DNA of 64,000 nt. It comes from Spirosoma linguale DSM 74 (GTDB lineage: Bacteria; Bacteroidota; Bacteroidia; Cytophagales; Spirosomataceae). The translations under genes and the position numbers were made by a program. Below the pieces are notes generated by a model, which had not been told where the DNA came from, searched no databases, and saw only the letters and a list, made by a program, of their open reading frames with translations. This document shows positions 1 to 64,000 of the stretch, one piece after another. The DNA lies in NCBI GenBank assembly GCA_000024525.1, contig CP001769.1, forward strand, positions 6,109,001-6,173,000, in the 5' to 3' direction. The first letter of the stretch is position 1. Each line of letters opens with the position of its first letter.

Positions 1-451
1 GAGCACCACCGAACGAACGGTTGGCCAGCGTACCGCCGTACTCACGAGCGAAGGGAACGCCCTGCGCTACGCACTGATCGATAATATTGACGCTAACTTC
101 GGCTAACCGGTGCACGTTGGCTTCCCGTGCCCGATAGTCACCACCCTTAATTGTATCATAGAACAGGCGGAACACACTGTCGCCGTCGTTCTGGTAATTC
201 TTGGCTGCGTTGATACCACCCTGAGCGGCAATCGAGTGCGCCCGACGTGGGCTATCCTGGAAACAGAACGCCTTAACGTTGTAACCCAGTTCAGCCAGTG
301 AAGCAGCTGCCGATGCGCCAGCCAGTCCTGTACCCACTACAATAATTTCGTATTTACGCTTGTTGGCCGGGTTGACCAGCTTCAGCGAAAACTTGTGCCG
401 GGCCCATTTCTCGGCTAAAGGGCCTGCGGGGATTTTTGATTCCAGTTTCAT
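1..451 (-). CDS. sdhA: Succinate dehydrogenase/fumarate reductase flavoprotein subunit, N-terminal part
   Basis: Only the first 150 or so codons are in the window; the gene runs off the left edge. Reading from the ATG at 451 the protein begins [16 protein letters not shown] and soon shows the FAD-binding Rossmann motif [19 protein letters not shown], then the [14 protein letters not shown] segment. In this family that segment carries the histidine to which FAD is covalently attached, and a His precedes SIAAQGG here ([11 protein letters not shown]). It is the catalytic subunit of complex II, oxidising succinate to fumarate on the cytoplasmic side of the membrane. It lies 89 bases downstream of the cytochrome b subunit on the same strand, so the usual sdhC-sdhA-sdhB operon is expected, with sdhB outside the window. 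Confidence 0.95.
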
Positions 452-540
452 TTGTCCAATTGTCAATGAGTGAATGAGTGACTGAGTGAATAGACCGTTT
501 CCAGCTAAAGTAGCCTCTGTGTTATCCACCCATTAACTCA

Positions 541-1236
541 TTAAATTATATGGTGAACCTGTAAAAACACATAAATTGGCATTGCTGCAAAAGCCAGCGG
601 GATAATAATAGCAAAGAAGTACTTGCCAAGAGCCTCAATGAGGGGTGTGTATTTCTTATGCCGAACACCGAGCGACTGAAAACCACTCTGAAAACCATGC
701 GCCAGGTGATAGCCAAGAGCCCCCATACAAACAACATACAGGAGTACATACCACCACTCGCCGAAGGCTACCTGTACTACAGCGTATAAATTCTTATACT
801 GCTTGCCATCGTACTCAGCCATTGGGACTGAACCAAAGTGCATTTCGTACCAGAATGTACGCATGTGAATAATGATAAATAACAGGAGGATGGTTCCCAA
901 AATACCCATATTCCGGGACGACCAGTCACTGTTCGCTTCCGGCTTACTGTACGCATACTTAACGGGCCGCGATGCCTGGTTGTGGCGTGTCAGCACAAAG
1001 GCCATCAGCGCGTGAACCAGAATCGAGGTGTAAAGCAAATAGGAAACGGTCATAATAACCGGATTGTGGGTCATGAAGTACGTATACTCATTGAAGGCCC
1101 TTCCGCCATCACCCTTGAACAGCTGGAGATTACCAGCCATATGTACAATCAAAAAAGTACTTAAAAACAGTCCCGTCAACGACATAATGACCTTGCGGCC
1201 GAGGGAGCTGGAGAGAGTTTGTGTTACCCAAGCCAT
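541..1236 (-). CDS. sdhC: Succinate dehydrogenase cytochrome b subunit
   Basis: 231 aa with five hydrophobic segments (around residues 15-35, 60-82, 108-125, 155-180 and 207-228). This matches the Bacteroidota/Epsilonproteobacteria type (b558) single-subunit membrane anchor, which replaces the separate SdhC and SdhD of E. coli. Histidines in membrane segments (IVHMAGN, SILVHALM, FIIIHMRTF, GYHLAHGF) are the expected haem b ligands. The subunit anchors the flavoprotein and iron-sulphur subunits and passes electrons to menaquinone. It is first in an operon with the flavoprotein gene that follows on the same strand. The ATG at 1236 fits the family start MAWVTQTLSSSLGRKVIMSLTG. Confidence 0.93.
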   Translation of the reverse strand: MAWVTQTLSSSLGRKVIMSLTGLFLSTFLIVHMAGNLQLFKGDGGRAFNEYTYFMTHNPVIMTVSYLLYTSILVHALMAFVLTRHNQASRPVKYAYSKPEANSDWSSRNMGILGTILLLFIIIHMRTFWYEMHFGSVPMAEYDGKQYKNLYAVVQVAFGEWWYVLLYVVCMGALGYHLAHGFQSGFQSLGVRHKKYTPLIEALGKYFFAIIIPLAFAAMPIYVFLQVHHII

Positions 1237-1608
1237 ACGGTGAACGACACGAAAATTTTAGTGGTAAACTATTGAAAAAAAGCCGCTTTAAACGGCGCAT
1301 CAAAGCTAAAGCACAATCCCGATGGAAACAAGGTTAAGCGGTATTATCAGCCGTTTTATAACTTTATTTACAGTCGATATAAATTGCACTATCACGCTAA
1401 TTTCTCAACAGTGTGTTATAAATGTTTGTTCGATTTGCTCCGGTTTTAATTAGATAGCTGTCAGGAGAAAAATCCATTCTTCCTGATAAACGCCAGGGCT
1501 CCTGATAAACCAATGATAAACAGAACATTAGTCCGACAACATGGATTTATCTTTTGAACAACCATAATTATCCGGCTATTTTGCACCATCAGTTAGTTCA
1601 TCTCTACT
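1237..1608. other. Divergent intergenic region sdhC / fabD
   Basis: About 370 bases without a plausible gene, AT-rich towards the fabD side. It must hold the promoter of the sdh operon (leftward) and that of fabD (rightward). Only the fabD promoter can be proposed with any support. I see no conserved RNA element here. Confidence 0.6.
1554..1583 (+). promoter_or_regulatory. Possible fabD promoter
   Basis: TTG at 1554-1556 is followed after 20 bases by TATTTTG at 1577-1583, close to the Bacteroidota sigma-ABfr consensus (TTTG, 19-21 bases, TAnnTTTG) but one base short in the -7 box. It lies 25 bases before the fabD ATG. Confidence 0.4.
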
Positions 1609-2484
1609 ATGAAAGCATACGTATTTCCCGGTCAGGGCTCCCAGTTTCGAGGTATGGGCAAAGACCTCTATCAACAGTCCGATGCCGCCCGTCGGTTATT
1701 CGACCAGGCCAATGAGGTGTTGGGCTATAACCTGACCGATATTATGTTTGAAGGGACCGACGACGACCTCAAGCAAACGATTTATACGCAGCCCGCCGTT
1801 TTTCTGCACGGTGTGGTTACGGCGCTCACCAGCGACTCCTTTGCCCCGGCGATGGTGGCTGGCCATTCGCTGGGCGAGCTATCGGCCCTGACGGCGGCTG
1901 GTGTACTCTCGTTCGAAGACGGTCTGCGGCTGGCATCGGTTCGGGCAACGGCCATGCAACGCGCCTGCGAACTGGTCGAATCAACGATGGCGGCTGTGCT
2001 TGGTCTGGCCGATGAGGCTATTGAACGGGTATGCGCCGAAATCACCGAAGAAATTGTGGTACCGGCCAATTATAACTGTCCCGGTCAGGTGGTTATTTCC
2101 GGCAGTGTGGCAGGTATTAAGCTGGCCGAAGAACGATTAAAAGCCGCTGGAGCCAAACGGGTGGTGCTACTACCGGTTGGCGGGGCGTTTCACTCGCCTT
2201 TTATGGAACCTGCACGTACCGAATTTGCCGAAGCCGTTCAGAATATGCCGTTCAGTGCTCCCCGCTGCCCGGTTTACCAGAACGTCAACGCGGAACCCAC
2301 TACAGATCCTGAGCAGATCAAAGCCAATCTGATTGCCCAACTAACGTCGCCGGTGCGGTGGACTCAGTCGGTTGAACGGATGGTGGCGGATGGCGCTACG
2401 GAGTTTTACGAGTGCGGCCCGGGCAAAGTATTGCAGGGATTGATAAAAAAGATCAGCTCTGCCACGCCCGTCGCCGGTATTTAA
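1609..2484 (+). CDS. fabD: Malonyl-CoA:ACP transacylase
   Basis: 291 aa, full length for FabD. It moves the malonyl group from malonyl-CoA to acyl carrier protein, the step that supplies the elongation units of fatty acid synthesis in the cytoplasm. The N-terminal FPGQGSQ motif, the nucleophile elbow GHSLGE (Ser about residue 87), the later GAFHSPFM segment with the catalytic His, and the C-terminal ECGPGKVLQGLIKK are all present. It stands alone here rather than in a fab cluster, followed by a perfect inverted repeat and a tRNA gene. The start is fixed by the conserved MKAYVFPGQGSQ beginning. Confidence 0.96.
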   Translation: MKAYVFPGQGSQFRGMGKDLYQQSDAARRLFDQANEVLGYNLTDIMFEGTDDDLKQTIYTQPAVFLHGVVTALTSDSFAPAMVAGHSLGELSALTAAGVLSFEDGLRLASVRATAMQRACELVESTMAAVLGLADEAIERVCAEITEEIVVPANYNCPGQVVISGSVAGIKLAEERLKAAGAKRVVLLPVGGAFHSPFMEPARTEFAEAVQNMPFSAPRCPVYQNVNAEPTTDPEQIKANLIAQLTSPVRWTQSVERMVADGATEFYECGPGKVLQGLIKKISSATPVAGI

Positions 2485-2522
2485 GAATTGATAGCGGCCT
2501 GAAAATCAATCGAAACGCTGTT

Positions 2523-2558
2523 TACTGGCACAAAAAAGCTATTTTTTTTGTGCCAGTA
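2523..2558. terminator. Perfect inverted repeat after fabD, possible terminator
   Basis: Fifteen-base arms at 2523-2537 (TACTGGCACAAAAAA) and 2544-2558 form a perfect hairpin with a 6-base loop. The A/T run is inside the stem next to the loop instead of after it, so it is not a textbook intrinsic terminator. It ends just before the -33 box of the tRNA promoter. Confidence 0.45.
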
Positions 2559-2559
2559 C

Positions 2560-2591
2560 TTGTTTTTAACCCCTACAATAAAGTACCTTTG
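2560..2591 (+). promoter_or_regulatory. Promoter of tRNA-Gln
   Basis: TTG at 2560-2562, a 21-base spacer, then TACCTTTG at 2584-2591, an exact match to the Bacteroidota -7 consensus TAnnTTTG. The tRNA begins 18 bases further on. Confidence 0.7.
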
Positions 2592-2609
2592 CACTCGCAA
2601 TTACAAAAC

Positions 2610-2680
2610 AGTCCGATAGTATAAGGGTAGTACGACAGATTTTGGTTCTGTTTGTGGAGGTTCGAATCCTTCTCGGACTA
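2610..2680 (+). tRNA. tRNA-Gln (anticodon TTG)
   Basis: A 71-base cloverleaf. The acceptor stem AGTCCGA pairs with TCGGACT, the anticodon stem ACAGA/TCTGT encloses the loop TTTTGGT with anticodon TTG (reads CAA/CAG), and the T stem GGAGG/CCTTC holds TTCGAAT. The CCA end is not encoded, as is common in Bacteroidota. It has its own promoter and a hairpin terminator right behind it. Confidence 0.95.
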
Positions 2681-2685
2681 CAAGA

Positions 2686-2724
2686 AAAAGCCGCTTGATT
2701 CAGTTCAGGCGGCTTTTATTGTTT
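2686..2724 (+). terminator. Terminator of tRNA-Gln
   Basis: Arms AAAAGCCGC and GCGGCTTTT around a 14-base loop, followed by a T-rich tail (TTTTATTGTTTTT). It is a standard intrinsic terminator within ten bases of the tRNA end. Confidence 0.8.
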
Positions 2725-2832
2725 TTAGCAAACAAATCGCAAACCTACTCCTACTTTGTAAGCCAGTTCCTCCTGAGTTAATTTATTCTCTTTACGACGT
2801 TCTTTTACAAATTTCCTTAATACCATCTCCAT
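2725..2832 (-). pseudogene. Truncated HipB-like XRE regulator (N-terminal remnant)
   Basis: Reading leftward from the ATG at 2832 gives 35 codons before a stop. They include VLRKFVKERRKEN and KLTQEELAYKVGVGLRFV, the start of the helix-turn-helix of HipB-like (y4mF/couple_hipB type) antitoxin regulators, in which the next residues are normally R(E/D)LEQGK. The protein stops exactly there, inside the DNA-binding domain, where the tail of the tRNA-Gln terminator begins. The remaining half of the helix-turn-helix and any HipA kinase are absent, so it cannot be a working regulator. Two palindromes that look like its operators remain upstream. This is too short for routine gene finders; the family assignment rests on the motif alone. 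Confidence 0.7.
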
Positions 2833-2834
2833 TC

Positions 2835-2892
2835 TATACCTGATCGGGTATAATCGCAAATAAAAAAAGACTTTTATACCTGATCGGGTATA
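2835..2892. promoter_or_regulatory. Twin palindromic operators of the hipB-like remnant
   Basis: The 18-base sequence TATACCTGATCGGGTATA occurs twice, at 2835-2852 and 2875-2892, with starts 40 bases apart (nearly four helical turns). Each is an almost perfect palindrome of the form TATACC-N6-GGTATA. Known HipB operators have the form TATCC-N8-GGATA, so the resemblance and the position just upstream of the remnant start fit autoregulation. A weak -7 box (AATCTTTG on the minus strand) lies just upstream near 2903-2910. Confidence 0.65.
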
Positions 2893-2983
2893 GTTTCGGC
2901 AAAGATTTAAGAGGGTTCTTTCACACTAGCCTCGTGAACAGGCCAATAAAGGTAGTTGCTCTATATGATCAACCTCTATACGG

Positions 2984-4591
2984 CTATTTTTCGGTCAGCA
3001 GCGTCAGGAGCACCCCGTTTGTCCAGCCGAAGCCGTCCTGATTGGGGTACTCCCCTCCTTTGGCTCCGGCCGTACTGATGACGTCGTACTTCTCCACCAT
3101 TTTTCCGGAAGCTTTATACACCCGCAAATTTTCATTGACCCAGTTGGTCTTGACCTTGTTGGCCAGTTGTACCTGATTGTAATTACGAAGGCCCCGGATG
3201 GATAGCCACTGCAAGGGCGCCCAGCCGTTGGGTGCATCCCACTGCTCGCCGGTTCGGACAAGCGTCGTTGTTAGACCACCGGGTTTCAGGAACGATTTCT
3301 CCAGCGTAACAGCTACCGCCTGCGCCTGCGAGGGTGTCGCGATTCGAACAAAAAGGGGATAAACAGCGGCAAGTGAGTACACCGTCGACAGTTTCTCCGC
3401 AACGAAATCGTAATCAAAAAAGAATTGGCTTTTGGCGTTCCAGCAGTAACGTAGGATAGCGTCGCGCCGTTGCTGCGCCAGGACGGTGTATTTTTTGGCC
3501 TGAACTTTATCGCCCTTCAGCCGATAGCCTTCCGCAAGTGTTTGTTCTAAATTGACCAGGAGGGCATTTAAATCGACCGGAATGAAATCTGTTGTATGGA
3601 TGGTCTTCAGATTCTTTCCATCGCGAAACCACCGGCTGCTGAAATCCCAGCCCGATTCGGCCCCGGCCCGGATATGCTTGTAGAGTATGGCCGGGGTTTT
3701 GGTTCGTTTCGCCAGTTGAACATCCTCCCTGTACGACTCCGGCCGTGGTGTAATTTTATCATCATAATATCGGTTCAGGTAAACCCCTTCTTCGAGCCGC
3801 ACCACGCGTCGGTAAGCCGGACGTTCGTCGGTCAGTTGGTCTCTGCCATCCATCCAGAAATTATACTCTTTCTGTAACTCGGGCAGGTAGGTAACAAGAA
3901 CGCGACGGCCCTGCACTTCGCTAAGCAGGTTGACCATTAATGAAAAAAACGGGGGCTGCGACCGGCCTAAAAAATACGTCCGGTTTCCATTGGGAATAAA
4001 GCCGAACGTTCGGATCAGATAGGCGAAGTTGTCGATCATATTCCGAATCAGGGCCGTCTGGCCGGATGCTTTCAAGCCGAGCATGGTAAAATAACTATCC
4101 CAATAGTAGATCTCGCCAAAACGCCCACCCGGCACCACGTAAGGCTTGGGCAAGGCAATTAATGAACCCGCTGGTGTACCCGCTTTAGTGCCGGTCGATG
4201 CCGGTCGGGTAAGTACGGACCATAAATCAGTAATGTGCTCCTGGGCCGTTTGTCCTGCTTTGCTGGTGTAGCCAGACGCCGGTTTGATGGGTAGCGTGAA
4301 ATTCTGGGTAACAAACGTTTTCAGATCGAAGTCGCTGCGTTGCCGCGCACTTTCATAGCTTGCCAGAATGGTGGCTATTGGAAATTTGGGGGTGCAGTCA
4401 GCAAATGTTTTCGAATCCGGAAAGACGGCTTTTAACTGAACAGCTTCAAACAACGCCCCGAACTGTTCGTCAGGACTCGCCAAATTCAATGTCGTTGACT
4501 GGGGTTTCTCAAAAACTGCCTGACTCCAGGCGGGTGTCAGGCAAAGTAGCGAGAAGAGAAGGATGAATCTGTTCGCCGGTGGTAATTTCAT
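2984..4591 (-). CDS. treA: Periplasmic trehalase (GH37)
   Basis: About 535 aa from the ATG at 4591, chosen because it opens a clear signal peptide (MKLPPANRFILLFSLLCLTPAWSQ); the open frame continues 35 codons upstream without family features. It hydrolyses trehalose to two glucose units in the periplasm. GH37 signatures are complete: PGGRFGEIYYWDSYFTMLGL, the SGWDFSSRW segment with the catalytic acid Asp, QWDAPNGWAPLQW, and the C-terminal GGEYPNQDGFGWTNGV. It is divergent from the UbiA-like gene at 4681. No transporter or regulator for trehalose is adjacent. Confidence 0.93.
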   Translation of the reverse strand: MKLPPANRFILLFSLLCLTPAWSQAVFEKPQSTTLNLASPDEQFGALFEAVQLKAVFPDSKTFADCTPKFPIATILASYESARQRSDFDLKTFVTQNFTLPIKPASGYTSKAGQTAQEHITDLWSVLTRPASTGTKAGTPAGSLIALPKPYVVPGGRFGEIYYWDSYFTMLGLKASGQTALIRNMIDNFAYLIRTFGFIPNGNRTYFLGRSQPPFFSLMVNLLSEVQGRRVLVTYLPELQKEYNFWMDGRDQLTDERPAYRRVVRLEEGVYLNRYYDDKITPRPESYREDVQLAKRTKTPAILYKHIRAGAESGWDFSSRWFRDGKNLKTIHTTDFIPVDLNALLVNLEQTLAEGYRLKGDKVQAKKYTVLAQQRRDAILRYCWNAKSQFFFDYDFVAEKLSTVYSLAAVYPLFVRIATPSQAQAVAVTLEKSFLKPGGLTTTLVRTGEQWDAPNGWAPLQWLSIRGLRNYNQVQLANKVKTNWVNENLRVYKASGKMVEKYDVISTAGAKGGEYPNQDGFGWTNGVLLTLLTEK

Positions 4592-4680
4592 AGTGTAGTC
4601 TTTGATGATAGACTGTATAAACCATTTCCTGCCAGTTCTGTTAGTAAAAGGAATTTCCCCTAACACCTGCGGGACGTCAA

Positions 4681-5583
4681 TTGATGATAACGACAACGGC
4701 TTACATGTTGGGGATGATAAGGCGGATCGCCAGGGCTTTCGTCGTTATTCTGGAGTTTCTCCTTTTCAGCAATGTCTACATAGCCATTTGCGCGGTCGTG
4801 ATGTGCCAGACCACCGCCCGTTTATTTGGGCTACACGTACCGGAATCGCTCCTGCTGTTCACCTTTTTGGGGACGCTGGGCAGCTATTCGCTGCACTGGT
4901 TCTTGACGGATTCGTCCGTAGATTATTCCAGAAGGGGGCGCTGGAATCACCGGCACAAACCACTGCTGTTTGGTTTGTTCGTGAGTGCTGCGCTGGCGGG
5001 ACTTTGGCTGCTATCGTACCTGACAACCTATTTGATAGACCTTTTGCCCGTTGTTTTTCTGACGTTTATGTACTCAGCGCCTAAAATCAACTGGCAGCTG
5101 TTTCGCATGCTGCGCCGGATTGCAGTTATGAAGAGCCTGTACCTTACGTTTGTCTGGACTTATCTTACCGTGGCCATTCCTTTTATTATGGCTGCTCCTG
5201 CGCAACGACCAGGCTGGGTACTAATGGGCATCTGGTTCCTGAATCGGTTTCTGCTCATCTACAGTATTGCACTCTGGTTCGACTACCGCGATCGGGCCGT
5301 CGACCGCCAGTCGAGATGGCTCACGCTGGCGTCAATGCTGACGGAGACGCAGGTACGCCGGTTCTTTTACGGTATTATCCTTCTGTTCGGATTTACTCTT
5401 TTAGCCTTATACCAGCAGGGGTTGTCGGGTGGGTATATCATCTGCATGGGCATTCCCATGCTCCTGCTGGTCCTGCTGACCCGGCGTATACAGACGAGCC
5501 CTTCAGATTACGTTTATTACCTATACATCGACGGCTTGCTGATGCTGTCGGGTATACTGCTGGCACTTATTTCCAGTCAATGA
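4681..5583 (+). CDS. UbiA-like polytopic membrane protein
   Basis: 300 aa, almost entirely hydrophobic, with about eight membrane segments. The segment NRFLLIYSIALWFDYRDRAVDRQ resembles the second Asp-rich loop of UbiA-type prenyltransferases (DxxxD), but the first NDxxDxxxD loop is not clear; DSSVDYSRRGRWNHR sits roughly where it would be. Its function is therefore uncertain: it may be a divergent UbiA-superfamily member or an unrelated membrane protein. The first of several possible ATG codons was taken (4681); a later Met at residue 9 or 12 is possible. It is divergent from trehalase and convergent with the small secreted protein at 5650. Confidence 0.6.
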   Translation: MMITTTAYMLGMIRRIARAFVVILEFLLFSNVYIAICAVVMCQTTARLFGLHVPESLLLFTFLGTLGSYSLHWFLTDSSVDYSRRGRWNHRHKPLLFGLFVSAALAGLWLLSYLTTYLIDLLPVVFLTFMYSAPKINWQLFRMLRRIAVMKSLYLTFVWTYLTVAIPFIMAAPAQRPGWVLMGIWFLNRFLLIYSIALWFDYRDRAVDRQSRWLTLASMLTETQVRRFFYGIILLFGFTLLALYQQGLSGGYIICMGIPMLLLVLLTRRIQTSPSDYVYYLYIDGLLMLSGILLALISSQ

Positions 5584-5649
5584 GAAAGGTGGGTACTTTT
5601 TAGATCGATCTCCCAAACGAGCAACCACCTTCTCGTGTCAATAACTCGT

Positions 5650-6126
5650 TTACCTGGCCTGGCACTGTTTGATAGCCCCTTCAAACCGTTGTTTAATCTC
5701 CTGCACCAGCTTTTCATCAGTCGTGCGCAGGTCGATTGACGTATGTCCTTCGTTGGCTTTGGAGCGAATCTTTTTAGAAAAGATGCCAATTTTCATCTTC
5801 CCTTTCACCTTATCGCCGGGGATGTCGAGCAGTAGCGTATACGCTCCACCCGTCGATGGTTTGTAGCTCACTTTACGAATTTCTTTGAGTGGCCAGTTCA
5901 TATCCATTTTAACCGTGATGCCTTCTTCTTTTGTATCGACTTTCATAGTCATCTGGCAGTCGTTGAAATCAAATTGTGGGTTCACCGACTCGTCTTTATC
6001 GATCACGAGGCTATTGAGCTTTTCCTTAAGCCAGTTGGTATCGGCAGTAAGCGTTTGAGCCTGGACCGCTGAAGAGACAAAAATTCCCAGACCAAGAATG
6101 AATGATGTAAACGTATTGCGGAGCAT
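5650..6126 (-). CDS. Small secreted protein of unknown function
   Basis: 158 aa from the ATG at 6126, which opens a signal peptide (MLRNTFTSFILGLGIFVSSAVQAQ); the longer frame to 6231 would run through a terminator hairpin. The mature part is mostly beta-type sequence with a single pair of cysteines (DCQMT near residue 60, and KQCQAR at the very end) that could form a disulphide. I do not recognise a family. It is convergent with the UbiA-like gene and downstream of, but separated by a terminator from, the Hsp20-like gene. Confidence 0.65.
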   Translation of the reverse strand: MLRNTFTSFILGLGIFVSSAVQAQTLTADTNWLKEKLNSLVIDKDESVNPQFDFNDCQMTMKVDTKEEGITVKMDMNWPLKEIRKVSYKPSTGGAYTLLLDIPGDKVKGKMKIGIFSKKIRSKANEGHTSIDLRTTDEKLVQEIKQRFEGAIKQCQAR

Positions 6127-6189
6127 AAACAGGGAGTGAGTTGTTTTACTACCCAATATACACACACAAGGCTGATTCCAAAGCGTCGA

Positions 6190-6224
6190 AAAATCAAAAA
6201 GCCGCTTCCGTAGAAGCGGCTTTG
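6190..6224 (-). terminator. Intrinsic terminator of the Hsp20-like gene
   Basis: On the minus strand AAAGCCGCTTC, a 4-base loop, GAAGCGGCTTT and then TTGATTTTT: a strong hairpin with T-tail about 60 bases after the stop at 6285. Confidence 0.8.
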
Positions 6225-6284
6225 AACTCATCTATAGGCTACAGGACCAATGTATATGTCCCGGACAGAAATGCAGGATATAGA

Positions 6285-6692
6285 CTAGAAAAGATTTTTA
6301 ATGTCGATCCGGCGGTGCATGTGCTCCTTGTCTTTAAAAGGCAGCATAACCATCACCTGACCATGTTCGTGGATAGCTTCAATTTGATCAGCATCAACAA
6401 ATGGGGGTATATCCAGTACCCGCAAGAACATAGGCACAGCTAAACGCTGATTGGTCCCATTGTCCAGCATTTGTTTCGATGTGCTGACCAATAATGTATA
6501 AAGAACGAGCTTATTGCCCTCGACAAGCACATTAAATGAGTTGGCACTCACACCAGCTGCGGCCAGGGTAATTACCAGACGTTCATCTTCGCGCTCAACA
6601 TTCATGGTTGTTTGACTAGAACCACCGTAGAGCGTGTTTAGCAAGTCTATCTGACCGCCTGTTCCCTGAAACACATTTTCTATCGCTTTCAT
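6285..6692 (-). CDS. Divergent Hsp20/alpha-crystallin-like protein
   Basis: 135 aa. The fold pattern of a small heat shock protein can be followed: MNVEREDERLVITLAAAGVSANSFNVLVEGNKLVLYTLL, then IPPFVDADQIEAIHEHGQVMVMLPFKD, which corresponds to the conserved strands before the final A-x-x-x-(n)-GVL-(x)-LP motif of alpha-crystallin domains. The canonical GVL is GQVMVM here and the protein is short of the usual N- and C-terminal extensions, so it is a divergent member. Likely a holdase chaperone in the cytoplasm. It has its own terminator and is divergent from hemC. Confidence 0.65.
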   Translation of the reverse strand: MKAIENVFQGTGGQIDLLNTLYGGSSQTTMNVEREDERLVITLAAAGVSANSFNVLVEGNKLVLYTLLVSTSKQMLDNGTNQRLAVPMFLRVLDIPPFVDADQIEAIHEHGQVMVMLPFKDKEHMHRRIDIKNLF

Positions 6693-6960
6693 AGTGGATG
6701 TTGTTTACTGTTCAAGTATTACTTAATAGACAAAGGTCGTGCCTAATGGATTAATCCCATTTATTTCAGCCAGTTTGTCAGCAAAACCAAGCTAAATCAG
6801 GGCAAATAATGCCGTTTTGGCACCGTAATAAGCCATTTGGCTATGTATGTCCTTTTTTTGTGTGTAGAAGAATAGTGTTGCTTTTTGTGGTCTGTATGTG
6901 GTTGTCTTTCTACACCTTACCACAATTCCATTTACTATCTGAAAGCTGGTTTCCATAGCG

Positions 6961-6968
6961 TATCTTTG
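6961..6968 (+). promoter_or_regulatory. hemC promoter -7 box
   Basis: TATCTTTG, a perfect TAnnTTTG, lies only 7 bases before the hemC ATG at 6976. If used, the message would have almost no leader. No convincing -33 TTG is at the right distance. Confidence 0.45.
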
Positions 6969-6975
6969 TTATATC

Positions 6976-7905
6976 ATGCATATCCGAATTGGTACACGAA
7001 GTAGCCGCCTGGCCGTATGGCAGGCCGAACATATACAGGCATTACTCGAAAAAGGGGGCCTTACCTCCGAACTAGTCCTGATTGAAACTAAAGGCGATCT
7101 GGTCCTCGACCGCTCATTAGCCAAGATTGGTAGTAAAGGTGTTTTTACGCAGGAACTGGAAGATCAGCTTCGGTCAGGCACCATTGATATCGCCGTTCAC
7201 AGCGCCAAAGATTTGCCCTCCAACCTTCCGGCCGATCTGCACATCATTGCCTTCACCGAACGAGAGCCCGCCAACGATGTTCTCGTTAGCCGTAATAAAT
7301 CGCTTTCCCTACAGGGTGGCGAATCATTTCGGATCGGCACCTCGTCAACGCGCCGGGTAGCGATGCTTAAACATTATTGTCCGCAACTGGCTACGGTCGA
7401 TATGCGGGGCAACCTCCAAACCCGAATTCGTAAACTCGACGAAGGCCATTGCGATGCCTTGCTGCTGGCCTACGCGGGTGTGCACCGTATGGGTTACGAC
7501 GACCTGATTGTAGAACGCCTGCCACTGGACGAGTTTACCCCAGCCGTTGGGCAGGGTAGTATTGCCATTGAAGTGGCGACAGATGCTCTGAAAAGTGACA
7601 TAGCCGAAGCGATTACGCGCCTGATCAACCATGAGCCTACGGCAGCCTGCCTACGGGCCGAACGGGCTTTTCTGGCCCGGCTTGAGGGAGGTTGCAGCAT
7701 TCCATCCTTTGCACTCGCCCAATGGACGGACGATACAACCGTTAGCCTAACGGGCGGACTGGTAAGTCTGGATGGGAGTCAACTCCTGCGCGAAACCTTT
7801 TCGGGCTCCGCACAGGAATCTCACCTACTGGGCCATTCACTGGCCGAAGCCATTCTGGCACGCGGGGGCGATACCCTGTTACTCGATATTCGCGCACAAC
7901 TATGA
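6976..7905 (+). CDS. hemC: Hydroxymethylbilane synthase (porphobilinogen deaminase)
   Basis: 309 aa, standard length. It joins four porphobilinogen units into hydroxymethylbilane in haem and corrinoid synthesis, in the cytoplasm. Family motifs are all present: IRIGTRSSRLAVWQAEHI at the start, HSAKDLP, RIGTSSTRRVAMLKHY, DMRGNLQTRIRKL, and LEGGCSIP whose Cys holds the dipyrromethane cofactor. The stop overlaps the start of the next gene (GNAT) by four bases, so the two are co-translated. Other hem genes are not adjacent. Confidence 0.96.
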   Translation: MHIRIGTRSSRLAVWQAEHIQALLEKGGLTSELVLIETKGDLVLDRSLAKIGSKGVFTQELEDQLRSGTIDIAVHSAKDLPSNLPADLHIIAFTEREPANDVLVSRNKSLSLQGGESFRIGTSSTRRVAMLKHYCPQLATVDMRGNLQTRIRKLDEGHCDALLLAYAGVHRMGYDDLIVERLPLDEFTPAVGQGSIAIEVATDALKSDIAEAITRLINHEPTAACLRAERAFLARLEGGCSIPSFALAQWTDDTTVSLTGGLVSLDGSQLLRETFSGSAQESHLLGHSLAEAILARGGDTLLLDIRAQL

Positions 7906-8339
7906 GCCCTATGATTGCCCGTTCGGATGACGACATCCGGCGCTGCCTACCCGCTATGCTGGCCCTCCGTGGTCATTTGACCCCCGAGCAGGCCTTCGAG
8001 CAAATTCGTTTTCAGCAAGACAACGAACGCTTTGTGCTGGCGTTTATTCCGGCCGAAGACCCCGCCGAACCTGCGCCGGCCGTCGTGGGCTATCGTCTGA
8101 TGAATTTTCTGTACTGCGGCAAAACGATCTATATCGACGACCTCTCCACGTTGCCAAGTGCGCGGGGAAAAGGGTACGCCAGCGCCCTGGTCGACTTTGT
8201 TGTTGATCAGGCCCGTCAATTAGGTTGTCAGTGTATATCCCTCGACTCAGGACAAAACCCGGCGCGGTACGACGCCCACCGATTATACCTGAACAAAGGA
8301 TTTAATATCACCAGCCATCATTTCAAACTGGATTTGTAA
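7902..8339 (+). CDS. GNAT-family N-acetyltransferase
   Basis: 145 aa with the GNAT core: a central strand YIDDLSTLPSARGKGYASALVDFVVDQA, in which the acetyl-CoA loop reads RGKGYA (expected Q/RxxGxG/A), followed by a helix and CISLDSGQNPARYDAHRLYLNKGFNI, typical of the C-terminal half of the fold. It acetylates an unknown amine or amino group using acetyl-CoA. It overlaps hemC by ATGA, so it is probably expressed with it, but nothing suggests a role in haem synthesis. Confidence 0.85.
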   Translation: MSPMIARSDDDIRRCLPAMLALRGHLTPEQAFEQIRFQQDNERFVLAFIPAEDPAEPAPAVVGYRLMNFLYCGKTIYIDDLSTLPSARGKGYASALVDFVVDQARQLGCQCISLDSGQNPARYDAHRLYLNKGFNITSHHFKLDL

Positions 8340-8396
8340 TATTACGCGGCCAAAAGGCCTTTCTTTGCAACCTTCTCGGTTAAATCCCGATCACAA

Positions 8397-9653
8397 ATGA
8401 ATCTGTTCCGAATTAGTTGGAGTAACCTGAAAGACAAACCCCTGAGCAGTTTTTTAAGCGGACTGCTCATGACGTTCGGTATTACGATTATTTCGTTGCT
8501 GCTGTTGCTCAATAAGCAATTGGATGATCAGTTTCGCAAAAACATAAAAGGGATCGACATGGTGCTTGGTGCTAAAGGAAGCCCGCTGCAGCTGATTCTG
8601 GCGAGCATCTACCAGATTGATTCGCCAACGGGTAATATTCCACTCGACGAAGCCGAACGCCTGACCCGCAACCCGATGATCAAAACGGCGATTCCCCTGT
8701 CGATGGGCGATAATTACCAGTCATTTCGGATTGTGGGTACCAACAAAAAATACCTCGATCATTTTGGTGCTACCGTTGCTCAGGGGAAGCTTTTTGACAA
8801 AGCCCTGGAAACCGTAATTGGTCCACGGGTGGCGGCCGTTACCGGCTTAAAACTTGGCGATACGTTCTCTGGCTCACACGGCCTCGACAAAGACGGCGAC
8901 GTACACGCCGATACCAAATATAAGGTGGTTGGTATCCTGAGCCCCACCAATACCGTTGCCGACCAGCTGATTGTTACGCCATTGTCCAGCGTTTGGGCCA
9001 TTCATGAGCACCATGAGGAACACGAAGAGGGACACCATGACGAAGAAACGCAGCCAGCCGGACCAACGCTTGGCGGCCCGGCGCCCGATGTAGCAGAAGA
9101 ACCCGGAGAGCCCCGGGAGATTACCAGTATGCTTATCAAGTTTCGGAACCCGTTGGGGATGATGCTGGCGCGGGGCATTAACAGCAACTCCAAACTTCAG
9201 GCGGCATTACCCAATATTGAGATAAATCGCCTGTTTTCATTGCTTGGTGTGGGTGTTGAAACACTGCGGGGCCTGGCTATCGTCATCATGCTGATTTCCG
9301 GCATCAGCGTGTTTGTTTCGTTGTATAACTCATTGAAGGAACGACGCTATGAAATGGCTCTGATGCTGTCGATGGGCGCTACCCGTGCACAGCTTTTCGG
9401 TATGTTGCTCCTCGAAGGACTGGTGCTGGCACTGATCGGCTTCATCCTCGGCATACTTCTCAGTCGCGTTGGCTTGTGGTTATTTTCCAGCAGTGTATCG
9501 TCGGAATACCATTATAATCTGGCCGCATTCGGTATTCTGCCCGAAGAGTGGGTTTTGCTCGGCGTTGCCATTCTGATTGGCCTGCTGGCCGCTGCCCTAC
9601 CCGCTCTGGGCGTCTACCGCATGAACATCTCCAGAACGCTGGCTGAAGAATAA
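8397..9653 (+). CDS. FtsX/MacB-type ABC transporter permease with His/Glu-rich loop
   Basis: 418 aa. One N-terminal membrane helix (about residues 20-42), a periplasmic MacB-like domain to about residue 285, then three membrane helices (about 286-312, 335-360 and 380-408) make the FtsX permease layout. Such permeases extract lipoproteins or export peptides with an ATPase partner; no ATPase gene is next to it. Around residues 202-217 the loop contains HEHHEEHEEGHHDEE, a dense run of His and Glu that could bind zinc or another transition metal, followed by a Pro/Gly/Glu-rich stretch. It follows the GNAT gene by 57 bases and ends at a hairpin shared with the convergent cyclase gene. Confidence 0.85.
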   Translation: MNLFRISWSNLKDKPLSSFLSGLLMTFGITIISLLLLLNKQLDDQFRKNIKGIDMVLGAKGSPLQLILASIYQIDSPTGNIPLDEAERLTRNPMIKTAIPLSMGDNYQSFRIVGTNKKYLDHFGATVAQGKLFDKALETVIGPRVAAVTGLKLGDTFSGSHGLDKDGDVHADTKYKVVGILSPTNTVADQLIVTPLSSVWAIHEHHEEHEEGHHDEETQPAGPTLGGPAPDVAEEPGEPREITSMLIKFRNPLGMMLARGINSNSKLQAALPNIEINRLFSLLGVGVETLRGLAIVIMLISGISVFVSLYNSLKERRYEMALMLSMGATRAQLFGMLLLEGLVLALIGFILGILLSRVGLWLFSSSVSSEYHYNLAAFGILPEEWVLLGVAILIGLLAAALPALGVYRMNISRTLAEE

Positions 9654-9662
9654 ACGAAATAG

Positions 9663-9723
9663 ATAATGGCTAATGAATAATGTAGCTGCCTGCGAAAGCA
9701 ATCCATTATTCATTAGCCATTAT
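9663..9723. repeat. Low-complexity inverted repeat between convergent genes
   Basis: Twenty-base arms at 9663-9682 (ATAATGGCTAATGAATAATG) and 9704-9723 are perfect reverse complements, followed by a T-run on the plus strand. The arms are built from repeating ATAATG/TAATGA words. It probably serves as a two-way terminator and belongs to a family of similar hairpins seen elsewhere in the window. Confidence 0.75.
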
Positions 9724-9737
9724 TCTTTTTTTCATTA

Positions 9738-10784
9738 TCACCCCAGTACGTTGTAAACTACAACTGGGGCCGACTTATTCTTGAGGGTTACTTCGCCGAT
9801 GCGTTCACAGGTGAAGGACTCCGCGATTTCCTGTTGTGCCGACTCCACAATCACGATCTGGCCCGCCTGGGCAATACTTTGCAAACGCTGGGCCATGTTG
9901 ACAGCATCGCCGATAACTGTGTAATCTAATCGCCGAAGTGTAGCCGATCCAATATTGCCCGACACCATCTCGCCGGTGTTGATACCGATGGATACCTGAG
10001 GGTGGTAATTTGGGTGATTCGGCAGATTGTCTTCCAGAGCGGCAATCTGCCCGCGAACAGCAAGAGCAGCTTCAACGGCACGGTCCAGATGGTATTCGCC
10101 CCTGAAAACGGCCATTATAGCATCTCCCATGAATTTGTCGACGTGCCCACCCTGGGAAATAATCTCCTTTACCATCACATCGAAATACCGATTGACAAGC
10201 CGCACGACGGTATCGGCCGATTCACGCTCCGAAATGGCGGTAAAGCCGCAGATGTCGATGAACAGAACGGTAGCCACAACGGTTTCGCTGGCCGATATGG
10301 CGGTTTCAAATTCGGTCCGGCTCATGAACGTCAGTACCGACTCATCGACGTACATCCTGAGAATATTGTTCTCTTTTATGGCCTGGAGCGTTTGCCGCAA
10401 CTGCGCTACGTACTCCATGGTCTTCTGCATGGTCAATTCCAGATCTTCGAAATTGACGGGTTTCGTTACAAAGTCAAACGCGCCCCGGTTCATGGCTGTC
10501 CGGATGTTATCCATATCGCCGTAAGCCGACACAATTACGGCTTTGAGCATCGGATTACTTTCGTGGAGCTTAACCAACAACGTCAGGCCATCCATACCCG
10601 GCATGTTTATGTCGGTCAACACCATATCGACATCGGGTTGCTCTGCCAGCATTTCCAACGCTTCTACGCCATCGTGGGCAAATACGAATTCGTACAGTTT
10701 TTCTCGAATCTGCCGTCGAAACTTCTGTTTTATCAATAACTCAAGATCTGTCTCGTCGTCGACCACCAGTATTTTGGCCTTCAT
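9738..10784 (-). CDS. Response regulator with class III adenylate cyclase output domain
   Basis: 348 aa. Residues 1-120 are a receiver domain (VVDDETD acidic pocket, phospho-acceptor Asp58 in [17 protein letters not shown] and TKPVNFEDL). After a helical linker, residues 165-348 form a class III nucleotidyl cyclase. Metal-binding Asp residues are in FIDICGFT and [10 protein letters not shown]; the transition-state Asn and Arg are in [13 protein letters not shown]. The adenine-selecting Lys (DKFMGD) and Asp (LDYTVIGD) indicate an adenylate rather than guanylate cyclase. Phosphorylation would control cAMP production in the cytoplasm. The start overlaps the preceding receiver gene by 4 bases. 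Confidence 0.93.
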
Positions 10785-11161
10785 GCTAAATCGTGAAGTT
10801 TTTGTTTGAGGACTGTAAAATCGAGTGGCTTGGTCAGAAAATCATTAGCACCCAGTTCAACAGCCTGCTGTTGCGAATCAGGATCGCCATAAGCCGTGAT
10901 CATCATGACAACGGGGGATGGCGGAGCCTGGAAATCTGTCCGAATATGCCGCAATAGTTCAAAACCACTCATACCGGGCATATTAATATCCGACAAAATC
11001 AGAATAACCTCCGATTGATGACCGGCAAGGTACTTAAGCGCTTCTTCGCCAGAATTAGCGAACGCTAGCTGAAACTCAGCATTGCGAATTTCCCGACGAA
11101 AACGCTGGAGAAAGAGGTCCTTTACGTCTAACTCATCGTCAACTACTAGAATTTGCATCAT
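10781..11161 (-). CDS. Single-domain response regulator
   Basis: 126 aa, only a receiver domain of CheY type: VVDDELD, Asp58 in [11 protein letters not shown], the Thr in MITAYGD and Lys in TKPLDF. With no output domain it probably acts as a phosphate shuttle or sink, or by protein contact. It overlaps the receiver-cyclase gene by four bases (ATGA), so the two are made together. The cognate kinase is likely the histidine kinase two genes upstream on the same strand. It carries the same D-I-N-M-P-G-M motif as the receiver of its neighbour, which suggests duplication. Confidence 0.93.
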
Positions 11162-11177
11162 AAGGATGGGTATGACT

Positions 11178-11185
11178 CAAAGATA
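11178..11185 (-). promoter_or_regulatory. -7 box upstream of the receiver/cyclase pair
   Basis: TATCTTTG on the minus strand matches TAnnTTTG exactly and lies 16 bases before the ATG at 11161. There is no clear -33 TTG. It suggests that the receiver and cyclase genes can be transcribed on their own. Confidence 0.5.
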
Positions 11186-11228
11186 GATGATTTGGTGTAT
11201 GCCCTGGCAGGTTTGCACAGGTTCCTTT

Positions 11229-12284
11229 TCAACGGACAGCAGCGGGCGGGGTCAGGTATCGGGCCAGAAACCGATAGATTTCCTCCCGCGAATCGTGCGC
11301 CAGACGGGTGTCGAGCCGATTAAAACTGTGCCCACCCGGAGCATCCTGATAGATTTTGTACTCAAATTTTTTGTCGTGGGCTTTCAGGGCGTTGATCAAC
11401 GATTCGACCTCCAGCACGTTTACATCTTCGTCGTTCGTGTTGGTATGAATGAGAAGTGGTGTTTTGAGTTTCTGGGCATTCCAGACCGGTGACCGCCTAC
11501 GGTATTCGGCCACATTGTCGGACGGATCTTTGCCAATATGCGTTGCTTCCGAAAAGATGGTCCGGTAACTCTGGGGCTTGTACCCCAGCCGGGCAATGAT
11601 GTCGGTTACGGGTACACCGGCATAGGCTACTTTGTAATCGTCGGGATGGTCGAAAATATTCATCAGCGAAATCATACCGCCGTGGCTCCACCCAATAATA
11701 CCCACCCGGTCGGGGTCGACCTGTGCCATATTTTCAACAGCCCATCGTTTTCCGGCCAGCACATCGTCATTTTCATAATCACCGTAATCGATCTGCCGGT
11801 AGAACTCCCCACCATAACCGGCGCTGCCTCTGTATTCGGGCGCGATAATCAGGTAGCCCTGGTCGAGAAGTTCCCGGACAACGTGGGCATACAATGTGCT
11901 GAAATCTCCGTGGATACCATCATGGACAAAGACGAGCAACGGCAGTTTTTTTGCCGATGCAAACTTCTTCGGCGTAAAGGTGTAGGCCGGAATCACGACC
12001 GGGTTACTAGCTCCCTGCCCGGTTGGATTTTTGATCACATGGGGTGGTTTGCTGCCATACCGGATTTTGTCAATAACGGCAACATCGCCCAGCTTTTGGT
12101 ACCAAAGCAGATCATCAATGATTTTAGTTACCCCCTGGTTGGCAAAGCGGAGGTTTTCTTCAAGCACCCGAACCCGTTCGGCAAGGTCGGCAGGCGAAGC
12201 CGGAGCTGTGGCGGGGGGAGTACTTTGCGCATAAGCAGTGCAGTGAATGAGAAATAAAAAAAAGATCGTGTAAACGTTACGCAT
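11229..12284 (-). CDS. Secreted alpha/beta-hydrolase of the prolyl oligopeptidase (S9) type
   Basis: 351 aa with a signal peptide (MRNVYTIFFLFLIHCTAYAQ) and an alpha/beta-hydrolase domain from about residue 95. The sequence PLLVFVHDGIHGDF gives the oxyanion region, GIIGWSHGGMIS is the nucleophile elbow, NTNDEDVNVLEVE holds the likely catalytic Asp, and GGHSFNR the His. It would act in the periplasm on a peptide or ester; the substrate is unknown. It sits between the histidine kinase and the receiver genes on the same strand, with gaps of 67 and 101 bases. Confidence 0.88.
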   Translation of the reverse strand: MRNVYTIFFLFLIHCTAYAQSTPPATAPASPADLAERVRVLEENLRFANQGVTKIIDDLLWYQKLGDVAVIDKIRYGSKPPHVIKNPTGQGASNPVVIPAYTFTPKKFASAKKLPLLVFVHDGIHGDFSTLYAHVVRELLDQGYLIIAPEYRGSAGYGGEFYRQIDYGDYENDDVLAGKRWAVENMAQVDPDRVGIIGWSHGGMISLMNIFDHPDDYKVAYAGVPVTDIIARLGYKPQSYRTIFSEATHIGKDPSDNVAEYRRRSPVWNAQKLKTPLLIHTNTNDEDVNVLEVESLINALKAHDKKFEYKIYQDAPGGHSFNRLDTRLAHDSREEIYRFLARYLTPPAAVR

Positions 12285-12385
12285 GGGTTGATGAATGATT
12301 GATGGGTTACTTGATTTCAGTTCAGGGGCATGTATTCATCTTTAGCTTAAGGAGGTAATATAGGTATAAACGGTGCCGGAATTTC

Positions 12386-13759
12386 TCAGCCGGGCAGTGT
12401 AATAATGAATTTAGATCCTTCTCCGACTTCGCTTTCCACCTCCAGCGTACCGCCATGCCCTTTCGTGATGATTTCGTAAGCCAGAGATAGGCCGAGTCCT
12501 GTTCCTTCGCCCGTGGGCTTGGTGGTAAAAAATGGCTGAAAAATCTTCTGCTTTACATCCTCGGCAATGCCCGTCCCATTATCCGCTACGGTGATAACCG
12601 CTTCGTTGTTGGCACAGCGGGTGCTAACGCTAACTGCTGGCTGGTAACCGGGTGTTTTTTCCTGCTTCTGGCGTTGCTGAACGGCATAAAAAGCGTTTGT
12701 GAATAAGTTAAGCAGCACCCGGCTGACGTCCTGCGGTACCAGACTAATTAACCCCAGCGAGGGGTCCAGTTCGGTACTGAAAACCGCATTGAAGCTTTTA
12801 TCCTTGGCTCGCAAGCCGTGATAAGCCAAACGCAGATACTCCTCGCATAGTGCATTAACGTCCGTTGGCTCCCGCTGTCCGGCACCAGCCCGTGAGTGCT
12901 GAAGCATGCCTTTCACGATGGATGAGGCCCGCCCGCCGTGGTGATTTATCTTTTGTAGGTTCTGCTTTAAATCCGTCAGCAGTTCAGCTTCCAGCTCAGG
13001 GTCGCGATCTGGTTTGGCTTGTTCTTCGGTCAGTTCGTCGATCAGTTCAATACTGACTTCGGAGAAGTTATTGACGAAGTTGAGTGGGTTCTGAATTTCG
13101 TGGGCAATACCGGCGGTCAGTTCGCCCAACGAGGCCATCTTCTCACTTTGGATCAGTTGGGCCTGTGTTGCTTTTAGTTCAACGAGTGCCTGCTCCAGTT
13201 CTTCTTTTTGCAGGGTAATTTTGGCGGTTCGTTCGGCAACTAAGTATTCAAGCTCCTGCTTTTTGGCTTCAATAATACGCCGTTGTTCCGCTTCGATGGC
13301 GCGTTCCTGCTCAATTTTGACCAGTGCTTTCTTCTGTCGGTTGGCAATTACGAGGAATGTACCAAGCCAGATGGTTGAAAAGCCAATCGAATTGTCGAAA
13401 AAACCTTCGTTCGCCTTGTAGAACTTTGGGGCATAGTGTTCAAGATAACTCCCAACCACCCACAGCAGCAGAAAAGGGGCTACTGCCAGTATAACGGTGC
13501 GCGACGGTTGGAAATGTTTCAGCTGCCACAGCATGAAAACGAATAACAGGCTCATCGCGAGCGCAACCCAGCCATTCGACAAGTCGATGGAAAAGAGTGC
13601 CGAGAGGCCGATGAGTACGCCGAAAATGACCCATATCCGCTTGAAAAACGGCTCCCAGCCGGGCAAACGGGTTGGCAAGTCAAGAAAACGACGGGCGAAT
13701 TGAAACGCCCCGGCAGCCAGCAGAATGGTTCCAATGCCCTCGGGTGATGACGTATTCAT
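12386..13759 (-). CDS. Membrane sensor histidine kinase
   Basis: 457 aa. Residues 1-140 contain four or five membrane segments without a sizeable extracellular domain. A coiled coil (about 145-205, rich in Glu/Lys/Gln) leads to the dimerisation domain with the phosphorylated His220 in ELTAGIAHEIQNPLNF. The ATPase domain follows with N box (LLNLFTNAFYAV), G1 (VADNGTGIAEDV), F box (IFQPFFTTKP) and G2 (GEGTGLGLSLAYEI). It has no receiver or regulator domain of its own. The two receiver genes downstream on the same strand are the natural partners. The lack of a periplasmic domain suggests sensing within the membrane or cytoplasm. Confidence 0.93.
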   Translation of the reverse strand: MNTSSPEGIGTILLAAGAFQFARRFLDLPTRLPGWEPFFKRIWVIFGVLIGLSALFSIDLSNGWVALAMSLLFVFMLWQLKHFQPSRTVILAVAPFLLLWVVGSYLEHYAPKFYKANEGFFDNSIGFSTIWLGTFLVIANRQKKALVKIEQERAIEAEQRRIIEAKKQELEYLVAERTAKITLQKEELEQALVELKATQAQLIQSEKMASLGELTAGIAHEIQNPLNFVNNFSEVSIELIDELTEEQAKPDRDPELEAELLTDLKQNLQKINHHGGRASSIVKGMLQHSRAGAGQREPTDVNALCEEYLRLAYHGLRAKDKSFNAVFSTELDPSLGLISLVPQDVSRVLLNLFTNAFYAVQQRQKQEKTPGYQPAVSVSTRCANNEAVITVADNGTGIAEDVKQKIFQPFFTTKPTGEGTGLGLSLAYEIITKGHGGTLEVESEVGEGSKFIITLPG

Positions 13760-13861
13760 GCTATGAGTCAGAGAATGGAAATCATATAAACCCCAGGGGT
13801 CACCACAACGACCTATATGAACGCAGCGTTACTACCACCAAGTGCCTGAACGACGCAGTTG

Positions 13862-16800
13862 CTACTGCGGTGTTGTAGCCCGGTTTGACAGCAATTCGTT
13901 CTGCCGCCGAATACGCCCTGACAAGCTTTTAACAATACTACGAAGAACCTCGCTCCGTTCTTCCATCAGGTCGTAAAAATCATCCTGGTCAATACGCAGC
14001 AGCCGAACATCGGTAATGGCCTCTGCCGTAGCCGAGCGGGCTTCGGTATCCAGCAGCGCCAGCTCGCCAAAGAAGTCGCCCCGCCCAAAACGAGCCAGTT
14101 CGGTATCGCCATCCAGAATAGCTACTTCGCCGGTGTAGATAACGTACATGCCCGTGCCCAGATCGCCTTTACGGAAAATGGATACACCGGCTTGATGTTC
14201 CTCTTCTTTCATAATTGGCGTGATACTCGCCAGTACATTCTCGGGCGTTTGGGAAAAAAGACTGGCCTGGGATAATAGCAATACCCGGTCGTAGGCTGAA
14301 ATCTGCTCGGTAGAATGAGGGGCATGCGACATAAGCAAAGGGGATAAAGTACCAAAACGGGATTCTAAAGACTGCCGGGCCAGCAAAGCGTCAGCCGGTG
14401 GTAATGTACGCAGCACTACATCGACCGTCCAGGACGAAAAAACGGTTTCACCCATTCGCAACACAAACGCCCGGATGGGTTCCCGGTCGTCGAAAGGCCC
14501 TAATTCCGCATCAAGAATACGATTTTTTTCGGTGCGGGGCAGATCATCTACGAGTACTTGAAGCGTTTGGTAGGTAGCTCGTGGAATCAGGTTATCCAGC
14601 ATTTCGAGCGAGTTGGCCCGCCGTTCGCGGGCAGGATGGCCAATACCCATGCGAGCCCCGGCAATGGTTTCGGAGTCGTAAAGCTGCATCAGCACATCGA
14701 ACAGCCGCTGTAGCAGTACCGACAGTTCATAATCCAGCGTCTTCGTCAGGGCTGTATCCGTCAAACTCCCGTGCAGGAGCCGCTGGGCCAGTAACACCTC
14801 TTCCTGCATGACCGCGCGAAAAAGTGCGTCGTCTTCGGGTTCGTTCGGGAACCGGCGCAAGGCCCGGAGGGCGGCACTCCGCACCAATACATCGGGTTGC
14901 TGCGCCAGCCCATTGAGCACGTGGCGGCTCTCCGGCGTAGGTATAGCTCCGCAAACGGCCGCAATACGTTCCAATACGAGTCGATCTGTAGTCGACTGCC
15001 GCACCTGACGTAGGGCTGCAATGGTTTCGCTGCCGCGGGCTTTCAGTGCCTGGGTTACAGCTCGCCCGATGGTCTTGTGAGTAAGGTTATCCAGTAAATA
15101 CCGGGTCAGATTGGTACTGGGCAAATGGCCTGCCGCATTGATGGCGGCCTTTCGTACATCGGCACTCGGGCTCTCCAGCCGTTCGCCAACCAGGGCGGCA
15201 AAGCTGGTCAGTCTGAGAGTGGCAATGAGGGATAAAGCTAGTTGCTGAAGAACAACGTCCGCAGCGGTGGCCAGTTTAGTCAGGGCCGCAAGAGCCGCCG
15301 GATCGTGTGGGTTTAATTCCAGCACCCCCTTGATAGCCCCCTGCCGGATAGCGAGATCGGTGTGATTAATAAGCGGGGCCAGTTCAGCGGCTTCTGCATT
15401 TATGCGTCGTCCCAACAGGTAGGCCGCTTGCTGACGTAAGGCCGGGTCATCGTCCGTCAGGGCAATGTGCGTAACCTGACGGACGGGCAGGGGTTGCTGC
15501 ATCCGGGCCGCTGCGGCCAGCGTTCTTCGGCGGATACTGGCATTAGTATGCGTAAGCAGCGAAGGGATTTGCCGACTTAATTCGTCCGGATTATGCGTAT
15601 CCAGCCAACTAATTGCCGTTAGCACGTCGCCGGGTCGGTCACTTTGCAACTGCCTGACCAGACTGGCCTGCGCTACCGTTGGCATCGCTAGTTGATCGCT
15701 TTCCAGAAAGCGTCGGCCAATGGCATCCGTCAACTCATGCAGATACCGTTTATACGTGTGGCGCAGCAGCCAGATAGCGCCCGCCAGGAGTAAAATCCAT
15801 ACCAGTACGCCACCCGATTCGAGCGTTGTATGCAAAACATAAATGAGCAGACCGGCCACACCTAAGCCAATGGGTTCATATAAACCTTTGGCCAGTGTGT
15901 GTCCCTTGAGTCGCTGAGGGGGCAACAGGGGTTGAAATAAAACGAGAAATACGGGATCGAACAGCGCCCGGCGGGCTACTTCAAAGAGCAGATATAAGCC
16001 ACAGAAGTAAACCAGCAAGACGGTTTCACTGGTGGTAAAATAGCGTAGTCCGATTAAGCCAATTAGCCCCGTCAAGGCCAGCCAGGGCAATACCAGCAAC
16101 GAGCGCTGTATCCCAAATCGGTCGAGTACCTGCCTCGACATCAGCAATTTAGCCAGCATGGCCACTCCGTACGTCAACGCCAGTACATAACTCACGTAGC
16201 GGATAACATCCGTTTGGTCGTGAAAGCGGTGCTTCACGTTAATGAAGAAATTGTATTCGATCTCGGTTGCCACGGCGGCCAGAAAGGCCATACTCAGGCA
16301 CATGTAGAAAATCAGTTCACTCCCGCCGAACCGCTTGCCAATTAATCGGGACGGCTCCCGGCGGGCGACCCGGTCGGCCCCCTGTGGCGCGTGTACATCG
16401 TGCGACTGAATAGTTAGCTGAAGAATATAAAGTGCTGCCAGAAAGGCCCCGAAAGCAACCAGCAACAACCGCAATACATCGGCATGGGCATGTACCAGAG
16501 CAGCCAGGATAGCGCCTATGGCTTTGGCGGGCATATCGCCGGAGCTGATCACGCCAAATAAACGCTTACTCTGACGCGTATCAAATACAACGGCCGAAAC
16601 GCCCCAGAATTCGAGGTTGGTAAGCAGGTAAATAATTCGATAGCCCGTCATGATGGCTACAGCCGCCATAATGGAATGCCCAACAACGACCAGAATACCC
16701 ACCACAATCGTCATCACAACAGCCGCGATCAACACCCGAACGGCCAGACTGCGTAAGGCCAGGTGATGTTCAAAGTAGCCATAGATTCGGCCAATGCCGA

Positions 16801-17032
16801 TCATGGCTGCTGCCGAGGCTATATAGGCAATAGGAAGACTTGTATCAGGTTGATTTTCAAGCAGAATTGCGTTGGCTGCTACATAAATGAGAATAGTGCC
16901 GATGCCAAGCAAAAAGTTATGAATGAAAAATAACCCCACCGTTCGGCTTTCCTCCGGCCGGATGCCTAACGCACGATGCCATCGCTGAGGAGTAGAAATA
17001 GGTTGAGAAGTAGAATCTGCACCAGCAATCAT
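13862..17032 (-). CDS. Nucleotide-translocase-like membrane protein with HEAT repeats and cNMP-binding domain
   Basis: 1056 aa. Residues 25-450 hold about a dozen membrane segments resembling the ATP/ADP translocase (NTT/MFS) fold, for example RLFGVISSGDMPAKAIGAILA. Residues about 470-750 are helical pairs of HEAT type (repeated 'LL...IR..AA' units such as LTHTNASIRRRTLAAAARM). A C-terminal cyclic-nucleotide-binding domain spans about 930-1040, with the phosphate-binding cassette FGELALLDTEARSATA carrying the Glu and Arg that contact cAMP or cGMP. Related fusions occur in other bacteria but their role is not known to me. Here it heads a minus-strand block that includes an adenylate cyclase. 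It could be a transporter gated by cAMP, or a membrane scaffold. Confidence 0.88.
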   Translation of the reverse strand: MIAGADSTSQPISTPQRWHRALGIRPEESRTVGLFFIHNFLLGIGTILIYVAANAILLENQPDTSLPIAYIASAAAMIGIGRIYGYFEHHLALRSLAVRVLIAAVVMTIVVGILVVVGHSIMAAVAIMTGYRIIYLLTNLEFWGVSAVVFDTRQSKRLFGVISSGDMPAKAIGAILAALVHAHADVLRLLLVAFGAFLAALYILQLTIQSHDVHAPQGADRVARREPSRLIGKRFGGSELIFYMCLSMAFLAAVATEIEYNFFINVKHRFHDQTDVIRYVSYVLALTYGVAMLAKLLMSRQVLDRFGIQRSLLVLPWLALTGLIGLIGLRYFTTSETVLLVYFCGLYLLFEVARRALFDPVFLVLFQPLLPPQRLKGHTLAKGLYEPIGLGVAGLLIYVLHTTLESGGVLVWILLLAGAIWLLRHTYKRYLHELTDAIGRRFLESDQLAMPTVAQASLVRQLQSDRPGDVLTAISWLDTHNPDELSRQIPSLLTHTNASIRRRTLAAAARMQQPLPVRQVTHIALTDDDPALRQQAAYLLGRRINAEAAELAPLINHTDLAIRQGAIKGVLELNPHDPAALAALTKLATAADVVLQQLALSLIATLRLTSFAALVGERLESPSADVRKAAINAAGHLPSTNLTRYLLDNLTHKTIGRAVTQALKARGSETIAALRQVRQSTTDRLVLERIAAVCGAIPTPESRHVLNGLAQQPDVLVRSAALRALRRFPNEPEDDALFRAVMQEEVLLAQRLLHGSLTDTALTKTLDYELSVLLQRLFDVLMQLYDSETIAGARMGIGHPARERRANSLEMLDNLIPRATYQTLQVLVDDLPRTEKNRILDAELGPFDDREPIRAFVLRMGETVFSSWTVDVVLRTLPPADALLARQSLESRFGTLSPLLMSHAPHSTEQISAYDRVLLLSQASLFSQTPENVLASITPIMKEEEHQAGVSIFRKGDLGTGMYVIYTGEVAILDGDTELARFGRGDFFGELALLDTEARSATAEAITDVRLLRIDQDDFYDLMEERSEVLRSIVKSLSGRIRRQNELLSNRATTPQ

Positions 17033-17393
17033 AAGCGGGATTTACAACGCAATTTACCGTCAAATATACACACCGCTGAATGAGAAGCGGGTAAGAAATC
17101 CGTTAATTTAAGTCGTTCCACGGGCTTAAAACACCTTAAGATTTTATTAATAGTAACACATACGTATGTCTATACGTTAGGTTATATTAAATAGTTTATA
17201 TCTCCTATAGAAATACATATAAGCTGTAAATTATAAAATAATATTTGCTTTAATCCCTATAGTCCAAATAATTATAAGATTTTCTTTACTTTTTCATTAC
17301 ATTAATCTCCTTTTAATCTTTCCTTAATAGCAGCTTAATATGGGTTGTCGAACGTTGTCACATCTTAAACCTTGAACGTAACTGATAACCTGA
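17033..17393. other. AT-rich divergent intergenic region
   Basis: About 360 bases between the cNMP-binding protein gene (leftward) and the SulP gene (rightward), with a strongly AT-rich middle (17150-17340) and no plausible gene. One -7 box for the leftward gene is visible; none is convincing for the rightward gene. Confidence 0.6.
17061..17068 (-). promoter_or_regulatory. -7 box for the translocase/HEAT/cNMP gene
   Basis: On the minus strand TATATTTG matches TAnnTTTG and lies 28 bases before the ATG at 17032. A -33 TTG is not obvious. Confidence 0.5.
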
Positions 17394-19022
17394 ATGGAAA
17401 CACAAGTTAAACCTATTATTCACGTCGTTCCGGCGAAAGGTCTTGCCGGGTTGAAAGAAAATTGGCAGTCCGATTTATTATCCGGATTCCTGGTTTCGCT
17501 GATTGCCTTGCCACTCAGCCTTGGTATCGCATCAGCCAGTAATTTTCCGCCAATCATGGGCGTGCTGACAGCCATTGTTGGCGGGTTGATCGTTGCGTTG
17601 TTTGCGGGTTCGGAACCAACCATTAAAGGGCCGGCGGCCGGGTTGATCGTAATTGTTGCCGGTTGCGTAGAAGAATTAGGAAAGGGAGACCTCGAACTAG
17701 GCTGGAAACTGACCCTGGGGGTTATCATAGCGGCCGGTGTCCTGCAAGTGGTTATGGGCATACTGAAAGTGGCCAAACTAGCCGACTTTTTTCCGCTGTC
17801 GGCCGTCCATGGTATGCTGGCAGCCATCGGGATCATCATCATGTCGAAGCAGATTCACCTGGCCGTTGGTATCGCCCCATCCGAACTAAAGGGAAAAGAG
17901 CCGCTCGAACTGCTGGCAATGGTGCCCCACAGTCTCAGCCATATGGAGTGGCACGTAGCAGTGATCGGGCTCGTTAGCCTGGTTATTCTGTTTAGCTGGC
18001 CTAACATCAAAAGCAAAGCGATCAAGCAAATCCCTCCCGCACTGGTTGTTCTGGTCGTAGCCATTGCCCTGGGATTATACTTCAACCTGTCTGATACAAA
18101 ACTATACAGCGCCATTAAACCACTGGTCAATCCCGGCGAGTTTAAGCTGTCGTACAATGCAAACTTTGGAGCCTGGTCGGGCGACATGCTGCCCGTCGCC
18201 CTGAAATACCTCGCCATGTTCACTATTATTGGCTCGCTGGAGTCGCTGCTGACGGGTAAGGCAATCGACCTGCTTGACCCCTACAAGCGTAAATCGAATT
18301 TAAGCAAGGATTTAACAGCGGTTGGTATCGGCAACATGGTGTCGGCAGCACTGGGTGGCCTACCTATGATTTCGGAAGTAGCCCGTTCGTCGGCTAACCT
18401 GACCAATGGGGGCAAAACTCGCTGGGCAAACTTCTTTCACGGCGGATTCCTGCTGCTTTTTGTAGTGGCTCTTGTTCCGCTCATCAAACTTGTTCCGGTA
18501 GCGGCACTGGCGGCCATCCTGATTGCCGTTGGGTTCCGGTTGGCTGCTCCCAAAGAGTTTCGCCATATGCACCACATAGGAGCTGAGCAGTTGATCGTAT
18601 TTGTGATTACAATTATAGCTACGCTGGCTACCGACTTGCTGGTAGGCATTGCGGTGGGTATTGCCGCCAAGTTTGTTATCCAGCTGGCACTCGGCCTGCC
18701 TATAAAATACCTTTTCAACCCCCAGCAGGAGCTTATCTCCGAAGGATCGCACCATACACTTACCATCACCGGAGCCGCTGTGTTTACCAATTACCTGTCG
18801 ATCAAAAAGCAACTGGACACTATCCCACAGGAGGCAGGTCAGCACGTCACAGTCGACTTACACCAGGCCCGGTTCGTAGACCATACCGTTATGGAAAATC
18901 TGCACAATTACGAGCGTGATTTTCAACTGGCCGGTGGCGAATTCCACGTCATTAACCTCGATGGGCACCAACCCATGTCGACGCATCCGCTGGCGGCCCG
19001 TCGAAAAAAAATGGCCATTTAA
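17394..19022 (+). CDS. SulP-family inorganic anion transporter
   Basis: 542 aa. The N-terminal 420 residues form the multi-span SulP membrane domain; WQSDLLSGFLVSLIALPLSLGIASAS is the typical opening, in the place where SulP proteins have the substrate-binding Pro. A shortened cytoplasmic STAS domain follows (about residues 440-530: HHTLTITGAAVFTNYLSIKKQLD and VTVDLHQARFVDHTVMENL). Bacterial members carry sulphate, bicarbonate or other anions into the cell; the substrate cannot be read from the sequence. No carbonic anhydrase gene is adjacent, which leaves bicarbonate unproven. It ends with its own terminator. Confidence 0.92.
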   Translation: METQVKPIIHVVPAKGLAGLKENWQSDLLSGFLVSLIALPLSLGIASASNFPPIMGVLTAIVGGLIVALFAGSEPTIKGPAAGLIVIVAGCVEELGKGDLELGWKLTLGVIIAAGVLQVVMGILKVAKLADFFPLSAVHGMLAAIGIIIMSKQIHLAVGIAPSELKGKEPLELLAMVPHSLSHMEWHVAVIGLVSLVILFSWPNIKSKAIKQIPPALVVLVVAIALGLYFNLSDTKLYSAIKPLVNPGEFKLSYNANFGAWSGDMLPVALKYLAMFTIIGSLESLLTGKAIDLLDPYKRKSNLSKDLTAVGIGNMVSAALGGLPMISEVARSSANLTNGGKTRWANFFHGGFLLLFVVALVPLIKLVPVAALAAILIAVGFRLAAPKEFRHMHHIGAEQLIVFVITIIATLATDLLVGIAVGIAAKFVIQLALGLPIKYLFNPQQELISEGSHHTLTITGAAVFTNYLSIKKQLDTIPQEAGQHVTVDLHQARFVDHTVMENLHNYERDFQLAGGEFHVINLDGHQPMSTHPLAARRKKMAI

Positions 19023-19042
19023 CAGTCTATTATTCATTGTAC

Positions 19043-19075
19043 AAAAGCCGTCTCTAGTGGATGGCTTTTTGTTTA
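19043..19075 (+). terminator. Terminator of the SulP gene
   Basis: AAAAGCCGTC, a 7-base loop, GATGGCTTTTT and then GTTT: a hairpin with one G-T pair and a T-tail, 20 bases after the stop. Confidence 0.65.
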
Positions 19076-19241
19076 GGTAAAAATCCGTTTTCTTACCGTC
19101 ATGCTGAACCTATAACGCACTATATGGTTTCATTTATAGTTCTCTATTTAGAACTTATTTTTGCAAAAAATTCAACTTTTCGGGTCGTTGTTCACACAAA
19201 CGGACGGCTATTAGCAGTTGGTAGGATAAAATCAATAAATT

Positions 19242-19275
19242 TTGGGCCAACTCTGTAGCTGATACGCTACCTTTG
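19242..19275 (+). promoter_or_regulatory. sucA promoter
   Basis: TTG at 19242-19244 and TACCTTTG at 19268-19275, an exact Bacteroidota -7 box; the 23-base spacer is slightly long. The ATG of sucA is 28 bases downstream of the box. Confidence 0.6.
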
Positions 19276-19303
19276 CGGGTCAAAACAACGACGCGCCCCC
19301 GTC

Positions 19304-22102
19304 ATGGATCAGTACTCATATATAGCCAACTCCGACGCGGCTTACGTAGATCAACTTTATCAGTCTTATAAACAAGACCCACAGACAGTTGACGAAAGCT
19401 GGCAGCAATTTTTTAAAGGGTTCGAGTTTTCACTCACCTACGGTGAAAAAGCCAATGGAAACGGTGCCGGCACTCAGGCCGAGCCAGGCAAAAGCAATGG
19501 TACAGCCCTAAACGGCTCATCCGGCAACGGACAGGCCACGGCCAAACCAGTGGATGCCACCCACGCCGAAAAGGAAGTCTCGGTTGCCAGTTTGATCAAG
19601 GCATACCGGTCTCGTGGTCACTTGCTGGCGAAAACCAATCCACTCCGCGAACGCAAAGACCGGCAACCCCGCGTCGATTTGCCCGATTACGCCCTTTCCG
19701 AAGCCGATCTGGATACGGTATTCGAGTCAGGTAAACTGCTCGGAATCGGACCGGCTACGCTGCGCGTTATTATGGATTCGCTGCGGAAAATCTACGCTGG
19801 TGAAATTGGATTTGAGTACATGTACATCCGCGAGCTGGATGTAAAAAACTGGTTGCGCAATAAGATTGAGAAAGAAGCGCTCGTTTTCATGCCTACCCTC
19901 GATGAGAAAAAGCGTATTCTCGAAAAACTGAACGAAGCTACCGTTTTCGAAAACTTCCTCGCCACAAAATACCTCGGTCAGAAGCGTTTTTCGCTGGAAG
20001 GTGGTGAAGTGACCATTCCGGCCCTCGACACCATCATCAGCCAGGCGGCCGACATGGGCGTTGAAGAGGTAATGATCGGTATGGCACACCGCGGACGGCT
20101 TAACGTACTGGCCAATATTCTGGGCAAGTCGTACGAGTCGATCTTCGATGGCTTCGAAGGCAACGTACCCGATCAGGTACACGGCGATGGTGACGTAAAA
20201 TACCACCTCGGCTATTCGAGTCTAACCGAAACCAAATCGGGCAAGCAGATCAGCGTGAAGCTGGCCCCTAACCCATCGCACCTGGAAGCGGTTAACCCCG
20301 TTGTTGAAGGCTTTGTGCGGGCGCAGGCCGACGAAGAATACCAGGGCGATTTCACCAAGATCATGCCTATCCTGATCCACGGCGATGCAGCCGTTGCCGG
20401 TCAGGGTATTGTATATGAGGTAACCCAAATGGCGAAACTGGCGGGCTATACGACCGGCGGTACAGTCCACTTTGTTATCAACAACCAGATTGGCTTCACC
20501 ACCGATTTCGAAGATGCCCGTTCATCTATTTATTGCTCAGACATCGCCAAAATCATCGACGCACCTATTTTCCACGTCAACGGCGATGACCCTGAAGCGG
20601 TTATTTTCTGCGCTAAACTAGCGGTAGAGTTCCGGGAGAAGTTCAACCGGGACGTGTTTATCGACATGGTTTGCTATCGTCGCTACGGCCACAACGAAGC
20701 CGACGAGCCGAAGTTCACGCAGCCGACGATGTACAACATCATCGACAAGCATCAGAATCCGCGTGAAATCTACAAAGACCTGCTCATCAAGCGGGGCGAT
20801 GTCGATGCGGAACTGGCGCAACGCATGGATACGGAATTCAAGAAGCAGTTGCAGGACCGGCTCGACCGCGTCAAGCAAAAAGCCGAAATTCCATACAAAC
20901 CACTGCGACTCGACCGTGACTGGTCGGAACTTCGTTTCAGCGAACCCTCCGACTTCGACAACTCGCCCGAAACGGGAGTACCGGCCGAAACACTGCAAAC
21001 TATTGGCAACGCGCTGGTGAAATTACCGGAAGGGTTCAAGCCGCTGAAGCAGATCGACAAGCTTCTGAAAGACCGGCAAACGATGCTCAACGACACCAAA
21101 ATGGTGAACTGGGGTACGGCCGAACTGCTGGCCTACGGCTCGCTGCTACTCGAAGGCAGAGCTGTTCGGCTGAGCGGCCAGGATGTGCAGCGGGGTACGT
21201 TCTCGCACCGCCATGCCGTTCTGCATGATTCCGAGACGAATGCCTCGTACTCGTCACTGGATTACATTCAGGATGGTCAGCAGAAATTCCAGATATACAA
21301 CTCCTTGCTGTCGGAATACGGCGTCCTTGGCTTCGAATATGGTTATGCCATGGCAAACCCGCAGGCGCTGGTGATCTGGGAAGCACAGTTCGGCGATTTC
21401 TCGAATGGTGCTCAGCTCATCATCGACCAGTTTATTGCCGCTGCCGAGTCGAAATGGGGTATCCAGAATGGTGTAACGATGTTGCTTCCCCACGGCTACG
21501 AAGGCCAGGGGCCGGAGCACTCCAACGCCCGCCCGGAACGGTATCTGCAACTTTACGCAGAATACAACATGGTGGTGGCTAATATTACTACTCCGGCAAA
21601 CCTGTTCCACGTTATGCGTCGGCAATTGGCCTGGGCATTCCGGAAGCCGCTGGTTATCATGTCTCCCAAATCGTTGCTTCGCCATCCGAAATGTATTTCC
21701 CCGCTGGAGGACCTTACTAAAGGATCGTTCCAGGAAATTATCGATGATAGCTACGCACAGGCGAAAAAGGTGACGCGCGTGCTGCTTTGCACAGGTAAAG
21801 TCTATTACGACTTACTCGACAAGCAACAGGCCGATCAGCGCGACGACGTGGCCATTGTACGCATTGAACAGTTGGCTCCACTTTCCAAAACGCAACTGAA
21901 CGCCGTGTTGGAGAAGTACAAAAAAGCCGAAATCTTCTGGGTACAGGAAGAGCCGGAAAACATGGGCTACTGGACGTACCTGCTACGGATTGGGTTGAAC
22001 TATCCGATCATTTCGCGGAAAGCTTCGGCTTCACCCGCTACCGGTTACCCAAAAATACATTCTCAGGAACAAGCCGATATCGTTCGAAGAGCGTTTGAAT
22101 AA
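19304..22102 (+). CDS. sucA: 2-oxoglutarate dehydrogenase E1 component
   Basis: 932 aa, full length. It is the thiamine diphosphate-dependent decarboxylase of the 2-oxoglutarate dehydrogenase complex in the TCA cycle. The N-terminal E2-binding stretch (YIANSDAAYVDQLYQSYKQDP) is followed by a Gly/Asn/Ala-rich linker (about residues 50-90), the SLIKAYRSRGHLLAKTNPL segment, the active-site AHRGRLNVLANILGKSY, the ThDP site HGDAAVAGQGIVYE with INNQIGFTT, and the C-terminal transketolase-like domain with LLPHGYEGQGPEHSNARPERYLQL. The gene is followed after 99 bases by the E2 gene on the same strand. Confidence 0.97.
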   Translation: MDQYSYIANSDAAYVDQLYQSYKQDPQTVDESWQQFFKGFEFSLTYGEKANGNGAGTQAEPGKSNGTALNGSSGNGQATAKPVDATHAEKEVSVASLIKAYRSRGHLLAKTNPLRERKDRQPRVDLPDYALSEADLDTVFESGKLLGIGPATLRVIMDSLRKIYAGEIGFEYMYIRELDVKNWLRNKIEKEALVFMPTLDEKKRILEKLNEATVFENFLATKYLGQKRFSLEGGEVTIPALDTIISQAADMGVEEVMIGMAHRGRLNVLANILGKSYESIFDGFEGNVPDQVHGDGDVKYHLGYSSLTETKSGKQISVKLAPNPSHLEAVNPVVEGFVRAQADEEYQGDFTKIMPILIHGDAAVAGQGIVYEVTQMAKLAGYTTGGTVHFVINNQIGFTTDFEDARSSIYCSDIAKIIDAPIFHVNGDDPEAVIFCAKLAVEFREKFNRDVFIDMVCYRRYGHNEADEPKFTQPTMYNIIDKHQNPREIYKDLLIKRGDVDAELAQRMDTEFKKQLQDRLDRVKQKAEIPYKPLRLDRDWSELRFSEPSDFDNSPETGVPAETLQTIGNALVKLPEGFKPLKQIDKLLKDRQTMLNDTKMVNWGTAELLAYGSLLLEGRAVRLSGQDVQRGTFSHRHAVLHDSETNASYSSLDYIQDGQQKFQIYNSLLSEYGVLGFEYGYAMANPQALVIWEAQFGDFSNGAQLIIDQFIAAAESKWGIQNGVTMLLPHGYEGQGPEHSNARPERYLQLYAEYNMVVANITTPANLFHVMRRQLAWAFRKPLVIMSPKSLLRHPKCISPLEDLTKGSFQEIIDDSYAQAKKVTRVLLCTGKVYYDLLDKQQADQRDDVAIVRIEQLAPLSKTQLNAVLEKYKKAEIFWVQEEPENMGYWTYLLRIGLNYPIISRKASASPATGYPKIHSQEQADIVRRAFE

Positions 22103-22106
22103 AAAT

Positions 22107-22194
22107 TAGTCGGTAAGTCAGTAAGTTGACAGGTCAGTTAGTAGCTGATGGTCTGTCAACTTACTGACTTACCGACTTACTGACTTACCGACTA
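22107..22194. repeat. Low-complexity hairpin between sucA and sucB
   Basis: Twenty-five-base perfect arms at 22108-22132 and 22153-22177 built from the words GTAAGTCA/GTAAGTTGA; the right side has a further half-unit to 22194. It fills nearly the whole gap between sucA and sucB. Same style as the hairpins at 9663, 25577, 26168 and 54529 but with a different word. Confidence 0.8.
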
Positions 22195-22201
22195 AAACAT
22201 T

Positions 22202-23824
22202 ATGGCCGTTGACATGAAAATCCCTCCCGTGGGGGAATCCATTACCGAAGTAACTGTTGGTACCTGGTATAAAAAAGAAGGTGACCACGTAAAAATGGAC
22301 GATGTGCTTTGCGGACTCGACTCCGACAAGGCCACGTTCGAACTTACTGCTGAAGCCGATGGCGTTCTGCACATTCTGGCGCAGGAGGGCGATGTGTTGC
22401 CTATTGGAGCCAGCATTTGCACCATCGATGGTGATGGCAGTGCTCCGGCACCTGCCCCGGCAGCCGAGCCAGCTAAAGCTGCCGCACCGGCTCCGTCAGC
22501 ACCTGCTCCACAGCCTACTCCGGCAATGCAGTCGGTAGCGGAACCCGCACAGGCAGCCGTAGCTACTCCCGCAGCAGCTACCAGTGTCATTGAAATGAAA
22601 GTTCCGGCCGTTGGTGAATCCGTTACAGAAGTGACGATTGCCTCCTGGAGCAAAAAAGATGGTGATCAGGTGGCCCTTGATGAAGTTCTCTGCGAACTCG
22701 AATCCGACAAGGCCACCTTCGAACTCCCAGCAGAAGCCGCCGGTATACTCCGTATCGTAGCTCAGGCTGGCGAAACGCTGCCCATCGGTGCGTTGATCGC
22801 CAAAATAGAAGTTGGTGCCGCTACTGCTGCTCCGGCCGCTGCCCCCGCGCCACAACCTGCTGCGAGTGCCCCCGCTGCCGATACATCGGCCAATGGTCAG
22901 AACGGTACCAGCTATGCAGCAAATTACCCGTCGCCGGCAGCCGCTAAGATTCTGGACGAGAAAGGCGTTAATGCGCAACAAGTTCAGGGTACCGGCGTTG
23001 GCGGACGTATTACAAAAGACGATGCCATGAAAGCATCGCCCGCACCTGCTCCGGCACCTCAGCCAGCAGCGGCTAAACCCGCGGCTCCGGCACCAGCACC
23101 AGCGGCTCCTTCTGTACCGGGCAGCCGCAACCAGCGTCGCGAAAAAATGACGTCACTCCGCCGGACAATCGCCCGCCGGTTAGTGGCCGTTAAGAATGAG
23201 ACAGCTATGCTGACTACCTTCAACGAGGTAGACATGAAGCCGATCATGGACCTGCGGAACAAGTTCAAAGACAAGTTCAAAGAGAAAAATGGCGTAGGGC
23301 TTGGCTTTATGTCGTTCTTCACGAAGGCTGTTTGTATTGCGCTGAAAGATTTCCCGGCTGTAAATGCTCAAATCGACGGCGATCAGATGGTGTTCAACGA
23401 TTTCTGCGATATTTCAATCGCCGTTTCGTCAGACCGTGGTCTGGTTGTTCCCGTTATCCGGAATGCCGAGCAGTTGAGTTTTGCGCAAATTGAGAAAGAA
23501 GTCGTTCGTTTGGCGGGTCTGGCTCGTGAAAACAAACTGACCATCGAGCAAATGACGGGTGGTACGTTCACCATTACTAATGGCGGTACATTCGGATCGA
23601 TGCTGTCGACGCCGATTATCAATGCACCACAGTCGGCTATTCTGGGTATGCACAACATTGTTGAGCGTGCGGTAGTCGTCAACGGCGAAATCGTTATCCG
23701 CCCGATCATGTACGTAGCGCTTTCGTACGATCACCGGATCATCGATGGTAAAGAATCCGTTAGCTTCCTGGTTCGCGTAAAGCAAATTCTGGAAGACCCA
23801 ACCCGGATTCTGTTCGATATGTAA
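22202..23824 (+). CDS. sucB: 2-oxoglutarate dehydrogenase E2 (dihydrolipoyl succinyltransferase) with two lipoyl domains
   Basis: 540 aa. Two lipoyl domains (about residues 1-78 and 122-200) each carry the lipoylated Lys in DSDKATFEL and [10 protein letters not shown] peripheral-subunit-binding domain ([24 protein letters not shown], about residues 243-280) and the catalytic acyltransferase domain (about 305-540; [11 protein letters not shown] with the catalytic His and Asp) follow. Domains are joined by long Ala/Pro linkers. It transfers the succinyl group from E1 to CoA. The best-known E2o proteins have one lipoyl domain, so two is a feature to note. It lies directly after sucA. Confidence 0.95.
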
Positions 23825-23841
23825 TTGATGCAATTATTTAT

Positions 23842-23876
23842 AAAAAAGCCGCTCCGAGATTCGGAGCGGCTTTTTT
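23842..23876 (+). terminator. Terminator of sucAB
   Basis: AAAAAAGCCGCTCCGA and TCGGAGCGGCTTTTTT form a 16-base perfect stem around a 3-base loop, 18 bases after the sucB stop; the A and T runs make it work in both directions. Confidence 0.9.
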
Positions 23877-23887
23877 ATGAGCCGTTT

Positions 23888-23962
23888 GCGTGGTGTCGGG
23901 TCCTCAGACCCGACACAAGTTGCTGACGCGAGTTTGTCGGGTCTGAGGACCCGACACCACGC
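23888..23962. repeat. REP-like palindrome pair, GTGGTGTCGGGT family
   Basis: Twenty-seven-base perfect inverted arms (23888-23914 and 23936-23962) beginning GCGTGGTGTCGGGTCC. Each arm itself contains a small palindrome (GTCGGGTCCTCAGACCCGAC), giving the two-hairpin layout of a bacterial BIME. Members of the same family are at 26567 and 43513. Confidence 0.8.
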
Positions 23963-23998
23963 CACTCTTGGCCGCGCTCGACACGGCACTACACTACA

Positions 23999-25576
23999 CT
24001 AGTTCACAATCAGGCTCACGCCACCCATTTCGGCAGGTTGCGGGATGCCCATCAATTCAAGAATCGTTGGGGCGATGTCAGCCAGCTTGCCGTCTTTCAG
24101 CGACGGATGGTAATCTTTATCAATCAGGATACATGGCACCAGGTTCGTTGTGTGAGCTGTGTTTGGTGTACCGTCGTCGTTTGTCATAAACTCAGCGTTA
24201 CCGTGGTCGGCAATGATGATCGTCGTGTAGCCATGCGCCAGCGCAGCTTCGGTTACGGCCTGGGCGCAGGCATCGGCTGTTTCGGCGGCAATTTTTACGG
24301 CTTCAAATACGCCCGTGTGCCCTACCATGTCGGTATTGGCAAAGTTCAGGCAGATGAAATCCGGCTCTTCACTTTCCAGCTCCGGAATAATAGCGTCGCG
24401 AATGTCGTAAGCGGCCATTTCCGGCTTTTGATCGTAGGTCTTAACGGGAATCGTTGTTTCTACGCCGTTTGCGTCGCGCACGACCATCTCTTTCGGCGAT
24501 GGACACAGCAGGCGCTTCTCTCCGGCGAATGGCTCTTCACGACCACCCGAGAAGAAGAACGTAACGTGGGGATACTTCTCGGTCTCGGCAATGCGAATCT
24601 GCTTCCGACCAGCTCCGGCAACGACCTCACCGAGTGTGTTTTGCAGGTTATCTTTATCGAAAATGACTTTTACGTTCTCAAACTCGCTGTCGTAGTTCGT
24701 CATCGTGATGTATTCCAGCGACAGTTTTTTCATGTCCTGCTCCGGAAAATCCTTCTGGGTCAGCGCCTGGGTGATTTCACGACCCCGGTCAGTGCGGAAG
24801 TTAAAGCACAGCACCACGTCGCCATCTTCAATCACCGCCACCGGCGAACCATCGACATTGGCAACAATAAGCGGCTTAATGAACTCGTCGGTCACACCCG
24901 CATCGTACGATGCCTGTAACGACGCGGCAATGTCGGCCCCAGCTACTTTGGTGCCTTCACCTTTCACCATGGCATCGTAGGCAACCTTAACCCGCTCCCA
25001 GCGGTTGTCGCGGTCCATAGCATAGTAACGGCCAATCACCGTAGCAATCTGGCCCGTCGATACGGCCATATGGGCCTGTAAATCGGTCAGGTAACCAATG
25101 CCGCCTTTCGGGTCGGTATCGCGACCGTCCGTAAAGGCATGCACGAATACGTCGGTCAGGCCGTGGGCTTGCGCAATGGAAAGCAGCCCCTTTACGTGCT
25201 CGATGTGGGCGTGAACACCCCCGTCAGACACAAGACCGATGAAATGTACTTTTTTACCGTTTGTTTTCGCGTAATTCAGCGCATTGACCAGTACTGGCTC
25301 GTTGTCGAGCGTGTGCTCGTCAACGGCCTTATTAACTTTTACCAAATCCTGATAAACGACCCGGCCCGCACCTAGATTCATGTGCCCTACTTCGGAATTA
25401 CCCATTTGGCCGGCCGGAAGCCCAACGGCCAGCCCGGAAGCCTCCAGTGTACTATGGGGGTATTTGGGGTAGAGTGAATTCATGAAGGGTGTATTGGCTG
25501 CTTCGATAGCCGACACTTCGGGCTTTAGCGGAATACCCCAGCCGTCAAGAATGATGAGAATTACTTTTTTGTCCAT
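23999..25576 (-). CDS. gpmI: 2,3-bisphosphoglycerate-independent phosphoglycerate mutase
   Basis: 525 aa, full length. It interconverts 3- and 2-phosphoglycerate using two Mn ions. The first metal motif LIILDGWGI, the phospho-Ser in GNSEVGHMNLGAGR, the FTDGRDTDP loop, FNFRTDRGRE, the NTDMVGHTG motif and the final IIADHGNAE are all present. Enolase, the next glycolytic step, is three genes upstream on the same strand with the phosphatase and DivIC genes between them, so a loose glycolysis cluster exists. Confidence 0.97.
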   Translation of the reverse strand: MDKKVILIILDGWGIPLKPEVSAIEAANTPFMNSLYPKYPHSTLEASGLAVGLPAGQMGNSEVGHMNLGAGRVVYQDLVKVNKAVDEHTLDNEPVLVNALNYAKTNGKKVHFIGLVSDGGVHAHIEHVKGLLSIAQAHGLTDVFVHAFTDGRDTDPKGGIGYLTDLQAHMAVSTGQIATVIGRYYAMDRDNRWERVKVAYDAMVKGEGTKVAGADIAASLQASYDAGVTDEFIKPLIVANVDGSPVAVIEDGDVVLCFNFRTDRGREITQALTQKDFPEQDMKKLSLEYITMTNYDSEFENVKVIFDKDNLQNTLGEVVAGAGRKQIRIAETEKYPHVTFFFSGGREEPFAGEKRLLCPSPKEMVVRDANGVETTIPVKTYDQKPEMAAYDIRDAIIPELESEEPDFICLNFANTDMVGHTGVFEAVKIAAETADACAQAVTEAALAHGYTTIIIADHGNAEFMTNDDGTPNTAHTTNLVPCILIDKDYHPSLKDGKLADIAPTILELMGIPQPAEMGGVSLIVN

Positions 25577-25672
25577 AAAAAGTGAAAGAGTAAAAAGGGA
25601 AAGAGCGGAAGAATGACATCGTGAAAGCCATTTGGCTCACTTGTTCACTCCTTCACTCTTTCGTTCATTTAA
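25577..25672. repeat. Low-complexity hairpin between LMW phosphatase and gpmI
   Basis: GTGAAAGAGTAAAAAGGGAAAGAG on one side and CACTCCTTCACTCTTTCGTTCA on the other form an imperfect inverted repeat of GTGAAAGAG-type words. Its right half encodes the last ten or so residues of the phosphatase (25637-26155). Confidence 0.65.
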
Positions 25673-26155
25673 GTTATGTTGCTGCACCAAATAGGTCAGC
25701 AGTTGACGGCAGCATCGAAGGGTGATTTGATAGACCTCTTCAAACACTTCTGGCCCTTCGTAATAGGGGTCTGGCACGTTGGGCTGGTCGTTTACGTCCG
25801 GATCAAACTCACGGAGTAAAAAAATAGTATCGGCCGTATGCAGGCCTGTGCTCCGGTAATTCAGCTTTTCAATGGCTTCCAGATTCATCTCGTCCATTGC
25901 CACGAAGTAATCGAACAGGGCCAGATCTTCGCCAATCAGCCGTCGGGCGCGGTGAGTGAGCGTAAGACCATGTTCAAGAGCGTTTTCGCGGGTACGACGG
26001 TCGGGGAGTTGACCGATGTGAAACGAAGCCGTTCCTGCCGAGTCGGTTTGAATCTGCTTATCCAGCCCAGCCTCGGCAACCAGCGTTCGAAACACACCTT
26101 CCGCCACCGGCGACCGACAAATATTGCCGTAACAAACGAAGAGAACGTTTAGCAT
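25637..26155 (-). CDS. Low-molecular-weight protein tyrosine phosphatase
   Basis: 172 aa. The N-terminal active site VCYGNICRSP is the CX5R loop (Cys8, Arg14) of LMW-PTPs, and the general acid Asp is in NVPDPYYEG near residue 125. It removes phosphate from phosphotyrosine or, in some bacteria, phosphoarginine. No tyrosine kinase or capsule gene is next to it. The C-terminus (NERKSEGVNK) is encoded by one arm of a low-complexity intergenic repeat, so the natural stop has probably been replaced. It lies between divIC and gpmI on the same strand. Confidence 0.93.
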   Translation of the reverse strand: MLNVLFVCYGNICRSPVAEGVFRTLVAEAGLDKQIQTDSAGTASFHIGQLPDRRTRENALEHGLTLTHRARRLIGEDLALFDYFVAMDEMNLEAIEKLNYRSTGLHTADTIFLLREFDPDVNDQPNVPDPYYEGPEVFEEVYQITLRCCRQLLTYLVQQHNLNERKSEGVNK

Positions 26156-26167
26156 ACCTTAAACCAG

Positions 26168-26262
26168 GAAATGAGTAATGAATAATGGATAACGAATAAT
26201 GCAGAACGAGTCAGGCTCCGGCCACTATTCATTATCCATTTTGTCTTATTCATTATTTTTCT
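26168..26262. repeat. Low-complexity hairpin between DivIC-like gene and phosphatase gene
   Basis: Words TAATGAATAATGGATAA on the left and TTCATTATCCATTTTG/TATTCATTATT on the right form an imperfect inverted repeat filling the gap 26156-26252. It is closely similar in sequence to the hairpin at 9663-9723. Confidence 0.65.
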
Positions 26263-26564
26263 AACTGTTCATTCTGCTCATCGACGATGACGAACACGTC
26301 TTCTCCCGGTTTCTTCATCAGGTATTTTTCGCGGGCAAATTTCTCACGAAGACGGTCGTTGCCGAGTACTTCCCGACGTTCAGTCTGTACGGCTTTGATT
26401 TTTTCCTGATAATAGGCCGCGTCGCCATCGAGCTTTCGAAGCTGCCACCAGTTGCGAATCTGCGTTGGCAGGTCGTTAGCATCGAAAAAAGTCATCCACA
26501 CCAGCAATCCCAGGCCGGTAGCGACATAGAAATTGCGAACGAAGCGGAGAAGACGGTTTAGCAT
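26253..26564 (-). CDS. Septum formation initiator (FtsB/DivIC-like) protein
   Basis: 103 aa: a short N-terminal stretch, one membrane helix (about residues 12-27), then a coiled coil (about 45-75) and a short conserved end REKFAREKYLMKKPGEDVFVIVDE. The R-(E)-x-A-R-E-x-(Y/F)-x-M-x-(K/R)-P-x-E motif is characteristic of FtsB/DivIC proteins. It should act in the divisome with FtsL/FtsQ at the inner membrane. It lies directly downstream of enolase, an arrangement also known from E. coli, where ftsB and eno are near neighbours. Confidence 0.9.
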   Translation of the reverse strand: MLNRLLRFVRNFYVATGLGLLVWMTFFDANDLPTQIRNWWQLRKLDGDAAYYQEKIKAVQTERREVLGNDRLREKFAREKYLMKKPGEDVFVIVDEQNEQLEK

Positions 26565-26566
26565 AA

Positions 26567-26676
26567 TTTTGTGGTGTTGGGTTCTGGAGCGCCAGCCCGG
26601 TCAAACCCGGCACTTTTCAATGATAAAGAGTGTCGGGTTTAACCGGGCTGGCGCTCCAGAACCCGACACCACAAAA
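26567..26676. repeat. REP-like palindrome pair between enolase and the DivIC-like gene
   Basis: Long inverted arms of about 45 bases (26567-26613 and 26630-26676) with only a few mismatches. The outer part is the TTGTGGTGT-GGGTT / ACCCGACACCACAA family sequence; the inner part has CCAGCCCGG / CCGGGCTGG. The element fills the entire gap between the two genes and ends 4 bases from the enolase stop. Confidence 0.8.
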
Positions 26677-26679
26677 ACA

Positions 26680-28029
<1,350 letters not shown>

Positions 28030-28221
28030 CTACCAAGCTATTAGGCTTGTTAGCTAACCAGCCACAAAGTAACGAAATACAGGGCAAAACTTTAGAAAAA
28101 GGATAGCGATTGCTGTGTTACTTAATCAATAATTCATGGTCAATAGAGTCCTGAAACAGAACTTACCAGAAAATGTTGTCTATTTGTGAGCTGATTATTT
28201 GCCACTAAACAAACCATACCC

Positions 28222-28728
28222 ATGCGAGGTCTATTATATTTTCTGTTGTTTTTATTAGTCATTTTCGGTGTTCTTTATGCGCTCACCGGCTGGAGTTACA
28301 GTGATGGCGAACGGGCCGGTACGGTCTCCAAGTTCAGTCGCCGGGGTTTCCTTTTCAAAACGTATGAAGGCGTACTGAATGTAGGTGGCTTCTCGGGCGA
28401 AACCGGCTCCTTAACTCCCCAGTATTTTGATTTCTCGGTGAAAGATGATGCCGTAGCAGCTCAGGTTACGCAGGCTGTCAAAACAGGGCAGCGGGTAACC
28501 CTGCACTACGAAGAGAAGATCCTGAAGTTTCCCTGGAATGGCGAAACGAAATACTACATTACGGCCGTAGAAATAGTAGGTCCACCAGCACGTCCGTACG
28601 GAGACAGCTCTGCATATCCGGGCTATCAGCAAGGCCAGCCACAGCCAGCTCAGCCACAGCAGGCACAGCCGCAAACCCAGCAGCCTGCACCCGCTCAGCA
28701 GCCCGCTATGGCCGACACCCTACGGTAG
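28222..28728 (+). CDS. Membrane-anchored protein with Pro/Gln-rich tail, unknown function
   Basis: 168 aa. A membrane helix at residues 2-22 is followed by a soluble domain (residues 25-125: WSYSDGERAGTVSKFSRRGFLFKTYEGVLNVGG), and a low-complexity Pro/Gln/Ala tail (about 135-165). The YSDGERAGxVxKFSxRGxxxKTYEG pattern is one I associate with a conserved Bacteroidota protein, often misannotated as a dehydrogenase, whose function is not known. The soluble part probably lies in the periplasm. It is divergent from enolase and upstream of recA, with a 176-base gap. Confidence 0.75.
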   Translation: MRGLLYFLLFLLVIFGVLYALTGWSYSDGERAGTVSKFSRRGFLFKTYEGVLNVGGFSGETGSLTPQYFDFSVKDDAVAAQVTQAVKTGQRVTLHYEEKILKFPWNGETKYYITAVEIVGPPARPYGDSSAYPGYQQGQPQPAQPQQAQPQTQQPAPAQQPAMADTLR

Positions 28729-28904
28729 AAATACAGCCCGCAATAGACCACTAAACCGCGCTGATAATGAGCAAGTTTGCTAGGTTACTGCGGGCAATTT
28801 ATTTCACATAAAAGAAGCCAGAAAACCCCTTAACTATTTTCAAAAGTCATTTGGTAATCTGCCCGTTTTTGGGTAATTTTATCTGTTTAAACAACCATCC
28901 TAAC

Positions 28905-29999
28905 ATGGCAAAATCAGATACGGCGCAAGCCACAGCATCTGCTAATGACAGTAAACTAAAAGCCCTTCAAACAACCATCGAGAAACTGGATAAAGCCTTC
29001 GGCAAAGGCACGGTTATGCGCCTGAGCGAAAGCAAAGTCGTAGACATTCCGGTTATTTCGACAGGTTCGCTTGGATTAGATCTGGCCCTTGGCATCGGCG
29101 GTATGCCCCGTGGCCGTGTTGTTGAAATCTACGGTCCTGAATCGTCGGGTAAAACAACATTAACCATGCACTGCATTGCCGAAGCGCAGAAAGCGGGCGG
29201 CCTGGCAGCTTTTATTGATGCAGAACACGCATTCGACCGGGTTTACGCAGAGAAATTAGGCATTGATACAAAAAACCTGCTCATCTCACAACCTGACAAT
29301 GGTGAACAAGCGCTTGAAATCGCTGAGCACCTGATCAGTTCCGGTGCGATTGACATCATCGTTATTGACTCCGTTGCTGCTCTTGTACCGAAAGCCGAGA
29401 TCGAAGGCGAAATGGGCGAAAGCAAAATGGGTCTTCAGGCTCGTCTGATGTCGCAGGCCTTGCGGAAACTGACGGGTACGATCAATAAAACCGGTTGCTG
29501 CTGTATTTTCATTAACCAGTTGCGTGAAAAAATCGGTGTGATGTTCGGTAACCCCGAAACAACTACCGGTGGTAACGCCCTTAAATTCTACGCATCGGTT
29601 CGTCTGGACATCCGTCGTATCGGTCAGATTAAAGAAGGTGCCGACAACGTAGTGGGTAACCGTACGAAAGTGAAAGTTGTCAAGAACAAATTGGCCGCTC
29701 CTTTCAAAGTAGTTGAATTCGATATCATGTACGGCCAAGGCATTTCTAAAGTTGGTGAGATCCTCGATCTGGCTGTAGAAATGGAAGTTGTTAAGAAATC
29801 AGGTTCCTGGTTCTCGTACGGCACCAGCCGTTTGGCACAGGGCCGCGATGCCGTGAAGGAGCTGCTCCTCGACAACCCGGAGCTGATGGGTGAGATCGAA
29901 GGTAAAATCCGCGCGAAGATTGCTGATGATCAGGACGCCCTCCTCGACCCCGTTCTCGCAGCTACCGCTGATGACGACGAAGGCGAAATTGACGATTAA
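28905..29999 (+). CDS. recA: Recombinase RecA
   Basis: 364 aa from the ATG at 28905 ([12 protein letters not shown]); an in-frame start 18 codons earlier would add residues not seen in RecA. It forms ATP-driven filaments on single-stranded DNA for recombination and SOS induction. Walker A is GPESSGKTT, Walker B is in [20 protein letters not shown], loop L2 is in [29 protein letters not shown], and the acidic tail DDDEGEIDD closes the protein. No recognisable LexA box was found upstream. A RAYT element sits directly downstream. Confidence 0.97.
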
Positions 30000-30016
30000 T
30001 TAAACTCGTTGTAGTG

Positions 30017-30087
30017 CCGACCGTCCCGGTCGGGTGTGAATGTAGCTGGCTTAGGTCGTCTACTTCACACCCGACCGGGACGGTCGG
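30017..30087. repeat. REP doublet left of RAYT 1
   Basis: Twenty-four-base perfect inverted arms (30017-30040 and 30064-30087) with core GACCGTCCCGGTCGGGTGTG. Each arm holds its own small palindrome (GACCG..CGGTC). Between them is a 23-base spacer that is repeated, inverted, in the right-hand doublet. Confidence 0.88.
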
Positions 30088-30132
30088 TTTTACAAAGGTG
30101 TGACGGTAATTAGGCGAGGCTGTCCTACACAC

Positions 30133-30777
30133 ATGGAACCCGAAGTATACCGCCGTAAACTCCCTCACATACAGCCTCTCTTAGGAACATTCTTCATTAC
30201 ATATCGACTTCACGATTCCTTACCTGTTGAGGTGAAGCAGCAACTTCTTGACGAATTTCAAGCCGAGAAAGCGCGTGTCGTGAAAATCGAAAACCATTCC
30301 ATCAAAATAATTGATGAATTGAACCGACGGTATTTTGGTCAATTTGATGCCCTGTTGGATTTATGTACTTACTGCCCTGCTTACCTATCAAATACCGCAG
30401 TAGCACGGCTAGTAGCAGATTCGCTGCATATCTGGGATAATAGCCGAATCGACCTGATTGCCTACTGCATTATGTCTAACCATGTTCATGCCGTTTTTAC
30501 TCTGGTTTATGAGAAGACTAAAGCTGGAAAAGTGAACTCATTAAAACAGCTAATGCATTCGATTAAAAGCTATACCGCACATGAAGCCAATAAGCTATTG
30601 AATTTGAGTGGCAAATTTTGGGAAGAAGAAACCTATGACCGTTTAATCCGTAATACTGACGAGTTACGCCGTATTGTACGATATGTATTGAATAACACCG
30701 TCAAAGCTGGTTTATGTAACGATTGGAAAAGCTGGCAGTGGACATACGTGAAGCCTGAGTATGATGAGTTCTCGTAA
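30133..30777 (+). mobile_element. RAYT: REP-associated tyrosine transposase (intact)
   Basis: 214 aa from the ATG at 30133 (MEPEVYRRKLPHIQP); an upstream Met at 30100 is less likely because it starts inside the region bordering the REP. It is a Y1/HUH transposase: the metal-binding HVH is at residues 117-119 (YCIMSNHVHAVF) and the catalytic Tyr147 is in KSYTAHEANKLL. The C-terminal FWEEETYDRLIRNTDELRRIVRYVLNNTVKAGL is typical of the REP-associated subfamily. Mirrored REP doublets at 30017-30087 and 30796-30866 flank it, as is usual for RAYTs. No frame damage is seen. More AT-rich than recA and gltA on either side. Confidence 0.9.
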
Positions 30778-30795
30778 TAAAGTATTTCCGTAAAA

Positions 30796-30866
30796 CCGAC
30801 CGTCCCGGTCGGGTATGAAGTAGACGACCCAAGTCAGCTATATTCACACCCGACCGGGACGGTCGG
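30796..30866. repeat. REP doublet right of RAYT 1
   Basis: Same 24-base arms as the left doublet with one difference (GGGTATGAA instead of GGGTGTGAA). Its inner spacer, GTAGACGACCCAAGTCAGCTA, is nearly the reverse complement of that in the left doublet, so the whole doublet is inverted relative to the left copy. Confidence 0.88.
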
Positions 30867-30879
30867 CACTACACTGAAA

Positions 30880-32166
30880 TTACCGGTTCTCCAGCGGAAC
30901 AAACTCCCGTAGGGTAGCTCCCGTATAAATCTGACGAGGCCGACCGATCGGCTCTTTCGTTTCGCGCATTTCTTTCCATTGGGCAATCCAACCCGGTAGG
31001 CGGCCGATAGCGAACATGACCGTAAACATATTCGTTGGGATACCCAGCGCGCGGTAGATTATACCCGAGTAGAAATCCACATTCGGGTACAATTTGCGCG
31101 ATACGAAGTATTCATCGTTCAACGCGGCCTCTTCAAGACCTTTGGCGATTTCAAGAACGGGGTCGTTTACGCCCAGCTTAGCTAATACATCATCAGCAGC
31201 TTTCTTGATAATTTTAGCGCGGGGATCGAAGTTTTTGTAAACCCGGTGACCGAACCCGAACAAACGGAAGCCCGTCGTTTTGGCGTTCTTGGCCATTTCT
31301 ACATACTTGGAAACATCGCCACCATCGGCTTTAATATTTTCCAGCATTTCAATCACTTCCTGGTTTGCACCACCATGCAGCGGACCCCATAAGGCACTAA
31401 TGCCCGCCGAAATTGACGAGTACAGGTTAGCCTGCGACGATCCAACCAGACGTACCGTTGATGTGGAGCAGTTCTGCTCGTGGTCGGCATGAAGAATAAG
31501 CAGTACGTTTAGGGCTTCGGCAACGACCGGATCGACCTTATAGTCTTCGACGGGCAGCGCGAACATCATATTCAGGAAGTTCGGGATGTAGTCGAGGTTA
31601 TTCTTCGGGTAGTTGGTCGGATGGCCCATCGAGCGCTTGTACGACCAGGTGGCAATGGTTGGCAGCTTGGCCAGCAACCGGATAATGTGCAGGTCGGTTT
31701 TGTCTTCTTCTTTGCCATTCTCCAACTCAGGGTAGAAAGCACTCATGGCGCTAACCATCGACGCCAGTACACCCATTGGGTGCGCATTGACCGGGAACCC
31801 GTTAAAGATTGTCCGCATGCCTTCGTTCACCAGCGTATGCCGACGAATGGCATTTTCGAAGGTATGGTACTCTTCCTGCGTAGGCAGTTCACCATAGATC
31901 AACAAATAGGCAACTTCCAGAAACGACGCCTTGGCGGCTAAATCTTCAATTGAATACCCTCGGTATTGCAGAATGCCCAGCTCACCATCCAGAAATGTGA
32001 TGGCACTTTTGGTGGCACCGGTGTTTTTATAACCACGATCTAAGGTAACGTAGCCAGTCTGATCACGAAGGTTCGAGATGTCGAAGGCTTTTTCATGTTC
32101 GGTTCCCTCTAAGGTTGGAAATGAATATGTTTTACCATCGACGGTTAATTCAGCGGAGTTTGCCAT
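30880..32166 (-). CDS. gltA: Citrate synthase (type II)
   Basis: 428 aa, the size of the hexameric type II enzyme. It condenses oxaloacetate with acetyl-CoA. Catalytic residues are in HADHEQNCSTSTVRLVGSSQ (first His), LWGPLHGGANQEVIEML (second His region) and GFGHRVYKNFDPRAKIIK, with the Asp in NVDFYSGIIYRALGIP. It is convergent with RAYT 1 and its REP doublet lies 13 bases beyond the stop. The 280 bases upstream contain no convincing promoter that I can read. Confidence 0.97.
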   Translation of the reverse strand: MANSAELTVDGKTYSFPTLEGTEHEKAFDISNLRDQTGYVTLDRGYKNTGATKSAITFLDGELGILQYRGYSIEDLAAKASFLEVAYLLIYGELPTQEEYHTFENAIRRHTLVNEGMRTIFNGFPVNAHPMGVLASMVSAMSAFYPELENGKEEDKTDLHIIRLLAKLPTIATWSYKRSMGHPTNYPKNNLDYIPNFLNMMFALPVEDYKVDPVVAEALNVLLILHADHEQNCSTSTVRLVGSSQANLYSSISAGISALWGPLHGGANQEVIEMLENIKADGGDVSKYVEMAKNAKTTGFRLFGFGHRVYKNFDPRAKIIKKAADDVLAKLGVNDPVLEIAKGLEEAALNDEYFVSRKLYPNVDFYSGIIYRALGIPTNMFTVMFAIGRLPGWIAQWKEMRETKEPIGRPRQIYTGATLREFVPLENR

Positions 32167-32446
32167 ACAAAAAACAGGGTAGAGAATCAGAGATAATGAG
32201 TTAGGCTTTTTTTAAGCATTGAGATACCTCATAACGAAATGAACCCGTTTCGTCGGGGCATCGCAGCGGTTCGAAAACAGCCGTAAAACCAACAAAACGA
32301 GTTCACCGAACCACCGGCTCAGTGAGGTAAGGCCATGTCCGGCGAAATTAGTCCAAAAACCCAAACGACAGATGAAATTGTATAAAAAAAGCCATGTTAC
32401 GTTTGTATTAAGCTATAACCGAAAGTTTTTCCCATAAGTTTACTGG

Positions 32447-33745
32447 TCAACGCTTCGAAAAAACGCCCCCTTTCATAACCATCTGAACGCGTTGCACATC
32501 GGTGATCGTTTTTGTTGGATCGCCCTGTACGGCGACTAAATCGGCCAGCAAACCCGGCCGAATGCGTCCCCGATCCGTTAATTTGAAAACGTCGGCATTA
32601 ATAGACGTGACCGAACGCATCACGTCGATTGGCTTCATTCCGTAATCGACCATCAGCAGCAATTCACGAGCGTTGTCGCCGTGACTGAATACACCCACAT
32701 CGCCCCCGGCGCAAATGGTAACCCCTGCAGCCAGTGCCTGTTTGAATATATCCCGCTTTTGTTTGAGCCGCTCGGGTTCGGGATCCTGCCCTTTTTTCCA
32801 GCCCCGGTATTGACTAATCGCATCGCCAGCGGCCAGTGTTGGACATAGGGCGGTACCATGTTGTTTCATAAGCGCAAAGATTTCGGGGGTTCCGGCATCA
32901 CCGTGTTCAACGGTTTCGCAGCCGCCCAGAATAGCCCGGCGCATCCCCTCTGCCGTACTGGCATGAGCCACCACACCCCGCCCGCTGCTTCGGGCGGTTT
33001 CGACGATAAGCTTAATTTCATCGAGGGTATAGGTTGGGCGGGCTTCGGCCATGAGTCCCCAGCGGTAATCGGCGTAAATCTTTATGGCGTCGGCTCCTTT
33101 GCCAATCTGCCGCCGAACGGCCTGAATCAGCGCATCGTGGCCATCCGCTTCTTCGGCTCCCTGCGGCACGTCGATATCCGGGCTGAAGCCTTTTGGCGCG
33201 TAACTACCGGTAGCAATGAGCGCCCGCGTCACGATCATCATGCGCGGGCCGGGTATGATGCCTTTATTAATCGCCTGCTTCAAGCCGACATCGTCATAAT
33301 CGGCCCCTTCGGTCCCTAGATCACGCACGGTAGTAAAGCCCGCTTCCAGTGTTTTCCGGGCGTGAACGGTGGCCCGCGCTACGCGCAGCGAGCGGGCTTC
33401 CTTCAGCACCTGATCATCCCAGGGCGTTTCATTGTACGGATGCAAAAGCAAATGCGAATGTCCTTCGATCAAACCGGGCATGAGTGTTGTTCCTTTCAGA
33501 TCAACCACGGTAGCCCCCGTTGACGAAACACTGTTGGCCGGACCAGCGGCCTCAATCTTATCGTCTTTCACCCGTACGACCCAGCCTTCATGCATGGTTT
33601 CGCCATCGAAAACCCGGTCGGGACGGAGGAGGTACCCGACAGCATCTTGCTGTCGGCGAGATACATTATAATTTGTTTGTCCCACCGACAGCAAGATGCT
33701 GTCGGGTACAAGCAAGAACATCAATAGCCATTTAATCGAAATCAT
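32447..33745 (-). CDS. Secreted amidohydrolase with REP-derived N-terminal segment
   Basis: 432 aa from the ATG at 33745. The metal-dependent amidohydrolase domain starts at about residue 40: the first metal pair is in LIEGHSHLLLHPY, later KIYADY with a likely metal-bridging Lys, VVAHAST, ETVEHGD and GGDVGVFSHGDNARE. It belongs with imidazolonepropionase/Xaa-Pro dipeptidase-like hydrolases; the substrate is unknown. The N-terminus is unusual. MISIKWLLMFLL is followed by 26 residues (V13-Y38) that are exactly the translation of a REP doublet (33632-33709). The start overlaps the stop of RAYT 2 by 14 bases in another frame. Whether the signal peptide still works cannot be told. Confidence 0.85.
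   Translation of the reverse strand: MISIKWLLMFLLVPDSILLSVGQTNYNVSRRQQDAVGYLLRPDRVFDGETMHEGWVVRVKDDKIEAAGPANSVSSTGATVVDLKGTTLMPGLIEGHSHLLLHPYNETPWDDQVLKEARSLRVARATVHARKTLEAGFTTVRDLGTEGADYDDVGLKQAINKGIIPGPRMMIVTRALIATGSYAPKGFSPDIDVPQGAEEADGHDALIQAVRRQIGKGADAIKIYADYRWGLMAEARPTYTLDEIKLIVETARSSGRGVVAHASTAEGMRRAILGGCETVEHGDAGTPEIFALMKQHGTALCPTLAAGDAISQYRGWKKGQDPEPERLKQKRDIFKQALAAGVTICAGGDVGVFSHGDNARELLLMVDYGMKPIDVMRSVTSINADVFKLTDRGRIRPGLLADLVAVQGDPTKTITDVQRVQMVMKGGVFSKR
33632..33709. repeat. REP doublet downstream of RAYT 2, inside the amidohydrolase gene
   Basis: Twenty-five-base perfect inverted arms (33632-33656 and 33685-33709) with core ACCCGACAGCATCTTGCTG, each arm containing CAGCA..TGCTG. 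Identical arms lie on the other side of RAYT 2 at 34386-34512. All 78 bases are read in frame as part of the amidohydrolase. Confidence 0.9.
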
Positions 33746-34381
33746 TGTATTCAGGTTTTGTATATGTCCATTTCCAGTCTTGCCAACGCGCACAAAGACC
33801 GGCTTTTACAGGATTTTGTAAGGTGTATTGAACAATGCGGTGGAGTTCGTTCCAGTCGCGCACCAGACGATCGTAGCTTTCATGTTCCCAAAAGCCTCCC
33901 GATCTGTCGAGTAGTTCGTTGCATTTTTTAGCGGTGTAGCTTGTCAAACTATGCATGACTTTGTCAAGGGTGACAAATGGCTTGGTTGCAGGAACAGGAT
34001 TGAGTGCAAATAAACATGCACATGATTCGACATAATTGTGAAGGCAATCAGGTCATACTTCTTTTCATCAAAAAAATGTAACGCATCAGCTACAAGCTGA
34101 GCAACTGAATCAAGCTTTAAATAATGTGGTCCATTATCTATTTTGTCGAGTAGGGCATCATATCGTCCGAAAAACTGACGATGAAGCCGGTCCAATTGTT
34201 CAGGCGTGTAATCAGGCCGCATCAAAAGCTGTTTCTGCTGCCATTCAAACTCTTCCTGTAATACCCGCCTTACTGACTGCGGCAATGAATCGGCCAGCCG
34301 AAACGTTACGAAGAACGTTCCGCCCAACGGCTGAATATGCGGTAGTTTTGTTCGGTAAAAGTCACGGAAAGGTTCGTTCAT
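33732..34381 (-). pseudogene. RAYT 2: REP-associated tyrosine transposase, frameshifted
   Basis: Two overlapping frames make up one RAYT. The first (ATG at 34381, MNEPFRDFYRTKLPHIQP) runs to FTIMSNHVHVYL and then degenerates to a stop at 33944. The second (from the MHSLTSYTAKKCNELL segment, stop at 33732) carries the catalytic Tyr and the conserved FWEHESYDRLVRDWNELHRIVQYTLQNPVKAGL end. Restoring one base near 34008-34016, just after the HVH codons, joins them as HVH-(L)FALNPVPATKPFVTLDKVMHSL, which fits the family. It is therefore a recent single-base deletion, or a site of programmed frameshifting or a sequencing error. REP doublets flank it on both sides. Confidence 0.85.
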
Positions 34382-34385
34382 AAAT

Positions 34386-34512
34386 GTACCCGACAGCATC
34401 TTGCTGTCGGTGTGTAAAGTACACAAAATAACTTACACATCGTCACCAGCTTATGGTGACTACACAGAACGGTTTAAGACCTACACGCCGACAGCAAGAT
34501 GCTGTCGGGTAC
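34386..34512. repeat. REP doublet upstream of RAYT 2
   Basis: Twenty-five-base arms at 34386-34410 and 34488-34512, identical in sequence to those at 33632-33709 but spaced 77 bases apart. The spacer holds a further small palindrome (GTCACCAGCTTATGGTGAC, 34442-34460). The left arm ends 5 bases before the RAYT start. Confidence 0.9.
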
Positions 34513-34521
34513 AAAAGACAC

Positions 34522-34914
34522 TTACCGCAACCGCCGGAGCAAACCCTCGCCGAATATCAGCACAATCAGGCCGGGCAGCAGAATGGCTCCCGCCCGGAAA
34601 CCAGCACCCGTTAGTTTGTAGATACCCGTGTTGTACTGCGTAAAACTTTGAAACAGATAGTAAGCCGATGCCGCCAGCAAAGCGGCCAGAATACCTAACG
34701 CAACCGGCTTGCTCAACTGACCAACGGCCCAGACGATAAGTAAGCATAGACCCACTACCACCGCTACGGTTCCCAACGCTTTAGGAAAGGTTTCGAGGTA
34801 AGAGTAATCAAAAAAGAACACCCCAGCCTTACCGATAAGGTTGGGGTGCGACAGGAGCCAGCCGTCAAGAACGACCAGCACCAGAAGTAAGATATAAAAG
34901 AAAGGGTTACGCAT
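34522..34914 (-). CDS. Four-helix membrane protein of unknown function
   Basis: 130 aa with four hydrophobic segments (about residues 5-20, 45-66, 70-90 and 105-125), short loops and no recognisable motif. It lies 46 bases downstream of uvrA on the same strand... that is, after the uvrA start side its own ATG is at 34914 beyond the uvrA stop at 34961, so the two could be co-transcribed. Its end is next to a REP doublet. I do not recognise the family. Confidence 0.6.
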   Translation of the reverse strand: MRNPFFYILLLVLVVLDGWLLSHPNLIGKAGVFFFDYSYLETFPKALGTVAVVVGLCLLIVWAVGQLSKPVALGILAALLAASAYYLFQSFTQYNTGIYKLTGAGFRAGAILLPGLIVLIFGEGLLRRLR

Positions 34915-34960
34915 ATAACTGTTTTCTCAGGCTGTATTAGACCAGCGAAGATAACAGCTT

Positions 34961-37876
34961 TTACGCCTTTTCACCCGTCAACTCCATTTTCAGAAACTTG
35001 CCGGTATAGCTTCCCTTGACCTCAGCTACCTTTTCAGGTGGGCCTTCGGCGATAATGTTGCCACCTTTATTACCGCCCTCGGGACCAAGGTCGATCAGGT
35101 GATCCGATACTTTGATGACGTCCAGATTGTGCTCGATAATCAGAACGGTGTTCCCTTTGTCAGCGAGTTTATTCAGCACGTCGAGCAAGTGGGAAATGTC
35201 CTGAAAGTGCAGACCGGTGGTAGGTTCATCCAGGATATACAGCGTTTTGCCGGTATCTTTCTTCGATAGCTCTTCGGCTAGTTTCACCCGCTGCGCTTCG
35301 CCACCCGAGAGCGTTGTAGCGTGCTGGCCGAGGGTAATATAACCCAGGCCAACGTCGTTCAGGGTCGTTACTTTCCGGAGAATTTTGGGCTGACTGGCGA
35401 AGAAATCCAGCGCCTGCTCCACGGTCATGTCGAGCACGTCAGCAATGGATTTTCCTTTGAAGCGAACTTCCAGCGTTTCGCGGTTGAAGCGTTTGCCTTT
35501 GCAGGTTTCGCACATGACGTGAACATCGGGCAGAAACTCCATTTCGATCTTCTTCATACCCGCGCCTTCGCAATCTTCACAACGGCCACCCTTCACGTTG
35601 AACGAGAACCGACCGGGTTTGTAACCCCGAATTTTAGCTTCGGGCAATTCGGCAAATAGGGTTCTGATTTCCGAAAACATGCCCGTGTAGGTAGCCGGAT
35701 TCGAGCGGGGCGTCCGGCCGATGGGCGACTGGTCGACCTCGATCACTTTGTCCAGATGCTCCAGCCCTTCCACCGTTTTGAACGGTAATGGCTCCCGCTT
35801 TGAGCGGAAAAAGTGCTTGTTCAGTATCGGGAACAGAGTTTCGTGAATCAGCGACGACTTACCGCTGCCCGACACGCCCGTAATGGTAACCATCCGGCCC
35901 AGCGGCAAGCGTAGGGTTACGTTCTTCAGATTATGACCCGTTGCGTTCTTGATAACCAAAAACTTGCCATTTCCTTTCCGGCGCTCCTTTGGCACCTCAA
36001 TGGCGCGTCGGCCACTCAGGTAATCGGCGGTGGTGCTGCTGCCCGCAACGCCAATGTACTTGTTTTGGAGAAACTCGTCGGGAGTTCCCTGATTGACAAC
36101 TTGCCCGCCATGCCGCCCCGCACCGGGACCAATGTCGAGGATAAAGTCCGATTCGAGCATCATGTCCTTGTCGTGTTCTACCACCAGAACGGTGTTACCC
36201 AGATCGCGCAGGTTCTTGAGCGAATCAATCAGTTTTACGTTGTCGCGCTGGTGCAGACCGATACTCGGCTCATCCATGATGTAGAGCACGCCCACCAACT
36301 GAGTCCCGATCTGGGTCGCCAGCCGGATACGCTGCGCTTCGCCACCCGACAGCGTCCGCAACGGCCGGTCGAGCGTCAGGTAGTCCAGACCAATATCGAG
36401 CAGGAAGCCGATGCGTTTGCGAATCTCTTTCAGGATTTCCTTCCCGATCACATTCTGGCGGTTGGTCATCCGGTCCTCTACCCCATCGAACCAGGCCGTC
36501 AGTTCCGAAATGTCCATGCGGGCCAGCTCGGAGATGTTTTTTTCGTCGATCTTAAAGAACAGTGATTCTTTCTTCAATCGTGCACCGTGGCATTCGGGGC
36601 AGGACTTTATCACCATAAAATCCTTCAGCCACTCCTGTATCTTATCGGTGCTGTTCTCCTGCTGACGTTTCAGAAAGTTGACAATACCCTCGAACTTAAA
36701 GCTGTAGTAATCTTCGCCCACGTATTTTTTCGAGGGCACGGTGGCTTCCTCCTCCGTGCCATACATGAGTGCATGCAGCAGATCATCCGGAAACTTGACA
36801 ACCGGCGTAGTGAGGTTAAGCTTGTATTTTTTCAGAATCGCTTCAATCTCCTTAAATATCCACAACTCGCGGTATTCGCCCAGCGGGGCAATGGCTCCCC
36901 GACTAATACTCAGCGACTTATCGGGAATGACCGATTCTTCCGTGATTTCTTCAATAACGCCCAGTCCATTACAAACCGGACAAGCTCCGTAGGGCGAGTT
37001 GAACGAGAATGAGTTTGGCGAGGGTTCGTCGTAGCTGATGCCCGATTCGGGGTCCATCAGGTTCTGCGAGAAATACACCAGCTTTCCATCGGCATCCAGC
37101 ATCTGCATAGCGCCTTTGCCCTGCTTCATGGCCGTCTGGATCGACTGACTCAGGCGGTACCGATCTTCCGTTTTAGGAACAAGCCGGTCAATGACGATTT
37201 CGATGTCGTGGATTTTGTAGCGGTCGAGCTGCATCTTCGGCACAATGTCCTGCACCACGCCATCCACCCGCACTTTGGTATAGCCCGTTTTGGCAATCTG
37301 CACGAACAGTTCGCGGTAATGACCTTTCCGACTTCGGATGATGGGTGCCAGCAGGGTTATTTTTTGCCCCTCGTACTGCCCCAAAATCGTGTCGATAATC
37401 TGGTCCTGCGACTGCCGCTCCATCTTCCGGCCCGTTACATACGAATACGCTTCACCCGCACGGGCGTAGAGCAGACGCAGAAAATCGTAAATCTCGGTCG
37501 TGGTGCCGACGGTTGAGCGGGGGTTTTTAGACGTTGTTTTCTGCTCGATGGAAATCACCGGACTCAGGCCGTTGATCTTGTCGACGTCGGGCCGTTCCAT
37601 ATCGCCGATAAACGAGCGGGCGTAGGCCGAAAAGCTCTCCATGTATCGACGTTGCCCTTCGGCATAAATGGTATCGAAGGCCAGCGACGATTTGCCGCTC
37701 CCGCTAATACCCGTTACCACCACCAGTTTGTTGCGGGGAATAACGACGTCGATGTTTTTGAGATTATGTTCACGGGCTCCCAGCACTTCAATCTGGTCGT
37801 AGCCTGTCAGGTCAATATCAGTAAGTCCGGGCTGACGCTCGGTCGTTTTTTCTTCTGTCACGTTCGGTTGGCTCAT
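34961..37876 (-). CDS. uvrA: Excinuclease ABC subunit A
   Basis: 971 aa from the Met at 37876 (MSQPNVTEE); a Met four codons earlier is also possible. It is the damage-recognition ATPase of nucleotide excision repair. Two ABC ATPase modules are visible: Walker [10 protein letters not shown] and GVSGSGKSS, with signatures [12 protein letters not shown] and [14 protein letters not shown]. Zinc-binding Cys pairs are in [17 protein letters not shown] and CEDCEGAG with CETCKGKR. Length and domain order are normal. It is divergent from the Uma2-like gene. Confidence 0.97.
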
Positions 37877-37956
37877 TCTAAACAACAACGTAAAACGAGC
37901 GGGGCTAGTTTCCGGGAAATAGACAGGTTTTACCGAACCATTTACCGTGATTTACT

Positions 37957-37964
37957 TATCTTTG
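37957..37964 (+). promoter_or_regulatory. -7 box of the Uma2-like gene
   Basis: TATCTTTG, an exact TAnnTTTG, lies 21 bases before the ATG at 37986. It supports that start over the in-frame GTG at 37947, which would be upstream of the promoter box. Confidence 0.6.
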
Positions 37965-37985
37965 ATTACACTCTTGGCATTTGTT

Positions 37986-38606
37986 ATGGCTGTAGCCTAC
38001 GACACCCCCCGCCGACCGGCACCTCGCCCGAAGGGCAAAATTCCTGAAAGCCTGATTTACGAAATCATGGATGGCAAACCTATCTATCGAAAAGGCTATC
38101 GGGACGTCGTATCAGGGAAAAAAACACTGGAAGAAATTAGGGGGGCCAGCACCTTACAGTCAGTCATTGTATCCCATTTAATGAAGGTAATTTTCTCGTT
38201 TCTTGACGATGATGTCTACTTTATTTTGACAGGGGAGCCCGGTGTTCATATTGATCACCGAAACAAACTGGCCAATGATATTGCGATTTTTGACCAGACA
38301 GTTCTGACGCCCGCAAAAATTTCAAAGAAATATGCCGATGTGCCTCCTCAAATCGCGCTTGAAGTAGACATTGAAGCCGACGTAGCTGAGATGACCGAAA
38401 CGGGTTATCTCTACAAAAAGACTCGTAAGCTCTTTGATTTTGGGGTTCAGAAAATCATTTGGGTGCTTACCGATGCTCAGGTTGTCATGATTGCCACACC
38501 CGAGCGTATTGAGACGGTGAACTGGGATAAAGATGTAGAAATCATGGACGGCCATGTGTTTAACATTGGTGCCTATCTGACCAGGAAAGGCATCAGTCCA
38601 CAATAA
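37986..38606 (+). CDS. Uma2-family putative PD-(D/E)XK nuclease (DUF820)
   Basis: 206 aa from the ATG at 37986 (MAVAYDTPRRP). Uma2/DUF820 proteins have a PD-(D/E)XK nuclease-like fold. Here the core can be followed as NDIAIFD (the Asp in 'PDLAV'-type motif), then PPQIALEVDIEAD (the E-x-D/K strand) and KLFDFGVQKIIWVLTDAQVVMI. They are abundant in cyanobacteria and in some Bacteroidota; their role is unknown and some are linked to mobile elements. It stands between uvrA (divergent) and a small DUF3761 protein, 10 bases upstream of the latter's longest frame. Confidence 0.85.
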   Translation: MAVAYDTPRRPAPRPKGKIPESLIYEIMDGKPIYRKGYRDVVSGKKTLEEIRGASTLQSVIVSHLMKVIFSFLDDDVYFILTGEPGVHIDHRNKLANDIAIFDQTVLTPAKISKKYADVPPQIALEVDIEADVAEMTETGYLYKKTRKLFDFGVQKIIWVLTDAQVVMIATPERIETVNWDKDVEIMDGHVFNIGAYLTRKGISPQ

Positions 38607-38673
38607 GATTTATCTTTTGAAAACCGGCTCGCCAACGGATAAATCGTTATACAAACTCAACGTTTTCAAGTCT

Positions 38674-38982
38674 GTGCGTCTCTATCTGCTTCTCATAGTA
38701 GTTTTCTTCGTCAACGCAGTTTCGTGGACCGTTGATGCCCAGACCCCGGCCTACCGTTACCGACCGCCAGTACGTCATCACAGAACTCATCGTCCGGCTC
38801 GCCCAGCAACCGGTTCGGTCCATTACTATATCAACAGCGAGGGTAACCGTGTTCAATCGCCTACCTTCTACACCGCACCACCGGCTGGAGCATCGGCCGA
38901 ATGCCGGGACGGTTCGTATAGCTTCAGCCAGTCAAGACGCGGTACCTGTTCGCATCATGGTGGGGTGAAGCGCTGGTTATGA
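38674..38982 (+). CDS. Small secreted DUF3761-type protein
   Basis: 102 aa if it starts at the GTG at 38674, which opens a clean signal peptide (RLYLLLIVVFFVNAVSWTVDAQ); a TTG 19 codons earlier would put a charged extension before it. The mature part is Arg/His/Pro-rich and then shows SVHYYINSEGNRVQSPT and the C-terminal AECRDGSYSFSQSRRGTCSHHGGVKRWL, the Cys/His motif of DUF3761. The domain is found in small secreted and cell-envelope proteins, some fused to nuclease domains; its role is unknown. It lies close behind the Uma2-like gene and may be co-transcribed. Confidence 0.75.
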   Translation: MRLYLLLIVVFFVNAVSWTVDAQTPAYRYRPPVRHHRTHRPARPATGSVHYYINSEGNRVQSPTFYTAPPAGASAECRDGSYSFSQSRRGTCSHHGGVKRWL

Positions 38983-39066
38983 GACAAACTATACATAGAC
39001 GATACAAATACGCCGAACAAATTGGTAGCTCGACAAAGTCAATAGAGATAACAGATAAAATAACGT

Positions 39067-39840
39067 ATGGCACGAACTGACTTATGGACTAGAGAGGAAA
39101 CCATTTTGGCATTCAATCTTTATTTCAAAATTCCATACGGCACCATCCACGGCGGAAACCCTAAAGTGCGTGAGTTGGCTGAACTTATAGGTAGGTCTAA
39201 AGGGTCTGTTGGACGAAAAATGCAAAATCTCGCGAGCTTTGACCCAGTTCAACAGGCTCGGGGCATCAAGGGGTTGTCGCACGCCAGTAAACTTGACGTA
39301 GAAATCTTTAACGAGTTTGTCAGCAATTGGGCTGAACTCGCCTATGAAAGCGAAAAAATTCTGGCTGAAAAGCATCACATCCCCCTTGAAGAGAAAGTAG
39401 AAATTGACGAATACGAGTGGCAAAATAGAAGTGGTAAAGATGTGGTTCGTTCCGTCAAAACGAGAGTCGGTCAAAACTTCTTTAGGAGTACCGTCCTGAA
39501 TAATTTTGACTCAAAATGTGCAATTTCTGGGATCAATATCCCCGAGATGCTCAGGGCAAGTCACATTGTTCCCTGGTCGAAAGATGAACGGGCACGTGTA
39601 AATCCTGAAAATGGTTTATGCCTTTCTTCCTTATATGATGACGCTTTTGACAGAGGTTTTATTGGGGTAAGTACTGACTATAAAGTTATTCTGGCTGAAA
39701 AGTTAAAAAGACGTAGTAAAGAGCCATATTTTCAGGAACATTTTGGCAAGATTGACAACATCGCCATCAGGCAGCCAAGCAAATTTTTTCCGCGCAAAGA
39801 GTTTCTGGAATATCATTTAGATCAGATTTTCGATAAATGA
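39067..39840 (+). CDS. HNH endonuclease (HNH_2 type), putative restriction-like nuclease
   Basis: 257 aa. The N-terminal 90 residues (DLWTREETILAFNLYFKIPYG, then SVGRKMQNLASFDP) are typical of putative HNH restriction endonucleases of Bacteroidota. A C-terminal HNH domain spans about residues 145-210: NFDSKCAISGINIPEMLRASHIVPW, with the His-Ile in SHIVPW, the Asn in VNPENGLCL and LYDDAFDRGFIG. No methyltransferase is adjacent, so it is either a solitary defence nuclease acting on modified DNA or a genome-neutral one. The gene looks more A-rich than its neighbours, suggesting transfer. Confidence 0.82.
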   Translation: MARTDLWTREETILAFNLYFKIPYGTIHGGNPKVRELAELIGRSKGSVGRKMQNLASFDPVQQARGIKGLSHASKLDVEIFNEFVSNWAELAYESEKILAEKHHIPLEEKVEIDEYEWQNRSGKDVVRSVKTRVGQNFFRSTVLNNFDSKCAISGINIPEMLRASHIVPWSKDERARVNPENGLCLSSLYDDAFDRGFIGVSTDYKVILAEKLKRRSKEPYFQEHFGKIDNIAIRQPSKFFPRKEFLEYHLDQIFDK

Positions 39841-40159
39841 CTTACAGCACTCAGGCTAATCGGCTTACGTTACTACGAAATCTTTTCAGCCCTAAATTCA
39901 CAATAGACAGGGACAGTTTTCCTATCTCTTCGTAACACTGAACTATTCCAAGAACTTCCATACGCCCCAAAAACTTCACTGGCTAATTATCAACACGTTA
40001 CGACGTTTCATCATTTATATTCCGCCAGTTATCTTACCTGTTGGGCTTGCACAAGCGACCAGAAAGCCTAATTTTGTTAATCTGATTTTCATCGCTTAGA
40101 TAGACGTTCAGCCTATTCGCCCGGTTGAACATTTACATAAAACAACGCATTCCAGATAC
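39841..40159. other. Intergenic region before nrdB
   Basis: About 320 bases without a credible gene. It holds the nrdB promoter at its right side; no terminator hairpin for the HNH gene is obvious. Confidence 0.6.
40047..40076 (+). promoter_or_regulatory. nrdB promoter
   Basis: TTG at 40047-40049, a 19-base spacer and TAATTTTG at 40069-40076, an exact TAnnTTTG. The ATG is 84 bases downstream, leaving a leader of about 75 bases. Confidence 0.6.
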
Positions 40160-41209
40160 ATGGTACAGACTGATGTAATTGAACCGATTTTAGAAGAAGA
40201 CAAAGGCCGCTTTGTCCTGTTTCCTATCAAACACTGGGATATTTGGGAGTACTATAAAACCCACGAAGCCTCCTTCTGGACCGCCGAAGAAATCGACCTC
40301 GGCCAGGACATGAAAGACTGGAACAGCCTCAACGATGGTGAACGCCATTTCATCTCGCACGTGCTGGCGTTCTTTGCCGCGTCGGACGGAATTGTCAACG
40401 AAAACCTGGCCGTCAACTTCCTGTCGGAGGTGCAGTATGCCGAGGCTAAATGCTTCTACGGGTTTCAGGTGATGATGGAGAATATCCACTCCGAAACCTA
40501 TTCGCTGCTGATTGATACGTACATCAAAGACCCCGTTGAGAAAGACCGACTGCTGAACGCCATCGATACCATTCCGTGTGTGCAGAAAAAAGCCGAGTGG
40601 GCCTTACGCTGGATCGACAACGGTTCCTTTGCCGAGCGGCTCATTGCCTTTGCCGTGGTTGAAGGTATTTTCTTTTCGGGTTCGTTCTGCTCTATTTACT
40701 GGCTAAAGAAGCGGGGTATGATGCCCGGCCTAACATTCTCGAACGAGCTGATCTCCCGCGACGAAGGGCTGCACCGCGATTTTGCCTGTATGCTCTATAC
40801 GGACCACATCGTCAACAAGCTACCGGAGTCGCAGATCTACGACATCATTCGGAACGCGGTTGAGATTGAGCAGGAGTTTGTTGCCGATGCACTGCCCGTA
40901 TCGCTCATTGGCATGAACGCCGAGTTGATGAAGCAGTACATTGCCTTCGTGGCCGATCACCTGCTCGTTACACTTGGTCTGCGGAAAATGTACAACGTAG
41001 CCAACCCCTTCGATTTCATGGATATGATCTCGTTGCAGGGTAAAACCAACTTCTTCGAGAAGCGCGTGGGCGAGTACCAGCGTGGTGAAGTGATGTCGAA
41101 GTTCAAAGCCATGAAGGCGGCTTCGTTACAGCCTCAGGATGCCGAAAACCCAGCCCCTGTTGCGGTTGCTGAAGAACCAAAGGGCATTACGTTCGACGCT
41201 GATTTCTAG
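40160..41209 (+). CDS. nrdB: Ribonucleotide reductase class Ia small (beta) subunit
   Basis: 349 aa. It houses the di-iron/tyrosyl radical cofactor that starts reduction of ribonucleotides by the large subunit. The metal ligands are visible: Asp46 in EEIDLGQD, Glu107 and His110 in MENIHSETY with the radical Tyr114, a Glu in VVEGIFFSG, and Glu/His in [10 protein letters not shown]. The sequence is close to the eukaryotic-type R2 ([20 protein letters not shown]). It stands alone with its own promoter and terminator; no nrdA is present in the window. Confidence 0.96.
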
Positions 41210-41231
41210 AAAACGGCCAGACCGTTAACGC

Positions 41232-41280
41232 AGAAAAGTCTCCCTATAGCTTGTAGCGTAGGGAGACTTTTCTATTTTTA
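41232..41280 (+). terminator. Terminator of nrdB
   Basis: AGAAAAGTCTCCCT and AGGGAGACTTTTCT form a 14-base perfect stem around a 14-base loop, followed by ATTTTTA. Confidence 0.85.
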
Positions 41281-41285
41281 GCCAG

Positions 41286-41996
41286 TTGCCATCTCAAACG
41301 GCCTTTACTCAACTGTTATTAGTGAATCGACTCGACGTTATTCAGGCGCTCATGCGTCAGAAAAAGCTTAAAAATTACCTCGAAATTGGTGTTGAAAACG
41401 GACATATTTTCTTCCGAATCAAAAGTACCTTCAAGATTGCGGTTGACCCTACGTTCATCTTCGATATCACCCGCCGATTGGGTAAGGTGATCATCAATCC
41501 GTATAACCTCAATAACCAATACTTCGAGAAAACCAGTGATGAGTTTTTCGAGCGGGATGCCCAACAGGCTTTTTCGGCCAGGAAGATTCAACTGGCGCTC
41601 ATCGATGGCATGCACGAGTACCGATTTGCACTCCGCGACGTGGAGAATACACTCCGCTACATGGATGACGACGGCGTTATTATTATGCACGACTGCAACC
41701 CGCAGACGGTAGGTGCCGCCGGGCGCTTTGACGACTGGGAAACGGGCGAATGGAACGGCGACGTTTGGCGAACGATCATTCACCTACGTAGCCAACGACC
41801 CGACCTGAATGTGTTCGTACTCGACTGCGACCAGGGACTTGGCATTGTTACCCGGCAAAAACCCGAGTCGGCCCTTGATTTCACCCCGTCTCAAATTGAC
41901 GCACTCACATACGACGAGTTGGTGCTGAACCGTAAAAAGTGGCTCAACCTAAAGCCTGAAGCTTATTTTTACGATCACTTTGGCTTAAGTAAGTAA
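41286..41996 (+). CDS. Class I SAM methyltransferase-like protein (Methyltransf_24 type)
   Basis: 236 aa if started at the TTG at 41286; a GTG at 41322 or ATG at 41349 are other candidates, the last being close to the core. The Rossmann motif I reads LKNYLEIGVENGHIFFRIK, motif II has AVDPTFIFDI, and IQLALIDGMHEYRFALRDVENTLRYMDDDGVIIMHDCNPQT is the typical end of the Methyltransf_24 family, with the acidic IDG-x-H and MHDC segments. Many such proteins act on sugars or glycans. It is followed by a glycosyltransferase 2 gene on the other strand, which fits a surface-glycan role but does not prove it. Confidence 0.78.
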   Translation: MPSQTAFTQLLLVNRLDVIQALMRQKKLKNYLEIGVENGHIFFRIKSTFKIAVDPTFIFDITRRLGKVIINPYNLNNQYFEKTSDEFFERDAQQAFSARKIQLALIDGMHEYRFALRDVENTLRYMDDDGVIIMHDCNPQTVGAAGRFDDWETGEWNGDVWRTIIHLRSQRPDLNVFVLDCDQGLGIVTRQKPESALDFTPSQIDALTYDELVLNRKKWLNLKPEAYFYDHFGLSK

Positions 41997-42015
41997 GCGT
42001 CGATGCCACCCTCGG

Positions 42016-42963
42016 CTACCGAATGGGCTGTCTGTATCGCAGGCTTTCCCGCATTGGGCTACCCCGCCCGATAAACCAGGCCAAACGCCCGTAGATAGGG
42101 TCCCGGCGAAACTTCCGCCCATTTTTAATGAAGTAGTACGCTCTGAACAAGGCCCGTTCGGGCCAGGTGTGGTACTTTCGGAAGTAATGAAACAGGGAAA
42201 TGTAATATTCCTTCTCGATGTCGTAGTTACGGGTTGTGCTTTGCCCGGTAAAATGAATATACTCGGCCTGTGGCACCAGATACGATTTATAGCCTTTTAG
42301 CAGCAGCCGCTTGGCCAGATCTTCTTCCTCGACATACAGGAAATGCGCCACATCGAAGCCGCCGATCAGGTTGAATACCGACGCCCGCACAAAAAGCGTG
42401 CTGCCCATTACAAACGGAACCTGTAAAGGCTCGGTGTATACCTGCCGGACGGATGGGTAAAGCGCCGGATTAAATGACCGGACAACACCATGGCCCAGAA
42501 TTTTGCTACCCAAAGTGGGCAAATAACCAAACGTAACCTGCCGGGAGCCATCGCCCGCAAACATCTGCGCACCACACAGTCCCGCATCGGGGGTGCTGTC
42601 TATGAAGGTGGCCAGCTGCGTGCACACGTCGGTTCGTAACACACAGTCGTTATTCAGAAAATAGTAGTAGTCAGTCGTTGGGTCGGCCAGTTGGACACCC
42701 AGCATGTTCCCGCCCGAAAAACCCAGGTTGATACGACTCCGAATCAACTGAATGCGTGGTCCACCTGCCGGACTGTGGCTAACGATGGGTTTTAATGCTT
42801 CATAATCCGTTATGACCGAGTTATTATCGACAATAACAATCTCGTAATCAACGCCACCATTGGCTACGGATGCGGTCTTATCAAGTATCGAATCAACACA
42901 GTCGTACGTAAACTGGTGCGAGTTATAATTGATAAGGACAATAGAGACTTTTCGCGACTTCAT
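42016..42963 (-). CDS. Family 2 glycosyltransferase
   Basis: 315 aa from the Met at 42963 (MKSRKVSIVLINYNSHQFTYDCV); the frame continues 12 codons upstream without support. GT-A fold motifs: VSIVLINYNS, EIVIVDNNS, INLGFSGGNMLGVQLA, and the DxD-like FLNNDCVL. Later MGSTLFVRASVFNLIGGFDVAHFLYVEEEDLAKRL is the rhamnosyl-/galactofuranosyl-transferase-like signature. It would add a sugar to a surface polysaccharide or lipid-linked oligosaccharide at the cytoplasmic face; donor and acceptor are unknown. It is convergent with the methyltransferase-like gene and 66 bases from the recX stop. Confidence 0.9.
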   Translation of the reverse strand: MKSRKVSIVLINYNSHQFTYDCVDSILDKTASVANGGVDYEIVIVDNNSVITDYEALKPIVSHSPAGGPRIQLIRSRINLGFSGGNMLGVQLADPTTDYYYFLNNDCVLRTDVCTQLATFIDSTPDAGLCGAQMFAGDGSRQVTFGYLPTLGSKILGHGVVRSFNPALYPSVRQVYTEPLQVPFVMGSTLFVRASVFNLIGGFDVAHFLYVEEEDLAKRLLLKGYKSYLVPQAEYIHFTGQSTTRNYDIEKEYYISLFHYFRKYHTWPERALFRAYYFIKNGRKFRRDPIYGRLAWFIGRGSPMRESLRYRQPIR

Positions 42964-43029
42964 ACCCGCAAAGAACCGGCAATTGTTGGGGGAAAGCAAC
43001 CCGCCATTACCACCTCATATTTCTCTGCG

Positions 43030-43485
43030 CTATTCCTCCCCCAATACAGAAAAGATCAGATCAGGCTCATAGCCCTTGCTGAGCGCATAACGCACCAACT
43101 TTTGTTTGACAACCAGTGGACTATCGCCCCGAAGGCTCTGCCGTTTTTTCGCTAATAAATCCGAGAGCGTCCCCCGGTAATCGTCGGGGGCAATTTCGTT
43201 CATGGCCTGATCGAGGTTGTAGCCGGTGATACCCCGCTGTTGCAGATGCTGCTTTATTTTCCGCTTCCCCCAGCCTTTCACCCGGAATTTTCCGCCCGCA
43301 AATGACTTCGCAAACCGTTCCTCATTCAGGTAATTCTGTTGAATCAACTCGGCAATCACCTCTTCAGCATCGTCGCCCCAAACGCCCCACTCCTTCAGTC
43401 GGTCGCGGACTTCCTGCTGCGTACGTTCCTGATACGCACAAAACATAGCTGCCTTACGAAGCGCATCTTTTACTGATTCTGTCAT
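43030..43485 (-). CDS. recX: Regulatory protein RecX
   Basis: 151 aa, normal length for the family. Three tandem three-helix repeats can be seen: ALRKAAMFCAYQERTQQEVRDRLKEWGV, LIQQNYLNEERFAKSFAGGKFRVKGWGKRKIKQHLQQRGI, and VVKQKLVRYALSKGYEPDLIFSVL. RecX binds within the RecA filament groove and limits RecA activity. recA is 14 kb away in this window, so the two are not in one operon. A 17-base REP-like hairpin lies just upstream of its start. Confidence 0.92.
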   Translation of the reverse strand: MTESVKDALRKAAMFCAYQERTQQEVRDRLKEWGVWGDDAEEVIAELIQQNYLNEERFAKSFAGGKFRVKGWGKRKIKQHLQQRGITGYNLDQAMNEIAPDDYRGTLSDLLAKKRQSLRGDSPLVVKQKLVRYALSKGYEPDLIFSVLGEE

Positions 43486-43512
43486 ATAAGAAGATACAGG
43501 GCTTTGTTGTGT

Positions 43513-43550
43513 TGATGTGGTGTCGGTTTCTCAAAACCGACACCACATCA
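43513..43550. repeat. Single REP-like palindrome, GTGGTGTCGG family
   Basis: Seventeen-base perfect arms (43513-43529 and 43534-43550), TGATGTGGTGTCGGTTT, with a CTCA loop. It shares GTGGTGTCGG with the palindromes at 23888 and 26567. It lies 27 bases upstream of the recX start, so it might also act in its leader or as a terminator for neighbouring transcription. Confidence 0.75.
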
Positions 43551-43628
43551 GAAAAAACCCCACAAAACGATAACACTACATACGGCGAAATTGCTCACTG
43601 TACGGGCCCGAAACGGGCGTTTTTTACG

Positions 43629-44630
43629 TCAGTGCTTAACCGGCTGATGCTGCATTAACTCATTGATCAGGGTTTCAACTTCGGAGACCGGCTGGCTCAC
43701 GACCAGGTATTCATGCCCTTTCCCGGCATCGTTCCAGCCGTTAGAGCCGTCGGCATTCATCGTCAGCCGACCCGATTTAACGGTGTAATATGGTGCGTAG
43801 CCTTTCACCCCCACCAATACGGCTGTCTGGTCCCAGCTCATCCGGCCGTTTTTGTCCTCGGCCGCTTTGGGCAGCGAAATCCGAAAAACATCTTTCACCG
43901 GACTATGCTGGATACGCGTGTTTTGGGTAAGCGGCAAGCCTGAATGAATCTGTTCGCCGATTTCAAACCCACTCATCAAAATAGACGTGGGCCAGTTGGC
44001 GAAAACGACTTTCGACGAAGCCACATCCCGATGGACATTGTACTCCCGACCACTCGGAAATTTCCCCGCCATACTGACGAGCTTCTTTACTTTTTTCGTC
44101 ACCAGCTCTTTACCCGCTAATCTGGAATACTGATCGGGTGGGGAGTTGAGAAGGTTAGCCAGGTTGGTTAGAAAACCGACCGTAATAATGGTAACGCTCT
44201 GGTCGGGTTGTTTGGCCAGAATTTGACGGTACAGCGCCACGGCATCCGGCACCTCGCTGTTCGACTTAATCTTGTGCGGATAACGGGCCACCAGTGTATC
44301 GGACCAGTGCTGCGTGTCTTTGTCGCCCACGGCTTCTCCTTTGGGGACGCCAATGGGTATGTTCGGACGGTTAAAATATGTGTTCAGTACGCTCAGCACC
44401 GGGGTTACGTTCGGGTAATTCGTACTGGCAATGGTGGCCAGAATACGTGCCTGTCCGGCATCGGCAAAGGCGTGAAGCATGGTGATAGCACCCACATCGT
44501 CGTAGTCCGGTCCCATGTCGGTATCGAAGATAACCGAAACCGGCTGGCTTTTCGGGGCCGATTGTCCATACGATGAACCGGCTGTCAGAGCCAGCAACAC
44601 ACTGGCAAAAAATAAATAGGGTCGAATCAT
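43629..44630 (-). CDS. Secreted inosine-uridine preferring nucleoside hydrolase
   Basis: 333 aa with a signal peptide (IRPYLFFASVLLALTAGSSYGQ). The Ca-binding N-terminal motif VIFDTDMGPDYDDVGAI (consensus DTDxGxDDD) is the hallmark of this family; ATIASTNYPNVTPVLSVLNTYF and VTIITVGFLTNLANLL are conserved core strands. A His that usually acts as general acid near the C-terminus is not obvious, so substrate preference may differ. It would cleave nucleosides to base and ribose in the periplasm. It is divergent from the ATP-grasp gene at 44732. Confidence 0.87.
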   Translation of the reverse strand: MIRPYLFFASVLLALTAGSSYGQSAPKSQPVSVIFDTDMGPDYDDVGAITMLHAFADAGQARILATIASTNYPNVTPVLSVLNTYFNRPNIPIGVPKGEAVGDKDTQHWSDTLVARYPHKIKSNSEVPDAVALYRQILAKQPDQSVTIITVGFLTNLANLLNSPPDQYSRLAGKELVTKKVKKLVSMAGKFPSGREYNVHRDVASSKVVFANWPTSILMSGFEIGEQIHSGLPLTQNTRIQHSPVKDVFRISLPKAAEDKNGRMSWDQTAVLVGVKGYAPYYTVKSGRLTMNADGSNGWNDAGKGHEYLVVSQPVSEVETLINELMQHQPVKH

Positions 44631-44731
44631 CAGGTTAAACGAGATTTGCGGGCCGGTTCATGACCAACTACCGGTCTGCGGAGTTATAAATTGATACGCT
44701 TCGTAATTCATCAGGAAAAGGACCAACTGCT

Positions 44732-45904
44732 ATGATCTCCCTTAAACCACTACCTATATCCCCCACTACCCAGCTACAAAACCTTGGCTGGGACTGGATG
44801 CTCGGCCAGGATACACTGCCTTACCTTGCCAATGAGGTTGTAACAATAAAGTCTGCCGAAGCGGATGCCTACTATGAAGCGGCCAATGAATTATTCGAGA
44901 TGTTTATAGCCGCCGGACAGCAGATCATCGACGAAAACCGATTTGCGGAAGCAGGCATTCCAGCCAACCTGATTGAGCTGATAAAGCTGTCCTGGAACGA
45001 CGACCGTCATATTCACCTCTATGGTCGCTTCGATCTGGCCGGGGGCATCGATGGGCAACCCATCAAGCTAATCGAGTTCAACGCCGATACCGCCACCTGT
45101 TTGCCCGAAACAGCCGTTGTTCAGTATGCACACCTGCGCGCCAACGGCCTCGACGACAGCCAGCAGTTCAACACGCTCTTTGAAACCTTAACGGGCCAGT
45201 TTGAAGAACTTCTGGCCGTAAACCCCGACTTACAGCCAACGCTGCTACTCTCGGCCATGCGGGGCTTTCCCGAAGACGATGCCAACGTAGCCTTACTGGG
45301 CGAAGCAGCCCGGGAAGCCGGTTATGATATTGAATTCGATTTTATCGATAATGTGGATTTCTCAGCAGAAGAGGGCATTTTCTGGCAAAACCCTAAAAAT
45401 GGTCAGTTCGAAAAGCTGGACTTCTGGTTTAAGCTAGTGCCCTGGGAATCCATCGCCGAAGATGAGCCCGAACTGGTTCAAATCCTGACCGAGATTGTTC
45501 GCAAGCGACTGGCCGTTGTGCTGAATCCAGCGTATACCCTGCTGTTTCAGTCGAAATACATTCTGAAAGTTCTGTGGGAGCTATATCCGAATCACCCCCT
45601 GCTGCTCGAAACCGATACGAAGCCACTGGTAGGAAAACCCTGCGTTGAAAAAGTACTGTTTGGGCGGGAAGGTGCCAATACCCGTATTTTAAACCCGGAC
45701 GGCAGCGAGCGGCAGATTACCGAGGGCGACTATGGCGATTACCCTAAAATTTATCAGGAGTACGTCGATTTCCCGAAGGACTCGGCGGGCAGCTCGTATC
45801 AGGCTGGTGTTTTTTATGCCGGAGAGGGCTGCGGGCTAGGTTTCCGTCGTGGTGGGCTCATTCTAGACAACACGGCCGGTTTTGTGGGGCATGTTGTTGA
45901 GTAA
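44732..45904 (+). CDS. Glutathionylspermidine synthase-like ATP-grasp protein
   Basis: 390 aa, matching the C-terminal synthetase domain of GSP synthase (PF03738 type, like E. coli YgiC/YjfC). Recognisable parts: NLGWDWMLGQDTLPYL near the start, LIEFNADTATCLPETA (Mg/ATP-binding acid cluster), EKLDFWFKLVPWESI, the LLLETDTKPLVGKPCVEKVLFGREGANT segment and QEYVDFPKDSAGSSYQAGVFYAG near the end. These proteins join a peptide carboxylate to an amine with ATP; the natural substrate of the free-standing type is unknown. It ends at a hairpin and precedes a DoxX-like gene on the same strand. Confidence 0.9.
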   Translation: MISLKPLPISPTTQLQNLGWDWMLGQDTLPYLANEVVTIKSAEADAYYEAANELFEMFIAAGQQIIDENRFAEAGIPANLIELIKLSWNDDRHIHLYGRFDLAGGIDGQPIKLIEFNADTATCLPETAVVQYAHLRANGLDDSQQFNTLFETLTGQFEELLAVNPDLQPTLLLSAMRGFPEDDANVALLGEAAREAGYDIEFDFIDNVDFSAEEGIFWQNPKNGQFEKLDFWFKLVPWESIAEDEPELVQILTEIVRKRLAVVLNPAYTLLFQSKYILKVLWELYPNHPLLLETDTKPLVGKPCVEKVLFGREGANTRILNPDGSERQITEGDYGDYPKIYQEYVDFPKDSAGSSYQAGVFYAGEGCGLGFRRGGLILDNTAGFVGHVVE

Positions 45905-45937
45905 CGCGTCAAAGTCAAGTTTATCGACTAGCTTAGT

Positions 45938-45965
45938 ACGGCTCTGGCGAGGTTGCCAGAGCCGT
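45938..45965 (+). terminator. Hairpin after the ATP-grasp gene
   Basis: ACGGCTCTGGC and GCCAGAGCCGT form an 11-base perfect stem with a 6-base loop. There is only a weak T-tail (TATCT), so termination may be partial and the next gene may be read through. Confidence 0.55.
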
Positions 45966-45978
45966 TATCTAAACACGC

Positions 45979-46326
45979 ATGTCTAACCTAAGCCTTTACA
46001 TTCAGGCCGTTGTGTATATCACTGCCGGGCTGAATCACTTTATCAGTCCCAAAACGTATTTGGCCCTCATGCCACCTTACATTCCGGCGCACAACCTGAT
46101 GGTTGTTGTAAGCGGTATTGCCGAAATTGTGTTGGGCATTGGCTTACTTTTCCCGGCTACCCGTTCGCTATCCGCCTGGGGACTTATTCTGCTGCTGATT
46201 GCGATATTTCCCGCAAATATTCACATGGCTACTTCCAGCCGATTTGCCAAACTGCCCGCCTGGATTCGCTGGGGGCGGTTGCCGCTTCAGGGCCTGCTGA
46301 TCTGGTGGGCCTATCAATATACCTAA
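45979..46326 (+). CDS. DoxX-like membrane protein
   Basis: 115 aa with four membrane segments (about residues 5-22, 43-63, 68-87 and 95-113). The opening YIQAVVYITAGLNHFISPKTYLALMPPYIPAH and ISGIAEIVLGIGLLFPATRSLSAWGLILLLIAIFPANIHMA fit the DoxX/DUF4293-like family seen next to redox genes. Its function is not defined; members are proposed to handle quinones or thiol stress. It follows the ATP-grasp gene by 74 bases including a hairpin. Confidence 0.78.
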   Translation: MSNLSLYIQAVVYITAGLNHFISPKTYLALMPPYIPAHNLMVVVSGIAEIVLGIGLLFPATRSLSAWGLILLLIAIFPANIHMATSSRFAKLPAWIRWGRLPLQGLLIWWAYQYT

Positions 46327-46368
46327 ACGTTGTAGCACCGGCCGGGATATATGCCCAGGCTCAGCATG

Positions 46369-48132
46369 CTAAAGCTTTGTTTGCAATGCCTCGATAGCTG
46401 TCGCCAGATAAACCAACGGGGCATTCCAGTTAATGGCAATTTCGTTGGAGGCATACGAACAGGAATCATCCAGAAGCATTTCGTCGGCCGAAGTGGCGGT
46501 GTATCCGGGGCATTTGTCCTGCTTCGGTGCATTGCCATTCGGCCCGCCCGATAGTAGGCCTGGTACTGGTTCGGTGATTCCGTCGGCTACGGATGGCCGA
46601 TGGTGCGGATTCATAATCGGTTTGGCGCCAAATCCCGTCAACAACGAGTAGCCCGTTGCATTGCGGCCCAGCAGATAGTCGAGATTGGTTAAGGCAAACC
46701 GCAGGTAGCGGTTATCTTTGGTGAGGTTGTACGCCTGAATCAGCGCAATACCCTGGTTAGCGGCAACGGAGCTACTCCCCCAAATGTAATCCCGCGCCGA
46801 TTTGCCCATCACCGTACCATACGCCTGCTGGTCTGTTCCCTGAATAAGGTCATCGGCAAAGGCAAGCAGTTGTTTCTTCACCGACTCGCTTCCCTGTTTA
46901 CCAAGGGGTGTAAGCTCATTCGCAAAGCGGGCTAGTGTATAATACCCCAACAGGCGAACCTGATTCCAGGAGGGTAAGCTTAGCTTCTCATCCGATTTTA
47001 GTTTTGCAGCCGTATAATAGGCGTCGTCTTTTGTCGTCACATACAGTTCAAGCGCAGCCCAAACCCACTCGTCGCTAGCATCGCGGTCTTCGTAACTCCC
47101 CGTTACCACGTCGGGGTCGAACTGCGTATTCATTTCGTTCTGACGATAGACGGCGTTGGGGTTTTGCTCAGCCCATTTCCAGGCTTTCACAGCCGCCGTG
47201 CGGCAGGAGTCCGATAGGCCGGGCAATGCTTTGTTGTACTGTTTGAATACCCGGCTGGCCTGGGCCAGTACAGCGGCAAAATCGAGGGTTGCGGTAATGC
47301 TTTTCTGAATCACATACCGATCTTTTGTGGCTTTATCGGGCATAACCATCCCATCGAAGCTTGGATTCGTCAATTTATGGTAAACGCCCCCATCAGCCGG
47401 GTCCTGCATGGTCAGCATCCAGCGGAGGTTCCAGAGCACTTCGTCCAGCAGATCGGGAACAGCATTGCCTGTTTCGGGAATGTTGGTATCGAACGATTTG
47501 GCATAGGCAGGGAAGTCTTCGTACAGAGAAAGCAGCGTGCCCACCGTAATGCCCGAATTGACGATGTACTTATTGTAATCGCCCGCATCGTACCACCCCC
47601 TGGGCGACGAAATAACCGTACCCGCCGAGCGCCCTGGCGAAACGGCCGATGGGTGAATCAAGACCCGAGTGTCCGGATGCCCGGCCGGACGGGCCCATTT
47701 ACCGGCATACCTGGCGGGTAAGTCGGTAGACGTACGCTGATAATAAAATCCTTTCAGAGCACCAATGGCTGCGGCCCGGTGAACATCCGGCCGAATCTCG
47801 ACCGGGTACGAGTGGCCCAAACCGGGTACGGCTACAACATAAGTCCCCTTCTGTTTAAAAGCCGAAAAGTCAGCGAATTGGCTTGTCTTACCCGAAATCT
47901 GGTTCTGTTTAGGGCCACTCAACGTACCCGTAAAGACAACCTTTTTCTGGTCGGGAGTCATAAGCTGAAACTTACCGGACGCGGCAGATGCGCCTGCATC
48001 ATGTACAATCACGGCCACTTTTGCGGCATTAGGGTAAAACCCAACCTGATTGAGCCTAATAGTTGTGGACAGAGATTGTCCATTGACCAATCTGGTGGCC
48101 AACAAGAGAAGTATGATTACAGAAACTCGCAT
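46369..48132 (-). CDS. Glycoside hydrolase family 9 endoglucanase
   Basis: 587 aa from the ATG at 48132, which opens the signal peptide MRVSVIILLLLATRLVNGQ. An N-terminal Ig-like cellulase domain (about residues 20-110: STTIRLNQVGFYPNAAKVAVI) precedes the (alpha/alpha)6 GH9 domain. Its motifs are GWYDAGDYNKYIVNSG (catalytic base Asp pair), NPHHRPS near the active site, and SYASNEIAINWNAPLVYLATAIEAL with the proton-donor Glu in SNEIAINWN. It cleaves beta-1,4-glucan or a related polymer in the periplasm or outside. No SusCD or other CAZyme is adjacent; a TetR regulator is divergent across a 628-base gap. Confidence 0.93.
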   Translation of the reverse strand: MRVSVIILLLLATRLVNGQSLSTTIRLNQVGFYPNAAKVAVIVHDAGASAASGKFQLMTPDQKKVVFTGTLSGPKQNQISGKTSQFADFSAFKQKGTYVVAVPGLGHSYPVEIRPDVHRAAAIGALKGFYYQRTSTDLPARYAGKWARPAGHPDTRVLIHPSAVSPGRSAGTVISSPRGWYDAGDYNKYIVNSGITVGTLLSLYEDFPAYAKSFDTNIPETGNAVPDLLDEVLWNLRWMLTMQDPADGGVYHKLTNPSFDGMVMPDKATKDRYVIQKSITATLDFAAVLAQASRVFKQYNKALPGLSDSCRTAAVKAWKWAEQNPNAVYRQNEMNTQFDPDVVTGSYEDRDASDEWVWAALELYVTTKDDAYYTAAKLKSDEKLSLPSWNQVRLLGYYTLARFANELTPLGKQGSESVKKQLLAFADDLIQGTDQQAYGTVMGKSARDYIWGSSSVAANQGIALIQAYNLTKDNRYLRFALTNLDYLLGRNATGYSLLTGFGAKPIMNPHHRPSVADGITEPVPGLLSGGPNGNAPKQDKCPGYTATSADEMLLDDSCSYASNEIAINWNAPLVYLATAIEALQTKL

Positions 48133-48760
48133 TCGCTTTGCAAAAAAGAATGTTACACCAATAAATAAATCCTTAACAACGCACAAGCATGTCTAAATAG
48201 GGAGCAACATATGGAGCTATTTTACTTATTTATCTCCCCTTTATGTTACGGCGATAATTAGTTTTTCAAGCACAGGTAGATTCTGTCTTCGTCAAAAAAA
48301 CTAATCCTAAACTAGGTAGAGCTCCGTTTGTCCTCTTGTTTAAGAAGGCGTTAGAAATTTGTCGATTTACTTATCATTTACCAGAATCTATTCTTATGCA
48401 GAAACAGCAGAATTATATATACCAAATCTAAAATACATCTAGTAAAGATTTACACTTATAAAGGCTTGGGTCTTTAGAAGTATTCATGCTCCTTTTCATA
48501 TACAGATAATTTTATTTTTAAAATATAAATTACCAATCACCTAATTGTTGGTAAGTAGATAGTATAAAACAGCGCTAATAGCAAACACTCTACACACGCC
48601 TTGGCCATAAGGATCGGCTTCATTTCTTGTTTTAAATAAATACTTTATAGCTATTTTTTTATTTATAGGAATCCACACTAGAGTCAAATAGTGACCTATA
48701 GTGACTTTTCTTACCACCATTAGTCAAAGAGGTGACATGTACTTGAATCACTGAATTATT
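48133..48760. other. AT-rich divergent intergenic region GH9 / TetR
   Basis: Over 600 bases with no plausible gene, markedly AT-rich from 48190 to 48670 with homopolymer runs. It must contain the promoters of both divergent genes and probably the TetR operator near its right end. I see no RNA structure that I can name. Confidence 0.6.
48676..48705. promoter_or_regulatory. Possible TetR operator
   Basis: CACTA (48676-48680) and TAGTG (48689-48693) form an 18-base interrupted palindrome, and ATAGTGAC occurs twice at 48688-48695 and 48698-48705, 10 bases apart. Operators of this size and phasing just upstream of a TetR gene are common. Weak evidence only. Confidence 0.3.
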
Positions 48761-49453
48761 ATGCAGACCCCCATCATGGATAAGGATGAAAAAATTAGAC
48801 GCAATCGCGCGAAGACCACACAGCGCATTGTCGAAGCTCTGGAAGAGGTAATAGCCGAACGCGGTATCGAGGGCGTAGGTGTAAACCGCGTTGCCGAAAA
48901 GGCTAATGTCAGCAAGGTACTGATATATAGATATTTCGGCGGCATGGAAGGCTTGTTTGAATATTATGTAAAGATGGGGAAACTGTTTCCAATATTTACG
49001 CCCTCTGTTTTAGATCAGATACGTCCATTGCACGAATCGGATATTGCCCGAATCTGGTATCGGCAGGTCATCCAGACATACCGGTATTTCCGTACGTTCA
49101 AAGCCGCTCGTGAAATCCTCAAGGCAAGTGTTATTGAGAACGACCCGATTGCCGAAACAACGGCCCGGGCGCAGGATGATGAAATGACGCGGCTCGTTAG
49201 CCAGCTTTCCTTTGTAAAGGGAGCCGACACGCAGGCGATTTCAGCTATTATTCTCGGTGCTATGACCTACCTGACCATCATGGCACAAAACGACCGGACT
49301 ATGGTGAGTATCGACCTCCGGAGTGAAGAGGGCTGGAACCGCATTGAGAACGCAGTAAAAGCTATCTACATTTCACTAAATAAGATGGCGATCCATACTA
49401 AAGACGTTGAACTTGAACTCCAGTCTTCCCATTTTCCAGTAGCCCAATGGTAG
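48761..49453 (+). CDS. TetR-family transcriptional regulator
   Basis: 230 aa. Residues 12-60 are the TetR helix-turn-helix: TTQRIVEALEEVIAERGIEGVGVNRVAEKANVSKVLIYRYFGGMEGLFEYYV, with the recognition helix VSKVLIYRYF. The rest is an all-helical ligand-binding/dimerisation domain of unknown ligand. It may regulate itself, the divergent GH9 endoglucanase, or distant genes. The gene begins ATGCAGACC at 48761, but an internal Met at residue 6 is also possible. Confidence 0.9.
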   Translation: MQTPIMDKDEKIRRNRAKTTQRIVEALEEVIAERGIEGVGVNRVAEKANVSKVLIYRYFGGMEGLFEYYVKMGKLFPIFTPSVLDQIRPLHESDIARIWYRQVIQTYRYFRTFKAAREILKASVIENDPIAETTARAQDDEMTRLVSQLSFVKGADTQAISAIILGAMTYLTIMAQNDRTMVSIDLRSEEGWNRIENAVKAIYISLNKMAIHTKDVELELQSSHFPVAQW

Positions 49454-49645
49454 TAAAAGATAAAGCGGTTTACAGGAGAGGTTGCGCCGTTATCACGAAC
49501 ACCGGGCTTCCGGCGAATAACGGGGCTCATAATACGCCAAGTCCCTTTTAACAGCTGCTTCATCGCTCATAATGGTGAGCGGACACGTCGGCAGATTTAC
49601 GTCGGTCTGCTTTATTTGTACCCCTCCATAAGTTACTACACGCAC

Positions 49646-49718
49646 TTACTAGCTCCTACCATGCAAAAACCTCTGCTAACAGTGTCGGCAGAGGTTTTTG
49701 CATGGTAGGAGCTAGTAA
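49646..49718. repeat. 31-base perfect inverted repeat between convergent genes
   Basis: Arms at 49646-49676 and 49688-49718 are perfect 31-base reverse complements around an 11-base loop; the core is CATGCAAAAACCTCTGC. It ends 2 bases from the stop of the haloperoxidase gene. It may be a strong two-way terminator, but the stem is much longer than usual. Confidence 0.85.
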
Positions 49719-49720
49719 AT

Positions 49721-51076
49721 TTATCGTTGTGCCACGGCTGACTTACGGGTATGTATTTTTTCAAGTACCCATTTGCCCACCTTTTCGCCCTCAACCTGGC
49801 CATTCTCTAGTGCTGAGCGGTAGTGAATACCGCCGTACAACCGGCTGATCGAGGCTTCGTCGGCAGCGGCCCGGATGGATGGGAACGACCGCACACCATG
49901 CCCGTACGGAAACTCGGTCGAGTCCGTGAAGGCCACGTTATCGCCCATGAGGTTTGTCAGTACGGTGGCCGCAGCGGTCGAGATCACGCTGTGTCCGCTT
50001 GGATACTCCGGAAACGGGGGCGTTTGCAGGAAAGGCGTCCATTTAGGGTCGATTAACTTGTTGATAACCGTTTCGGGCCGGACGGTTTTGCTACGGTATT
50101 TTTCATCCCAGCACGAAATGAAGCCGTCGCTCAGAGCAAAAGACGTAAGCGCGTAGGCTTCAACCGTTTGCATCATGTTCAGCTTTTTCTTGCGGGAAAT
50201 GGTCTGTGCAATAGCCAGCCAGTGTCCGCCGGGTGTCATTTTCTTGCTGGCGTACATCACGTGCCCGGCCACATTCATAACAAAGGCGTTATCGTCCCAG
50301 AAATAGGCAATATCCTGTTTCTGCTTATCGACGTTCTTACCAGTCTGGTAAACCTCGTCGAGCTCTTTTTCGTAAGGGCTCCCCTTAACGAGGCTGTAGG
50401 GATGCGGACGGGGCGGCATAAACTGATTGCAGGTGTCCATAGCCCAGCAGCGTAGTTTGTTCCACTGCGGTTCGGCAGCATCCATGTAGGCGGGCGGGGT
50501 AGGCACCCACGACCCTTCTTCGTTCGTCACGGTATGTTTAAACCCACGGGTTTGCTTGTAGCTGTCCTTAGCCGCATAGTCCAGAATATGCTTGGCAACC
50601 GCTTCGCCATAGGCCATTGAGCGATCATACACCTCATCGGGCACACCGTCTTTCTTGTACTGCTCGTAAAAAGGCTTTTCGAAGGTATCGTAAAAGTCAA
50701 CCGAGAAGGTCAGCGCACGGGCAACGGTCAGAAAAGCACGGGTACTGGCCAGCGGGAAACAATACTCTTTACCCGGTTCCGGCTTAGGCCCGCTCTGGAA
50801 CCGCTTCAGCTTACCGCCCAGCGACTCATATTGAGCATCGAACGGTACTAATGCCTCGTAGCCGGCCAGATTGGCGTAGGAATAAATGCGACTGGCAACG
50901 GGGGGTGAGAAAATGTCGTGAATGACAACTTCCGTCAGTTTGTTCAGCGCCGAATTGTAATATTCGGGATTGGCAGCCTTTGCGTTATACTCAGCTGGGG
51001 ATGCAGGCTTCTGGCAAGCGGTCAACCCAACCAGCACGACTGCCAGCAGATAGCCAAAGCGAAGCGAAACGTTCAT
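49721..51076 (-). CDS. Vanadium-dependent haloperoxidase-like PAP2 lipoprotein
   Basis: 451 aa from the Met at 51076. A lipoprotein signal (LAVVLVGLTACQ) anchors it to a membrane facing the periplasm or surface. It has the vanadate/phosphate pocket of the PAP2-haloperoxidase superfamily: K-x6-RP in DEKYRSKTVRP, PSGH in YPSGHSVIST, and SRxxxGxH in SRLYGGIH, with the His that binds vanadium. The acidic residue normally closing the third motif (HxxxD) is Ala here (HYRSA), so enzyme type is uncertain. It is last in a minus-strand series SusC-SusD-CRTAC1-CRTAC1. A 100-base gap with -7 boxes precedes it. Confidence 0.85.
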   Translation of the reverse strand: MNVSLRFGYLLAVVLVGLTACQKPASPAEYNAKAANPEYYNSALNKLTEVVIHDIFSPPVASRIYSYANLAGYEALVPFDAQYESLGGKLKRFQSGPKPEPGKEYCFPLASTRAFLTVARALTFSVDFYDTFEKPFYEQYKKDGVPDEVYDRSMAYGEAVAKHILDYAAKDSYKQTRGFKHTVTNEEGSWVPTPPAYMDAAEPQWNKLRCWAMDTCNQFMPPRPHPYSLVKGSPYEKELDEVYQTGKNVDKQKQDIAYFWDDNAFVMNVAGHVMYASKKMTPGGHWLAIAQTISRKKKLNMMQTVEAYALTSFALSDGFISCWDEKYRSKTVRPETVINKLIDPKWTPFLQTPPFPEYPSGHSVISTAAATVLTNLMGDNVAFTDSTEFPYGHGVRSFPSIRAAADEASISRLYGGIHYRSALENGQVEGEKVGKWVLEKIHTRKSAVAQR

Positions 51077-51111
51077 ACGATTAAATAGCAAGTTAGAGTA
51101 ATAAGCAACCG

Positions 51112-51142
51112 CAAAATTAATTGCCTAGAATTTACAAAATTA
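51112..51142 (-). promoter_or_regulatory. Possible promoter of the haloperoxidase-like gene
   Basis: On the minus strand TAATTTTG occurs twice (51112-51119 and 51135-51142), both fitting TAnnTTTG, 36 and 59 bases before the start at 51076. The -33 element is unclear. Confidence 0.4.
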
Positions 51143-51178
51143 ACGGAAAATATCAGACAAAAAGGAGATTAATATCAA

Positions 51179-54100
51179 CTACAGCGATTTGAATACCTGC
51201 ATACCAGCGTCGTTCCGCGTTACAACGATGCGAACGCCCTGAGCCGAACGTACGGGGCGAATATCCCGTATCTCGCCATTGAGCAGGAAACCGGAATCTA
51301 CGGGCGACAGCGCACTAAAGTTTCCTTTGCCATCATTCCGCAGTACCAGCCCGTAACTGGCATCGTATCGACCCTGATAGGTGCTGACCCCGTAAAAGTT
51401 ACCTCCCCCCAGTATATCCAGATCCCCATCCCGGTCGAAGTCAATGGCCTGCAGGGCAAATAACTTCGATACCTGCGCCATCATGGGCAGTTCATGCACG
51501 ACAAACTTACCGTCGTTATTCTCCAGGTAAACCGAAGCAAACTCGATAACGGTAAGTTCATCCGCTCCTTTCAGTTCTTCATCCGTCAAAACATCATCGA
51601 GCGGCTTCCCTGCGAAGGAGACATAGTCGGTAAAGCGTTTGTTAATGATGCTCGGCATTTGCTTGCCCAGTTCGTCTTTAAAGGCGAGTGGGTACCAGTC
51701 ATCTCCGCGATTGTACGAAATGATCTGCTCAATACTCTGGTTATTGTCTACATCCTTTACCAGCATCCGCAGCTGCGAATCGGGTGTTTTGCGGAACTTG
51801 GTGTTTGTGCCGATGTTTCCAGCTACCAGATCAATATCACCATCCCGGTCGAAATCGGCGGCAATAAGGCGCTGAAAAAAGCCGTTGAGCGGGGTATCGG
51901 TAATGGATTTCACTTCCTGGAATTTCCCTTTATCATTGGCGAAAATGCGAATCGGCATCCAGTCGCCCGACACGATCAGGTCCTGGTCTTTATCACCGTC
52001 ATAATCGGCCCATACGGCGTCGGTAACCATACCAACCGTTCGGAGGCCCGGTGCCAGCTTATCAATCTGATCTGTAAACGTACCCTTGCCATTGTTGACC
52101 AGCAAATACGAATTAGGCGATTTACCGTAGCCGAAGCCCACTACACGCCCACCCACAAACAAGTCGAGGTCGCCGTCGTTATCGACGTCGAAAGGACGAA
52201 CGCAGCTTTTGTTATCGTACATGGCAGGCAGCGCATTCGGCGAACGCGTAAAGCTTCCTTTGCCGTCGTTCAGGTAGAGCCGGTCGAACTGCTCCGGCAT
52301 CTTGTTATAAAACTCGTTACCGCCCGAAACGACGTATAAATCCAGGTCCTTGTCGCCATCGGCATCGAAGAAAACCGCGTCGACGTCTTCATAAACAGAG
52401 TCTTTCTTAAAGTCGGCCTGTACCGATGGTTTGAACGTTCCGTTCGCTTGCTGCACGAGTAAGCTACCAGCCTGCCACTTGGCCCCACCGGCATACATAT
52501 CGTCCAGTCCATCGCCGTTTACATCCCCAACGGCCAGATGCGGCCCCTCGGTCGACACTTTGAACGGCATCAGCGACTCCCGCACGAAATCGAAATACTC
52601 TTTATTTTCCTTGTGTTGGTACGGAATTGAGTCGGCGGTCGATACATCGGCGAACAAAGGCTGCATGGGCGGATTTGTATAAACGAACCCGGCACCATCG
52701 AGTTTGGCATCCGCCTGTTTCAGCATTATCGACTGATTGGTTTTGACGTTGGTACGCACCTCCATCTGCTGATTCGGCCAGATAACGATCAGCGAGTCAA
52801 TGCTGGCCCGCTTGCCCAACCCAAACAGTAACTCCGGTGCCACTGACGACTCGAAGCCCCGCGTTGGCATCAGTTGCTGCACCAGCAGACTGTCTTTGCC
52901 GTATTTCAAAATCACCTTTGCCCCTACCCCAAATGTGTTGGGCGAATCGCCTTTGAGCTTAACGGTCAGGTGCGTATTTTCGGGAAACAACGTCGTGGCT
53001 TCATTGCGGTACAAACTGGCCGGGTCGTTGATGTTGTTGGTAATGAGATCCAGATCGCCGTCATTGTCGAGGTCGGCGTAGGCGGAACCGTTCGAGTAAT
53101 TCGGCAGTTCGAAACCCCAGGCCGACGACTTATCCTCAAACCGCAACGAGGGTGTTCCCCGGTACAGGTAATTATGCACTTTGCCTTCGGGCATGAGTTT
53201 AGTAGCCCGCTCATCGAGCGATTTCGATGTTTCCATTGCATACCGCAATGAGTCGTCAGCGGCAAACTTCACGTACTCCAGGTTATTAGGCCGCCGGACA
53301 ATGCCGTTCGTGATGAACAGGTCTTTGATCCCATCGTTGTCGTAGTCGGCCAGCAACGGCGACCAACTCCAGTCGGTTGCGGCTACCCCCGACATCGCGC
53401 CGATGTCCATGAATTTTTTACCCGAAAGACTCAGTTGCAGACAGTTCCGGCTGTACTGGTTCATGTAGCCGTACGCCAGTTTATAGGTGTAAATATCCAG
53501 CGGATCTTCGCCCAGCGACGATTTCTCAACTGTTTCATCTTCGGGATACATGTCGAGCGTGACTACATCGGCAAAACCGTCATTATTCACATCGCCAATG
53601 TCGTTTCCCATAGAGAATCGGCTGGTGTGCTGAAAGGCTTTTTTTACGCTTTCGGTAAAGGTCCCGTCGTGGTTGTTGACGTAGTAATAATCGTCTTCGT
53701 GGAAATCGTTGGAGACGTAAATATCTTCCCACCCATCGTTATTCAGGTCGGCGACCGAAACTCCCAGCCCGTAGCCCATTGCCGCGCCGAAGATACCCGC
53801 CCGCTCACTTACGTTCTGAAACCGGGCGATTTTACCCGCAGGGGCTTGCCCGGATTTGGTTATGCTTTGGTTCTCGTACAGGTAATCGCCCGATTCGTTA
53901 TTGCGTAAGTTTCGGGCAGAAACGCGGTCGTAACTGCGGGAGGTATGGATAGCGTGATTGAGCAGGTAACAATCCAGATCGCCATCATGGTCGTAATCGA
54001 AGAAGGCGGCCTGGGTCGAAAAACCCGTAAAGTCCAGTCCGTAATCAGCGGCTTTTTCGGTGAAGGTATTGTCGCCGTTATTAATGTACAATTCATTGGA

Positions 54101-54520
54101 GCCCTCCTGCCCCCGGAAATTGCCCACCGCGCAGACGTAAATATCGAGTAGACCGTCGCCGTTGACATCGGCCATTGTGGAGCCTGTTTGCCAGTCTGCA
54201 AATCCTTCGACGCCCGCTTTGGCAGTGATGTCTTCAAACTTAAAATCTCCCTTGTTGAGGTACAGCTTATTCTTTCCCTGATTGGATACGAAGTACAGAT
54301 CGGTGAGGCCATCGTTGTTTATATCGCCCGCCGAAACGCCCCCACCATTGTAGAAATAGAGGTAATCTAAAATGTTGAGCTTTTCGGTCGGCACCAGCTT
54401 ATTAACAAACCCAACGCCCGTTTGGGTCGAATCGAGCGACTCGAAAAGGGGTTTTTCCGATTTGAAGGAGTTACAGCCCGTCAACGCCAATGCGCCGATA
54501 AAAAGAAGAATGCGGTTCAT
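51179..54520 (-). CDS. CRTAC1/ASPIC-type FG-GAP repeat lipoprotein 2
   Basis: 1113 aa with a lipobox (GALALTGCNSF) at the start. It is built from many FG-GAP/VCBS repeats whose calcium loops read DxNxDGxxD or DxDxDGDLD (DINNDGLTDLY, DVNGDGLLDIY, DYDHDGDLDCY, DLNNDGWEDIY), so a beta-propeller at the cell surface is expected. An ASPIC/UnbV domain lies near residues 525-610 (FGVGAKVILKYGKDSLLVQQLMPTRGFESSVAPELLFGLG with IVIWPNQQMEV). It is about 45% shared in layout with the paralogue upstream (inference from motif order, not computed). Its role in the SusCD locus is unknown; glycan or protein binding is likely. Confidence 0.9.
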   Translation of the reverse strand: MNRILLFIGALALTGCNSFKSEKPLFESLDSTQTGVGFVNKLVPTEKLNILDYLYFYNGGGVSAGDINNDGLTDLYFVSNQGKNKLYLNKGDFKFEDITAKAGVEGFADWQTGSTMADVNGDGLLDIYVCAVGNFRGQEGSNELYINNGDNTFTEKAADYGLDFTGFSTQAAFFDYDHDGDLDCYLLNHAIHTSRSYDRVSARNLRNNESGDYLYENQSITKSGQAPAGKIARFQNVSERAGIFGAAMGYGLGVSVADLNNDGWEDIYVSNDFHEDDYYYVNNHDGTFTESVKKAFQHTSRFSMGNDIGDVNNDGFADVVTLDMYPEDETVEKSSLGEDPLDIYTYKLAYGYMNQYSRNCLQLSLSGKKFMDIGAMSGVAATDWSWSPLLADYDNDGIKDLFITNGIVRRPNNLEYVKFAADDSLRYAMETSKSLDERATKLMPEGKVHNYLYRGTPSLRFEDKSSAWGFELPNYSNGSAYADLDNDGDLDLITNNINDPASLYRNEATTLFPENTHLTVKLKGDSPNTFGVGAKVILKYGKDSLLVQQLMPTRGFESSVAPELLFGLGKRASIDSLIVIWPNQQMEVRTNVKTNQSIMLKQADAKLDGAGFVYTNPPMQPLFADVSTADSIPYQHKENKEYFDFVRESLMPFKVSTEGPHLAVGDVNGDGLDDMYAGGAKWQAGSLLVQQANGTFKPSVQADFKKDSVYEDVDAVFFDADGDKDLDLYVVSGGNEFYNKMPEQFDRLYLNDGKGSFTRSPNALPAMYDNKSCVRPFDVDNDGDLDLFVGGRVVGFGYGKSPNSYLLVNNGKGTFTDQIDKLAPGLRTVGMVTDAVWADYDGDKDQDLIVSGDWMPIRIFANDKGKFQEVKSITDTPLNGFFQRLIAADFDRDGDIDLVAGNIGTNTKFRKTPDSQLRMLVKDVDNNQSIEQIISYNRGDDWYPLAFKDELGKQMPSIINKRFTDYVSFAGKPLDDVLTDEELKGADELTVIEFASVYLENNDGKFVVHELPMMAQVSKLFALQAIDFDRDGDLDILGGGNFYGVSTYQGRYDASYGLVLRNDGKGNFSALSPVDSGFLLNGEIRDIRPVRSAQGVRIVVTRNDAGMQVFKSL

Positions 54521-54528
54521 AGTATTAG

Positions 54529-54740
54529 GAGTGAGGAGCGAGGAGTGAGGAGGGCTGACCGCACCGCAGCCACGGACGGTCGGCGGACCGGCATGTTATG
54601 CCGCCAAATGGCCCCTCGCTCCTCACCCCTTCATATTCATTTATTAATAATTAAAATAGCTACCAGAGCGGTGAAGAGGAGATAACCGGATGGGTTTTAA
54701 CCGCCGGATGGCTCCTCACTACTCGCTCCTAACTTCTCAC
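54529..54740. repeat. Low-complexity repeat region between the two CRTAC1 genes
   Basis: GAGGAGCGAGGAGTGAGGAG on the left (54532-54553) faces CTCGCTCCTCACCCCT (54614-54629) and a second right copy GGCTCCTCACTACTCGCTCCTAAC (54710-54733), with CCGCC(A/G)AATGG-like units before each. The sequence supplies the stop codon of the upstream gene. A near copy is found inside the coding region at 57478-57520. Confidence 0.7.
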
Positions 54741-57700
54741 TTCTTTAAAGAAAACACTTGTGCCTTGTCGTTATTTTTGGCGAGAATAATTTGCCCCTGT
54801 TTTAGTTGGGCGATGTGCCGAACCTGCCCACGGACGAAAAAGCCGGATACCGCCGGATTGACGGATTCGTACCGGATGGTGCCGTTGGCCGCCTTTCCCT
54901 TGTTGTGCAGGGTAACGCCATAACTCGCGTCGTAGCGCCCGATTTCGGGAAGTACATCCAGAAAATTACCGGTCAGCAGCAGGTCCGTGTGTCCATCGTG
55001 ATCATAATCGGTGAAGAGGGCACCACATACGGGCGAAAACTGAGCCTCGGCCGGTAAAGGCTGCAACGTTAGTTTTCCCTTTCCATCGTTAAGCAGAATG
55101 ACAGTTTCGCCCATGAATGCCTGTTTGACAACCGCCTGCTTCCGCTGATCCTCATCCAGCACATCGGTGATTTTCTTGCCCGCGTAGTCGACGTATTTCA
55201 CGTATTTCTTTTTGATCGTCGGCATGGCTTTCTGCAACTCCTGCTTCAGCACCATTGGGTATAACTCACCCGTTTCGTCGGCGCAGTTGATGATTTGCTC
55301 AACGGTGCCGTTATGGTCGAAATCGCCGGTGTAAAGTTCAGCGGGGATTGTCTGATTGGCTTTTATGCGTGAATTCGTGCCCAGATTGCCGATCACCAGA
55401 TCCAGATCGCCATCGCCGTCGGCGTCACCGGCGGTTACGCAGTTCCACCAGCCATTCGTTTTCAGGACATCACCCTGCGCGTTTTTGATGGTGAATTCGG
55501 GGTTTTGACTCAGTTTCCCCCGCTTGTTTTCGAATACCCGCACGGGTCCCCAATCGCTTACCACCACCAGCTCGGGATATGAATCGCCGTTGAGGTCGGC
55601 CCAGGTGGCATCGGTTACCATGCCCAGCTGCTCTACTTCGGCCAGCGAGCGTTTGGTGTAGTTCTTGAAATTCCCGGTGCCATCGTTGGAAAGTAAATAA
55701 CTGGCCGGGTCCCGACCGTACTGGCCGGGAATCATTCGGGAGCCGATGAATAGGTCAATGTCGCCATCCCGGTCGAAATCACCGGCCGCCACGCAGGAGC
55801 CGTTGGCTTTCAAATTGGGCAGCGCAGTTTCCGAGCGGGTGAAATTTCCCTTGCCATCGTTGAGGTAAAAACGATCCAGCAGTTCGTCGGTTTCTTCGCC
55901 AAATTCGTTGCTTCCCGATACCACGTACAGGTCCAGGTCTTTATCGCCATCAGCGTCGAACAAAACAGCGTCGACCGCTTCATAAGTCGTATCCTGCCGC
56001 ATAACAGCGGGCGTTTTATCGACAAATCGACCGGCGGTATGCTGCACGAATAAGTGGCCCGCGTGGCCGCTGGCTCCACCAAAGAATACATCGTCAAGCC
56101 CGTCGCCGTTCACGTCGCCGGTTGCCAGTGCCGGGCCCTGGGTCGACAGTTGTTGCTTCAGTAAAGCATCCCGGTTATAGTCGACAAAGGCGCTTTCCTG
56201 ATGCAGATAGCTCAGTCCAGAAGTCCCCGTATTGTCCTGAAAAGCGGGCGTTTGCGTAGTTGGATCAGGTTTCCAGAGCTGGTTGGCATCCTGCTGCCGA
56301 AGCGTCAGCATCTGGTTGGCTTTCGGCTTGCGTACCGTCTGCATTTTATCGTCCGGCCAGATAACCACCAGCGAATCAATGGTAGGGCTGGCTCCCAATC
56401 CAAAAAGCAGGTTCAGGTCGACCGACGACTCAAAGCCCCGGTTCGGCATCTGCTGAAGCAACTGCGTCTGGCCGGGCTGGTGTAAAAACACGCGGGCACC
56501 AATGGCATTTCGGTTCATCCCGGTGCCTTCCAGCTTTATCTTCAGGTAATTAGTCTTATTCTTCTCGACGGATTGGTTCTGGTAAATGGCTACCGGCGCA
56601 TTCATGTTGTTGACAATCAAATCCAGATCGCCATCATTGTCCAGATCACCATACGCAGCTCCGTTGGAAAAATCGGGCTCCGACAGTCCCCAATCGAACG
56701 CTTTATTGGTAAACTGTAAATTTCCATCGTTGTGAAAAGCGTAATTCGGCACGCCTTCCGACGGAGCTTTGTCCAGAAACTCTTTAAAATTAAAGGCCCG
56801 TTGCCGGGCAATCTGCGCCATGTTTTCGCGGTCGGCCAGGAAGTTCACGAAATCCTGATCGGTTACGTCTTTAGCAATGCCGTTGGCTACGAATATATCT
56901 TTCTGGCCGTCGTTGTCCATGTCGAACAGCAGCGCCCCCCAACTCCAGTCGGTGGCCTGCACCCCGGCAAAGCGGGCGATGTCGCTGAAAACGGGCAAGC
57001 CACCATTTCCCGGCTGATTACCCTGATTCAGGTGCAGCATATTCTGCATGAACTGGTAATGAAAATCCCGGCCCACTTTAATCTGCTCCAGGTCGTGGCT
57101 TTCGTAGCTGGAGGTTCGTTTTAGCCGCCGGTCGTTGCCGGGTAGCATATCGGTGATGAAAATATCGAGACGGCCGTCGTTGTTGACATCGGCAACATCG
57201 GCCCCCATGGACGACAGACTCGTATGCGGCATCGACTCCTTGATCGACTCCTTAAACGTGCCATCATGGTTGTTGATATAGAGATAGTCACGCTCGTAGA
57301 AGTCGTTGGAAATATAAATATCGAGCCAGTTATCATCGTTCACATCACCTATAGTAATCCCTAGCCCAAAGCCAATCAAACTCCCATATATCCCAGCCTC
57401 CTCCGACACATCCACAAACACCGGCCCCGAAGTCTTCCCTTTTTTCTCCCCACTCCCTTTTTTTCTACCACCACCGGACGGCTCCTCACTTCTCGCTCCT
57501 CGCTCCTCGCTCCTCAAAGAATACCCCTGGCTCCTATTTTCAAACAACTTATGCCCCCCCAGCGAATCGCGTTGCGACCGCAGGTTAGCGTATTGCAGTT
57601 TCCCAACGGGCATGAAGCTGTTGTTGAGTAGGTACATATCCAGATCGCCGTCGCGGTCGTAGTCGAAGAAAGCGGCATGGGTGGAATAACCCCGGTCGTC

Positions 57701-58243
57701 GAGACCATATTCGGCTGCCCGTTCGGTAAACGTGGGGATACCGCTGGCGTCGTTGCCGTTGTTGATGAAGAGTTCATTGGCCCGGTCGTCGCCGTCGCGG
57801 TTACCGGCATTGCAAATGTAGATATCCAGCCGTCCATCGCCGTTTACATCGGCAAAGGTGGCGCCCGTACTCCAGGCCCGTTTACCGGCCACACCCGCTT
57901 TGGCGGTAACATCTTCAAACTGAATTCCAGGCTGTTCCGACCCGGCTTTACTCGTCGCTGTCCGGTTCAGGTACAGTTTATTGTCGCCCATATTGGCTAT
58001 CAGCAACACGTCTGACAGGCCGTCGTTGTTTACATCGCCGATAGCGACTCCTCCGCCATTGTAGAAATTGCGATAATTGAAGACGTTAAAGTCTTTGTCG
58101 TCGGTAATGGTATTACTAAAATTAACGTGGGTTTCTTCGGCGGGTAGTTTTCGGAACAGCGGGTCTGCCGGTTGTTGCTGTTCTGAACGGCAACCGGCAA
58201 TCAGGCCTATTGCCAGTACTAGTAAACTGATGCGCATTAGCAC
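54737..58243 (-). CDS. CRTAC1/ASPIC-type FG-GAP repeat lipoprotein 1
   Basis: 1168 aa with a lipobox (IGLIAGCRSE). Same design as its neighbour: many calcium-loop FG-GAP repeats (DVNNDGLSD, DVNGDGRLDIY, DYDRDGDLDMY, DVNDDNWLDIY, DMDNDGQKDIF) and an ASPIC/UnbV domain around residues 570-650 (NAIGARVFLHQPGQTQLLQQMPNRGFESSVDLNLLFGLG). Residues about 242-272 (RSEERGARSEEP, then GGGRKKGSGEKKGK) are out of character: charged, low complexity, and encoded by a copy of the intergenic GAGGAGCGA repeat. The paralogue lacks that stretch. It follows SusD, after a hairpin, on the same strand. Confidence 0.9.
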   Translation of the reverse strand: MLMRISLLVLAIGLIAGCRSEQQQPADPLFRKLPAEETHVNFSNTITDDKDFNVFNYRNFYNGGGVAIGDVNNDGLSDVLLIANMGDNKLYLNRTATSKAGSEQPGIQFEDVTAKAGVAGKRAWSTGATFADVNGDGRLDIYICNAGNRDGDDRANELFINNGNDASGIPTFTERAAEYGLDDRGYSTHAAFFDYDRDGDLDMYLLNNSFMPVGKLQYANLRSQRDSLGGHKLFENRSQGYSLRSEERGARSEEPSGGGRKKGSGEKKGKTSGPVFVDVSEEAGIYGSLIGFGLGITIGDVNDDNWLDIYISNDFYERDYLYINNHDGTFKESIKESMPHTSLSSMGADVADVNNDGRLDIFITDMLPGNDRRLKRTSSYESHDLEQIKVGRDFHYQFMQNMLHLNQGNQPGNGGLPVFSDIARFAGVQATDWSWGALLFDMDNDGQKDIFVANGIAKDVTDQDFVNFLADRENMAQIARQRAFNFKEFLDKAPSEGVPNYAFHNDGNLQFTNKAFDWGLSEPDFSNGAAYGDLDNDGDLDLIVNNMNAPVAIYQNQSVEKNKTNYLKIKLEGTGMNRNAIGARVFLHQPGQTQLLQQMPNRGFESSVDLNLLFGLGASPTIDSLVVIWPDDKMQTVRKPKANQMLTLRQQDANQLWKPDPTTQTPAFQDNTGTSGLSYLHQESAFVDYNRDALLKQQLSTQGPALATGDVNGDGLDDVFFGGASGHAGHLFVQHTAGRFVDKTPAVMRQDTTYEAVDAVLFDADGDKDLDLYVVSGSNEFGEETDELLDRFYLNDGKGNFTRSETALPNLKANGSCVAAGDFDRDGDIDLFIGSRMIPGQYGRDPASYLLSNDGTGNFKNYTKRSLAEVEQLGMVTDATWADLNGDSYPELVVVSDWGPVRVFENKRGKLSQNPEFTIKNAQGDVLKTNGWWNCVTAGDADGDGDLDLVIGNLGTNSRIKANQTIPAELYTGDFDHNGTVEQIINCADETGELYPMVLKQELQKAMPTIKKKYVKYVDYAGKKITDVLDEDQRKQAVVKQAFMGETVILLNDGKGKLTLQPLPAEAQFSPVCGALFTDYDHDGHTDLLLTGNFLDVLPEIGRYDASYGVTLHNKGKAANGTIRYESVNPAVSGFFVRGQVRHIAQLKQGQIILAKNNDKAQVFSLKK
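57428..57520. repeat. Intergenic-type repeat inside the FG-GAP gene
   Basis: CACCGGACGGCTCCTCACTTCTCGCTCCT is matched almost base for base by the intergenic copy at 54702-54730 (shown here in two pieces: CACCGGACGGCTCC and TCACTTCTCGCTCCT). The insertion keeps the reading frame. The following GGGAGTGGGGAGAAAA stretch (minus strand) is also low complexity. Confidence 0.75.
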
Positions 58244-58391
58244 AGGTACGTGAATTATATGGGAGTTATCGTTAAGACAAGTTATCGTTCAGAAGGGTTA
58301 TTTTAGGAAATTAGGACTACAAAGATAAGTAATTACAGAAGTTCTTATACAGCCAGAATACGATTAATAGGCTTTTAATCAGTCAGAAATG

Positions 58392-58423
58392 AAACGAGCA
58401 AGCCCACATGAGCCTGCTCGTTT
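58392..58423 (-). terminator. Hairpin after SusD
   Basis: On the minus strand AAACGAGCAGGC, a short loop, GCTTGCTCGTTT then CATTT: a 12-base stem with one or two mismatches, 20 bases after the SusD stop. Likely a partial terminator that lowers expression of the downstream lipoproteins relative to SusCD. Confidence 0.6.
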
Positions 58424-58442
58424 TCATCCCTTATAAGGAAAA

Positions 58443-59924
58443 TTAATACCCGGGATTCTGCTTCAGGTTCGGGTTCAGCGACAACTGATCCTTTGGAATC
58501 GGGAACAGCTGGCGATATGCCTGTGAAGCGGGTTTGAAGCGCCATGCTTTAGTGAACTGACCAAAGCGGATCAGATCCTGACGGCGGTGTTGCTCCCACG
58601 CCAGCTCACGACCACGCTCAGCCAGGATTTCGTCCAGTGTCAGTGTAGCACTGGTATAATCCGGCATACCGGCCCGTTTGCGAACAATGTTGAAATCGGG
58701 TAATGCAGCGCCCACATTGCCTAAGCGGAAGTTAGCTTCGCCACGCATCATATACACGTCAGCTAAACGATAAACAACGAAATCGTTATCCTGATCGGTA
58801 AATGAGTTGTTCTTCTGGATTTCGTATTTCTGGCTGCGGGCACCGGCCAAACGACCATTGGCACCAGCATCGAAGGTAAACGATTCGATTTCGGGACGGA
58901 ATACCATGTCCAGGGCATCATCCTTCAAGGGTGTACCGTCGGCTTTGTACTGCTGACCAACGATCCACTGCTTTTTCCGGATATCCTTGTCATCGAACGA
59001 ATTGTAGAATTCAGTTACCGTTGCCCAGCCGTTCCAGGGAGCTGTACCAATGTTGTAGGTCAACTGGTTCAGGTAGTGGAGCGTTTTCATTTGTACATTC
59101 ATCCCACCCCGTTTTGATTTATCAAAAGGAGTTGCCAGAATCGTTTCGGGCGAATTCTGATTCTGTGTAGAGAAGTTACTGAGATAGTCACCGGAAATCT
59201 GGAATTTACCCGACGAAATAATGTTCGTGCAGCGCGTGATGGCATCGGCCCAACGAGGAGTGCCTGTATACACCTGTGCATTCAGGTACATTTTAGCCAG
59301 AATCATATCGGCCACGTACTTGTTCATGCGGCTATAATAGGCACCACCCGATACATCGCTCAGGTTCGGGTACACCTCCAGCAGTTCTTTCTCTACCCAG
59401 GCAAATACCTCGGCCCGAGTGCTTTGCTTTGAAGCACCGCTCCCTGTTCCATCAGCAATAATAACATTACCGAACAGATCCATAGCCTGATAGTGGAAGA
59501 AAGCCCGAAGAGCCCGTAATTCTGCCTTCGTCTTAACATCCGAAATAGTACCCAGTTGCTGATTGATTTTGGTGATGTTGTTGTAGCACCAGGTCCAGGG
59601 GCCGTTGAACTGCCCATTATCCGTAATGGGATCCCAAGTGTGCTGGTACAGGCGTTTCCAGTTGTCACCGTCTTTCCAGTCACCTCCCCGGGTTGGCACG
59701 ATCTGCTCATCCGTGGTTGTGTTCAGGTTCGACATGTTACCGTAATAGTCACCCAACCCGTTGTAGAGAGGACCAATCAGAGCTGCCTGCTGTGCGGCTG
59801 TACTACCGAAGGTTCCACTAGTAGGAATAACGTCGTAGGTTGTTTCGGTCAGATCCGTACAGGCCTGGCCTGCCAGCATCAGCGCCGAGCAGCCCAGAAG
59901 CAATTTTATATTTATTTGTTTCAT
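58443..59924 (-). CDS. SusD/RagB-family outer membrane nutrient-binding lipoprotein
   Basis: 493 aa with lipobox (LMLAGQACTDL). SusD proteins cover the SusC pore at the cell surface and bind the ligand. The N-terminal Sus-like region (about residues 25-210) contains helical TPR units (AELRALRAFFHYQAMDLFGNV), and the C-terminal RagB part has DFVVYRLADVYMMRGEANFRLGN and the conserved ILAERGRELAWEQHRRQDLIRFGQF. The ligand cannot be read from sequence. It follows SusC by 128 bases. Confidence 0.95.
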   Translation of the reverse strand: MKQINIKLLLGCSALMLAGQACTDLTETTYDVIPTSGTFGSTAAQQAALIGPLYNGLGDYYGNMSNLNTTTDEQIVPTRGGDWKDGDNWKRLYQHTWDPITDNGQFNGPWTWCYNNITKINQQLGTISDVKTKAELRALRAFFHYQAMDLFGNVIIADGTGSGASKQSTRAEVFAWVEKELLEVYPNLSDVSGGAYYSRMNKYVADMILAKMYLNAQVYTGTPRWADAITRCTNIISSGKFQISGDYLSNFSTQNQNSPETILATPFDKSKRGGMNVQMKTLHYLNQLTYNIGTAPWNGWATVTEFYNSFDDKDIRKKQWIVGQQYKADGTPLKDDALDMVFRPEIESFTFDAGANGRLAGARSQKYEIQKNNSFTDQDNDFVVYRLADVYMMRGEANFRLGNVGAALPDFNIVRKRAGMPDYTSATLTLDEILAERGRELAWEQHRRQDLIRFGQFTKAWRFKPASQAYRQLFPIPKDQLSLNPNLKQNPGY

Positions 59925-60052
59925 AAAAGTTTTTGATAGTTAACTAGTTACAGCGTCAGTATATGAACAGGGACTAACGATGAGGCTACGCAAACAGAGT
60001 TAATAAACTGGCTATTTTTCTTTCATAACAGCCAGTCTATTAACAGATTAAT

Positions 60053-63000
60053 CTAGAACGTCAGGTTAAGGCCTAACTGGAATGTGCGCGTTTTGGGATA
60101 AATACCACTGGCATCAATGCCAACCGAGTTGGGTGCCTGGGTGAGGCTGTTAGGCAGATCACCTTTAACCTGCAATTCCGGATCGATACCTTTGTATTTG
60201 GTAATGATGAACAGGTTATTACCACCTACATAAACGCGGGCATTCGAGATGTACTTGCTGGCTGGCAGTGGGATACTGTAACCAATTTGCCAGTTATCGA
60301 ACCGAACAAATGAGCCTTTTTCGAGCCAGTTGGTCGACAGAACGTTCACACCATAGTTTTTGGGCAGTGTCGTTACGTCTTTCAGCATGTTGGTTTCCAG
60401 AATTGAGCCAGGAATCATTAGATTCGAGCGCAGGTTGTTCAGAATGCTGTTGCCAAAGGTTCCCCGCAGTTGGAAGTAGAAATCAAAACCTTTGTAACGG
60501 AACGTGTTGATGAACGAAGCGTTCAGGAACGGCTGTGGGTTACCCTGCTTCAACGGACTACCCGCAGCAAAAGCAGCGGCTGCATCAGCTTTCGATACGT
60601 CTGTTACCGGCGTATCGCCCGAAGCTGCTTTCAGCAGCGGCTGGCCATCTGCCGAGTAAGCACCGGTGAAGGTGGGTACGTTGTTGAACTGACCCAGCGA
60701 CTGACCCGGCCAGATGAACGAAGCAAATACGTCCGACAAGCCACGGCCACCGAAGGCATTGAAACGAACGGTACCTGAATCAAACTCATCGTTTTTCAGG
60801 TTAACAATCGTGTTTTTGTTGTAAGCTCCCACCACACGGGCATTCCAGGAGAAAGACCCTTTCTGGATTACGTCGCCACCAAACGATAATTCAACTCCGC
60901 TGTTCCGCATCGAACCTACGTTGGCCAGAATGATGTTGGTAAAGTATTTTTTACCATCGGCCGGTACTGAGTAGGGGTACAGCATGTCTTTGGTCAGCTT
61001 GTTGTAATACTCAAGCGTACCCGAGAAGCGCCCACCCAGCAGTTGGAAATCCAGCCCTACGTTCGACTGAGTCAGTACTTCCCATTTCAGGTTCGGATTA
61101 GCATTCTGGGTAATACCATAGCCTGGCAGGAAGTCACTGATCGTTCCATCGTAATAGCTACCACTCTGACCATACAATTGAATCGAGTTATAGGCAGCAA
61201 TACCTTCCGAATTACCCGTTTGTCCCCAACCGGCCCGCAATTTCAGGTAATTAAGAGAATTACCCTTTGGGAAGAACGACTCGTTGCTGATTGTCCAGCC
61301 TGCACCAATGGATGGGAAGATACCCCATTTATTGTTGACCCCGAACTTAGAACTGCCATCCCGGCGGATCGTGGCGGTTACATTGTACTTGTCGTTCAGG
61401 TTAACACTGGCCCGTCCGAAGAACGAGATGAGTTTCGACTGGTTACGGTAGGAGCCAACATAACCACTTCCTGGCAGAATGATTGTACCTGATCCTAAAT
61501 TAAGGTTATTGTAGTTAATTTCACTAGTTAAGTAACCAGTGTTGGACGCGTTGAAGCCGTCGTTGTCGAACTGCTGATACGAATAACCAGCTAATAAGGA
61601 ATAGTTACTATTTTGAGTACCAAAGCCTTTTACATAATTAAGCGTCGTTTCCAGTAGTCGGCTGTTTGATTCGGAAAAGCCCCTCCCAGCACGGCCATTG
61701 TTAGCAGAAAACGCCTTAATAATAGGATTGGTGTAAAAGCTTGTTGTCGAATTGTCACGCTGAATTTGCCCGCTGACGCCTAAGGTCAGGCCATCCAGAA
61801 TTTCGTATCGAAGGTTAGCGCCCGCCTGTAAATAACGCTGCACAGCCGTATTCACTGAATTATTGAGCATAGCAACTGGGTTGAACAGGTCGAAGCTCCC
61901 TCCTACTTCGTAGTAAGAACCGTCCGCATTACGAATAGGCAGTGTTGGCAGAAAGGTAGTGGCACGATTCAACAAGGAACCTACACTTGGTGCACCCTGG
62001 CTCCCATTGTCAGGGAAATCCTTATTTGTCTCAGAATAAGAAAGGTTATATTGGATATTCAGACGGTTATCCAACGCTTTCTGATCGAGGTTAATACGCC
62101 CTGTGATACGATCGAAACCCGTTTTCTTAACAATACCCTGGTTGTTGATGTAATTTAACGAACCACGGTAGCTAAACGTTGGCGAACCACCCGCAATAGC
62201 CAAATCGTGGTTATTCACAATGGCGGTACGAGTGATTTCTTTAATCCAGTCGGTATTGTAATTACCCGCTGGGAAACGCTGTAAATCGCCCAGCGCCGAT
62301 GAGCCTTTGATGGACGTTACGGCATCGCGATAGCCCGGGCCGTCAAGCAGATCAAGACGTCTTGAAATAACGGCGGCACTAACATAGTTGTTAAAGGTTA
62401 CGGTCGTTTTGCCCGCTTTACCACGCTTGGTGGTTACAAGAATAACACCGTTAGCTGCGCGTGAGCCATAAATAGCAGAAGCCGATGCATCTTTCAATAC
62501 ATCCATCGATTCGATGTCGGAAGGGGAAATGGTACTAATGGGCACACCAATCATACCATCAACCACATACAGTGGGTCAGAACCACCCGCCAGCGAGGTG
62601 TACCCGCGCAAACGGACGGTTGGTTGTTGATTGGGGTCACCAGATGGCGAAGTAATTACCAGACCGGCTACTTTACCCTGAATGGCCTGCAGTGGGTTGG
62701 GGTTTACGCCCGCGTTGAAATCTTTAGCCGATACCTGAACAACCGAGCCGGTCAGGTCTTTCCGTTTTGCGGTACCATAACCCACAACGACTACTTCGTC
62801 GAGTGCTTTGGTATCGTCGGCTAACTTTACATCTACCGTTGACCGGTTTCCTACAACAACCTCCTGCGAGGTATAACCAATAAAGCTCAGAACAAGCGTT
62901 GCATTGTCTGGCACGTTGGCCAGCGAATACTTGCCATCAGCGTCGGTGTTGGTGCCACGCTGCGTACCTTTCAACTGCACACTCACACCGGGCAACGCTG

Positions 63001-63196
63001 TACCCGCCGGATCGGTCACTTTACCCGTAACAGTACGGCCTTGTGCCCATGCTGCCGAATTGCTCAGCAGTAGCACCATTACCAGCATCGACAGAAAGCT
63101 AACCAACGCTTTCCGTTTGAATGACTGGGGTTGGCGTTCACCAACCTGACCTACGTAGCCACTAAAGTGGTTCATTTTGTAGGAGTTGTTCATCAT
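60053..63196 (-). CDS. SusC/RagA-family TonB-dependent outer membrane transporter
   Basis: 1047 aa. After a signal peptide (about residues 28-52, ending SAAWAQ) comes a carboxypeptidase-regulatory-like domain (RTVTGKVTDPAGTALPGVSVQLKG) and the SusC-specific plug opening KALDEVVVVGYGTAKRKDLTGSV (the TonB-box-like DEVVVVGYG). A plug domain (to about residue 260; GYTSLAGGSDPLYVVDGM, SASAIYGSRAANGVILVTTKRG) and a 22-strand barrel ending in the aromatic terminal strand (KTRTFQLGLNLTF) follow. It imports a glycan, peptide or other large ligand with SusD. It heads the minus-strand locus. Confidence 0.96.
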   Translation of the reverse strand: MMNNSYKMNHFSGYVGQVGERQPQSFKRKALVSFLSMLVMVLLLSNSAAWAQGRTVTGKVTDPAGTALPGVSVQLKGTQRGTNTDADGKYSLANVPDNATLVLSFIGYTSQEVVVGNRSTVDVKLADDTKALDEVVVVGYGTAKRKDLTGSVVQVSAKDFNAGVNPNPLQAIQGKVAGLVITSPSGDPNQQPTVRLRGYTSLAGGSDPLYVVDGMIGVPISTISPSDIESMDVLKDASASAIYGSRAANGVILVTTKRGKAGKTTVTFNNYVSAAVISRRLDLLDGPGYRDAVTSIKGSSALGDLQRFPAGNYNTDWIKEITRTAIVNNHDLAIAGGSPTFSYRGSLNYINNQGIVKKTGFDRITGRINLDQKALDNRLNIQYNLSYSETNKDFPDNGSQGAPSVGSLLNRATTFLPTLPIRNADGSYYEVGGSFDLFNPVAMLNNSVNTAVQRYLQAGANLRYEILDGLTLGVSGQIQRDNSTTSFYTNPIIKAFSANNGRAGRGFSESNSRLLETTLNYVKGFGTQNSNYSLLAGYSYQQFDNDGFNASNTGYLTSEINYNNLNLGSGTIILPGSGYVGSYRNQSKLISFFGRASVNLNDKYNVTATIRRDGSSKFGVNNKWGIFPSIGAGWTISNESFFPKGNSLNYLKLRAGWGQTGNSEGIAAYNSIQLYGQSGSYYDGTISDFLPGYGITQNANPNLKWEVLTQSNVGLDFQLLGGRFSGTLEYYNKLTKDMLYPYSVPADGKKYFTNIILANVGSMRNSGVELSFGGDVIQKGSFSWNARVVGAYNKNTIVNLKNDEFDSGTVRFNAFGGRGLSDVFASFIWPGQSLGQFNNVPTFTGAYSADGQPLLKAASGDTPVTDVSKADAAAAFAAGSPLKQGNPQPFLNASFINTFRYKGFDFYFQLRGTFGNSILNNLRSNLMIPGSILETNMLKDVTTLPKNYGVNVLSTNWLEKGSFVRFDNWQIGYSIPLPASKYISNARVYVGGNNLFIITKYKGIDPELQVKGDLPNSLTQAPNSVGIDASGIYPKTRTFQLGLNLTF

Positions 63197-64000
63197 AGGT
63201 TTTTTGAAAAAATGAATGGATTGTGATTCCTGATTAAGGAATAGCTGCGTATAAGTACTTTTTGGTTAGTAGTATAAACTCATCTGCGTTTGATATATTT
63301 CTGCATCCAAGATCTATTAACTTGATGAGAAATTATAGAACTAATCCTTAATCATTCGGCGAATTACATCATGTTAATACTAAAATACAAATTAAAGAGG
63401 TTAAAATCGTGTTATCAGACGTTAATATCGAGTCATAAGTAATGTTAAAAATTATAAAATAAAGAGGATTATGCCAATCTGGTATTTCCTTTATATAATT
63501 GACTACTAGTAAGCATTGTATATATTAATAAATTTTATTTTATCTTTTTCCAAGAAATTAAGTACCTAATAATTTTGAGTATTTTTTCTAATTTCTCTCT
63601 GTGGTTTACCCTAGAGTAATACTATTTTTTTACTTGATTACAGGATCGAACACAAAAAAAACGAACTTTGTACATCAAAACCTTTCTTTAGACTACAATA
63701 AAGATGCCGAGAACTCCTATTATATACTTATCAGCCAGTTAATTACAACTTCTCCTTAGGGGTGGGAATTACCACTTTTCTTTAATCACAACCAAGAACA
63801 ACAAAGGAAGACCACGGCAAGCTATTCTATAAGCCTAACCTTACTTTTGACCTGCTGTTTAAGGTTACTATGATTAAAATCGAGCTGACTTATGCTTCGA
63901 TAGTGTGAAAGGTTTGCAACAGTGATTACGCTACTGCTTCGCTAAACACTTAGTATGTTGGCGAACAAAGCAGTAGAATTTATTCTACCTCTCAGCAAAT
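63197..64000. other. AT-rich region upstream of SusC
   Basis: Roughly 800 bases without a credible gene on either strand and with strong AT bias, especially 63330-63620. It should contain the SusC promoter and leader. I could not find an exact TAnnTTTG for it. No sigma/anti-sigma or hybrid two-component regulator gene is within the window on this side. Confidence 0.55.

What the first reader, a model, noticed from the sequence alone, without database searches (positions are those of the whole stretch)
49721..63196. SusCD locus with two CRTAC1 propeller lipoproteins and a haloperoxidase-type lipoprotein instead of glycosidases
SusC, SusD, two giant FG-GAP/ASPIC lipoproteins and a PAP2/vanadium-haloperoxidase-like lipoprotein follow one another on one strand. 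No CAZyme, sulphatase or peptidase is included. This suggests a surface system for an unusual ligand (for example a phosphorylated, halogenated or phenolic polymer) or for metal/vanadate handling.
Basis: partly seen in the sequence, partly recalled or inferred. Interest (0 to 1): 0.7.

Follow-up and report, generated by a model that had tools for sequence, protein, structure and literature searches.

The report
Sugar-uptake operon with iodoperoxidase-like lipoprotein
A Spirosoma-like bacterium carries an operon that joins an outer-membrane sugar importer to two large propeller proteins and an iodide-oxidising type of enzyme; the same grouping recurs in related bacteria, often with sugar-cutting genes, of which this strain keeps only a broken scrap.

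Summary
The five genes are real and in the stated order. The last is a close relative of the crystallised Zobellia vanadium haloperoxidase (PDB 4cit, E 1.5e-123) and keeps the vanadate-site residues. The arrangement is not local: of 296 Bacteroidota genomes, 62 of 64 with such an enzyme also have ASPIC (CRTAC1-type) genes, and in 45 of 78 loci of the main enzyme clade a CRTAC1 gene lies directly upstream, against 14 of 931 other ORFs there. A gene 99% identical to 4cit follows three CRTAC1 genes. 'Instead of glycosidases' is wrong as a rule: part of the related loci carry GH65 kojibiose hydrolase, trehalase or other sugar genes, and the window keeps a 43-residue relic of the hydrolase 87 bases past the last gene. 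Best reading: an alpha-glucoside utilisation locus whose surface machinery includes a haloperoxidase-type lipoprotein. Homology and gene order are shown; ligand, activity and the reason for the coupling are inferred. No paper in my search listings described the link.

The parts
60053..63196 (-). SusC/RagA TonB-linked outer-membrane importer, 1047 aa
   Evidence: TIGR04056 758 bits over cut-off 368, TIGR04057 signature, Plug and CarboxypepD_reg-like domains
58443..59924 (-). SusD/RagB surface lipoprotein, 493 aa
   Evidence: PF07980 116 bits, PF14322; lipobox ending at Cys22 read from the translation
54737..58243 (-). CRTAC1-type lipoprotein a (FG-GAP propeller repeats + ASPIC/UnbV), 1168 aa, 12 DxDxDGxxD-type motifs
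   Evidence: PF13517 243 bits, PF07593 74 bits; motif count
51179..54520 (-). CRTAC1-type lipoprotein b, 1113 aa, 13 DxDxDGxxD-type motifs; the copy directly upstream of the haloperoxidase
   Evidence: PF13517 260 bits, PF07593 70 bits; PDB 9etn cartilage acidic protein 1 E 2.2e-13; motif count; Cys16 invariant in 31 sequences
49721..51091 (-). vanadium iodoperoxidase-type lipoprotein, 456 aa from a TTG (an ATG five codons on may be the true start)
   Evidence: PDB 4cit E 1.5e-123; 46% identical residues in the aligned columns, vanadate-site residues kept
49646..49718 (-). hairpin, 36-nt arms 94% complementary, right after the last stop codon; likely transcription terminator
   Evidence: core found at this one place in the own genome; hairpins, mostly of other sequence, at the same place in six relatives, read by eye
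49505..49633 (-). relic of a GH65 kojibiose hydrolase gene, 43 residues, 74% identical to residues 552-594 of the intact frame in Spirosoma arboris (L009)
   Evidence: tblastn E 1.1e-16; separate profile hit NF053734 E 4.4e-9 at window 49508-49636

Best explanation
It is a polysaccharide-utilisation-type operon, in the Spirosoma group most likely for a small alpha-glucoside (kojibiose- or trehalose-like), whose surface machinery includes a haloperoxidase-type enzyme. SusC/SusD capture and import the ligand. The two CRTAC1-type lipoproteins are probably calcium-loaded propellers on the cell surface that bind the ligand or dock partners; the copy next to the haloperoxidase belongs to position-specific groups, so the two probably work as a pair. 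The last lipoprotein has an intact vanadate-peroxidase site and most likely oxidises a halide (iodide, by its closest characterised relative) with hydrogen peroxide while the sugar is taken up. A kojibiose hydrolase gene stands just downstream in related species and was lost here. Shown: gene order, homology, active-site residues, recurrence, the relic. Inferred: the ligand, surface location, enzyme activity, the pairing, and why halide oxidation is coupled to sugar uptake.
For: Homology to 4cit; Lys, both Arg and both His of the site in 169 of 169 clade members, Gly in 98%, Ser in 96%, all in the window protein. Genome co-occurrence 62 of 64. CRTAC1 directly upstream in 45 of 78 clade-A loci from 10 family codes, versus 3 of 30 for the other haloperoxidases and 14 of 931 other ORFs. 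17 of 40 measurable CRTAC1-haloperoxidase gaps (of 73 pairs) are 30 bases or less, 8 of them overlaps. CRTAC1 copies directly upstream of the enzyme need 14 label changes on the tree against 66 in shuffles. Kojibiose hydrolase is over cut-off in 24 of 296 genomes; by the coordinates, 10 of these 24 genes lie within 3 kb and 13 within 15 kb of a clade-A haloperoxidase, in differing orders. Among the 79 loci, 14 hold a full-length hydrolase frame, and broken pieces lie in L006, L007, L008, L010 and the window. 4 of 5 SusD proteins of hydrolase loci without haloperoxidase group with 3 SusD of haloperoxidase loci (support 95).
Against: 16 of 78 clade-A enzymes have no CRTAC1 gene within 8 kb; nine loci re-searched by tblastn (L007, L019, L022, L023, L028, L029, L031, L033, L048) show none, and L007 (Spirosoma fluviale, enzyme 94% identical) has no SusCD match in 21 kb either, so the enzyme can stand alone. 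A hairpin separates it from the hydrolase gene in Spirosoma, so they may not share a transcript. Only 26 of 170 clade-A loci had the hydrolase within 4 kb and 5 more a trehalase within 10 kb. Of 11 hydrolase regions away from a haloperoxidase, 5 show neither SusCD nor CRTAC1. Sugar genes differ between lineages, and one lineage has a phenylacetate-catabolism gene instead, so one fixed ligand is unlikely. No expression or activity data.
Confidence: 0.48

Rival explanations
1. Defence or halide module: the CRTAC1-haloperoxidase pair makes hypohalous acid (or removes hydrogen peroxide, or gathers iodide) on plant, algal or biofilm surfaces, and sits with sugar genes only because both are switched on in the same niche.
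For: The nearest solved relative is a haloperoxidase described as an iodoperoxidase (title's reference list); Zobellia vIPO3 is up on Ascophyllum (passage in PMC9296495); lone copies exist.
Against: Repeated association with SusCD, and with kojibiose hydrolase in different orders, is more than a shared niche would be expected to give.
Confidence: 0.2
2. The last protein works as a phosphatase on a phosphorylated sugar or glycolipid ligand; PAP2 phosphatases and vanadium haloperoxidases share the site.
For: PF01569 PAP2 is the Pfam match; an own-genome SusC-SusD-CRTAC1 locus has a glycerophosphodiesterase downstream (L089). 58 of 169 clade members have an Asp three residues after the last site histidine.
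Against: The nearest solved relative by far is a haloperoxidase, and the clade keeps its site residues. The Asp four residues after the last histidine, which I recall as typical of PAP2 phosphatases, is missing in 4cit and the window protein (read; the rule is recalled).
Confidence: 0.15
3. The haloperoxidase chemically modifies or breaks a recalcitrant, perhaps aromatic, polymer so that SusCD can import the pieces.
For: Position in a SusCD operon that in this genome has no working glycosidase. A PaaA_PaaC phenylacetate-catabolism protein is in the run of 5 loci (L144, L147, L148, L152, L160) and a Phenol_MetA_deg-type porin in 4 (L111, L126, L138, L159).
Against: Relatives nearer to the window carry kojibiose hydrolase, and the window once did; the PaaA_PaaC loci have no SusCD in the run.
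Confidence: 0.12

Closest known systems
Vanadium iodoperoxidase of Zobellia galactanivorans (PDB 4cit, 4usz)
   Different: The G182 locus has three CRTAC1 genes, and its nearest SusCD pair lies further upstream beyond GH2 and DNA-polymerase genes (L118, L193); here two CRTAC1 genes with SusCD adjacent
Dextran utilisation locus FjDexUL of Flavobacterium johnsoniae, with kojibiose hydrolase FjGH65A (PMC10316084, passages read)
   Same: SusC-SusD pair with a GH65 kojibiose hydrolase in one locus, as in relatives of the window
   Different: FjDexUL has a SusE/F homologue, GH66, GH31 and GH97; haloperoxidase, FG-GAP, VCBS and CRTAC1 occur nowhere in its main text; the window has only a relic of the hydrolase
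Kojibiose hydrolase of Mucilaginibacter mallensis (PMC8537180, passages read)
   Same: Same activity name as the NCBI family (NF053734) that fits the gene in related loci
   Different: The words gene cluster, genomic context and SusC do not occur in that paper; no working gene in this genome
Arenibacter sp. C-21 iodine uptake (PMC5064120, whole text read)
   Same: Marine member of the same phylum with at least five PAP2 proteins homologous to 4usz; [quoted passage not shown]
   Different: Gene neighbourhoods of its haloperoxidases are not in that paper and I did not obtain them
Human CRTAC1, cartilage acidic protein 1 (PDB 9etn)
   Same: Sequence match to lipoprotein b, E 2.2e-13 over residues 58-217
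   Different: Chain of 586 aa from an animal; match covers one stretch only; no function transferable

Membership tests
Polysaccharide utilisation locus (PUL) | adjacent SusC and SusD genes | tested here: met
   TIGR04056 and PF07980 in adjacent genes
Polysaccharide utilisation locus (PUL) | carbohydrate-active enzyme in the locus | tested here: not met
   none in the five window proteins; relic of a GH65 gene beside them; GH65, GH37 or GH116/MGH1-like genes in part of the related loci
Polysaccharide utilisation locus (PUL) | linked sugar-sensing regulator | tested here: inconclusive
   only a TetR gene on the other strand at 48761-49453 was scanned; a gene with a GyrI-like domain (PF06445) is in the run of 20 related loci, not here
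Vanadium-dependent haloperoxidase, bacterial iodoperoxidase type | vanadate-site residues Lys, Arg, Ser-Gly-His, Arg, His (recalled as K324, R331, S358, G359, H360, R410, H416 of 4cit) | tested here: met
   all present in the window protein; 96-100% in 169 clade members
Vanadium-dependent haloperoxidase, bacterial iodoperoxidase type | vanadate-dependent halide oxidation with hydrogen peroxide | not testable with these tools
   needs purified protein
CRTAC1-type (FG-GAP + ASPIC/UnbV) protein | FG-GAP propeller repeats and one ASPIC/UnbV domain | tested here: met
   PF13517 with 9 and 8 stretches and PF07593 above cut-off in both
Kojibiose hydrolase locus | working GH65 kojibiose hydrolase gene (NF053734 over 800 bits) | tested here: not met
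   no match over the cut-off in the whole own genome; best 150 bits elsewhere; relic 37 bits beside the operon
Dextran utilisation locus of the FjDexUL kind | GH66 and GH31 dextranase genes in the locus | tested here: not met
   not among the five window proteins

The most novel reading that the evidence does not exclude
A glucose-fuelled halide-oxidising machine on the cell surface: the locus frees glucose from alpha-glucosides (kojibiose hydrolase, trehalase), a calcium-dependent surface protein (possibly the CRTAC1 propellers themselves) oxidises it with oxygen to hydrogen peroxide, and the neighbouring vanadium enzyme uses that peroxide to oxidise iodide for uptake or attack. It would explain why Arenibacter iodine uptake needs glucose, oxygen and calcium, and would give bacterial CRTAC1-type proteins a function.
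Probability: 0.1. Interest if true: 0.8.

Novelty: new variant of a known kind. Interest (0 to 1): 0.58.

Why it matters
What bacterial vanadium iodoperoxidases and CRTAC1-type propeller lipoproteins are for is open, as far as the papers I could search show. A link between the two that spans many families of the phylum, with sugar-uptake genes beside them, gives a direct test: induce with a defined sugar, delete one gene, measure growth and iodide oxidation. It would move this enzyme from halogen chemistry towards sugar uptake.

Tried and rejected
Considered and rejected: (1) that the order is a one-genome accident: it recurs. (2) That the locus never had a glycosidase: relic found. (3) A repeat element at the deletion site: the hairpin core is at one place only in the genome and hairpins stand at the same place in six relatives, so a terminator is likelier. 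(4) Vanadate or metal handling: thinly supported, not excluded. Among the neighbour clusters scanned the one metal-related hit was a below-cut-off HmuY match in a cluster of 5 loci; a separate haloperoxidase pair of this genome does sit with a TonB receptor (L092). Clusters beyond those scanned were not annotated.

Led nowhere: structure prediction (switched off), so no fold search was run. A simple lipobox pattern found only 80 of 172 clade-A enzymes and 115 of 198 CRTAC1 proteins, perhaps because stop-to-stop frames hide the start; I do not use it as evidence for or against.

Limits: gene maps use stop-to-stop ORFs. The profiles for SusC, SusD, CRTAC1, haloperoxidase and neighbours were built from the fetched loci themselves. 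Counts are not corrected for kinship. One search scored at most 5 candidates a genome and at most 3. All 76 strong non-own rows (E 3.3e-88 or better) were fetched, but only 24 further regions, chosen by me, around its 56 weaker rows. The 13 further Flavobacteriaceae regions were picked by hand; they are not in the counts but are in those. CRTAC1 genes away from a haloperoxidase are few in the tree (27 of 198).
Full report
What is there. The window lies at 6,109,001-6,173,000 of contig C1 of an 8.49 Mb genome. Its haloperoxidase is 99% identical to that of a Spirosoma MAG (L006). The genome has 9 ASPIC/UnbV matches, 55 SusD matches and 5 haloperoxidase-like matches, so none of these families is a rarity here, and other SusC-SusD-CRTAC1 runs exist without a haloperoxidase (L085, L087, L089, L090). 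The CRTAC1 gene of L087 ends about 850 bases upstream of the window's SusC on the same strand; in the tree it groups with the middle CRTAC1 of three-CRTAC1 loci of other Spirosoma.

The last enzyme. It matches PDB 4cit, vanadium-dependent haloperoxidase, at E 1.5e-123 over residues 24-450, and one other solved chain weakly. In an alignment with 169 members of its clade (A) and 38 of other haloperoxidases (B), the lysine, two arginines and two histidines of the vanadate site are in all 169, the glycine in 98% and the serine in 96%; the window protein has every one. The residue numbers of 4cit are recalled; they fit the conserved positions with a constant offset of 8.

Not a one-genome order. 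A scan of named genomes gave 79 loci, mostly Spirosoma, Dyadobacter and kin. In 13 of them SusC, SusD, CRTAC1, CRTAC1 and the enzyme can be seen in that order although the flank is only 10 kb. In 28 loci, all but one or two titled Dyadobacter, the enzyme is divergent from a run of SusC, an unmatched SusD-sized gap, CRTAC1 and a second, cut-off haloperoxidase gene. In 296 genomes drawn evenly from the phylum, 64 have a haloperoxidase match at 1e-10, 140 an ASPIC match at 1e-6, 62 both, 2 the enzyme alone (odds ratio 61, p 6e-22, not corrected for kinship). I fetched the neighbourhood of all 76 strong matches outside the own genome and 24 further regions around the 56 weaker rows. Of 78 clade-A loci (own two included) 45 have a CRTAC1 gene directly upstream on the same strand, 7 one gene further, 8 elsewhere within 8 kb, 16 none, 2 end at a contig edge; the 45 come from 10 family codes. 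For the other haloperoxidases it is 3 directly upstream, 5 within 8 kb, 21 none and 1 edge, of 30. For the other ORFs in the same regions it is 14 of 931. A start could be set for 40 of 73 CRTAC1-enzyme pairs: 8 overlap, 17 in all have gaps of 30 bases or less, and many others sit near 100.

The characterised enzyme is in the same setting. In G182 three CRTAC1 genes precede it on the same strand (L118, L193). The nearest SusCD pair upstream is separated by GH2, DNA-polymerase-III-alpha-like and IMS-polymerase genes (L193), so linkage to SusCD is loose there.

The missing glycosidase. Clustering the neighbours of clade A showed a gene of about 690 aa in the run of 24 loci. It is kojibiose hydrolase: NF053734 at 900-1221 bits in 8 of 8 representatives and 1109 (cut-off 800). 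In other Spirosoma it lies downstream of the haloperoxidase, often after a 230-250 aa gene without a Pfam match. Among the 79 named loci 14 hold a full-length frame; L027 is broken near its end and L018 is cut by the contig end. The own genome has no match over the cut-off, but one short match sits exactly there; by tblastn it is 43 residues at 74% identity, E 1.1e-16, window 49505-49633. Broken pieces also lie in L006, L007, L008 and L010. In the phylum sample 24 of 296 genomes have the gene over the cut-off; by the coordinates, 10 of the 24 genes lie within 3 kb of a clade-A haloperoxidase and 13 within 15 kb. The order differs: between CRTAC1 and enzyme (L095, L097, L098, L157), downstream (Spirosoma, L121, L131), upstream with CRTAC1 genes further off or absent (L126, L136, L138, L159), or about 12 kb away before SusC (L217-L219). 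Repeated association in new orders argues for a functional link. Of 11 hydrolase regions without a haloperoxidase nearby (L220-L230), 4 have SusCD and a trehalase, 1 SusCD with a GH13 gene, 1 CRTAC1 genes on both sides, and 5 neither SusCD nor CRTAC1. Four of the five SusD proteins of such loci group with three SusD of haloperoxidase loci, nearest L128 and L130 (support 95, fast method).

Other genes beside the enzyme. Trehalase, MFS transporters and a PfkB kinase follow it in L128, L130 and L137, and trehalase in L120 and L123. A GH116/MGH1-like glycosidase lies between CRTAC1 and enzyme in L105, L110 and L112 (one representative scanned). A FGGY kinase nearest to xylulokinase (below that cut-off), xylose isomerase (over its cut-off) and a sodium:solute symporter stand before it in L201 and L210, and in L204 with the kinase cut (one locus scanned). 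Against a pure sugar reading, a PaaA_PaaC phenylacetate-catabolism protein is in the run of 5 loci of one lineage (L144, L147, L148, L152, L160) and a Phenol_MetA_deg-type porin in 4. The ligand therefore probably varies; for the Spirosoma group an alpha-glucoside is favoured.

Against this reading. A hairpin follows the haloperoxidase stop codon in the window and in the six relatives looked at, so the hydrolase may be a separate transcript. Lone enzymes are common (16 of 78; nine loci without CRTAC1 by tblastn). In the combined set only 26 of 170 loci had the hydrolase within 4 kb on the same strand and 5 more a trehalase within 10 kb. The CRTAC1 tree was made with a fast method, has long branches that meet, and holds few CRTAC1 genes away from a haloperoxidase.

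How it may work. SusCD import is standard for the family (recalled). Both CRTAC1 proteins have 12-13 motifs of the calcium-binding FG-GAP kind (calcium binding is recalled, not tested), and the lipid-anchor cysteine of b is invariant in 31 sequences. CRTAC1 copies directly upstream of the enzyme need 14 label changes on the tree against 66 in shuffles, as expected for a fixed partner, though near-copies also raise such figures. The enzyme most likely oxidises iodide or another halide with peroxide. Why this is tied to sugar uptake is not shown. One lead: Arenibacter C-21 needs glucose, oxygen and calcium to take up iodine, a membrane-bound glucose oxidase plus haloperoxidase was proposed, and its genome has at least five homologues of 4usz (PMC5064120, whole text).

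What is in print. Searches for haloperoxidase, iodoperoxidase, CRTAC1, ASPIC, FG-GAP, SusC/SusD, kojibiose and trehalase combinations listed, among the rows shown, no paper that by title or abstract start reports this linkage; the word haloperoxidase does not occur in the main texts of PMC8626586 and PMC10316084. The 2014 Zobellia enzyme paper and the 2007 Arenibacter paper are not held, so prior mention there cannot be excluded.

Noticed in passing
L092 (own genome C1:5666000-5685900): Two haloperoxidases outside clade A (523 and 547 aa) each follow a gene of about 310 aa, of which one was scanned and has no Pfam match, next to a TonB-dependent receptor, a Phenol_MetA_deg-type protein and DUF3179.
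   Followed up: partly
window 2984-4696, minus strand: A trehalase (GH37) gene lies 45 kb from the operon in the same window; trehalase genes stand inside some related haloperoxidase loci.
   Followed up: no
L007 (Spirosoma fluviale): The enzyme is 94% identical but CRTAC1 and SusCD matches are absent from the 21 kb around it, while a hydrolase relic remains: the module seems to have fallen apart.
   Followed up: partly
L027 (Spirosoma telluris): CRTAC1, haloperoxidase and hydrolase frames are all broken in this record, which may be sequencing error or decay.
   Followed up: no
L089 (own genome C1:6876000-6895900): Another SusC-SusD-CRTAC1 run is followed by a glycerophosphodiester phosphodiesterase and a GH3-family (PF03321) protein.
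   Followed up: no
L144, L147, L148, L152, L160: In one lineage the enzyme is followed by a small protein (below-cut-off HmuY match in L147) and/or a PaaA_PaaC protein, with no SusCD in the run.
   Followed up: no
window 44732-45904 and 46369-48186: A glutathionylspermidine-synthase-like gene and a GH9 gene with a CelD_N domain lie downstream of the operon beyond a TetR gene.
   Followed up: no
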